DNA of 36,289 nt, from the NCBI GenBank assembly GCA_016201205.1, contig JACQDF010000136.1:1-36289 (forward strand). The letters are read 5' to 3'. The DNA is from Acidobacteriota bacterium. GTDB lineage: Bacteria; Acidobacteriota; Terriglobia; Bryobacterales; Bryobacteraceae. Under the pieces are notes generated by a model. That model did no database searches and had not been told where the DNA came from. It was given only the letters and a program-made list of their open reading frames with translations. How positions within the stretch are numbered: the first letter of the stretch is position 1; every line of letters begins with the position of its first letter. Below are positions 1 to 36,289 of the stretch, piece after piece. Both the position numbers and the translations under genes were made by a program.

Positions 1-1
1 C

Positions 2-157
2 GACGAGCTGCCCGAGTTCCCGCGCAACGTGCTGGAGATGCTGCGCCAGCCGCTGGAGGAGACATCCATCACCATCGCCCGCTCCAACCTGTCGCTGGTG
101 TTCCCCTCCAACTTCATGCTGGTCGCCGCCATGAACCCCTGTCCGTGCAGACATTAA
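2..157 (+). pseudogene. ComM/YifB-type Mg-chelatase-like ATPase, truncated fragment
   Basis: The frame is open from the window edge and reads [17 protein letters not shown], then [16 protein letters not shown], and stops two residues later (RH, TAA at 155-157). These are the conserved Walker B-side and sensor segments of the YifB/ComM AAA+ family, a helicase-like protein involved in natural transformation. In intact members NPCPC is followed by GY and roughly 150-200 further residues, so the 3' part of this gene is missing. The break lies exactly after the conserved Cys-Pro-Cys. The upstream part is outside the window. I infer disruption by an insertion or rearrangement. The downstream DNA to 334 is non-coding in appearance. 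Confidence 0.8.
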
Positions 158-334
158 CTCAACACGGGTCGAGCCCTGAGTGCCGGAACGTGGGCCGGTG
201 TCTAATAGCGACTCGGTGACGGTTCCGCCGGCTGGGGGGCACCTTGGGTGGAACACGACAACTTCCGAGTGGGCCGGTATCTGGGCACGAATCGGCGAAG
301 TGTGGTTCGGGGTCCCCTTTCAAACGACGGAGAA

Positions 335-819
335 TCAGGCCGGTTCCCACGGCCGACGCGCCAGCCGGTCTGCCCCGGCAGGGCCGGCGACCAGCCGCAT
401 CGTTCCGTGGCCCAGGATGCCCAGGGTGACTACGCCACCGGAATTGCAAACACGGGTGCAAGCCCTGGCGCGTAGGCACCCCACTCTGGGAAGGTTGCAA
501 TATAGCGGTAGTCTCGCACCGGTCCAAGAACCGCAGCGACGAACACGACCACAGCCAGACCGCGCCCACCGAACCGGCGCGCAATACGCCATGTGATCAG
601 GAAGATGAACCCACACGGGACCGTGCCTATGCACATTAGCGTCAGGAAATACGGCTCCCAGGTGATCCACAAAGTGTCACCATCCAGCACTCTCACTGAT
701 GGCGACAATGCCCAGCAGCACCACGCCGGCGACTGCGCGCCAGACAAGGCGCCTGCGACGCGCCGAAGCGTGGCCCGAGTGAGGACGGTGACGACGGCCA
801 GGAGAACCATGTCATCCAA
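335..819 (-). pseudogene. decayed small membrane protein gene (frameshifted)
   Basis: Minus-strand reading gives coherent protein sequence only if the frame is switched several times. A first stretch (VLLAVVTVLTRATLRRVAGAL) continues in another frame as VAGVVLLGIVAISESAGW. It then returns to the first frame as WEPYFLTLMCIGTVPCGF...DYRYIATFPEWGAYAPG and ends, after a shift near 430-440, as VTLGILGHGTMRLVAGPAG...RRPWEPA. Hydrophobic stretches around LTLMCIGTVPCGFIFLITW and LAVVVFVAAVLG look like membrane helices. No single frame covers it, so it is a pseudogene of a roughly 160-residue multi-pass membrane protein. I do not recognise the family. Confidence 0.6.
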
Positions 820-944
820 TCACGATGCAAGGGAAGCCGGGCGCGAGAGCTCTGCCAATGCGGTTTCCGGAAGCGTCGTTTCCGGGACCTGGTCGGCTCC
901 AACAAGAGTGCCCGGTCCAGACCCATACACTTCCGTCACGCATG

Positions 945-950
945 TATAAT
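945..950 (+). promoter_or_regulatory. possible -10 element before the PepSY pair
   Basis: A perfect TATAAT lies 12 bases before the ATG at 963 in a locally AT-rich stretch. A start of transcription about 7 bases downstream would leave an almost leaderless mRNA, which agrees with the lack of a Shine-Dalgarno sequence before 963. No convincing -35 hexamer is visible 16-18 bases upstream. Confidence 0.35.
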
Positions 951-962
951 ATTTAAGATTCG

Positions 963-1586
963 ATGGGAAAGCGCTTCTATGTAGTTACACGCGACCTGCA
1001 TCTTTACGTCGGCCTGTTTCTGAGTCCGTTTGTTCTGGTGTTTGCAATCAGTGTGTTTTACCTCGTACATTCCCGGGTCGGACGAGAGGCGGCACCGCCA
1101 GGCCGGGTCGTTTCGAACCTGCCTGTCACAGACGAATTGGAGCGTCTGAGCGGCCGGGATCAGGTGAACAGTGTGCGGCCCTTGCTCGACCGGCTGGGTG
1201 TAAGGGGAGAGGTTAGCTTCATCCGCCGCATACCGAAGGAGCATCGGCTCGTGATCCCGGTACTGGTTCCCGGACGTGAAACTACGGTCGAGCTCGACCT
1301 GCAGAGCCGCACCGCTACCATTTCAGAACGGAGCACAGGTGTATCAAACGCCTTGATTCACCTTCACAAAATGCCCGGTCCTCACAACGTCAACATCCGG
1401 GTGAACTCGTCGTATATGAGAATATGGCGATGGCTTGCCGATGTCACTACGTACGGTTTGCTTTTCCTGACTTTCAGCGGTGTTTATCTTTGGGCGGTAT
1501 TGCGGGCCGAGCGACGTGTCGGTATAGGTCTTCTCTCCGCCGGAGCCATCTCGTTTTGTGGAATCGTATATGCCGTCTCGCATTGA
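963..1586 (+). CDS. PepSY-associated transmembrane protein (first of pair)
   Basis: The 207-residue protein has an N-terminal membrane helix (about 15-37, LYVGLFLSPFVLVFAISVFYL), a periplasmic PepSY-like region (about 60-150) and a C-terminal hairpin of membrane helices (about 160-205). The order helix, extracytoplasmic domain, IHLHKMPG...WRWLADVTTYGLLFLTFSGVYLW matches the PepSY-TM family. Members are often linked to TonB-dependent iron/siderophore uptake or to reductive steps in the periplasm. The start is the ATG at 963, with no clear ribosome site. The end overlaps the next gene, so the two are probably co-transcribed and may form a heteromer. Function beyond family is inference. Confidence 0.75.
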   Translation: MGKRFYVVTRDLHLYVGLFLSPFVLVFAISVFYLVHSRVGREAAPPGRVVSNLPVTDELERLSGRDQVNSVRPLLDRLGVRGEVSFIRRIPKEHRLVIPVLVPGRETTVELDLQSRTATISERSTGVSNALIHLHKMPGPHNVNIRVNSSYMRIWRWLADVTTYGLLFLTFSGVYLWAVLRAERRVGIGLLSAGAISFCGIVYAVSH

Positions 1587-2286
1587 AACCCTGCCTGCCG
1601 TAAGACCGTCTGCCCGTCGGGCGCTGGACACGTTCAAGCTCTGGAGCCGCAAAGGCCACTATTATCTTGGGTTGTACTTCCTGTTCTTTCTGTGGCTATT
1701 CGCGTTTACGGGTCTTCTTCTGAACCACTCGTGGATGTTTGCCGAGTTCTGGCCCAACCGAAAAGTCTCGAAGTTCGAGCGCCCAGTGGAGGTTCCGCAG
1801 ACAGATAACGATCTCGATCGTGCGCGCGGTCTAACGACGCGCCTGGGGATCAAAGGCGAAATCGAGTGGACTGCCGCTCGACCGGATTCGACCGTGTTCG
1901 AATTCCGGGTAAACAGGCCCGGCCACACTTCCAGTGTGACCGCGTATCCCGAGCAGGGGCGCGCAGTCGTTGAGCAGATCGAGATTAATACATGGGGCAT
2001 CATGCGGGTGCTACACACGTTCACGGGCGTGCGTGCAGGCGATGAACGGAATTACCGTGACTGGTTCCTAACGACGCTTTGGGTCATATCGATGGACGCC
2101 GTTTCAATAGGCCTCGTGATAATGGTTTTCAGCGGGCTGTATATGTGGTACGGGCTGCCGGCGAAACGCAAGCTGGGCAGCGCGGCTCTGATGCTCGGAA
2201 CAGTCTGCCTGCGCATTGTTTATCTTCGGCCTGCAGTGGATATATTAGAACCTTATCGAACGGCAGCACGCCCAGCCGTCGCTTGA
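1570..2286 (+). CDS. PepSY-associated transmembrane protein (second of pair)
   Basis: This is a second, diverged PepSY-TM protein of about 238 residues. WSRKGHYYLGLYFLFFLWLFAFTGLLLNHSW is the first membrane segment. A soluble region follows (GIKGEIEWTAARPDSTVFEF), then INTWGIMRVLHTFTG and the C-terminal membrane hairpin around SIGLVIMVFSGLYMWYGLP. The ATG at 1570 is preferred because GGAA lies about 6 bases ahead. A GTG at 1558 in the same frame is the alternative. Either way the start lies inside the upstream gene, indicating translational coupling. The paralogous tandem pair suggests a two-subunit membrane complex. Confidence 0.75.
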   Translation: MPSRIETLPAVRPSARRALDTFKLWSRKGHYYLGLYFLFFLWLFAFTGLLLNHSWMFAEFWPNRKVSKFERPVEVPQTDNDLDRARGLTTRLGIKGEIEWTAARPDSTVFEFRVNRPGHTSSVTAYPEQGRAVVEQIEINTWGIMRVLHTFTGVRAGDERNYRDWFLTTLWVISMDAVSIGLVIMVFSGLYMWYGLPAKRKLGSAALMLGTVCLRIVYLRPAVDILEPYRTAARPAVA

Positions 2287-2340
2287 CGCGCGCTCGGCGC
2301 CGCACTGCAGATCAGTCCCGTAGAGTCCCGTTACCGGAAA

Positions 2341-2408
2341 GTGACCGGTGCTGGTCACGACCGTCATGGGCGCGTCGTCGGCCACTCTTCCATAACTAGT
2401 GGAAGAGT
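2341..2408 (+). terminator. two inverted repeats after the PepSY pair
   Basis: Two perfect hairpins lie in the 213-bp gap before the next gene. The first is GTGACC-6-GGTCAC (2341-2358). The second is a 9-bp stem ACTCTTCCA / TGGAAGAGT with a 7-base loop (2384-2408). Neither is followed by a U-tract, so they could be a factor-dependent terminator, an operator or a leader structure of the following gene. Confidence 0.35.
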
Positions 2409-2499
2409 ACGCCGTGAGGCAGGCGCAATCCCCAGTTGGCCACGGTCCGCCGGTCCGTCTTGGTCCGTCTACAGCCGCATGGCCGGCTGTGAGGAACCA

Positions 2500-3339
2500 A
2501 TGCAAGCGGAGGCGGCTGAGCGTATTATTACCAGTATGACCTCGACGAATCTGGTCCTGTTCCTGGCCGTGGTGGCATTGACGTTGTTTGCCATATATCG
2601 GCGCTCCACGGCGGCGAGCACCGTCGCACCCCGCGAAGTAGCCCCGCCGGCATTCGAGCCGCGCCTTGCAGCGTTCCTGAAGGCCTTCCATTCGGCCACC
2701 TCGGAAACCGACGCCGACTACGCAGCAGCGTTGGCGGCCTTGCAGCAGGATCCGGAGCGCATGATCGCCGCCATCGCGGATGGGACTCGGCAGTGTGCGC
2801 CCGGCGATTACGCACTGCGCCGAGCTCTGTTGTATGCCGCCTCCAGCCTAGGCCATCCGGCGGCGCTCCCCCTGCTCGCCGATGCCGCGTCGAGACGGTT
2901 CAAGGAGATCCCCTCACCGGACTTTCATGAGCAGACGCTGCTCACCCAGGAAATGATGCTTCGCACCACGGCCGTGGAAGGCATCGAGCAGCTTGCGCGA
3001 GCGGGCCACGAGGGAGCGTTGGATTCGCTGCTGACCCTCTCGGATTCGCCCGTTTTGTCCGTGCGCGTGCTTTCATTCACTGCACTGCGGGCGGCCGACT
3101 CGTCGGGGCAGATCTTCAGCCGTGCTGCTGCACGGCTGAAGCAGGAAGACCGCTTTTTACTTCACTATCGCCGCGTCCCCATCGAGGAAGTTCCAGGCAT
3201 CAACGATCCCCGCGTGCACCTGATGAATCCCGAACAAAATATCGCGCGCCCGCCGCTGCTGTCCGCTGACTCGCCAGAGGGGTACCGGCCCGCAGCGGCA
3301 CCCGCTTCCGGCGCGCCCAAATCAGCCCGCAAAGGATGA
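2500..3339 (+). CDS. membrane-anchored HEAT-like repeat protein, function unknown
   Basis: The ATG at 2500 is chosen because GAGG lies 5 bases ahead. ATG 2536 is the alternative and gives a shorter N-terminus. Right after it comes a single hydrophobic helix (TNLVLFLAVVALTLFAIY), so the protein (about 279 residues) is probably anchored with the bulk outside the membrane. The body is helical and alanine/leucine-rich with segments such as ALRRALLYAASSLGHPAALPLLADAA and TTAVEGIEQLARAGHEGALDSLLTL, which look like HEAT/PBS-lyase-type repeats. The tail is Pro/Ala-rich and probably disordered. It ends 4 bases before the HExxH gene, so the two likely form one operon. Confidence 0.65.
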   Translation: MQAEAAERIITSMTSTNLVLFLAVVALTLFAIYRRSTAASTVAPREVAPPAFEPRLAAFLKAFHSATSETDADYAAALAALQQDPERMIAAIADGTRQCAPGDYALRRALLYAASSLGHPAALPLLADAASRRFKEIPSPDFHEQTLLTQEMMLRTTAVEGIEQLARAGHEGALDSLLTLSDSPVLSVRVLSFTALRAADSSGQIFSRAAARLKQEDRFLLHYRRVPIEEVPGINDPRVHLMNPEQNIARPPLLSADSPEGYRPAAAPASGAPKSARKG

Positions 3340-3343
3340 ACCC

Positions 3344-4237
3344 ATGGCTGACTGCACCTACACCGTTCCCGACCTGGACGCCTCCGGTGATACCCTGTAC
3401 GGCTCGCGTATCTGCGATCAACCCTTCATCGACTTCGTCTGGTACGGCCACGGCTTCAACAGCCGCTACTGGCAGGGCGGCTGGGGCTTCGACGACTGCT
3501 GCAACATCACCAAGCCTCTGGCCCGCGCGTTCAACGCCATGTGGTTGCTGAACTATTCCCCCGAGGATTATATGAATGAGGACTGGGGCTCGGATATGCT
3601 GCACTGGGGACCACGTTACGTGCGCGAGCAGTTCAAGTCCTACGACGATCTGCGCGCGCAGTGCGGCGACGGCAGCGCCAAGGCCAGGACCACTGGCTGC
3701 CAGCAGAGCCGCAAGTTCTTGGCATGGAAATGCACCGATGAGCGCAAGGAGCGCACCCGGAAGTGCGAGAGCTGGTTCTTCCTGTTCAGTTGGATTTGCT
3801 ACCTCTGGGCCTGGGTCGTGGCCATCGCCTGCTATGCCTGGGGGTTCGTCTCGCAGACGGCCTGCTCGGTCTGGTATGGGACCGTAGGCGGCGGGCAACA
3901 CGTGGATCTCTTTCTCTGGTTCTTCTACCCGCTTGACGGCTCCGGCAACGCGGACGTGGTGGCGCGTGCGGGGACGCTGGTGCACGAATCCCGGCACATC
4001 GGCGACAAGCCTCACGACGCCCAGTTTCCCGGGGGCTCCGTGTACGGCGCCGGCAAAGACGGCGCGGATTCTTCGTGGGACTACCAGGGTGCCTGGATGT
4101 ACCACGCGCTTTACCTGTGGTGGTTCTACGCGGCCGGCGCGCGGACGACTTTGGCGCTGCGCCAGTCCGCTAAGCAGAATGCGAACGTGATTCTCACCAA
4201 CGCCTTCGCCACCAGCCCGGGACTCCTGGTGCTGTAG
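3344..4237 (+). CDS. putative HExxH metallopeptidase-like protein, unrecognised family
   Basis: The 297-residue protein carries HESRH at 214-218 in the context TLVHESRHIGDKPHD, a match to the HExxH zinc-protease signature. A second aromatic/His-rich block (SSWDYQGAWMYHALYLWWF, about 243-261) could hold a third ligand. Residues about 144-178 form a very Trp/Cys-rich hydrophobic segment that may be a membrane hairpin, and Cys residues are frequent before it (50s, 107, 119, 130, 141), suggesting disulfides or metal binding. AAAGGA 8 bases before the ATG supports the start. I do not recognise a named family, and peptidase activity is an inference from the motif alone. It is coupled to the HEAT-like gene upstream. 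Confidence 0.65.
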   Translation: MADCTYTVPDLDASGDTLYGSRICDQPFIDFVWYGHGFNSRYWQGGWGFDDCCNITKPLARAFNAMWLLNYSPEDYMNEDWGSDMLHWGPRYVREQFKSYDDLRAQCGDGSAKARTTGCQQSRKFLAWKCTDERKERTRKCESWFFLFSWICYLWAWVVAIACYAWGFVSQTACSVWYGTVGGGQHVDLFLWFFYPLDGSGNADVVARAGTLVHESRHIGDKPHDAQFPGGSVYGAGKDGADSSWDYQGAWMYHALYLWWFYAAGARTTLALRQSAKQNANVILTNAFATSPGLLVL

Positions 4238-4239
4238 CC

Positions 4240-4347
4240 ATGCCGCGCCCTCCCGATTGCTGGCATTGAATCGTCGGGGGCTCTGCCGTGCTCGCCGGGC
4301 TCTGTTTCGGCCTTTATTGGGCCGTGCGCGCGCTGCTAGGTTTGTGA
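4240..4347 (+). pseudogene. tiny membrane-peptide ORF interrupted by an in-frame TGA
   Basis: An ATG two bases after the stop of the HExxH gene opens MPRPPDCWH, then TGA at 4267-4269. The same frame continues IVGGSAVLAGLCFGLYWAV and RALLGL to a second TGA at 4345-4347. The second part is a textbook single membrane helix. Restoring one base (TGA to TGG, Trp) would give a 35-residue small membrane protein directly coupled to the upstream operon. Either the gene is broken by a nonsense change or the frame is fortuitous. Confidence 0.35.
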
Positions 4348-4452
4348 GAAGCCGCGCGGCACGCAGGCTCCACCACCCGTACCGCAGGCACCAGCAGATA
4401 GGTAACTGGAGTGCCGCGCTAGCCATCACAGTTCGGCCAGGTATGGTGATGC

Positions 4453-4472
4453 GAGGACCCGGATGGGTCCTC
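4453..4472. terminator. perfect 8-bp hairpin between convergent genes
   Basis: GAGGACCC / GGGTCCTC with a GGAT loop forms a strong GC-rich stem between the plus-strand HExxH operon and the minus-strand HTH remnant. No T-run follows on either strand, so a bidirectional terminator is plausible but not certain. Nothing else is seen between 4348 and 4543. Confidence 0.4.
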
Positions 4473-4543
4473 CCTGACGCCGTAGTGTAGACCGGAACAC
4501 CAACTCCTGGATCGTTCGGCCACGTGGAAAACAACCCATTGAA

Positions 4544-4770
4544 CTAGCCCACCCGGCGCGAGTCCGACCGTTGTCGCTCGTCATTGAGAAACCGCTTCAC
4601 GCGACCCAGGAAAACGCCAGTGGGCTCCCTCTCGCCGCGCTCCTATTTCGCCAACGTGCTGGGGTCACCGCCAAGACGCTTCGCTGACTCTTTCTGCGAC
4701 AAGCCCAGGGTTGTTCGGTACCGCACCAGCCGGTCGAGCAAATCGCGCAGGATCGCCAAAGCGCCTCAGA
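4544..4770 (-). pseudogene. HTH (Cro/C1-type) domain remnant with nonsense mutation
   Basis: The minus strand reads ILRDLLDRLVRYRTTLGLSQ, then KESAKRLGGDPSTLAK, a TAG stop (4643-4645), and continues ERGEREPTGVFLGRVKRFL...DSRRVG to TAG at 4544-4546. It aligns closely with the last ~65 residues of the serine recombinase at 11080-13122 (RRTSLGLSQKEAARRLG..., AEREPTGVLQGQVKRFL..., DSRRAG). In that alignment the TAG replaces the Trp codon of KWER. The upstream part of the gene is missing and msrA begins immediately next to it. It is a truncated, dead copy of the second HTH module. Confidence 0.7.
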
Positions 4771-4783
4771 GGCCTTCACATGC

Positions 4784-5449
4784 TCATTTCCTCTTGCGGA
4801 CGCAGCCGGGGAACATCTTCTTCAGCTTTTCGACTTTGGGGTCAGAGACGTTGACGATATATGGGTTGGAGCGGTTCCGCCCGGCGTAGTCCTGATGGTA
4901 GGTTTCGGCGGTGTAGAACTTGTCGAGAGGAACGACCTGGGTGACGATCGGCTTGCCGAGAACATGGGCATCGTTGATCTGTTTGATGTAGGCTTCGGCG
5001 ACACGCCTCTGCTCCTCGGCGGCGCAGAAGATGGCGCTCCGGTATTGGGGGCCGAGGTCGGCGCCTTGTCGGTTAACCGAAGTGGGGTCATGGGCGACGC
5101 TGAAGAAGATCTTGAGCAGCTGTCCATATGAGATTTTGGCAGGGTTGTAGGTGATCAAGATGGCTTCGGCGTGACCGGTGCGCCCAGTGGAAACGAGGTC
5201 GTACTTCGCCGTTTCCTTAGTACCGCCGGAGTAGCCGGAGATCACATCGTCGACACCCTCGATGATTTCGAATACAGCCTCGGTGCACCAGAAGCAGCCG
5301 CCTGCGAGCACGACAGATTGCTTGCCGGGTCTCGGTTTGATGTCCATGGCGGGCTCGGGGAATTTGGCTGCTAATGTTGTATCGCCGGCAAAAGTGAGAA
5401 GAGTAGCCCCTAGGGTCGCCAGCCAGCGGAAGGTCCTTGGCATACGCAT
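4784..5449 (-). CDS. msrA: peptide-methionine (S)-S-oxide reductase MsrA, exported
   Basis: The 221-residue protein reduces the S-epimer of methionine sulfoxide in oxidised proteins. The catalytic GCFWC motif is at 51-55 with the usual downstream segments: GYSGGTKETAKYDLVSTGRTGHAEA, VAHDPTSVNRQGADLGPQYRSAIF and TYHQDYAGRN. An N-terminal hydrophobic segment (about 8-28) ending in an Ala-rich stretch looks like a signal peptide, so the enzyme probably works outside the cytoplasm. ATG 5449 is used; ATG 5443 is only two codons later. There is no strong Shine-Dalgarno. Remnants of an HTH gene lie on both sides, which suggests msrA sits at a recombination junction. Confidence 0.93.
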   Translation of the reverse strand: MRMPRTFRWLATLGATLLTFAGDTTLAAKFPEPAMDIKPRPGKQSVVLAGGCFWCTEAVFEIIEGVDDVISGYSGGTKETAKYDLVSTGRTGHAEAILITYNPAKISYGQLLKIFFSVAHDPTSVNRQGADLGPQYRSAIFCAAEEQRRVAEAYIKQINDAHVLGKPIVTQVVPLDKFYTAETYHQDYAGRNRSNPYIVNVSDPKVEKLKKMFPGCVRKRK

Positions 5450-5464
5450 GTCTAATTATTGCGC

Positions 5465-5700
5465 CGATTCGATGGTGGTGGGTTTGCAGCGACCAGTGAT
5501 TGCTGGCGCTCGACAGCGAATCCGAGCGCGGTCACTCCGCCTGCGTCCCAGGGTCGTGCGATGCCGGCCCAAGAGCTCGCCCCAGCCTACCGCCGCCGGC
5601 AGCGGATTGTAGCCGAGGAACCTAAAATGATGATCGGCGAAGGGTGCACCAGCTCCGATTCTCGCCGGGCGCTGCCACACCAGTCTTCGGAGTTTGCCGT
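5465..5700 (-). pseudogene. second HTH-module remnant, heavily decayed
   Basis: The minus strand contains FRFLGYNPLPAAVGWGELL then GRHRTTLG, which matches the linker and start of the second HTH in the recombinase at 11080-13122 (IRLLEYNPLP...VRRRTSLG). DNA similarity continues on both sides (towards 5470 and 5690) but with frameshifts and stops. It is independent of the remnant at 4544-4770, because both contain the same RxRTTLG segment. From 5701 to 6027 I see nothing coding or structured. Confidence 0.55.
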
Positions 5701-6027
5701 GATTCCGGGACGGCGAAGAGGGGTGACGGATTGGGGGACACATCTACGGAACGTCTACACAAGCACAGCCCGCACCGCAGCGACGAACTGCCGAAAGCGA
5801 TCGGTCCTGGTCTGACGACCATTCCTCAAGAGCGTTCGAAAAAGGACTGGCGTAGTCCCTTGCTCAACTCCAGTTGAACACCCGTACCACTGATAGTCTT
5901 TGCAAATGTTCGCCCTATCCTGACCCTGGAGAGATTGGGGTTTGGATGCGTCTTGACGCGGTTCAATCATGACGCCAGCTTCAGCCCGCGTGGCATTCTG
6001 ATCCCTGATCGGCTTTTCGTGAGTCGT

Positions 6028-8199
6028 TCACCTCGCGAGCGGGTCGGGGCGAAGCTGGAAGTGCACGACCTTGCTCGTCGTCCCTTTGCCGCCTTCCATA
6101 TGAAAAGGCGCTCGGGTGCTCACCGTCGACCACAGCCCTCTGCCCTTCCAGCCCCCGTGGGGATCGTCGATCCGGCCATCCAGCCATTTAGTGTAGAACC
6201 CCAGCGGATAGGGGACGCGGAGAACAATCCATTTGCCGTCCTTCAGGACCAGCAGCCCTTCGGACGCATTGCCGGTGTTGATCGGGATGTTTCTGCCCAG
6301 CCCGAATGTGTCGAACTGATCCACCCACGTGTAGTAGCTGCCCTCGGCGCTGCCGGAATCCGTCACGCCTTTGAGCTGCGGTAACGGCTCTGAATACAGC
6401 GTCCACCCCTCGGGACAGTGCTGTCCCGTGGCCGTCGGCCCGTTGAGCGGTCCCTTGCACTTGCGGCGGTCGAAGCTGGCCAGATGTCCGCTCGCAAGGG
6501 CCGCCCACACGACGCCGTTGCGGTCGATATCCATGCCACGCGGTGAGAACCCCTGAACGGGCGCCTTAGGGTTGTTGAACGGTGGCTCGTACACTTCCGC
6601 CAGCGCGGTCTCGGGAGGGTTCGTCCCCGGATTCAGCCGGACGACGGCGCCAGGGAAGCCCAACACCGATCCCCAGACCGAACCGTCCGGAGCCGGGGCG
6701 ACGGCATAGAAGGCACCGCCGAAACGCTTGTCCTTAGTGGGATCGAGCGGCTGGTTGGGCTCCACGTAGGCGTCCCGCTTGCCGTTGCCGTTGGTGTCGA
6801 TGATGAGCGCGGTCCACCCCTGCGACTTCACCTCATCGTGCGTCTGGTCGAACATCTTCGTGTTGAGCCAGCCGACGACCTGGCCGCCACCGCTCGTCCA
6901 GAGCGTGTTGTTCGCATCCTCGGCGAACATCAGGTGGTGCGTGGCGAAGCAGGTGCTGATGTGCGTGAGCTGTCTGGTTTTCGGATCGTACACGGCCAGG
7001 TGCCGGCTGGCGTTGGCAATGGGGAACAACTTCGCCGACGGATGGCTCGACCCCTCCTCGCAAAAGTCCGGGTTGGCTGGTGGGCGCACGGCGGAGGTGA
7101 TCCAGACCCGACCCTTCTCATCGAACATCGGATTGTGCACGTTGTTCTGGCTGGTCCAGATGACTTCATGGCCCCAGTACGGCGAAGGCTGCGGCATCGC
7201 CGGCCCCGCTGGCGGGGTCTTCGGATCGCGGACTGTCAACTTCACCTGGCTCCGGGTGTGGCGCACCGGGTCCAGAACAGGCAGGTAATCCGCGCTCAGC
7301 TCAAGCGACCCGTAGATGAGGCCGTTGGCATTGATCGTCGGATTGCGCCGGTCGGTCGAAACCTCATCGTGAAGGTACGCCTTCGGGTCCGCCCAGTCCC
7401 ACTGGGTGATGACGACGTTGCGCTCCAGGCCCTGCGGCCGCGGTGGAGACGGAGGCAACTCACCGGCGGCGATCCGATCGGTCCAGTCCGCGAACATCGC
7501 TAATGCCCGCTCTCGACCGAGCTGGTTGAGGCCGCCGAGCATGTTGCCGCCAGCCTGTCCGGACAGGATACGCCGCTCCCAGGCGAGCGCCGGGGAGTCG
7601 AACGTGCCCAGGCTCTTGGGGATCTCCCGCGTCGCCTTGTTGCCCAGTTGATGACAGGCCCAGCAGCCGCCCGACTTCAAGTTCCTAAGCCACTCGGCCT
7701 GGCTTTTCATGTTTGGCGAAATGCCGTTACCTGGTGGCCCTGTGCCGGGGAACTCGCTCTTGTCCGGTACCCGGAGCAGGGAAAACCAATAGCCGGCCGG
7801 GTAATATACCGCCGCCGCGCGCGGATTCGGCGCCACCGCCGCGGTCAAGTTCACGATCTTGCCCGGTGCGGCTTGAACCTTCGGCGAGTCCACCAGCCCG
7901 TAGCCGCGCACCCACACGCTGTAGTTCGCCTTCGGAAGGTCGGGCACCACGTAGCGCCCCCGATCATCGGTGACCACGATCTTGACGAATTTGGTGGGCA
8001 GGTCGGTCGTTTCCGCAATCACCCAGACCCCCGGCTCCGGTCCCTTCGCACTGGTGACTACCCCGCCGAGGTCGTCGTTGTCGATGCGGACCGCTTCGCC
8101 GGTAACTTGTTGGGCACTCAACCTGGCCAGCGAGGCAGCCAAGCACAGGCCGACGGCGGCCGCCACGGTGCCTAAGTACAGAAGTTTTTTCGTGCTCAT
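6028..8199 (-). CDS. secreted beta-propeller-like protein with N-terminal carboxypeptidase-regulatory-like domain and one c-type heme motif
   Basis: The start at ATG 8199 (MSTKKLLYLG) is supported by AGAGGGG about 8 bases ahead and by the signal peptide that follows (about 1-29, ending LSAQ). The open frame upstream is not coding. Mature domains: an Ig-like carboxypeptidase regulatory-like domain (about 40-120, VTDDRGRYVVPDLP..YSVWVRGYG), then a single CWACH heme-c motif at 179-183 (SGGCWACHQLG). A long C-terminal part follows with repeated YDPKTRQLTH, GSVWGSVLGFPGAVVRLNP and GMDIDRNGVVWAALASGHL blocks, typical of NHL/streptogramin-lyase-like propellers. Length is 723 residues. The role is probably periplasmic electron transfer coupled to substrate binding or lysis, which is inference. 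Confidence 0.75.
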   Translation of the reverse strand: MSTKKLLYLGTVAAAVGLCLAASLARLSAQQVTGEAVRIDNDDLGGVVTSAKGPEPGVWVIAETTDLPTKFVKIVVTDDRGRYVVPDLPKANYSVWVRGYGLVDSPKVQAAPGKIVNLTAAVAPNPRAAAVYYPAGYWFSLLRVPDKSEFPGTGPPGNGISPNMKSQAEWLRNLKSGGCWACHQLGNKATREIPKSLGTFDSPALAWERRILSGQAGGNMLGGLNQLGRERALAMFADWTDRIAAGELPPSPPRPQGLERNVVITQWDWADPKAYLHDEVSTDRRNPTINANGLIYGSLELSADYLPVLDPVRHTRSQVKLTVRDPKTPPAGPAMPQPSPYWGHEVIWTSQNNVHNPMFDEKGRVWITSAVRPPANPDFCEEGSSHPSAKLFPIANASRHLAVYDPKTRQLTHISTCFATHHLMFAEDANNTLWTSGGGQVVGWLNTKMFDQTHDEVKSQGWTALIIDTNGNGKRDAYVEPNQPLDPTKDKRFGGAFYAVAPAPDGSVWGSVLGFPGAVVRLNPGTNPPETALAEVYEPPFNNPKAPVQGFSPRGMDIDRNGVVWAALASGHLASFDRRKCKGPLNGPTATGQHCPEGWTLYSEPLPQLKGVTDSGSAEGSYYTWVDQFDTFGLGRNIPINTGNASEGLLVLKDGKWIVLRVPYPLGFYTKWLDGRIDDPHGGWKGRGLWSTVSTRAPFHMEGGKGTTSKVVHFQLRPDPLAR

Positions 8200-8368
8200 G
8201 TTTCTACCCCTCTTCGTCTCTTCCCGCCTCCCGAGCCGGGTGATCAACGCCAGCATCAATGGACCATGGGTCGAGCTGCAGCAGATTCCATGTTGCCGTG
8301 CCAGTTGCGGACAGTATATCCCAAGCGGCTCCGTTGCGCCGGAACGCTTCTCCGAGACCCCTTGGCCG

Positions 8369-8386
8369 GAAACGGCGTTCTGGGAA
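8369..8386 (-). repeat. 18-bp repeat, copy 1, upstream of the heme/propeller gene
   Basis: The 18-mer reading TTCCCAGAACGCCGTTTC on the minus strand occurs here, about 170 bases upstream of the start at 8199, and again exactly at 11010-11027. Both copies have the same orientation relative to the secreted-protein gene they precede. The rest of the 438-bp gap 8200-8637 shows no gene. Confidence 0.6.
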
Positions 8387-8637
8387 AGCCAGTGCCCGGC
8401 AGGGTACGCGACAGCAGTCCAGGCCGACATCTCCCAGAACCGGACTTCGGGACAGCGTCGCGATCCACATCTACGGAAAGCGCGTTTCCGATTACCTATT
8501 CGAAGTGAGGAGAGAATCTCCCTCGGCGACATCAACTTGCCCGAATAGCCAAGCGCGCTGGGTAGCGCGCTCTACGTCCAGCACGCACCGCCCGTTGGCG
8601 CGCAGACAGCCGCCGCGATTGTTTTGCTCACTCTTGC

Positions 8638-9810
8638 TCACCTTCGCTCAATCCGCCGCTCTCTTTTATCGTCAGCGACGAGATGCAACCCGGGATGAGC
8701 GAGAGGCCTTCCCAGCGAGTTGATCTCGTCTCGATCGTAGAAAAAGTCTGCGGTTCGCTTCTCGCGCACGGTCACGATCCCGCATTTGAACTGATCTTCT
8801 CGAAAAACGGCTTCATATTGCGCCCGCAGCTCACCTGCGCGCGGATCCACGATTCGGACTAACCTTAGTGAGCTGTTGTCCTTAAGCCCAACTGAGAGGA
8901 GATACTTGAAGTGTTGATCGGCAGGGGGTATCGAAAACCCAATCAGTATGATGCGAGTGGCCCTCGCGATCGCGCGGCCAGCGGCATCCCACACTCGCCG
9001 GAGGGCGTCGTTCGCGACCTTCTGCGACGTAGGTGGCACGAGTAGCGGGTCGAGGTTGAGTGAGCGTACGCGTTCATAGTCGCGACAAACCAAGACTGAA
9101 CCATCTGGCTTCTGGCCCCAGTTGACGGAGCCGTGCAGCTTTAGAACTTGAAACGCTTCCGGCAGCGAGTCGTGAATTCCTGCAGCAGGATCTATCTCTA
9201 CGCCGGTACCGCTAACCTGATATGTGATTGGGACAGCGAGCCGTCTTAGCCCTTCCTCAAGGAGGACATCGTAGTTGAGCGTGATGACGATGTTCTTACC
9301 GGCTTCTCTCTTGGCAGCGATCAGTCCCGACAGGGTCGCCGAATAGCAGTCATAGGTCGACGACTCAACATCGTCAAAGCCTGGCGGAGACGCCGCCGTC
9401 CATCGTATCGCTGCGCCGCGCCACTCAGCAGAGCATGGCCAGCCGTCGGACTCGCTAACGCGGAGACGTCCAGTCGGCGCGTACCCCGTCTGGGCCGTGA
9501 AGTCGATCGTCGCGGCTATCGCTAAACGAATGTCTTTGGCACTCGTTGTTCCTGGCTTCGCATCCGCCAGACTGAACAGATGCTCGACGTTGTCAAGGTC
9601 AATGTTAATTCGATATCCGGCAGCGGCCGCTTCATGGCGAAAATCGAGCACTCTTTCTATGGCTTCCCGCTCGGCGACGCGGCCATATGCGTCGAGCCAG
9701 TCAACCGCATCGCGCATCCGCGCGAGAAACGACGAGATTACTGGAAGACCTGCCTCTGCAGAAAAGCCCGCACCGAGGATGTAAACGTTGTTGTCGTTGT
9801 GGGGCCGCAT
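8638..9810 (-). CDS. SIR2-like domain protein (candidate NAD-consuming defence effector)
   Basis: The NAD-binding signature VYILGAGFSAEAGLPV lies at the N-terminus. It is followed by NIVITLNYDVLLEEGL, the LKLHGSVNW segment holding the probable catalytic His, and RIILIGFSIPPADQHFKYLL near the end, which is the layout of the SIR2_2/SIR2-like family. ATG 9810 (MRPHNDNN) is chosen over the upstream frame extension to 9843 because GAAGAAG sits 3-8 bases ahead. About 390 residues. Family knowledge: stand-alone and fused SIR2-like proteins often deplete NAD on phage infection. No partner gene is adjacent on the same strand, so it could act alone. The last codons overlap three 10-bp near-repeats at 8621-8650. 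Confidence 0.78.
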   Translation of the reverse strand: MRPHNDNNVYILGAGFSAEAGLPVISSFLARMRDAVDWLDAYGRVAEREAIERVLDFRHEAAAAGYRINIDLDNVEHLFSLADAKPGTTSAKDIRLAIAATIDFTAQTGYAPTGRLRVSESDGWPCSAEWRGAAIRWTAASPPGFDDVESSTYDCYSATLSGLIAAKREAGKNIVITLNYDVLLEEGLRRLAVPITYQVSGTGVEIDPAAGIHDSLPEAFQVLKLHGSVNWGQKPDGSVLVCRDYERVRSLNLDPLLVPPTSQKVANDALRRVWDAAGRAIARATRIILIGFSIPPADQHFKYLLSVGLKDNSSLRLVRIVDPRAGELRAQYEAVFREDQFKCGIVTVREKRTADFFYDRDEINSLGRPLAHPGLHLVADDKRERRIERR

Positions 9811-10123
9811 GACTTCTTCGGGTCTCACGCTGCGTGCCAGCAACCGGCCGCTGTGATGGCTCGATTAGACCACGCTAACTTAGTTGGAACAAGGCCCTCC
9901 CTTTCTGGTGCGCGGGTTGCGTCAACGCCGTGACAGGGAACACGGAAGCGATTTCGGGAAGCGCAGACTGAGTTTGGCGCGGCTAACCCGAGGTATAGTT
10001 GGCTACGCGTAGAAGTGCGGCAATCGTTCAAATTCTTCGAGATACGGCGTTCTCGTAAACTGAGCGAGCACGTCGGCCATCTCACGGACCGAGCAGACGA
10101 GTGATCCACGCAGAGAGCCCGGC
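9811..10123. other. 313-bp gap without visible gene
   Basis: Short frames here have no protein-like composition. I saw no strong hairpin or repeat. It separates the SIR2-like gene from the next minus-strand gene and must hold the SIR2 promoter. Confidence 0.5.
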
Positions 10124-10909
10124 TTAGCGGCCCTTGTCCAGAATGCGTTGCCAAATGCGGTCGATGGCCTGCTGGAGCTTGCGTCGGGCTGTGGCTCGAA
10201 CCTGGTCCAAGTACGGCTTGGCCGCGCGGCCCATGACCAGGAGGTCTTGTTCCGCCATGCGTCGCACGATTGGATCACGGTCGAGCAATTTGGTCGCCTG
10301 GCAGATCGGTCGAACCCCCGGCCGTAACGCGCCTCTTTCGTAGATGTGCACGAGACTCCCGGCGGTACCGAGCGTCATCAGCATCTCGATATGGCCCTCG
10401 CCGCCAGCGATCACTGCCGCATGCCCTCGCACCCTGGTTATATCCTCCCGAGGCACGTAGGAGATCTCGGGCGCGGAGAACGTGTAGAACAGATCTTGTT
10501 TTAACTCTTCGGAGAACCGCAGCCAGGTGCTGGCGGCATCGGTCGCCGCTTCCTTGGACGGCACCTGACCCAGTTCCGCGGCAAAGAAGAAGTTCAGGTC
10601 TGGAATGGTCGATACGAAATCAGTTTGGCCGTCTTTGACAAAGAAGACGTTCGAGCACTTCAGGTCCTGCGTCTGGGGGCATAGCATGGCGACCGGGTAC
10701 TGCCGGAAGATTACGCCGAAGAAACTGAAATTGGGGAAGGTCCGGCCCACGTAATCGTCGGTGATCGGCCTTACGACAGCGCCGCTGGCTCCGCGACCCT
10801 TAAGATAGTCCTCGACCAACTGCTGATCGTCCGCCTTGGCGATAGTTGCCGACCAGAGGCCGAAAAGCACCGCGCCCAAACCCATTGCATATGCTGCTTT
10901 CCAGGACAT
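10124..10909 (-). CDS. secreted protein of unknown function
   Basis: ATG 10909 is fixed by a near-perfect AAGGAGGTG 4 bases ahead and by the signal peptide that starts there (SWKAAYAMGLGAVLFGLWSA, cleavage near AKA-DD). The mature part of about 235 residues has segments NFSFFGVIFRQYPVAMLCPQ, CSNVFFVKDG and DLNFFFAAELGQVPSKEAA. It ends in a helical HEAT-like segment (DRDPIVRRMAEQDLLVMGRA AKPYLDQVRA). Two Cys residues (CPQTQDLKC) could form a disulfide. I do not recognise the family. The open frame upstream of 10909 is non-coding and contains the second copy of the 18-bp repeat. Confidence 0.7.
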   Translation of the reverse strand: MSWKAAYAMGLGAVLFGLWSATIAKADDQQLVEDYLKGRGASGAVVRPITDDYVGRTFPNFSFFGVIFRQYPVAMLCPQTQDLKCSNVFFVKDGQTDFVSTIPDLNFFFAAELGQVPSKEAATDAASTWLRFSEELKQDLFYTFSAPEISYVPREDITRVRGHAAVIAGGEGHIEMLMTLGTAGSLVHIYERGALRPGVRPICQATKLLDRDPIVRRMAEQDLLVMGRAAKPYLDQVRATARRKLQQAIDRIWQRILDKGR

Positions 10910-11009
10910 CGGACACCTCCTTGGCCCCGGCGGCTGTACGCGATTATCCCATGCCCGTGGACGCAAGCAAGGTGGTCGTGTCGCCAAGCGTTTACCTATG
11001 CCCCCCGTT

Positions 11010-11027
11010 GAAACGGCGTTCTGGGAA
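11010..11027 (-). repeat. 18-bp repeat, copy 2, upstream of the secreted-protein gene
   Basis: Exact copy of the 18-mer at 8369-8386, here about 100 bases before the start at 10909 and in the same orientation relative to the gene. Confidence 0.6.
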
Positions 11028-11079
11028 CGTAAGGCGTGATTCCCCCTGATTGGTCGCCCACTCGGAAGTCGAGCTTGGC

Positions 11080-13122
11080 CTACCCGGCGCGACGCGAGTC
11101 GGCTGCTTCCCCATCTCGGAGAAAGCGCTTCACCTGCCCCTGCAACACGCCCGTCGGCTCTCTTTCGGCGCGTTCCCACTTCGCCAGAGTGCTGGGGTCG
11201 ACGCCCAGGCGTCGGGCCGCCTCCTTCTGTGAGAGCCCCAGGCTGGTACGACGCCGCACCAACTGCTCAGCCAGGCCGTTCGCCACCGGCAACGGATTGT
11301 ATTCGAGGAGCCGGATGATCGCGGGCATGTACTGGATCTCTGGGTTGGACGTATTCGCCTCCCAGTTGAAGACGCTCGTCTTGTCGACGTTGATCTGCTC
11401 CGCGACCTCTCTTTGGAGCATCTTGAGACCAAGTCGCTTTCTCCGGATGTGGTCGCCGACGGTTTGTGGCTCCGTGGGAATCCGGACCACGGAGCCAGCG
11501 CTGTACGACTGCGGCAGAACGAGAGGCACCGGCTGGTCGGGCTGGCTGAAGCGGTACGTGACGGTGACGTTGCTTTGCTTCACGCCGCACTCCTCGACGG
11601 TATCCACCCGTATGCCAGCAACGAGAACTTCGATCAGGCGCCGCTTCTGTTCCCAGGAGATGGGTTCGTCGAGCCGTTTCCGAAGGCTCTCCAGCAGTGT
11701 CTGCGCGGAGCTGATGGTCGCGCCAATGGAGTCGGCGCCGGCGATTCTGCCGCTGAGTTCGGCAATCTGCGCCTCCAGGGCCCCCTCCTCCTTGCCGATC
11801 TCGTCCATCTGCGTGTCTAAATCCGCATCGGTCAAGCGGCCGCGCCGGTACAAGGCCACGACTCGGCTGCGTTCCGTCGCCTTCTGCGCGAGCAGTCCCT
11901 CTAGCCGCGTGACCTGTTTCCGGATCTGGTCGGAGCCCTGCGCGTCGGATTCCAGCCGGGCATGAAGCTGCTGGAGGACGGGCTCGGGATTGCGCAGGAA
12001 CGTCTCCACGTCGGACCACACCTGCTGCTCCAGGTGGTCACCGCGCACCGCCTTGGACTGGCAACGCCCCAGCGCCGAATAGACCGACGGCGAGTGGGCC
12101 CCGTTGCAGCGGTAGTAGAACTCCCGTTTCCCATTGGGCCGGTTGGCGGCAATGCCGACGTAGGTCAGACCGCACAGGCCGCACTTGATAAGGCCCCGCA
12201 GCAGGTACTGGTTCTTGGCGCTACGCGGGCTGAACAGGAAGTTGGCCTGGAGCGTCTCCTGGGCCTTTTTCCAGGTCGCCTCGGTGACAATGGCCGGGAC
12301 CGCCCGCGAGATGACCGGTCGTTCGCTGACGGACCGCTTGCCAAACTCGTGAACCCCCATGTAGGTCTTGTTGGTGATCAGTCCTCGAATCCGGCCCGCG
12401 CGCCAGATTCCCGAGGTACGCTGCTTCCGTTTGCCGCGCAAGAACAGACGGTCGTCCCGAACATAGGCGCACGGGATGCGAAGATCGTTCAGCCGCGAGA
12501 CAATGACCGGGCAGGATTTCCGCTCGACGGCGGCCATGCGGAAAACCTCGCGAATCACTTCCGCTTCGGACATCGCCAGGCCTGGAATCGCTTCCTCGGA
12601 GATCATGAGGTGAGCGTCCCGCTTCTCCCCCACCTTCCGGTAGCCATAGGGGACGATTCCGCCCATCCAGGCGCCGGCCTCGGCGACCCGGTTGGTGCCG
12701 GCGACGGAGCGCTCCCGGATCACCTCGCGCTCGTGCGAGGCGAAGCCGGAAAGCAGGGTCAGCATGAGCCGGCCCGTCGCGGTCCCGGTGTCGAACTCCT
12801 CAGTCATCGAGCGGATGCGGACGCCGTGCTTCTCCAGGTCGGCGACGGCGTTCAGGATCAGGCGCGTGTCACGCCCGAGGCGATCCAGCTTGTAGACCAA
12901 AAGCTGATCAAACTTGCCGTGTCTCGCGTCCTGGAGGATCTGGCTGCCCTCGGGGCGGTCCTCCAAGGGAACGGTCCCGGAGACACCGTCGTCGGCGTAC
13001 ACCTTGTGGACGGCGAGGCTGTGCAACTGGCAGTAGCGCTCCCCGAAATCCCGCTGGGTGGCGATGGACTGGCGCTCTCGCTGTTCCTCGGTGCTGACGC
13101 GCATGTAAACGGCTACGGCCAT
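11080..13122 (-). CDS. large serine recombinase with C-terminal double HTH extension
   Basis: The 680-residue protein begins MAVAVYMRVSTEEQ with the nucleophile Ser at residue 10. It has KLDRLGRDTRLIL and GFASHEREVIRERS of the resolvase catalytic domain, and a recombinase domain (about 175-300, GIVPYGYR..., IRGLITNKTYMG). A zinc ribbon follows (CGLCGLTY...YYRCNGA), then a coiled coil (about 375-475, QIRKQVTRLEGLLAQKATER). The last ~120 residues are two Cro/C1-type HTH domains: TVGDHIRRKRLGLKMLQREV then LGLSQKEAARRLGVDPSTLAK. Family members do site-specific integration/excision. The HTH tail could give sequence-specific targeting or autoregulation (inference). No strong Shine-Dalgarno is seen at ATG 13122. 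Confidence 0.88.
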   Translation of the reverse strand: MAVAVYMRVSTEEQRERQSIATQRDFGERYCQLHSLAVHKVYADDGVSGTVPLEDRPEGSQILQDARHGKFDQLLVYKLDRLGRDTRLILNAVADLEKHGVRIRSMTEEFDTGTATGRLMLTLLSGFASHEREVIRERSVAGTNRVAEAGAWMGGIVPYGYRKVGEKRDAHLMISEEAIPGLAMSEAEVIREVFRMAAVERKSCPVIVSRLNDLRIPCAYVRDDRLFLRGKRKQRTSGIWRAGRIRGLITNKTYMGVHEFGKRSVSERPVISRAVPAIVTEATWKKAQETLQANFLFSPRSAKNQYLLRGLIKCGLCGLTYVGIAANRPNGKREFYYRCNGAHSPSVYSALGRCQSKAVRGDHLEQQVWSDVETFLRNPEPVLQQLHARLESDAQGSDQIRKQVTRLEGLLAQKATERSRVVALYRRGRLTDADLDTQMDEIGKEEGALEAQIAELSGRIAGADSIGATISSAQTLLESLRKRLDEPISWEQKRRLIEVLVAGIRVDTVEECGVKQSNVTVTYRFSQPDQPVPLVLPQSYSAGSVVRIPTEPQTVGDHIRRKRLGLKMLQREVAEQINVDKTSVFNWEANTSNPEIQYMPAIIRLLEYNPLPVANGLAEQLVRRRTSLGLSQKEAARRLGVDPSTLAKWERAEREPTGVLQGQVKRFLRDGEAADSRRAG

Positions 13123-13142
13123 GGTGGATCTCGGGGCCCCCT

Positions 13143-13412
13143 TCAGGTTTCCCTGGTTGCCTCCACCACATGAGTCCCTCTGCGCGGGAAGGAAAGCAAG
13201 TGCGTTTCTGACCGGCAGGGGGAAGCGATCTGCGGCCCGCTATTGGGGCCGAGAAGAAACCGAATCGCCTCCGCCAGGTCGTCGAGATCGAGATGCGAAG
13301 GCGCAAAAAGCCGCTCGACTTGAGCCTGAACTATCCCGTGCTTGGGCGGTGCGAGGGTTTCGGGGGCCGGGTGATGTTTCGGGCTCGATCGAGGCAGGCG
13401 GCGGTCTCGCAT
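13143..13412 (-). CDS. small protein encoded just upstream of the recombinase
   Basis: This 89-residue frame ends 20 bases before the recombinase start on the same strand. ATG 13412 has GAAAGA about 8 bases ahead; a TTG at 13436 is the alternative. The N-terminus is Pro/Arg-rich and the middle (VERLFAPSHLDLDDLAEAIR) looks helical and acidic, as in small partner proteins of recombinases. It is probably co-transcribed and may be a directionality or accessory factor, but that is inference from position only. Confidence 0.5.
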   Translation of the reverse strand: MRDRRLPRSSPKHHPAPETLAPPKHGIVQAQVERLFAPSHLDLDDLAEAIRFLLGPNSGPQIASPCRSETHLLSFPRRGTHVVEATRET

Positions 13413-14081
13413 GGTCGTGTCTTTCGACACCCACAACGAGTTCCGCTTGGCGGCCTTCCCGCTATCTGGTGCTGAGGAGGAGTGATCCGTCCCTGTAAGC
13501 TAATACCGCGCGAACCGGAGGAATGTGCACTCCAGCCCTGAGCCGCGCGGCGAACAGCATGACCACTACTCCAACAAGTTGGGAACCGAGATTCTGGAGA
13601 GCACTACCTCTCTACCGCAACTCGAAGCGTTCATTTTGTTGACAGCGGCACCCGCCGTCCCTCTCGCCCGTATCCGCCACATTCCGCAGGTTCTTGCGCG
13701 CCCGACGGTTTCTCCAGTTGGAAAGAGACTCCTCGGGGGTGCAGGCTGAACCCCAGGGTTGAGGCCGAACCCCACGTTTTTGCTTGCCAATTCTCTGGTT
13801 TCTCCGGTTGACAGGTCGCGTTTGTTGACGGCCCCGTACAAAGCGGCAGCCAAACGGTGGCTTTTCAAACTGGGCACTTTCACGGACAATGTGAGTCGCC
13901 TGTGCCTACCGGAAATCCCATCTGCGGTCGGACGCGGCCGGTACATAACGACTGCGGACCGGAGACTCGTTCGACGCTTCGCCGGGTAAATGGAGGAGCA
14001 CGAGGAATTCACTCTGCGATTGGCTGAAGGAACGGGTCATTTCGTTTCGGGCAGCGAGGATCGGCGCACTGCGGCACAGTT
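13413..14081. other. non-coding gap with paired short repeats
   Basis: No convincing gene in about 670 bp. Two imperfect direct repeats are visible. GTTTCTCC(A/G)GTTG occurs at 13708-13720 and 13798-13810. Between them AGG(C)(T/C)GAACCCCA occurs at 13743-13755 and 13762-13774. The region lies between the recombinase unit and the end of the defence operon, so it may hold a recombinase site or promoter elements. Confidence 0.4.
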
Positions 14082-16202
14082 TTACGTCGTCGCACTCAGG
14101 TACGGACTCGCCTCGCCGTATGCGGTGATGAGCCCCGAACGCTTGGCGCGGGTCAATGCGACGTACAGTAGTGCCCGCTCGCCGGTCTCGAGATTCCGTT
14201 GCGTGATCGCGTCGTCGCCGGCAGCGAGCGCCATGTCCAGCGGAACGATCCCGCGGTTCGCGCCCGCTACGATGATGTGTTCGAACTCCAGTCCCTTGAC
14301 GCGGTGCATGGTGGCGACTCGAATGCCGGCTCGGTCGCGCTGTTCCGCCGTGTCGCGCTTCACTTCGTAGGTTTCGATCCCAGATGCGCGCAGGTGAGCT
14401 GCGTAGTTTTCAACCAGCTTCTTGGTCCGGGCCACGATACAAATGGATTCCAGCGGCAATCCTTGGGCGACCAGCGCTTGGATGTGCTGTTTAAGGTAAG
14501 CCGCCTCTTCGGCAGCGGAAGCGAAGGTCATGGCTGCGGGTGCAGTGCCGTGCGTCAGGGACATGTAGCCCTTCTGATCGTCTTGGCCTCCGTCCAGGTC
14601 GTCTATTGGACGGCCCTCCAGGAGACGGACGGCGAAGCGGCGGATCTCGTCGGTAGTGCGGTAGTTGATCTTGAGCTTCTTGCCACGGCCACGGATATCG
14701 ATTCCACACTTGCCGAGCGTCACGCGATGGCGATAAATTCGCTGGTGCGCGTCGCCGACGATGAAGAGATCGTTCTCCCCGGCCGGGACAATAGTCCGCA
14801 GCAGCCGGAAGGCTTCTGCGCTCAGGTCTTGCGCTTCATCCACGATCACCGCGCGGTACGGGAGCCTTAGGGCCTTGTTCTCAATGAACTGCCGCGCGTC
14901 CCGAATTAGATCAACATATTCTTTCTTTCCGCCCTCATTCAACTGTGCGCGGTATTCTTGAAAAACGGGCCAGAGCTTCTTCTTCATGTCGCGGCTGAGG
15001 CGAGTACCCCTCCCGATTCGCGGAGCTGCCAGGTATTCATCGACGCTGGTAATGTTCTGCGCCTGGACTACGCTCTCCCACTCCACGCGGTAGAAGCTCT
15101 CAAGCAGGCCCGATTCCGCCGGTGCCTGATCGAGTGCGTTCCGCCAGCAGTCGTTGTCTGCGTTGTAGACGACCTCTGGCCGGTAGCCCTGCGTTCGCAG
15201 GAAGTTAGCCACCCATCCGTCAAGATGCTGGACTTCAATGCGCGCCCACGCTCTTTCGTCCCCGCAGAGCTTGCGCAGGTTTTGCGATATGTCGGTCGCG
15301 AGATTCTTGGTGAATGTGGTGAACAGAATCCGGTCTTCCTTGCCGGTGAAGACCTCCTCGGCGAGGTAACGCGCGCGGTGCATCGCTACGACCGTCTTGC
15401 CTGTACCGGCCCCGCCGAGTACGCGAACCGGGCCGCCGGCCCGCATCCGGACTAGCTGCCGCTGCTTTGGATGCAGAAAGATTCGCCACTGCTCCAGAGG
15501 CGCGGTAAGGATCTCGGCCAGTTCCTGCGACCCCTCTACGATGTGGAACCGCCGCTGCGAGTCCTCGTTGCGAAGCGCCTTGTCGTAGTCGGAGGTATCG
15601 ACGGCCTGGGCTTCCTCCCGCGGCTTCTGCATCTCCCCAAAGACCTGCTCCAGCGTGTAGCCCGATGCCAGCAGGAAGAGAGCTTCATAGGCCTCCTGCG
15701 GGATCGCCGATTCCGCCCGCTCCATGTCGGCATCCGTATTCATCGATCTCACCACCGGCAGCAGTTCCTCGGGCACGCCAAGCTGAAGCAGGTGTTTGTC
15801 CTTGACGGATGCAAACAAGGCGCCGAGTCGTGGCACGGCGGCGACTGGTACGGCCGCGATGGCGGCGGGAACTGCCGTCATGTCGAGCACCTGGACGGCG
15901 CCGGTCGCCGGGTGAACTTCAAGTCGCTTTCTTTCCGCCCAGCGGTATGCCTCATCGTGGTGATCCACCCACATAAGGACGCACACGCTCGGATCCGGCT
16001 TTGCGATCACTGCCCGGTAGGCTTGGTCGATCCGAACCGAATAGAAGTTCTTGTCCCGAGCGCTCTGGATCGGCTCGTAGTTGATGCCATCCGATTCCGG
16101 GTGAACCTGGAAGCGCTCGAAGAACTCCCTCACCTTTTTCTGGTGCGACTTCTGCACATTAGAGAATGCCAGCAGGAAATCCTTCGAAAGGGCGATTGTC
16201 AT
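14082..16202 (-). CDS. UvrD-like (SF1) helicase with RelE/ParE-like N-terminal domain
   Basis: The 706-residue protein has two parts. Residues 1-95 (FSNVQKSHQKKVREFFERF, NFYSVRIDQAYRAVI, LMWVDHHDEAYRWAE) have the length, basic pattern and YRA / HDEAY elements of the RelE/ParE toxin fold. From about 235 it is an SF1 helicase: HPKQRQLVRM (Q motif), GGAGTGKT at 263-270, FTTFTKNLA, VIVDEAQDLS (about 460), IVGDAHQRIY, NYRTTDEIRR, TMHRVKGLEFEHII and ALLYVALTRAKR. ATG 16202 directly follows the stop of the DUF1998 helicase, with GAAAGAAGAG ahead, so it is the last gene of the operon. The RelE-like part may bind RNA/DNA rather than act as a toxin. Its catalytic state is unknown. Confidence 0.85.
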   Translation of the reverse strand: MTIALSKDFLLAFSNVQKSHQKKVREFFERFQVHPESDGINYEPIQSARDKNFYSVRIDQAYRAVIAKPDPSVCVLMWVDHHDEAYRWAERKRLEVHPATGAVQVLDMTAVPAAIAAVPVAAVPRLGALFASVKDKHLLQLGVPEELLPVVRSMNTDADMERAESAIPQEAYEALFLLASGYTLEQVFGEMQKPREEAQAVDTSDYDKALRNEDSQRRFHIVEGSQELAEILTAPLEQWRIFLHPKQRQLVRMRAGGPVRVLGGAGTGKTVVAMHRARYLAEEVFTGKEDRILFTTFTKNLATDISQNLRKLCGDERAWARIEVQHLDGWVANFLRTQGYRPEVVYNADNDCWRNALDQAPAESGLLESFYRVEWESVVQAQNITSVDEYLAAPRIGRGTRLSRDMKKKLWPVFQEYRAQLNEGGKKEYVDLIRDARQFIENKALRLPYRAVIVDEAQDLSAEAFRLLRTIVPAGENDLFIVGDAHQRIYRHRVTLGKCGIDIRGRGKKLKINYRTTDEIRRFAVRLLEGRPIDDLDGGQDDQKGYMSLTHGTAPAAMTFASAAEEAAYLKQHIQALVAQGLPLESICIVARTKKLVENYAAHLRASGIETYEVKRDTAEQRDRAGIRVATMHRVKGLEFEHIIVAGANRGIVPLDMALAAGDDAITQRNLETGERALLYVALTRAKRSGLITAYGEASPYLSATT

Positions 16203-19200
16203 TTACTCTTCTTTCACCGCCAGAAGCGAGAGGAGCTTCTGCGCGTCATCTTTCAATTCCTCGGTAGTAAACACGGTCCAGCCGATCTGTCGCGCGGCTT
16301 CAGAGCACTCTGCCTGTGCAGCCGTCATCACACAGACCGCTTGGCCAATCCAGGCCAACTCCGCGAACGCAACAATCTCACCGGCGGCGTCCGCGATTTC
16401 GAACCCGGGCTCCGGCAGCGCTCTGCCGGCTTCGTACGCTGCGAACACAAGAGCCCGTGCATCCTGGTCCAGCACATCAGTGAGCAGAATGTCGATGACG
16501 CTGGCGGGCGCCTGCCGTTTGGGTGTGACGGCATCATCCAGCAAGCCGCCGTAAGTGCCTTCGCGAAGTCCGAGCGTCGTCACCCACACCGCGCCGGGCG
16601 CGAACTGGAGGACGTTGCCGGCGCGCAGAAACTCCCGCCAGGCGCCTTTCCAGGTAGCGCCCAACTCAGCAGCTCGGTCATCCATCAGGCGGAGAGTGGC
16701 CGCGATCTCCGCCAGCTTCCATGCCTGTAGATCCGCCAGTGGCAGGCTCACAAACGCGCAGAGATCCTGCCGCGCCATTGTGCGATAGAGCCATCCGGAA
16801 GGCTGTGCCGCTGCATCGACCGCTGTCCAGTCCTCGGCAAGCGCTCCTTCATGGAGCGCCGATCGGATGTCATCGGGCGCCGCTCCCTGGCGCATATCGG
16901 TTTGCAACAGATGGAGCAGCACCGCCTGCGCGAAGCGGTCCCACGCCGCCTGTCTGCCCGCCGTCAGCCGGTACAGCAGCATATCGAACGACGATCCGGC
17001 ATACAGCCGCGACCACGCCACCGAGTTCTCGGCGTCCAGTTGCGCCAGCAGGGCCGCGAAGACCGGCCCGGGAGCGCCACCCAGCGGCGACACCGCCGGC
17101 TGCGGCTTATCCAGCCGCTCGTACACATCGCTCCAGGTCAGCGACCACGCGCAGTACTTGCCAGACCGCGCGATGGCGAGCCGCTGCGCGGAATCCTTGC
17201 CGGTCCGCATCTTGCCGCCCACCGGGTCCGCGTGCCACTCGTAGCCATCCGCGAACAACGCGATTGGAAGCTCACCAGGGTAGGGCCGCTCCGGGTACAG
17301 AACGAAATCAGCGCGTGACGGCACGCTGACCCCCTTTTCTGGCCCCAACTCCACTTGCGGTTCAATCAGCCAGTTACCGTGGTCGGGGATCTTCAAGTAC
17401 CAGCCCTGCTTGCCGTTCACGACCTGCGGTGACAGGCCACGCGTAGCCTCGCCCTCCCGGACACGGCGCAGCGCCTCCAGAAAACTCGCTTCCAGTTCGC
17501 TTTCCAGCAGCCGGTTCAGCCGAATCGTTTCCAGGCGATCCGTGGTCTTCAGCTTGTCCCAGTTCTCCAGAATCGAGCGGAGCAGGTCGAGCGCGGCGGT
17601 CCGCGACGTCGTGCCTTGGAAGTGCCGCCCACGATAGGCCAGCAGGCACACGTAGCAGCCGTCCTTGCGCTCGTCCAACCGGCACTCGCAAACGGAAAGA
17701 GCATCGTACGCCTTTTGGAACACTTCCCGGAGCTGCCCCGGATCGCGCATCAGCTCCCTGAGATACCCGGTACCACCCGGCACGCCGTCGTACAGCACGA
17801 GATACCGCCGCCTGGACTCACTGCCTTCGATGGGCTCGTCATATACGGTCGTGTTCAGATGCCCTGGGTCGCCCTGAAACTTCTTCCGCAGCCCAAGCTG
17901 GAGTGCGGCCACAAACGATTCGATGTTCCGCTCGATCTCGGTCGCGGCCACCGGCAACAGCATTCGGATCGCTTCCGATGTGAACTCCCGGTACAGGTAG
18001 CAGGCTCGTACCGCCTTCTCCTTCTCGGGATCCTTGCGGTAGCGGCACCATGGCGAGTGAGCCAGTTCGCCGTTGCGGCGCACCTTGCCGCAGGCCTCGC
18101 ACAACTCGAACGACCGGGCCGTGCGCTCCCGGCCGGCTACCTGAATCCGTGCGCCTCCGCCGGTGGATTCACCAAAGTTCACTTCCCGCAGCGTGATCTT
18201 GCGGAAAAACTCGAAGCCGAACGGCACCTCGTCGCAGTCCAGATACCAAGCCTCCGTCACATCCTCGTCGTTCTTGAGGACGAACATGTTCTTGTCGTAG
18301 AACTTCGGCTCCCGTCCATCGCTCTCGTCGAAGGAACGGCTGGTCCGGTCCTCCGTATTGGCCATCACCTCGCGCATCCACAACAGAGTCTGTCGCTGGC
18401 CTTCGTCCGACCACAGCGTGTGCCCGCACTTGGGGCACGCCGGCTGTGATTCGTGCTCGCCTTCCCGTTCCATCCACGTACAGTTCGCACAGAGCCGCCA
18501 CGCCACCAGATCCTCGCGCTCAAAAATCACGCCGTCAACCGTCACCTTCCGGCCCTCGGCATAGAAGTTGTTTGCCGGCGCCAGTTCTGCGATAGCCGCG
18601 GAGGCTGGGCGCACGTACTCATACGTCCGCGTATCGTATCTCCGCTCCGGGTCGGACTCGCTCTTCCGCTTCCGGTAGATGACGGACCGCAGAGTGATGC
18701 CCTGCTCCGGGAAGGCATAGTTCGGCAGCAGGCCCTCATCCGTAAGGAAGTTCAGGACATTCCGGTCGCGCAGATTCCTAACCAACACCTGGAGCGCAGC
18801 CTTCTCCTGACGGAGCTCGTCCAGTTCCTTCTGCCGGTCCTCTTCGCGCATGAGCGTATCATCCTGCACCTCCCGAATGCGCCTGTTGAGAGTCTGCACG
18901 CGACCGCGCCAGTTCTTCAGCTCCTTGACGCGAACCCGCAGCCCGTCCAGCAGTCCGTAACGAAGCCCCTCCTCGCCTCGTGAGAAGGCGAGCAGCCGCT
19001 CACGGGTCCAGTCGGACACCTCGGCGCCGAACATCGCCAGGAATCCATCTTCCAGCGCGGTCCGGTTCAGCTCAAAGTACGTCAGCAGATTCCAGGGGAA
19101 CGCCTCCGGCGGCCCGCCCCTCTCGACGGAGTCGATCACCGGCGAGAGTTTGTCCGGGATGGCGCCCGCCTGGAGCCCGGTCTCCACCCACCGGCCCATC

Positions 19201-19751
19201 GTGAACGCCGTGAACTGGCGTTCGAGAACCGCCGACGCGTTCAGGTAGCAGCCCGGCGACTCCACCCGCCCCTGCAACATCTCGTCCGGCTGCTGGAAGA
19301 AGAACAGATCGTGAGGGCGGGCATTGGCAATTGCCACGATGAAGGCGTTGCCGTGCTTGCGGCCGGCGCGCCCGGCCCGTTGCAGATAGTTACTCGACTT
19401 CGGCGGGACCGAGCACATTGCCACCGACGAGAGGTCGCCGATGTCCACACCCAGCTCCAGCGTCGGGGTGCAGGAGAGCAGGTTTGGATCACCCGGCTTC
19501 TCCCGCTTCTCAAAGCCGATTTCCACCGCTTCCCGCACCTCGCGCTTCAGCAGTCCTGTGTGCTCCTCGGCGAAGATGCGAGCCACGTCGCCCGCCTGGT
19601 ACAGCCGGCCGTAATAATCCTCAACGCGCGGCTGTTCGCGCAGGGTGCCGGTCTTGCACGCCCCGTGCGGGCACAGACCCGCAGCCATCCACTGCGCCGC
19701 TTCCGGCCCCACCGAAAGCATCGCACTGGTCGCAGCGGAGCTGCCGCACAT
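16203..19751 (-). CDS. DUF1998 helicase, C-terminal part (downstream of frameshift)
   Basis: This frame continues the protein begun at 22533. True coding from it starts near 19719 (SVGPEAAQWMAAGLCPHGAC); the ATG at 19751 is only where the frame happens to open. It holds the helicase C domain (SCTPTLELGVDIGDLSSVAM, SNYLQRAGRAGRKHGNAF) and a coiled-coil region (about 18750-18900). Cys pairs follow (CANCTWME, CPKCGHT, CEACGKV), then the DUF1998 region (LVLYDGVPGGTGYLREL, CECRLDERKDGCYVCLLAY). After that RADFVLYPE...IALFADGYEWHAD resembles a Vsr/PD-(D/E)XK-like nuclease fold. Whole-protein length is about 2,109 residues, the size of Druantia DruE. The last part (16203-17100) is a helical unknown. 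The stop abuts the UvrD-like start. Confidence 0.82.
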   Translation of the reverse strand: MCGSSAATSAMLSVGPEAAQWMAAGLCPHGACKTGTLREQPRVEDYYGRLYQAGDVARIFAEEHTGLLKREVREAVEIGFEKREKPGDPNLLSCTPTLELGVDIGDLSSVAMCSVPPKSSNYLQRAGRAGRKHGNAFIVAIANARPHDLFFFQQPDEMLQGRVESPGCYLNASAVLERQFTAFTMGRWVETGLQAGAIPDKLSPVIDSVERGGPPEAFPWNLLTYFELNRTALEDGFLAMFGAEVSDWTRERLLAFSRGEEGLRYGLLDGLRVRVKELKNWRGRVQTLNRRIREVQDDTLMREEDRQKELDELRQEKAALQVLVRNLRDRNVLNFLTDEGLLPNYAFPEQGITLRSVIYRKRKSESDPERRYDTRTYEYVRPASAAIAELAPANNFYAEGRKVTVDGVIFEREDLVAWRLCANCTWMEREGEHESQPACPKCGHTLWSDEGQRQTLLWMREVMANTEDRTSRSFDESDGREPKFYDKNMFVLKNDEDVTEAWYLDCDEVPFGFEFFRKITLREVNFGESTGGGARIQVAGRERTARSFELCEACGKVRRNGELAHSPWCRYRKDPEKEKAVRACYLYREFTSEAIRMLLPVAATEIERNIESFVAALQLGLRKKFQGDPGHLNTTVYDEPIEGSESRRRYLVLYDGVPGGTGYLRELMRDPGQLREVFQKAYDALSVCECRLDERKDGCYVCLLAYRGRHFQGTTSRTAALDLLRSILENWDKLKTTDRLETIRLNRLLESELEASFLEALRRVREGEATRGLSPQVVNGKQGWYLKIPDHGNWLIEPQVELGPEKGVSVPSRADFVLYPERPYPGELPIALFADGYEWHADPVGGKMRTGKDSAQRLAIARSGKYCAWSLTWSDVYERLDKPQPAVSPLGGAPGPVFAALLAQLDAENSVAWSRLYAGSSFDMLLYRLTAGRQAAWDRFAQAVLLHLLQTDMRQGAAPDDIRSALHEGALAEDWTAVDAAAQPSGWLYRTMARQDLCAFVSLPLADLQAWKLAEIAATLRLMDDRAAELGATWKGAWREFLRAGNVLQFAPGAVWVTTLGLREGTYGGLLDDAVTPKRQAPASVIDILLTDVLDQDARALVFAAYEAGRALPEPGFEIADAAGEIVAFAELAWIGQAVCVMTAAQAECSEAARQIGWTVFTTEELKDDAQKLLSLLAVKEE

Positions 19752-22533
19752 CGGTAGTCACCTCAAGAGCCTCCAGCGCGATACCCCACACCGGCGCCCC
19801 GCCTGCATCCACCTCGAACACCAGGTTGCTACTCCGCAATTCCTCCAGCACGGCGCGATAAATCGGCACGGTCAGCGGCGGAATGTTCGGGTCGAAGACG
19901 CCGAAAGCCCGCCGCAGCCAGGTGGTGTGCCAGCTCAGCGTGCTAGTGCTGCCGGAGAGCAGCGGCAGAAACCTATTCCTCCCGCTACTCACCACCAGAA
20001 ACTCGGGCAGCCGCGATTGCTTCCCGAACCGCGGCATGTACCGGTCCCGCCCACCGGTGTGACTGAGCAGGTAGTACTCGCCAAAACCTTGCAGGTAGGG
20101 CAGCAGTTCAGGATGCCACACGCCCCCGCGATTCTTCAGGTTAAGTAGGAACCCGTGCAGGAACCGCCGCACTGCGTCCAGCCCGATCTCCCGCAGCCCG
20201 CCGATCTCGTTCTGCAACCTGACCAGAACCGCCGCGGCCGCCGCCTCGAACGCCTCCAGTCGCGGTTGCACGGTGGACGAGCCCGTCTTTTCCAGCGACC
20301 GGCCGATGCGGCAGTTGTGCGTGTACTCGCTCCAGATCTCCCAATCCAGCCGCTTGCGCACCAGCGCCGCAAGCTCGGAACCAGGGGGCAGCACGCCCTG
20401 ACGGCGGAGTTGTTCATATTCTTCCAGCCATTCCATGTCAGGCGGAAGGAACGTAGCCACAAAGCGCCCCGGGCGGTCGTACTCCTTTTCCCAGCGCTCC
20501 AGAAACAACCGCGGCAAATCGGGCAGCGGCAGCGGCCCCGGCGTACCCTGCACTACTTTCTGGATTGCCGTCCGCAGGTTAAACCGAAACGTCCGCGCCT
20601 TGAAGAAGCCGGCGCGATGCGAGGCGTCCTGCACGTTGTCCGAAAACGCCAGCAACTTCTTCTCCTCGGGGTTGAACGGCGACGCCCAGAGCTGCGAAAT
20701 CAGCACCGCCGTCAAACTCGCCGCGCGCGAACCGACGATGGTCAGGCTGTTCTTCCCCTGACACGACGGGCAATCGTGCTTTCCTACCATCCGCGCGTGT
20801 CCCCCACCCCTCTTCTCCGACGTATCCGGGATCCACACCCGGATCATCTTCTCCGCCTCCTTGCCGCACCAGGAGCACGGGAGCGCGCTCTCCGCGTGGC
20901 CGAAGTGCAGACATTCCGGACAGAGGAACTGGGGCAGTTCCTCCTGTGCGTCCGGCCCGAACTCCCCGGGGAAGAGGAACCGCACCTCCGACTTCCAGTC
21001 GAAGAACGCGCGGTAGAAGATGTTCAGTTCCGGGTTCAGCCGGTCGTCGGCGTCCTTCACCGTCCCCGCCCACCCGATCAAGCCGCATTCCCGGCAGTGA
21101 GTCACCGGCAGGCTATGCTTGAGATCCTCGGTCTTGAGGTCCGCCGCGAAGGCCCACTTGGGAGTCGGCCCGACGCTCGAAACGACCCGCGCCAGTTCCC
21201 GCATCCAGAACTGATACCGCACTTGGATCATCGGCTGGGGCCCGCTCGGACCGGCAATACGTGCCGCCGAAACCAGTGCCAGGAAGCTCCCCAGCACCAG
21301 TTCCACGTATTCCGCATCCGGGCTGCCGTAAGCCGGCAAAACGGCTCCCAAGCGCTCCACCAGTTCGGTGGATTCCATGGCCGTGGACGTCATGGAGGCA
21401 AGTAACCTGCGGAGGAACCCGTGCGACCGCAATAGGCCCGCCAGCGCCCGTTGCCATTCTAGCGAATCCGGCGTACCCGTGGCGTCGCCGAACCACAGCC
21501 GCCGCTGTGCGTCCAGATATTCGTTCGGGTTGGCGTAGCGGAGCGGGTTCAGCACGTCTTTCGCTTCCGGACCCGGCGTGCCCGCATAGCGCACCCCGGC
21601 GCCGGCCAGAAACTCTGCGGGTGTCTGCACCGATTCGCCGATCACGCTGTCGGAGTCGAAGGTTTCGCCGAAAACCTTGCCGGCATATTCCACCAGTTGC
21701 GTCGCCGAGACCGCTGCGTCGCTCCCCAACGTGGCCGAGGTCCCCACGCAGATCAAGTACGCCTTCGGAGTCCGCAGCCGTTCCTTAAGTCGCCGGATGA
21801 GGCAGGCCACGTCCGCGCCCTGCGCTCCGTCGAACGTGTGCAGTTCGTCCACCACCAAGTAGCGCAGGGTGTCTGGCCCGTTTCTCCGCCACAGCCTAAG
21901 GTCCTTTGGCCGCAACAGCAGGTAATCCAGCATCTTGTAATTGGTGAGCAGGATGTCCGGCGGTGCGTCCCGCATGGTGTCCCTGTCGGTGATCACGCGC
22001 GATTCCGTCATCGCCGCCGTGGGCACTTGGTCCTTCTCACCCAGGTACAGCCCCGCGGTTACGCGCCCACGGAGCGCATCGCTGCGGTAAATCGCTCCCG
22101 CGATGCGCCCCGCCTGGTCGGTGGCCAGCGCGTTCATCGGATAGATCAGGATCGCCTTGATGCCGCGCTGGTTGCGGTGCTGGTAGCAGTAGTCGAGGAC
22201 AGGGTAGAGGAAGCACTCGGTCTTGCCCGACCCCGTTCCCGTGGCGACCACCGTGCTCTTGCCGACCTTCCAATCCAGGCGCTCCCACGCCTGCTCCTGG
22301 TGGCGAAATGGCCGGAACCACTCCGGCACTGCGTCCGGAAAAAAGGGCCGGGCACTTGGCGAAGCGGTGAACGGGAGCTTGAGCGAGATGTAAGGACCGC
22401 GGAAGACTTCTCCCGGGCGCGCCAACAATTCGTCCAGTGCTCCAGCGAAATAGGGATTGGTAATCGGAAAGGTGGTGCGTAGAAACTCTTCAATGCCGCG
22501 CCGGACCTGCGCGCCGATGACGGAGGGGATCAT
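19621..22533 (-). CDS. DUF1998 helicase, N-terminal part (upstream of frameshift)
   Basis: The start is ATG 22533 (MIPSVIGAQVRRGIEEFL), overlapping the methyltransferase stop as ATGA, with GGAGG 5 bases ahead. The frame upstream to 22590 is not used. Motifs: FRHQEQAWERL (Q motif), TGTGSGKTE (Walker A, 98-105), VVDELHTFDGAQGADVA (DEXH-type Walker B), CVGTSATLG (motif III), and a 4-Cys cluster (HCRECGLIG...CPECLHFGHAESALPCSWCG). Near 19719 a one-base insertion in a T-run (minus strand) breaks the frame after CDQCDA, so the ORF runs on into meaningless sequence to 19621. Removing one base restores a 2,110-codon frame. It may be an inactivating mutation or a sequencing error. Confidence 0.82.
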   Translation of the reverse strand: MIPSVIGAQVRRGIEEFLRTTFPITNPYFAGALDELLARPGEVFRGPYISLKLPFTASPSARPFFPDAVPEWFRPFRHQEQAWERLDWKVGKSTVVATGTGSGKTECFLYPVLDYCYQHRNQRGIKAILIYPMNALATDQAGRIAGAIYRSDALRGRVTAGLYLGEKDQVPTAAMTESRVITDRDTMRDAPPDILLTNYKMLDYLLLRPKDLRLWRRNGPDTLRYLVVDELHTFDGAQGADVACLIRRLKERLRTPKAYLICVGTSATLGSDAAVSATQLVEYAGKVFGETFDSDSVIGESVQTPAEFLAGAGVRYAGTPGPEAKDVLNPLRYANPNEYLDAQRRLWFGDATGTPDSLEWQRALAGLLRSHGFLRRLLASMTSTAMESTELVERLGAVLPAYGSPDAEYVELVLGSFLALVSAARIAGPSGPQPMIQVRYQFWMRELARVVSSVGPTPKWAFAADLKTEDLKHSLPVTHCRECGLIGWAGTVKDADDRLNPELNIFYRAFFDWKSEVRFLFPGEFGPDAQEELPQFLCPECLHFGHAESALPCSWCGKEAEKMIRVWIPDTSEKRGGGHARMVGKHDCPSCQGKNSLTIVGSRAASLTAVLISQLWASPFNPEEKKLLAFSDNVQDASHRAGFFKARTFRFNLRTAIQKVVQGTPGPLPLPDLPRLFLERWEKEYDRPGRFVATFLPPDMEWLEEYEQLRRQGVLPPGSELAALVRKRLDWEIWSEYTHNCRIGRSLEKTGSSTVQPRLEAFEAAAAAVLVRLQNEIGGLREIGLDAVRRFLHGFLLNLKNRGGVWHPELLPYLQGFGEYYLLSHTGGRDRYMPRFGKQSRLPEFLVVSSGRNRFLPLLSGSTSTLSWHTTWLRRAFGVFDPNIPPLTVPIYRAVLEELRSSNLVFEVDAGGAPVWGIALEALEVTTDVRQLRCDQCDAFGGAGSGAVDGCGSVPARGVQDRHPARTAAR

Positions 22534-23843
22534 GCTTGCCTCCACGCGAACTCGGCCCATACGGTGCGGTAGTCTTCCTCGCGATCGCACTGGTCAAAAG
22601 GAGCTTCGTAGACGATGGTGCGGTCGCGCCGGCCACCGGGCAGCGTGTCGTCCTCGATGGTGCGCTCGATAGTGGCTTGGTTGCGCTTCTTCTTCCAGTC
22701 AGGGGTGGAGAGTCCGTACGACTGGTCGCCATCGAGGTAGACGATGCGGCCGTTGCGGTCGTAATACGTGTTGCGCTCGTACTGGCGCAAGACGGGGAAC
22801 TGAATGCGGTAGATGGTGCAGAGTTCCTCAACCGTGAGCCCGAGTTCCATGGCGACGAGCACGTCGATCTCGACGAGGGCCTGGCGGCGTTCGTAGTCGG
22901 TCCGAAGCGGGGTGTCCCAGGACCACTCTGGGGTGAGGATGGAGAAGCGCTGGTCGCGGAGGCGCTGGTCGTCCTTGGCCCAGCGGTCGGCCCTGAAGGC
23001 GGCGTCCCACCCCTCGCGCCAGAGGTCGGCATAGTGGCCGGTCAGGCAGTTGAGGAGGAGGGTGCGTGCGTGTAATACTGCGCGGTTTCCGGAGTGGGGC
23101 GCAAGCACAGGCAGACGCTCAATTAGGGCCCGATTTGCGAAAGCCGCGCCCGTAGTTCGGATGTGAAAATCAGCTATTAGCGAGACGGCGATTGATGCGT
23201 AGTCCAGCAGTAATGAGGGTTGTCGAAAAGCGACGGAGAAGGCGGTGTGCAGATGCCCGCTCCCTGGTGGGATGATGCACCCGATTAGAGTCCTTTCCGC
23301 TGATTGGTTGAGCATTGCTCGATTCATAAATCGATAACAGTCCAAAACTCGCATGCCGGAATCCCACCTCACCGTCGTGGCTCTCGCGCGATACACGTCA
23401 TTGGGACAAGCGGGTACGTAGTTTGTCCTGGGAATATACGATGCGGGTAGGTCGCTAATGTCAATCACCGCGTAATGATTTGGGTCTGTACAGACCCCGT
23501 TCGGTGTTTTCGCGAACGGATTCGCCACGTGCACATGTGGACCGGAAATGATGAAGGAGGTTAGGGAATCAACGAATGCCGTCCCGCGAGCGATTGTCCC
23601 GTCGTCAACCGCGCCGGTTTCATCCCAGAGTCTAGAAGGTGTGTAGTCGCGTTCATCTAGCTGGCCTAATCTGCGCTCGTACCGGGATAGTTTTAGCAGC
23701 ACTGATAGGAGTTCTCGAGAACGTAGTACGGGCAGTTTGGCTCTTATCGGAGGCGTACTGCCGCCGTCATACATTGCAGCGAAAAGCCGGAGGACCTGTG
23801 CGTCTATTTCCACTATCCGACTTCTGTGGCCCGCCGGCTCCAT
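22530..23843 (-). CDS. adenine-specific DNA methyltransferase, C-terminal part (downstream of frameshift)
   Basis: This frame carries the rest of the large methyltransferase. Coding starts near 23848; ATG 23843 is incidental. It reads GHRSRIVEIDAQVLRLFAAM, a target-recognition-like region, then SAERTLIGCIIPPGSGHLHT (about 180-200), SLIADFHIRTTGAAF, LLLNCLTGHYADLWREGWD and a C-terminal helical part ending EEDYRTVWAEFAWRQA. This order is typical of the specificity half of Eco57I/PglX-like DNA methyltransferases. TGA at 22530-22532 overlaps the next start as ATGA. It would be silent unless the frameshift is repaired or artefactual. Confidence 0.75.
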   Translation of the reverse strand: MEPAGHRSRIVEIDAQVLRLFAAMYDGGSTPPIRAKLPVLRSRELLSVLLKLSRYERRLGQLDERDYTPSRLWDETGAVDDGTIARGTAFVDSLTSFIISGPHVHVANPFAKTPNGVCTDPNHYAVIDISDLPASYIPRTNYVPACPNDVYRARATTVRWDSGMRVLDCYRFMNRAMLNQSAERTLIGCIIPPGSGHLHTAFSVAFRQPSLLLDYASIAVSLIADFHIRTTGAAFANRALIERLPVLAPHSGNRAVLHARTLLLNCLTGHYADLWREGWDAAFRADRWAKDDQRLRDQRFSILTPEWSWDTPLRTDYERRQALVEIDVLVAMELGLTVEELCTIYRIQFPVLRQYERNTYYDRNGRIVYLDGDQSYGLSTPDWKKKRNQATIERTIEDDTLPGGRRDRTIVYEAPFDQCDREEDYRTVWAEFAWRQA

Positions 23844-26800
23844 TTCCCTGCATGGTCTTTCCGCCCTTCGACGGTCCCGTATCCTTCATGCGCATAGCTC
23901 GTGTCGATCGTGGTGGGCCAGAACACATCGGCAACCATGTCGAACTTTGGGTCCCTTGGTTGCCCCAATACGCTGACCTCAAAACGCATGCGACCGTGGT
24001 CATTGAGGCCCTCAAATAGCGGAATCTCGTTCTCAAACTGGAACCAGTACCGCAGGCGCGGGTAAAGGTACTCTCGAAGGAGACCGCCCTTTGGATCGCT
24101 GAACATGCCGTCGTCGTGCACGTACGCCGACACGCGCGCCAGTTCCGTTGACATCTTCACAAAACACTTGAACGTGTTCGACTGCCCCCCCAACAGCAGT
24201 GGATAATTCTGCTTCGCATTCAGAAACGCCTGCGTGCCAGCGAACTGCGCGTACTCGTCCAGATAGAGGTCGCGTAACTCGGGGTGCTTCGCCGTCGCTT
24301 CCTCGCGCAGTTTCGCCAGTTCGGGCGCAGAGAAGTCGTGCAAAATGTAGAGCGGCTGCACGTCACCCATCACGGCCCCTTCGTTCCACTCCACTTTGAT
24401 CCAGGGCGGGTTCCCAAGGATCAAGTCAAAGCCGCCCGCGTCGGCGAAAATATCCGCAAACTCCAGTTCCCAATGCAAGAACTTGTACTTTCCAGCTATC
24501 TCGCGCACCAGCGTCAGGCGCTCAGAGCCGTTGCAGAAATCCTTGACGTCCACCAGGCCGTACTCGTCGGCTACCGTAAGGCTCGGCTGCTCCGGGCCAA
24601 ACATTTCGCCCTGCGTGCGGCGGATCGACTGCGCGGCCCGGACTGTCCCTTCCAGCACCGACCCCACTTCGAGTAGAAACTCGTGCCGCGTCGGCAGCAG
24701 GTGGGCTTTCTCGATGGGCCAGAACCAGAGCGCACACCAGTAGTCCATCAAGAATCGCAGCCGCTGGTACGCGGTGGAAGGTCCCTGGTCCGGATGAATG
24801 GCTTTGCGGAAGATCGCATCCCGTTCCCGCGTGGTCAGCTTCTGGCCGCGCTCGTCGCGGGCCCGCTGCCCCCAGACGGCGAAGTCGTGCGCGGTCCGTG
24901 CGCGTGCATTCCGGAGGTCCTCCATGTGGTGGGCCCAGAGGTGGTCTACGGCCTCACTCAGCCGCACGAGCGTGTCGGCCTCCGCGGTATCGAACTTCTC
25001 GCAGAATGCTTTTCGCCACTCGGAGATCCACTTCATCTCCTTCGGGCACATCGTCTTCACCACCTTGTCCCCGTAGTGGGACATGTCCTTATCGGGCACC
25101 AGGAAATGATAGACGGCATCCTGTGCGCGGATGCCGCCGGTCGGAATCCGCTCTGGGACGGCCTCCAACCACGGTCGCGACTTGTCCGTCAACTGCCCGC
25201 GCCGGAACACCTGGCGGCGCGCGCCGATCAGGCTGTTGCCCACTGAAAGCTGGCCGCCGAACCATGGGATGCTGTGGCCCTGGTAAATCGTGTTGAGCCA
25301 CAGCGAGATCTCGGCCAGTTCCACCGCCACTGGATTCTGGTCCACGCCGAATACACGGTTGTCCGCCAGGAATGCCTTTACCTTCTGGCGCTCCTGTTCT
25401 AGGTCGCTCTCGGGAATGCGGCGTTTCAGTTCCGCCTGCTTGCCTTCGAGGTACGCATCGGCGAGCTGGTTAATAGCTTCGTTCAAGAACGCGCCGCTGC
25501 CGAGTGCCGGCTCGCACACCGTGAGTTGCAGAATCTGGTCCGCCTTCTTGCCCTCGAGCAGTTCCTTCAGCGCATACTTGACCACGCACTTGGTTAGCAC
25601 CTCCGGCGTGTAGTACGAGGCCGATTTCTGACGGCTGCGGCCGCTCAGACGGTAGATAAATGTGCCTTGCGGATAGACTTTGGCGCGCCCCGTCTCGTCG
25701 TCGTAGACGATCTCCGCGGACTCGTACTGGCTCAGGTCCTCTTTGCTGACGAACCAGGCCTGGTCGAGCAGGTTGACTTCTTTGGTTTCCGCCTTCTTTA
25801 CCTCGTAGAGGTCGGTCTTGGCGAAGAATCCGGTGTAGGAGAGCAGTCCTTCGTAGACCGCGCCGAGCTGGTTGATGCCGAGCTGCGCGTAGCTGATGCG
25901 CCCCCGCCCGAGCGCGGACCCTTTGCGGGAGTAGCCGAGCAGTTCGAGCACCTGCTGGAGCACATGATTGCGCAGGCGGACGCGGCACAGCGTGGGGGTG
26001 CGGGCGTCGTCAAAAAGATCGCCTTCGAGCGGTTTCATCTCGAAAGTATGGACCAGGCTGCGTCCGCCGGCCCCGCTTGCGGCGGCCGCGAAGGTCATCT
26101 GTTCTTGGGGCGCGAAGCCGCCGTAAATGAGCTTGAATAGGGTACGGATGGACGCGTCGATAAAGTAGCCATTGCGGCTGCGCTCGGTATCGAGAGGCGC
26201 GAGCGCGAGTTCCCGCAGGCTCTCCAGGCTGTAGCCGGTGCGGTACTCGTCGCTATCCATGGGGGCGTAGCCGAGCGCCGGGCGCGCCTCCACATAGAAA
26301 AGGAAGAGCAGCCGGTAGAGGTAGCGGAGGCATTCGCGGCTGAGGTCTTCAGGGGCGAGGACGCCGTACACCTTTTCCTTCAGTACCTCCCGCAGGTAGT
26401 AGCGGGCTTCATTCCCGACCCGCTCGATGCACTCGCGCGCGCTGTACTTCAGGTCTTCGGAGACTTTGGCAGCGTGCTTGTGGGAGCCTTCGTCGAGACG
26501 GTCCAGCAGGTTGTTGCCGTCGCGCGGGGAGATGCTCTCGGCTCCGGCGAGCGCAGGCAGGAGCCGGGTGGCGTCGTTGCTGGTGAAGATCCGGTCGAAG
26601 TGGAAGCGCAGCAGGCGGCGCTGCGGCCACTTGGTGCGGTCGATGAGAACAAGCTGGCCGGCATGGAACAGCAGCACCCAGCGCGGCGGCTCCTCGCCGG
26701 CGAAGACGTGTTCGGTGAGGACATCTTCGAGCGTGGCGTCGCCGGTCCATTTCAGATCTCCCTCCGGAGGAAGCTGCTCGCGCAGGAAGGGCAGGGACAG

Positions 26801-27193
26801 CGGATCGCCGAGTTCGTTGGTGGCGTCCAGCGCTTCGACGAGCCAAAGTTCGGGCGAACCGTCGGCGCGGGTGATTTCGCCGGCGATAGGGATCGCGATG
26901 CCGTCTTCGCTCTCGCGCACGCCGGGCTGCCACGGATAGCCGAGGGCGTCGAACAGGGTGCGAAGCCAGGCGCGCTGGCAATCGAGCCGCGCGGCCGGGT
27001 CGGTTAGCCCCTCCAGTTCAGCGTGCATCGCGGGCCAGGCGGCGCCGCAGCGGCGGACCGCCTCGACGGGCGAGTCCGCGGCGGCTGTCCATTGTGCAAA
27101 GACGGGACGGAGGTCGTCTTCGAGCACCGAGTCGATGTAGTGATCGGTGTAGAACTCCCTCTCGTTGGTGATGCCGGTGAGATCGAGCGCCAT
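23813..27193 (-). CDS. adenine-specific DNA methyltransferase (DrmMI/PglX/Eco57I-like), N-terminal and catalytic part
   Basis: This is the main part of a roughly 1,554-residue N6-adenine methyltransferase. ATG 27193 (MALDLTGITNEREFYTDHYI) is preceded by GGGGAGAG and lies 2 bases after the SNF2 gene. SYYTPEVLTKCVVKYALKEL (about 526) and the SAM-binding CEPALGSGAF (560-569) are followed by VFGVDQNPVAVELAEISLWL and the catalytic NPPW (928-931, LILGNPPWIKVEW). The frame fails near 23848, after DHAGKW, where one base seems lost from a G-run (TGGGAG to TGGAG). The next frame continues the protein. The length without the missing base is 4,664 nt, one short of a multiple of three. Family role: host-DNA protection in modification-based defence. 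Confidence 0.85.
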   Translation of the reverse strand: MALDLTGITNEREFYTDHYIDSVLEDDLRPVFAQWTAAADSPVEAVRRCGAAWPAMHAELEGLTDPAARLDCQRAWLRTLFDALGYPWQPGVRESEDGIAIPIAGEITRADGSPELWLVEALDATNELGDPLSLPFLREQLPPEGDLKWTGDATLEDVLTEHVFAGEEPPRWVLLFHAGQLVLIDRTKWPQRRLLRFHFDRIFTSNDATRLLPALAGAESISPRDGNNLLDRLDEGSHKHAAKVSEDLKYSARECIERVGNEARYYLREVLKEKVYGVLAPEDLSRECLRYLYRLLFLFYVEARPALGYAPMDSDEYRTGYSLESLRELALAPLDTERSRNGYFIDASIRTLFKLIYGGFAPQEQMTFAAAASGAGGRSLVHTFEMKPLEGDLFDDARTPTLCRVRLRNHVLQQVLELLGYSRKGSALGRGRISYAQLGINQLGAVYEGLLSYTGFFAKTDLYEVKKAETKEVNLLDQAWFVSKEDLSQYESAEIVYDDETGRAKVYPQGTFIYRLSGRSRQKSASYYTPEVLTKCVVKYALKELLEGKKADQILQLTVCEPALGSGAFLNEAINQLADAYLEGKQAELKRRIPESDLEQERQKVKAFLADNRVFGVDQNPVAVELAEISLWLNTIYQGHSIPWFGGQLSVGNSLIGARRQVFRRGQLTDKSRPWLEAVPERIPTGGIRAQDAVYHFLVPDKDMSHYGDKVVKTMCPKEMKWISEWRKAFCEKFDTAEADTLVRLSEAVDHLWAHHMEDLRNARARTAHDFAVWGQRARDERGQKLTTRERDAIFRKAIHPDQGPSTAYQRLRFLMDYWCALWFWPIEKAHLLPTRHEFLLEVGSVLEGTVRAAQSIRRTQGEMFGPEQPSLTVADEYGLVDVKDFCNGSERLTLVREIAGKYKFLHWELEFADIFADAGGFDLILGNPPWIKVEWNEGAVMGDVQPLYILHDFSAPELAKLREEATAKHPELRDLYLDEYAQFAGTQAFLNAKQNYPLLLGGQSNTFKCFVKMSTELARVSAYVHDDGMFSDPKGGLLREYLYPRLRYWFQFENEIPLFEGLNDHGRMRFEVSVLGQPRDPKFDMVADVFWPTTIDTSYAHEGYGTVEGRKDHAGKWSRRATEVG

Positions 27194-27195
27194 GA

Positions 27196-30066
27196 TTACT
27201 CTCCCCGGAACACGGCCGCCACCCGCAGGAAGGCTGCATCCTCGGTGGTCAGGGTGTCCTGCACGTAGGCGGTCCAGTTGGCGAAGATGGCGTCTATCTT
27301 CCGTTCCCGAGCCTGCTTCAGCCGGAGGCGGACGCCGCCGGCCGCGCCTTCGCCGAAATCGATTTCAAGCTGCTGCTTCTTGGCGGTTCGCAGGGCTTCG
27401 AGTTTTTGGCGTTCGGCCTCCAGCTTCGGGAGCATTTCGGAGTTGATGCTTTCGCGGCACCCGGACATGTATTTGCGGCCGTGGGCGACGGCTTCCGGGA
27501 GCAGGGTCCCGGCGGCGGTCACCGCGGGCAGTAGCGCCGGGTTGGCGAACTCGGTGCGGTGGAAACCGGTCCTTTCGAGGAAGGGCTCCAGCGGCTCGAT
27601 GCCGGTGAACTTGCCGGATTCGAAGCGAACGCCAAACCACCGGTGGACCACTGGTTGGCCCTTTCTGTTGGGGGTTTCGCCCTGCATCAGGAAGACCAGT
27701 TCCTGGGAGTCAAGGATACTCTTCAGCGTGATTACCGGTGCTTGCGCGCGGTCGAAGTTCACTAGCAGCTTGTAGTTCATCCACTCGACGGCCGGATGCA
27801 GATCCCAAAGCAAGTGAATGTGCGGCCAAAGACGCTCCTTGCTGTTGCGAGTCTTACGGATCTCTTCCTGGACCAGTTTGGTGTCGCTGGTAAGGTGGAG
27901 GCGGCCGTCGTCGGGCAGGGCGCCTTTGGGCAGCGCTCGCTTGAGGGACCGCTCCAGGTCGCGGGGCAGCGTCAGGCTGACCATCCGCCTTTGTTTGTCG
28001 ATGGTGAAATCGCTGCGGTTGTCGCTGGCCAGGCCGGCGGCGATGTAGTCGAGGTCGGTGGCGTAGAGCGACGGCGTCTTGCGCTTGCGCGAGGGCGCGG
28101 TTTCACCTTTGGGCGGCGGCGCGGTGCCCATCAGGATGGCGAGCAGATCGGCCGCCTTCGCCGACTGCTGCATTTGCTGGTCGAACTGTTCGACGGAGAG
28201 CGACTTCTCGATGGCCTTGCCGGTCTCCAGCTCTTCCAGCACCGGGTCGTAGACGCCGAAGAAGGCAGAAGGGTCGTCGATGTTCTTCTGGGCCTGCTCG
28301 TCCTTTATGGTGAGCAACTCCAGGATGCGCTGGTCGCCGCGGATTTTGGGATTGCTGGATTCGGTGGGGATGTAGGCGACGAGCGGCTGTTTTTCCTGGC
28401 CATACCGGTCGATGCGCCCGTTGCGTTGCTGGAACACCATCAGAGACCAGGGGATATCGAAGTGGATCAGCTTATGCGCGAGGAAGTGCAGGTTGATGCC
28501 TTCGCTGGCGATGTCGGTGGCGATGAGGAGGCGGACGGGCTCCTTATCGCGGCCGAACTCCTTCACTATGTCCTGGAGCTGCTTGTCGCCGCTCTCCTGG
28601 CCGTGCAGCGTGGCGATCTGCGCCGGCTTCAGCTTCAGATCCTTTTCCAGATGCTCCCGCAGGAACTTGAGGGTCTCGACACGCTCGGTGAAAATGACGA
28701 GCCGGTCACCCGACTGTTCGGGGTGCCAATCGAGGTCGCCGCCATTGCGCAGGAGTGTGAGCAGCTTCTGGTACTTGGTGAATTGGGCCGGAGTAATGGC
28801 GTCCACGGCGTCGGCGAGCGTGCGCAGGGTGTCGCGGTCCCGCTCGGCTTCGGGGGTTGCCACGCCTTCGATCTTCTTAAGGCGCTGCTCGATGGTCCTG
28901 CGACAGGCGGCCGGGCTGGAGAAGAGGGACTTTTCGAGCACGGTCCGGAACAGAAGCTGACCGGTCTTCTTCGCCTTCTCGAAAGAGGCGAAGGTGGCGC
29001 GGGAGACGAGATCGTAGGCGTACTCCTCGGCCTCCGACGCCGGGGTGGGCCACCGGTTGGTCTTGCGCTCCAGGAACGCCTTGCCGAGCTGTTCCTGCAC
29101 GTCCTTCTTGAAGCGACGCAGGAACAGGCCTTCGATGTCTTTCGGCCCGTACTCCTTCGGGTTGGCGATCGCCGTGGGGTCCAGCATGTTCATCAGGCTG
29201 GCGAAGGATTCCGGGCGGCCGTCGTGAGGGGTGGCGGAAGCCAGAATCATGGTATCGGAGCGGTCGCCGAGGAGTTCGGCCAGTTTGGCGCGGGCACTCC
29301 TGGTGCCGCGTACGGCGACGTTGTGCGCCTCGTCGATGACAATGATGTCCCAGTAGCTCTTTTCGAGATGGACGCGGAAATCGCGTTCCTGCTTGAGCGT
29401 GTCCACCGAGATGATGGTCTTGTCGTAGTAATGGAATGGGTTGGCGTCGGCCGGAACGTCCTGCCGGATGCGGTCGATGCCGGCGCGGTCGAGGCGCACG
29501 AGCGGGATGGTGAAGCGCGACCACAACTCCTCTTGGAACTGCGTCATCATGCTCTTGGTGGTGACGACGAGGATCCGCTTGCCCTTGCCGCGGCGGATAA
29601 GCTCGGCGAGCAGCACCCCGACCTCGATGGTCTTGCCGAGGCCGACCGAATCGGCCAGCAGGATGCGGTGGCGGATCTGTCCGAGCGCTTGCAGCGCGGG
29701 GTCAAGCTGGTAAGGAAGCACGTCGATGGCGGCGCGGTGGCCGATCCAGAGGTTGGCGTCCGTCGGCGGCGCCTGCCGGAGGAGGCTTTCCAGGTAAAGG
29801 CGGGCGTTGGTGAACCGGGGCGACGTGTCGGGAACCAGTTCGGTGTCTTCCGGGTGGAGGGGCTTGATGTCCCGGTCGATCTCGGCGAGGAAGCGGGCCT
29901 CCTTGCCGCGGACCAACTCGGAAATGCCGGTGACCAGCAGTGAATAGGTGCCGCTGGAAGTCAGGTCGGCTCGCTTGATCACCCACTCGGCATCACGGAT
30001 TTCCACGCGCAAACCAGGAGCAAACACAGCGTCCCGTGCGGGCGCAGGATGATCGGCGGTGCTCAT
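27196..30066 (-). CDS. SNF2-type SF2 helicase/ATPase (DrmD-like)
   Basis: The 956-residue protein starts at ATG 30066 (MSTADHPAPARDAVF) with GAGGGAG just ahead; a TTG four codons upstream is unlikely. Motifs: LADSVGLGKTIE (Walker A, about 138-149), VVTTKSMMTQFQEELW, IIVIDEAHN (DEAH about 245-248), LASATPHDG, DRLVIFTERVETL, LLIATDIASEGINLHFL and VFQQRNGRIDRYGQ. This is the RapA/HepA-like SNF2 layout seen in DISARM DrmD and other phage-defence helicases. The C-terminal third has RWFGVRFESGKFTGIEPLEP and a basic coiled-coil end. It is the first gene of the minus-strand operon. Likely role: ATP-driven DNA translocation or remodelling with the methyltransferase. Confidence 0.88.
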   Translation of the reverse strand: MSTADHPAPARDAVFAPGLRVEIRDAEWVIKRADLTSSGTYSLLVTGISELVRGKEARFLAEIDRDIKPLHPEDTELVPDTSPRFTNARLYLESLLRQAPPTDANLWIGHRAAIDVLPYQLDPALQALGQIRHRILLADSVGLGKTIEVGVLLAELIRRGKGKRILVVTTKSMMTQFQEELWSRFTIPLVRLDRAGIDRIRQDVPADANPFHYYDKTIISVDTLKQERDFRVHLEKSYWDIIVIDEAHNVAVRGTRSARAKLAELLGDRSDTMILASATPHDGRPESFASLMNMLDPTAIANPKEYGPKDIEGLFLRRFKKDVQEQLGKAFLERKTNRWPTPASEAEEYAYDLVSRATFASFEKAKKTGQLLFRTVLEKSLFSSPAACRRTIEQRLKKIEGVATPEAERDRDTLRTLADAVDAITPAQFTKYQKLLTLLRNGGDLDWHPEQSGDRLVIFTERVETLKFLREHLEKDLKLKPAQIATLHGQESGDKQLQDIVKEFGRDKEPVRLLIATDIASEGINLHFLAHKLIHFDIPWSLMVFQQRNGRIDRYGQEKQPLVAYIPTESSNPKIRGDQRILELLTIKDEQAQKNIDDPSAFFGVYDPVLEELETGKAIEKSLSVEQFDQQMQQSAKAADLLAILMGTAPPPKGETAPSRKRKTPSLYATDLDYIAAGLASDNRSDFTIDKQRRMVSLTLPRDLERSLKRALPKGALPDDGRLHLTSDTKLVQEEIRKTRNSKERLWPHIHLLWDLHPAVEWMNYKLLVNFDRAQAPVITLKSILDSQELVFLMQGETPNRKGQPVVHRWFGVRFESGKFTGIEPLEPFLERTGFHRTEFANPALLPAVTAAGTLLPEAVAHGRKYMSGCRESINSEMLPKLEAERQKLEALRTAKKQQLEIDFGEGAAGGVRLRLKQARERKIDAIFANWTAYVQDTLTTEDAAFLRVAAVFRGE

Positions 30067-30103
30067 GCGCTCCCTCAAATCAGATCAAGAACACTGAAAG
30101 AGC

Positions 30104-30109
30104 ACTATA
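30104..30109 (-). promoter_or_regulatory. possible -10 element of the defence operon
   Basis: The minus strand reads TATAGT 38 bases before the SNF2 start, in the only AT-rich stretch upstream of the operon. No good -35 is seen at the right distance, so this is a weak call. Confidence 0.25.
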
Positions 30110-30360
30110 GCAGACGGAGGCGAGGGGAATGCTCAGACGAACGCCGACGGCACCATGGCATGTAGACGACTTTCCCGCAGATGCTCTTAGTAAAAAGGCC
30201 AGACTGTCCAGCCCGGCCAAACAAAGCTGCACATCTTCCAACTCGCCCGAGTATTAGGCCGTTGTCAGGGACGCGAACGCGGCTCGGAACGCCAGATAGC
30301 GGGCAGCCCGCCAAGCGGGACTCGTTGTGGGTGCTGGCCAATCGAGCAACCACAACAGCC

Positions 30361-30595
30361 GGCAAGCAGCGCGATTACGCGTATCTCGCCCGGCTTCGCT
30401 GCCTCACGCGGGAACGGATGAGCCAATTCATGGAACTGGTCTGGGTCGCGCCGGACATCCAGCAGGAGATTCTCTATCTGCCGCCCACGGCAGCGGGCGG
30501 CACCCGATCAGCGAAGTCGCGGTGCGGAAGGTCGCCAACTTCGCTCTCGTGGGCGGAGCAGCGGGAGCCGTGGAGCAAGTTAGAAGAGACCTCTC
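30361..30595 (+). pseudogene. remnant of a recombinase-associated HTH C-terminal region
   Basis: The plus strand reads KQRDYAYLARLRCLTRERMS, then QFMELVWVAPDIQQEILYLP. After a frame change it reads RHPISEVAVRKVANFA, and after another, SWAEQREPWSKL. Together these match, by memory of the family, the HTH tail found behind many phage-type serine recombinases (ARLGHVTRARxTQIMNL..., APDIQEEILFLPP, DPISE, W..QR..W). At least two frameshifts and no start make it a scar. The 30079-30360 and 30596-30731 stretches show nothing else. Confidence 0.5.
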
Positions 30596-30731
30596 GCGTA
30601 CGCTGACGGTTCATGCGCGCCGAAACATTTCCACGCTAAATTGTCACGGGTGTACGATTAGAAGACAGCCGTCCGGCTGTGCTCGTCGGGACCGACGGTG
30701 AACTCTCGGTCATCGCGACGGGGGAGGCGAT

Positions 30732-32078
30732 ATGAAGGACCAGCAAGGATGGGTGGTTCATAAACAGCTTGATCCTGAAAGCATCTATGGCGAAGCGGTG
30801 AGGCTTAGTACACGTCGGTTTGAAGCCCTGTCCGACGCGGAAGCGTTTCTCGAAGGCCGCAATGATGAATGGGCCGGCCGTCCAGCCAGGAAATTGACCG
30901 GCTGGATGGGTCCAATCCCAATCGTGGATCTTGCCGGTTCCGCGAACCTGCACTTCCAGGGGCCTTGGCTCGATGATCGAATTCGGTTTGAGGCGAATCA
31001 GTTAACTCACGAATCGTCGACTGGCTGGAAGCAACTCTTTGAAACCGATTGGCAGGATCTTGGGGTCGATAGTGTGCCCTTTGTGATGAACCAGATGGAG
31101 CAGGAAGGAGTAATACCTTCGCCTCAGGGGGACGAGTGCGGGCCGCCTCTGAACTCGGCGCAGCAGAGGGAAGTTCTGCGTCGCGTGCGCAAATACCAAC
31201 TTCCTGAGATCGAGTGCTGCCTTGGCGAGACCTGGGATTTCTTCACAATCCAATCAGGCGCGAGGCAACGAGTGGGGCACGTTGGCTCTGACCCTGCCGG
31301 GAGACTGTGCAACCGGCTTCTGGCGGCGGCGGCGGACCTCGAAGGGGCGCTTCGTAATAACCATCCCTACCTTGAAGCCGCGGACATCTACCACTTTTGG
31401 ACGAGTCTGGAGATCCACGTTGAGCTGGCGGAATTCTGTCGGCAAGAACTCTGGGACCGCCGAGACAATGAAGGCGAGATCGAGCACGCGAGGTGGAGAT
31501 TTGGCCGAGTCCTTGGGAGCTACGCTTACGAAATACGTGCCGCTGATAGAGGCGATGGCCGACGGCCCGTATCGTCGGCCAGAAAGATCGAGTCGTTGCA
31601 GTCCGTTGATCCTTCGAGGCTCCTCGCAGAGGCAGGAATGGTGCCGGCTGCGGCCGGTTTCAGTATTCATGAAGATCACGAAAGCGGGCTTTCAGCGAAG
31701 GGGACGAGCGAGGTTCGAACACCAGAAGGACCTGGGCTTGAGGAAGTTCGTTCCCCAGGGTTCGCTCCCATACCGCCGAAGCCAACCAATTATCCAATTC
31801 AGAGGCGGGGCCGTCGAAGAACAATCGACGATACTATCCGCCGGAAAGTGAGCGCTGTAGTGGCACGCCGCGGTGGCAACTGGCGCGACAAGGGGAAGCT
31901 CAAAGCGGTCGCAGGCGATCTGGACCGCAAGAAGGTCCCGGTGCCACCGCGCCGCGATAGACAAGACCCAGCGTACTCATCTTGGGTGCATCTTGCTGAC
32001 CACGGAGATCGGTTCATTAAGGCTGTCGAAGAGCGTCTCCCAAACCAGACAAATAGACTCGAATTGGACTCTCTGTAA
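30732..32078 (+). CDS. hypothetical protein, 448 residues, not recognised
   Basis: ATG 30732 has GGGGAGG 5 bases ahead, and the frame is long with protein-like composition. The N-terminal half is mixed alpha/beta with Trp-rich stretches (GWMGPIPIVDLAG, GWKQLFETDWQDLG). The middle is helical (AGRLCNRLLAAAADLEGALR, IHVELAEFCRQELWDRRDNE). The C-terminus is basic (RRGRRRTIDDTIRRKVSAVV, RKKVPVPPRRD) and could bind nucleic acid. No catalytic motif was recognised. It lies between the defence operon and the replication cassette, on the strand of the latter, and its last codons contain two of the GANTC boxes described for 32054-32178. Confidence 0.6.
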   Translation: MKDQQGWVVHKQLDPESIYGEAVRLSTRRFEALSDAEAFLEGRNDEWAGRPARKLTGWMGPIPIVDLAGSANLHFQGPWLDDRIRFEANQLTHESSTGWKQLFETDWQDLGVDSVPFVMNQMEQEGVIPSPQGDECGPPLNSAQQREVLRRVRKYQLPEIECCLGETWDFFTIQSGARQRVGHVGSDPAGRLCNRLLAAAADLEGALRNNHPYLEAADIYHFWTSLEIHVELAEFCRQELWDRRDNEGEIEHARWRFGRVLGSYAYEIRAADRGDGRRPVSSARKIESLQSVDPSRLLAEAGMVPAAAGFSIHEDHESGLSAKGTSEVRTPEGPGLEEVRSPGFAPIPPKPTNYPIQRRGRRRTIDDTIRRKVSAVVARRGGNWRDKGKLKAVAGDLDRKKVPVPPRRDRQDPAYSSWVHLADHGDRFIKAVEERLPNQTNRLELDSL

Positions 32079-32178
32079 CTCTGCACTTCAGTCCTGCCGA
32101 TTTCTCCCTTGTTTTGAACCACTTCAGAAAGAAACTCAAGGAGTCTAGCGAGTCTAAAAAGAGTCATTTGCGACTCTT
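32054..32178 (+). promoter_or_regulatory. cluster of GAGTC/GACTC boxes with an inverted repeat before the cassette operon
   Basis: GACTC occurs at 32056 and 32067, GAGTC at 32141, 32150 and 32161, and GACTC at 32172. Most neighbours are 9-11 bases apart, so they lie on one face of the helix. GAGTCTA is repeated directly (32141-32147, 32150-32156) and inverted as TAGACTC (32054-32060). AAGAGTC-6-GACTCTT (32159-32178) is a perfect inverted repeat 25 bases before the GTG at 32204. It looks like an operator for the operon, perhaps bound by its own HTH product. Confidence 0.5.
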
Positions 32179-32203
32179 ACGGTAGTAGGCCGATCCTGGG
32201 AGC

Positions 32204-32476
32204 GTGCGTATCGCAACGCTCCGCCAAACAGGTCCCCGTACCGCAAGGCTGGGGGCTGACTGTGCGCTCAATACCGAAGGGGCCGCACGCTTCTGCGGTG
32301 TCACTCCCCACCTGCTGATTCGCTGGCGCCATCAAAAGCGCGGACCTCGTTACGTGCGGTTGTCCCGCAATGTCGTGAGGTACCGACTGGCTGATCTGAT
32401 TGCCTTCGTCGAACAACGAACGGTCACGCCGGGGGACCCCGAAACCGGTGCGGTTAGTGAGGATGGACATGACTAG
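32204..32476 (+). CDS. AlpA/excisionase-like HTH protein
   Basis: The 90-residue protein has a MerR/HTH_17-type core: NTEGAARFCGVTPHLLIRWR, then RGPRYVRLSRNVVRYRLADL IAFVEQRT, in which a helix-turn-helix is followed by the wing typical of excisionases and AlpA regulators. GTG 32204 is the only in-frame start found upstream of the core. Its GGGAG is very close (1 base), so the true start is uncertain. It is the first gene of a four-gene overlapping operon and probably controls excision or transcription of the element. The stop overlaps the next start. Confidence 0.72.
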   Translation: MRIATLRQTGPRTARLGADCALNTEGAARFCGVTPHLLIRWRHQKRGPRYVRLSRNVVRYRLADLIAFVEQRTVTPGDPETGAVSEDGHD

Positions 32477-32804
32477 CCGCTTCTCAGATCTATGCGCACC
32501 GCGGCAGGCTCTCGTCCGACTTCTGCAAACCGTCAACTACGGCCAGGTCCGAGGTCTGGTAGTGAGGGCAGGCCAGCCCGTCTTCCATCCGGAGCCCACG
32601 GTGTTGATGGACGTCCGACTGGATTCGGACGAAAGCGCACGCCCTGAGATCGAACTCGCCGACTTTGTGCTTCGCCACGAGGTACGGCGGCTCATGGCTC
32701 AGTTCGACCAGCTCAAGGAGGGGGTGGTCGAACGGATTGAAGTGCGCGCCGGCATACCCAGGCGTGTCCTCATCGAGGCCAACCTCACCGAGGTGAGGCG
32801 ATGA
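32469..32804 (+). CDS. small conserved-looking protein, unknown function
   Basis: ATG 32469 (MTSRFSDLCAPRQALVRLLQ) has GAGG 6 bases ahead and is preferred to ATG 32463 and to the longer frame from 32400. The 111-residue product has GQVRGLVVRAGQPVFHPEPT, a beta-type segment (VLMDVRLDSDE) and a helical, charged C-terminus (LRHEVRRLMAQFDQLKEG, VERIEVRAGIPRRVLIE). It overlaps both neighbours (8 bases upstream, ATGA downstream), which argues for a shared role in replication or its control. The family was not recognised. Confidence 0.65.
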   Translation: MTSRFSDLCAPRQALVRLLQTVNYGQVRGLVVRAGQPVFHPEPTVLMDVRLDSDESARPEIELADFVLRHEVRRLMAQFDQLKEGVVERIEVRAGIPRRVLIEANLTEVRR

Positions 32805-33382
32805 ACGCGAACCTCGATTCCTACGTCATCGAGCAGGCGACGCTTCGCGCCAGGCTCCTTGCGGCAACAGCTGGATTCCCACCGGACGACCTGGACGACT
32901 TGAGGCAGGAGTTGCTGCTCGACTACCTGCGTCGAAAACCGCGATTCGACGAGACGCGGGGAGAGCCGGACGGATTCGCTCGCGGCGTGATGCGGAACCA
33001 GGCTGCTGCGCTCGTCAAGAAGCGCTGCCGGAGAGCCCGACATGAAATTCTCGCCGGCGATCTTTTTGAACCTGACTCGGAGAACGCCGCCGACGCGGTC
33101 TTTCGAGGTGTCCACCAACGTGATCTGACAACCCACCTTGATGTTTCACTCGATGTTCAACGGGTGTTGCGTCAACTTCCCGTTCACCTCCAAAGAGTGG
33201 CGTACCTGCTCGCCGAGCTACCCGTGAGCGAGGTGTGCCTCGTCATCGGCAAGTCGCGGTCGCGAGCCTACCAAATGATTCGACAACTCCGAGTGGCATT
33301 CGTTCGCGCCGGGCTGAACCCGAACACACTGCGGAGAACGCCACGACCCCACCGTTCGCCGCCCTCAGGGGGCCGGGTGTGA
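32801..33382 (+). CDS. sigma-70 family RNA polymerase sigma factor-like protein
   Basis: The 193-residue protein has region 2-like DDLRQELLLDYLRRKPRFD followed by GFARGVMRNQAAALVKKRCR. After a linker comes a region 4 helix-turn-helix (LRQLPVHLQRVAYLLAELPV, SEVCLVIGKSRSRAYQMIRQ). The start ATG 32801 overlaps the previous stop (ATGA), and its own TGA overlaps the GTG of the primase gene. It may direct transcription of element genes, or be a DNA-binding protein derived from a sigma factor. An acidic linker and basic tail are visible. No anti-sigma gene is adjacent. Confidence 0.75.
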   Translation: MNANLDSYVIEQATLRARLLAATAGFPPDDLDDLRQELLLDYLRRKPRFDETRGEPDGFARGVMRNQAAALVKKRCRRARHEILAGDLFEPDSENAADAVFRGVHQRDLTTHLDVSLDVQRVLRQLPVHLQRVAYLLAELPVSEVCLVIGKSRSRAYQMIRQLRVAFVRAGLNPNTLRRTPRPHRSPPSGGRV

Positions 33383-33975
33383 ATATCGGTCTCGACGAAC
33401 TCAAGCGACGCCTGCCCTCCGCAAAGCAAATAGCTTCGGACTTCTATGGAGTGAAGTGGCGAGGCAACCGAGCGAGATGCCCGCGCGCGGCAAATCACTC
33501 CCATGGGGATCGTGATCCGTCGTTTGCCTACCTGAACAAAGAGGACCGCTTTCATTGTTTCTCCCAGAAGTGTTTTGGCGACAAACCCGTCGATGTGTTC
33601 GATCTCGTGGGTCAGATGGAACATTGCGAGTTCGCAGACGTCGCGGTCCCGCCCTGGCTAGTAACGGACACGTTCACAGCAATGCGCCGCGACCGCTCTC
33701 TCGACCCCGGCGCGAATCTTCAACCCGCGACAAGCTTACCGCGGAAGGGTGGGTCGTCGTGGCTGAATACGAAATGGGAGACGGCGTGCGCAGATTGCGG
33801 CTTGAGCATCCGCAACTCCTACAGCCTGGCAAGAACCGCCCCGAAAAAACGTTCCAATGGGAACATCGTGCCGCGGACGGAACTTGGAAACCCGGACGAG
33901 GAGAGAGGCCTTACCACGCGTATGTCAACGCGCTGTTCCGGGAACGAGACCAAATCGAATCGGCTCTGGGCGTAG
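33379..33975 (+). CDS. CHC2-type primase zinc domain, N-terminal part of frameshifted primase/ATPase
   Basis: GTG 33379 overlaps the sigma-like stop. The protein starts VNIGLDELKRRLPSAKQIAS and shows a CHC2-like zinc motif: CPRAANHSHGDRDPSFAYL then RFHCFSQKCFGDKPVDVFDL V, as in DnaG/phage primases. Good protein sequence ends around residue 115-120 (about 33730). Beyond that this frame looks like a shadow, while the next frame becomes coding (TRDKLTAEGWVVVAEYEMGD). The distance 33379-35312 is one base short of a multiple of three, which fits one lost base. The stop at 33975 is therefore probably not the natural end. Confidence 0.65.
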   Translation: MNIGLDELKRRLPSAKQIASDFYGVKWRGNRARCPRAANHSHGDRDPSFAYLNKEDRFHCFSQKCFGDKPVDVFDLVGQMEHCEFADVAVPPWLVTDTFTAMRRDRSLDPGANLQPATSLPRKGGSSWLNTKWETACADCGLSIRNSYSLARTAPKKRSNGNIVPRTELGNPDEERGLTTRMSTRCSGNETKSNRLWA

Positions 33976-35312
33976 AATCGGAACGTAGTGCCGACGCGGT
34001 GGCAAAGTTCGGAATTCCCGCCTTTTCGTTCAAAGAGATCACATCCGAGAATGCTGTCGCATTCGCAGGACTCGACCTGCGCCTACTACCCGACCGGGAT
34101 AAACCCGGAAGAGAACTCGTGCGCCGCGTCGTCGAACTGCTACGGCCGCACGCGCGCAGCATCGCCGCAATCGAGCCGCCCACCGATTGGCCGGAGGCGG
34201 GGGATCTTTACGATGCCATCACCGATATGGGGTGGGGCCAAGATCGTGTCAAGGGCCTCCTGGCGACAGCACGACCGATCGGGGCGCCCACTCCGCGCGA
34301 GAAGGAGGCGAAGTCCGGGATCCGGGTGTGGACGCTCGCGGAACTGCGGGCAGCAAGCTTCGAGCCGCCAGCGCCTATCGTGGACGACCTCATTGCCGAG
34401 GGTCAAACAGTTGGCCTGATCGGGAAGCCGAAGGCCGGCAAGAGCAGGTTGGCTCAGCAGATGGCCCTTGCAGTAAGCCGCGGTCAGGCTTTCCTCGGGC
34501 ACGCCGTTCCAACAGCTCGGCGCGTCCTGGTTCTCGACCTCGAAAACCGCGCCACGGGAGCGCGGGCACGCTTCCAAAAGATGTCGCCGGCCGCACCCGG
34601 CGACGAACGGCTCTTCCTCTATGCACCCGATACCCTGGCCGACCTTGGAATCACGCTGGCCACCACCGACGGAATCAAGGCACTTCAACAGCTTGTAGCC
34701 GAAGTGAAGCCGGACCTGCTCATCATTGACACGTGGCGCCTTCTCTTGGGCGGTGACGAGAACAAGACTGAGGTGGTTGTTCGCGGGCTTCGCGCCCTGT
34801 CGTCGTTGCGGCAGCTTCTCCCAAAGCTTGCGATCCTGGTGGTTCACCACACCCGAAAGACACAAGGGCCGGACCCACCGGTGCTGCGCATCGACCCCAG
34901 TGCATGGGTAGAGAGTGCGTCCGGGCACTATTCCTTTATCGCGCATCTGGATGCCGCCTTCGGGCTCGAACGGGAAGTGGACCGCAAGACCGGCGATGAG
35001 CTGATCGTCGTTGGTGGCGTGTCGCGGTCCGCCGCTCCGAGAACGCTACTGCTCGACGAGGACCCCGACACGCTCACCTTCAGGACGGCCGACAGTGACG
35101 ACGTCGTTCAGAAGCTCCTGACTGAAAAGGAGCGTGCCGCTTGGCTGGCTGTGGAGAATCTGCCGGAGTTCACCTTCGGTGATGTCGTCGACAGGGCACA
35201 CACCAAGAACCGCAAGCTGGTCGCGTCCCTTCTCCGAAAGCTGACCTCGATGAACGTGATTGAGCGCGGACTTGACGCAGCCTACCGTCGGCCAGCCAAT
35301 CGCCGGGACTAA
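33555..35312 (+). CDS. TOPRIM-like plus RepA/AAA_25 ATPase, C-terminal part of frameshifted primase/helicase
   Basis: The open frame begins at a TTG at 33555, but real coding probably starts near 33720-33760. An N-terminal region with ERSADAVAKFGIPAFSFKE and GLDLRLLPDRDKPGRELVRR resembles a TOPRIM domain (acidic DRDKPG). It is followed by a RepA-type ATPase: DLIAEGQTVGLIGKPKAGKS (Walker A), RRVLVLDLENRATGARARFQ, PDLLIIDTWRLLLGG (Walker B) and LAILVVHHTRKTQGPDPPVL. The end is a winged-helix-like stretch (FTFGDVVDRAHTKNRKLVAS). Together with the upstream zinc domain it would form a primase-helicase for replicating a mobile element. Directly downstream lies the phased repeat cluster. Confidence 0.78.
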   Translation: MFLPEVFWRQTRRCVRSRGSDGTLRVRRRRGPALASNGHVHSNAPRPLSRPRRESSTRDKLTAEGWVVVAEYEMGDGVRRLRLEHPQLLQPGKNRPEKTFQWEHRAADGTWKPGRGERPYHAYVNALFRERDQIESALGVESERSADAVAKFGIPAFSFKEITSENAVAFAGLDLRLLPDRDKPGRELVRRVVELLRPHARSIAAIEPPTDWPEAGDLYDAITDMGWGQDRVKGLLATARPIGAPTPREKEAKSGIRVWTLAELRAASFEPPAPIVDDLIAEGQTVGLIGKPKAGKSRLAQQMALAVSRGQAFLGHAVPTARRVLVLDLENRATGARARFQKMSPAAPGDERLFLYAPDTLADLGITLATTDGIKALQQLVAEVKPDLLIIDTWRLLLGGDENKTEVVVRGLRALSSLRQLLPKLAILVVHHTRKTQGPDPPVLRIDPSAWVESASGHYSFIAHLDAAFGLEREVDRKTGDELIVVGGVSRSAAPRTLLLDEDPDTLTFRTADSDDVVQKLLTEKERAAWLAVENLPEFTFGDVVDRAHTKNRKLVASLLRKLTSMNVIERGLDAAYRRPANRRD

Positions 35313-35490
35313 CGGAACTGGTCAATTGAATCAATGACTTACGATGGGACTGCCCACGGAACTGGTACGGAACTGCCGACCGTGGGCGGAACCACTCGGG
35401 CGGGGAGAAGTTCCGGTGCAGTTCCGCCTCAGTTCCGTTCGCAGTTCCGCTCTAAGTAGTAGCAAATAAATAGTAGTTCCGTTAGTTCCT
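35312..35490 (+). repeat. phased CGGAACT/AGTTCCG repeats: candidate replication origin or Rep-binding array
   Basis: The 7-mer CGGAACT occurs at 35313, 35357 and 35368 (and CGGAACC at 35387). Its reverse complement AGTTCCG occurs at 35409, 35420, 35431, 35443 and 35475 (and AGTTCCT at 35484). Spacings are 44, 11, 19, then 11, 11, 12, 32 and 9, that is close to multiples of one helical turn. Left copies point one way and right copies the other. An AT-rich patch (about 35452-35475) interrupts the right array. The array begins at the stop of the RepA-like gene. This is the layout of iterons with an unwinding element. Confidence 0.65.
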
Positions 35491-35638
35491 ATTCCTGGAC
35501 GTCTCGGATAAGCCCAAGCCGGCAACAACGTACAAGCCGCGACAATACCAGTGCACAATCGGACTGCCTGGCGAGTATCTGATTGGTGGGAGCCAGTTCG
35601 ATCGACCGGCGTCCAGCGCATCGGCCGAAGGGAATCCG

Positions 35639-35656
35639 GCTTCAGCGCGCTGAAGC
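35639..35656. repeat. 18-bp palindrome GCTTCAGC-gc-GCTGAAGC
   Basis: A perfect inverted repeat (8+2+8) in the non-coding stretch 35491-35983. It could be an operator or a hairpin (self-complementary RNA). I saw no coding signal in this stretch on either strand. Confidence 0.45.
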
Positions 35657-35850
35657 GGAGTGCCGGGAAGCTCTTGAATCTCCTTCCCGCAATCACTTTA
35701 CAGTCGAGTTGCGCCTTGGTAACCAACCCTTCGATTCCCACTATCAGAATGGCGGCCGTTTGCACGGTCACGTCACCCCGGCACGGCTTCAGGCCGGTGT
35801 CCCAGAACAGCAAGGGAGGAACAAACCAGCGCCGGCTCATCAAGCGGCTC

Positions 35851-35868
35851 TGTACGTTTGAACGTACA
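35851..35868. promoter_or_regulatory. 18-bp palindrome TGTACGTT-tg-AACGTACA, likely operator
   Basis: A perfect inverted repeat (8+2+8), AT-richer than its surroundings, about 115 bases before the ParB-domain gene at 35984. Length and symmetry are those of a repressor operator. The regulator is not known; the excisionase-like HTH protein or a gene outside the window is possible. Confidence 0.55.
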
Positions 35869-35983
35869 TTCTCATGGACTCCGCAAGCAACACTAGAACA
35901 CCGTGGGACGCTGGGAGGCAGTTCTGGCCTGGAGCGCGGTCGCCCGGTAATCGCCCCAGCGGCAGACCCGAAGGAGGTGCCTG

Positions 35984-36289
35984 ATGGACATTGAACTGTG
36001 GCCGGTTGCAAAGCCGGTGGCCTATGCCCGAAACGCCCGGCAGATTCCCGACAAGGCCGTCGACAAAGTCGCTGCCAGCATCAAGGAGTTTGGCTTTCGG
36101 CAGCCGATCGTCGTCGACAAAGAGGGCGTGATTGTGGTCGGCCACGCGCGGCTGCTGGCGGCCAAGAAGCTGGGCCTGGCGGCCGTACCGGTCCACGTCG
36201 CCGGGGAACTCACCCCCGCGCAGATCAAGGCCTACCGCTTGATGGACAACCGGAGCCACCAGGAAACGACGTGGGACCTGGAGTTGCTC
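35984..36289 (+). CDS. ParB/sulfiredoxin-fold domain protein, 5' part
   Basis: ATG 35984 is preceded by AAGGAGGTG at 35971. The frame is open to the window end (102 codons). It reads MDIELWPVAKPVAYARNARQ, IKEFGFRQPIVVDKEGVIVV, GHARLLAAKKLGLAAVPVHV and LTPAQIKAYRLMDNRSHQET. The order LKPYxxNARxxP, FGF.QPI, GH.RL.AA and N(R/K)..E is the ParB nuclease-like domain. In phages and ICEs this domain often sits at the N-terminus of a DNA methyltransferase or terminase-associated protein, so the missing part may be a methylase. It is downstream of the replication-type cassette. Confidence 0.8.
   Translation, partial: MDIELWPVAKPVAYARNARQIPDKAVDKVAASIKEFGFRQPIVVDKEGVIVVGHARLLAAKKLGLAAVPVHVAGELTPAQIKAYRLMDNRSHQETTWDLELL

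Follow-up and report, generated by a model that had tools for sequence, protein, structure and literature searches.

The four-gene operon in the 36,289-nt stretch of DNA analysed here (the window; contig G000:C239 of a draft genome that is 94.3% complete and comprises 7.0 Mb over 392 contigs) is almost certainly an ARMADA Type II defence locus, present in a copy that carries two frame breaks. The records with names that lie nearest to the window are Bryobacterales metagenome genomes. ARMADA Type II was described in a September 2025 preprint, whose main text sets out four components in strict order: first a BrxHII-like helicase, then a PglX-like methyltransferase, next a YprA-like helicase and last a GajB-like helicase to which a RelE-like domain is fused. 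The text presents the system as the link between DISARM and Druantia (Bell et al., PMC12458937). We make the assignment because the gene set, the strict order and the architecture match that description. According to the same main text, the E. coli NCTC 12900 system protects against 13 of 80 phages in a non-abortive manner, all four genes are required, the NPPW motif is needed, mutation of the ArmB SAM motif abolishes protection only in part, and a Vsr-type nuclease is predicted at the end of ArmC (PMC12458937).

Four co-directional genes on the minus strand of the window run from 30,066 to 14,082 in the order ArmA-ArmB-ArmC-ArmD (Table 1), starting from the ATG of ArmA at 30066, with junctions of 2 nt (ArmA/ArmB), an ATGA overlap (ArmB/ArmC) and 0 nt (ArmC/ArmD); strand, coordinates and junctions are as the original prediction had given them. 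Pfam domains back its reading of the products as an SNF2 helicase, an N6-adenine methyltransferase, a DEAD helicase with DUF1998 and a UvrD helicase. The RelE-like N-terminus that it gave to the UvrD protein is supported by PHROG 1213 (E 1.8e-6); the Pfam ParE_toxin match (E 0.0032) scores 18.4 bits, short of the 23 required. Among PADLOC models, ArmA is matched best by DrmD (1.4e-98), DrmA (2.1e-69) and BrxHII (1.2e-59), the type IIG model PDLC03614 runs through both pieces of ArmB (168-1142 and 1154-1573 of 1584), and ArmD gives GajB-like matches. Catalytic motifs are found in all four proteins: GLGKT and DEAH in ArmA, ALGSG and NPPW in ArmB, GSGKT and DELH in ArmC, and GTGKT and DEAQ in ArmD. 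Thus the window holds the strict four-gene order, a PglX-like ArmB with SAM motif and NPPW (in a frame-broken gene), a helicase core and DUF1998 in one ArmC (seen on two pieces here and in a single frame in relatives), and a GajB-like ArmD helicase with a RelE-like N-terminus. A tRNA-Cys called by ARAGORN at 16383-16479 lies within the ArmC frame and was taken as a false positive.

Table 1. Positions of the operon genes and of the variable block of ArmB in the window
Feature	Position	Strand	Description
ArmA	27196..30066	-	SNF2/RapA/BrxHII-like helicase; SNF2-rel_dom and Helicase_C (Pfam)
ArmB	22530..27193	-	PglX-like N6-adenine methyltransferase, in two frames; Eco57I and N6_Mtase (Pfam)
ArmB hypervariable block, putative target-recognition domain	22940..24200 (limits approximate)	-	identity drop against G077; blastn gap against L008
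ArmC	16203..22533	-	YprA/DruE-like DEAD helicase, in two frames, with C-terminal extension; DEAD, Helicase_C, MZB (DUF1998)
ArmD	14082..16202	-	GajB-like UvrD helicase; RelE-like N-terminus at about residues 1-87; UvrD (Pfam)

Set beside ARMADA Type II as published (PMC12458937), the window has the same four proteins, order and catalytic motifs, the difference being that ArmB and ArmC are frame-broken in the window. Identity to the copy on the E. coli plasmid pYLPD7b is 45.8% for ArmA, 43 and 39% for the two ArmB pieces, 39 and 38% for the ArmC pieces and 48.9% for ArmD; for a Pseudanabaena copy the values are 45%, 45 and 43%, 40 and 38%, and 47%. In many E. coli, ARMADA is accompanied by Druantia III and Zorya II; a scan of window genes showed neither of them.

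The gene order, which the original prediction had proposed to look for in other genomes, is common: of 5,426 E. coli genomes, 527 match the E. coli operon, with coverage of 80% or more in 513, the annotation of each of the 12 E. coli loci retrieved lists the four genes in this order, and the same order is found in the E. coli plasmid, in Pseudanabaena and in the relative G084. Searching the source genome and 200 relatives with ArmB gave matches at 1e-20 or better in 19 of 201 genomes and at 1e-140 or better in only seven, the source genome included; in the other 12 the best match covers 144-167 residues of the methyltransferase core. The six strong relatives are G084, with a complete and intact four-gene order (locus L032); G077, whose locus L031 has ArmD, ArmC, ArmB and the last part of ArmA, where the contig stops, and whose locus L035, on another contig, has ArmA with the start of an ArmB; G097, G127 and G059, with partial operons cut by contig ends; and G139. 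The viral contigs with an ArmC relative, among the matches listed, have ArmD after ArmC in seven of seven cases and the full order in four (ArmA being cut by the fetched stretch); one of these four, L052, has a 284-aa frame between ArmB and ArmC, and another of the seven, L049, starts at ArmC. Two more of the seven, L051 (363-7207) and L054 (3841-7127), carry two extra frames between ArmB and ArmC (1834 and 355 aa, and 466 and 580 aa, respectively) and are an exception to the strict four-gene packing. In the Bryobacterales metagenome locus L009 (2697-6768), the front of ArmA, up to residue 417 or so, directly adjoins ArmC, the latter starting near residue 555 of P0005, and pieces of ArmD come next; this may be what is left of an ARMADA after a large internal deletion, or else a join made in assembly.

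Within this operon one stretch of ArmB is hypervariable. In windows of 50 residues, the ArmB of the window is 74-98% identical to that of G077 up to residue 1000 and 82-90% identical over the last 137 residues, with 38-57% in between. The same block of G097 is about 29-67% identical to the window and shows a milder drop, to 42-72%, against G077, and the blastn alignment between the window and L008 is interrupted at 23067-24194. The variable block has the same place in ArmB in the window, in its kin and in E. coli, where we compared 13 operons: L005 and 12 loci chosen for diversity (differing coverage) among 60 listed of the 527 records, those labelled O157, O55 and O145 being left out; all 13 were used. 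Mean identity per 50 columns is 96-100% in ArmA, ArmC and ArmD (87% in the last four columns of ArmD). ArmB shows the same 96-100% in its first 1000 columns and beyond column 1500, but only 33-87% in columns 1001-1500. Variable columns number 14 of 952 in ArmA, 381 of 1649 in ArmB (330 of them within 1001-1500), 62 of 2113 in ArmC and 14 of 704 in ArmD, and the gapped columns of the four genes, 25 in total, all lie in ArmB 1108-1433.

The block falls into two halves with separate histories of exchange, as far as alleles can tell. Under greedy grouping at 90% identity, the first half (columns 1096-1255) has 9 alleles and the second (1349-1470) has 11, in 13 combinations among the 13 E. coli operons, counts that hold for this sample only. 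L040 and L045 have the first half in common (99%) and not the second (47%), whereas the pairs L037/L038 and L040/L046 have the second half in common and not the first. L040 and L047 are identical in ArmA and ArmD, 99.7% identical in ArmC and about 100% identical in the N-terminal part of ArmB, with halves at only 47% and 62%. Four-fold sites of this pair differ by 0.80 and 0.63 in the two halves and by 0.03 in the N-terminal part. For the remaining four pairs computed, the four-fold differences are 0.29-0.84 in the unshared halves, 0.04-0.08 in the N-terminal part and 0.14-0.21 in the C-terminal tail. Since four-fold sites diverge together with the halves while the flanks are conserved, this pattern speaks for halves that shuffle independently and are swapped as DNA segments. 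The two halves of L005 also differ in how widely they occur: compared with the 513 E. coli genomes that have the operon, 45 genomes contain 80% or more of the first half and 384 contain part of it, the corresponding numbers for the second half being 6 and 31.

We did not find this block described in print in a literature search that took in the main text of Bell et al. That main text names hypervariability once, in a legend on the island, has no wording on methylation, recognition domains, TRD or frameshifts, and uses the words self and specificity once each, in the references only (PMC12458937). A 2026 review lists ARMADA among methylation-based systems (PMC12904381), so the general idea is already in print; what the search did not turn up is the evidence from ArmB alleles.

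What could the block be? Its first half starts 125 residues past the NPPW motif (971 against 1096 in L005), and adenine methyltransferases of the PglX/MmeI kind have their target-recognition domain in the region after NPPW. A swappable block at the place where PglX-type enzymes carry that domain suggests that ARMADA II marks self by site-specific methylation with swappable specificity; the block is most likely the recognition domain, and methylation the self mark. As the best explanation overall, we consider it likely that the locus represents ARMADA Type II with methylation-marked self and exchangeable ArmB specificity. A precedent comes from BREX, where the C-terminal domain of PglX is reported to set the motif that is methylated and restricted (PMC11341690). 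Structure adds a little in the same direction: the last 611 residues of L008 ArmB gave a model of low quality (pLDDT 55.7, with most of the first variable half below 50), and the Foldseek matches to it at ranks 1-27 are all adenine methyltransferases (M.BseCI, CamA and BREX PglX among them; E 0.012-0.44), none of which reaches 0.001 or is significant alone. A sequence search of solved structures with alignments of the ArmB and ArmC C-termini returned nothing relevant.

A different reading, unlikely in our view but deserving of weight, is that the block does not serve DNA recognition: it might be a surface on which phage inhibitors, DNA mimics for instance, exert pressure, or it might sense proteins of the phage. 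Variability alone is silent on its cause, the fold of the block is poorly modelled, and the DNA mimic Ocr is reported to bind the same PglX regions as DNA does (PMC11341690). Yet whole-segment swaps in two independent halves between conserved flanks are how recognition domains behave, and both the position after NPPW and the weak structural matches to adenine methyltransferases point the same way. A further observation goes against a simple methylation reading, namely that the ArmB SAM-motif mutant keeps part of its protection, as stated in the main text of Bell et al. (PMC12458937).

Taking the block as a recognition domain, we propose a working for intact copies that, as a whole and by analogy, seems to us somewhat more probable than not. 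ArmB would recognise a DNA motif through its bipartite, exchangeable recognition domain and would methylate an adenine there, so marking host DNA. Unmarked DNA would be engaged and unwound by the helicases ArmA, ArmC and ArmD and then cut, probably by the Vsr-type nuclease predicted at the ArmC end, and the cell would not be killed; the RelE-like domain of ArmD may or may not have a part in this. The nuclease step rests on the prediction of Bell et al., because our own model of the ArmC C-terminus (pLDDT 73; best Foldseek E 0.22) has no significant or nuclease match.

The window itself departs from such intact copies at two places. ArmB is open in 23813-27193 and then in 22530-23843, and ArmC in 19621-22590 and then in 16203-19751, neither having a single frame in the window; the ArmB break falls inside the hypervariable block. 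The DEAD/DUF1998 protein of about 2,110 residues that had been predicted is thus obtained in the window only across a break, while its length stands in relatives, where ArmC is one frame of 2113 aa in E. coli and 2146 aa in G084. These breaks may be real decay or assembly error, and the window copy may be dead. Change at second positions is low in the ArmC pieces (0.036-0.045) compared with change at four-fold sites (0.22-0.26), so that any true decay of the window copy would be recent. The same figures, together with the length and conservation of the two pieces in either gene, could also be read as a sign that the breaks are functional, by programmed frameshifting or as split genes. We find this very improbable, as relatives are in one frame at both places: ArmB at the break site in L008, L032 and L034, and ArmC across the break in L007 and L008 and over its full length in L032 and E. 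coli. L008 has an ArmC break of its own at a different place, on Ns of its assembly, and so was rejected as a split common to it and the window.

The original prediction took the operon for a new hybrid of DISARM and Druantia, adding that none of the named systems familiar to it has exactly this composition. Its description of the parts was apt, with DISARM-like proteins (ArmA and ArmB) mixed with a Druantia-like helicase (ArmC) and UvrD/RelE in place of DrmC, and its view that the four proteins form one defence system is confirmed by the published ARMADA Type II (PMC12458937). Profiles that would assign all four genes to one subtype were not found, PADLOC 2023 and NCBIfam 2026 having no single model for the whole set and matching it piecemeal (DrmD, type IIG, DruE, GajB); the assignment comes from the literature. 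Despite these piecemeal matches, we give practically no credence to a new hybrid system, which is ruled out by the set, order and architecture already laid down for ARMADA Type II in the main text of Bell et al. (PMC12458937).

Comparison with each neighbouring system agrees with the assignment to ARMADA Type II. Like DISARM Class 1, the window has a DrmD-like SNF2 helicase and a DrmMI-like methyltransferase; unlike it, helicase and DUF1998 are one protein and not a separate DrmB, no phospholipase D (DrmC) match was found in the six operon pieces, and the NCBIfam DrmD equivalog scores 331.5 bits against a cut-off of 610. ArmC is nearest to DruE profiles in PADLOC, but it resembles E. coli ArmC over its full length (653 bits for one piece and 688 for the other), whereas another YprA-like stretch of pYLPD7b, presumably DruE, matches it over only 107 residues (80.5 bits), a placement made from pairwise and profile scores. 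That stretch (L067, 3032-3352) lies upstream of the pYLPD7b ARMADA with IS elements near, and is absent from the PLSDB gene table. With BREX PglX/BrxX, ArmB has in common an adenine methyltransferase with a C-terminal recognition region, and the model of methylation-based self recognition is borrowed from there; the effectors of ARMADA II, in contrast, are helicases with a predicted nuclease, and no other BREX components were seen among the operon genes. The portion of a 2026 BREX survey that we consulted mentions no ARMADA, DISARM, Druantia, UvrD or DUF1998 (PMC12839542).

The surroundings of the operon have in part the look of mobile DNA. Adjoining its end is a 680-aa serine integrase (11080-13122, minus strand; phrog_95, 3.8e-108) with two C-terminal HTH matches, and further on a stand-alone SIR2-like protein (8638-9843, minus strand; weak PADLOC SIR2 matches, 3e-12), possibly a second defence gene. 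On the other side, at 32801-36289 on the plus strand, are a sigma-70 region 2-like gene, an AAA_25 primase/helicase-like gene (33555-35312; its protein is matched in 1 of 100 relatives) and, truncated where the contig stops, a ParB-like or DNA-methyltransferase-like gene; together they look like a mobile element's replication genes. The ARMADA operon is bracketed exactly by a 42-nt inverted repeat, with arms at 13428-13469 and 30292-30333 that are 93% complementary. The 26-nt core of this repeat has only these two copies in its own genome at up to 3 mismatches and is present in 9 of 101 genomes, its own included, at up to 2 mismatches, and four of the seven core loci fetched from other genomes have a serine-recombinase match within 1.5 kb to the sides, so the repeat may possibly represent ends or attachment-like sites of recombinase elements. 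The exact 42-nt pattern occurs in one of 57 loci searched, a piece of the window itself, and in none of the other ARMADA loci among them, which indicates that the bracket is no general ARMADA feature.

What the window adds is a broken copy of an already known system, from a soil or permafrost lineage, so the main finding is not new; the block of ArmB, not the system, is the part worth following. It bears on how ARMADA tells self from non-self, a matter for which the portion of Bell et al. consulted here names neither a trigger nor a rule (PMC12458937). Such a rule is what one would predict from a block so rich in alleles at the expected site of a recognition domain. With two ArmB half-domains recombining independently, near-identical operons would mark different motifs and restrict different phages and plasmids, an outcome towards which, on the sequences compared, we lean.
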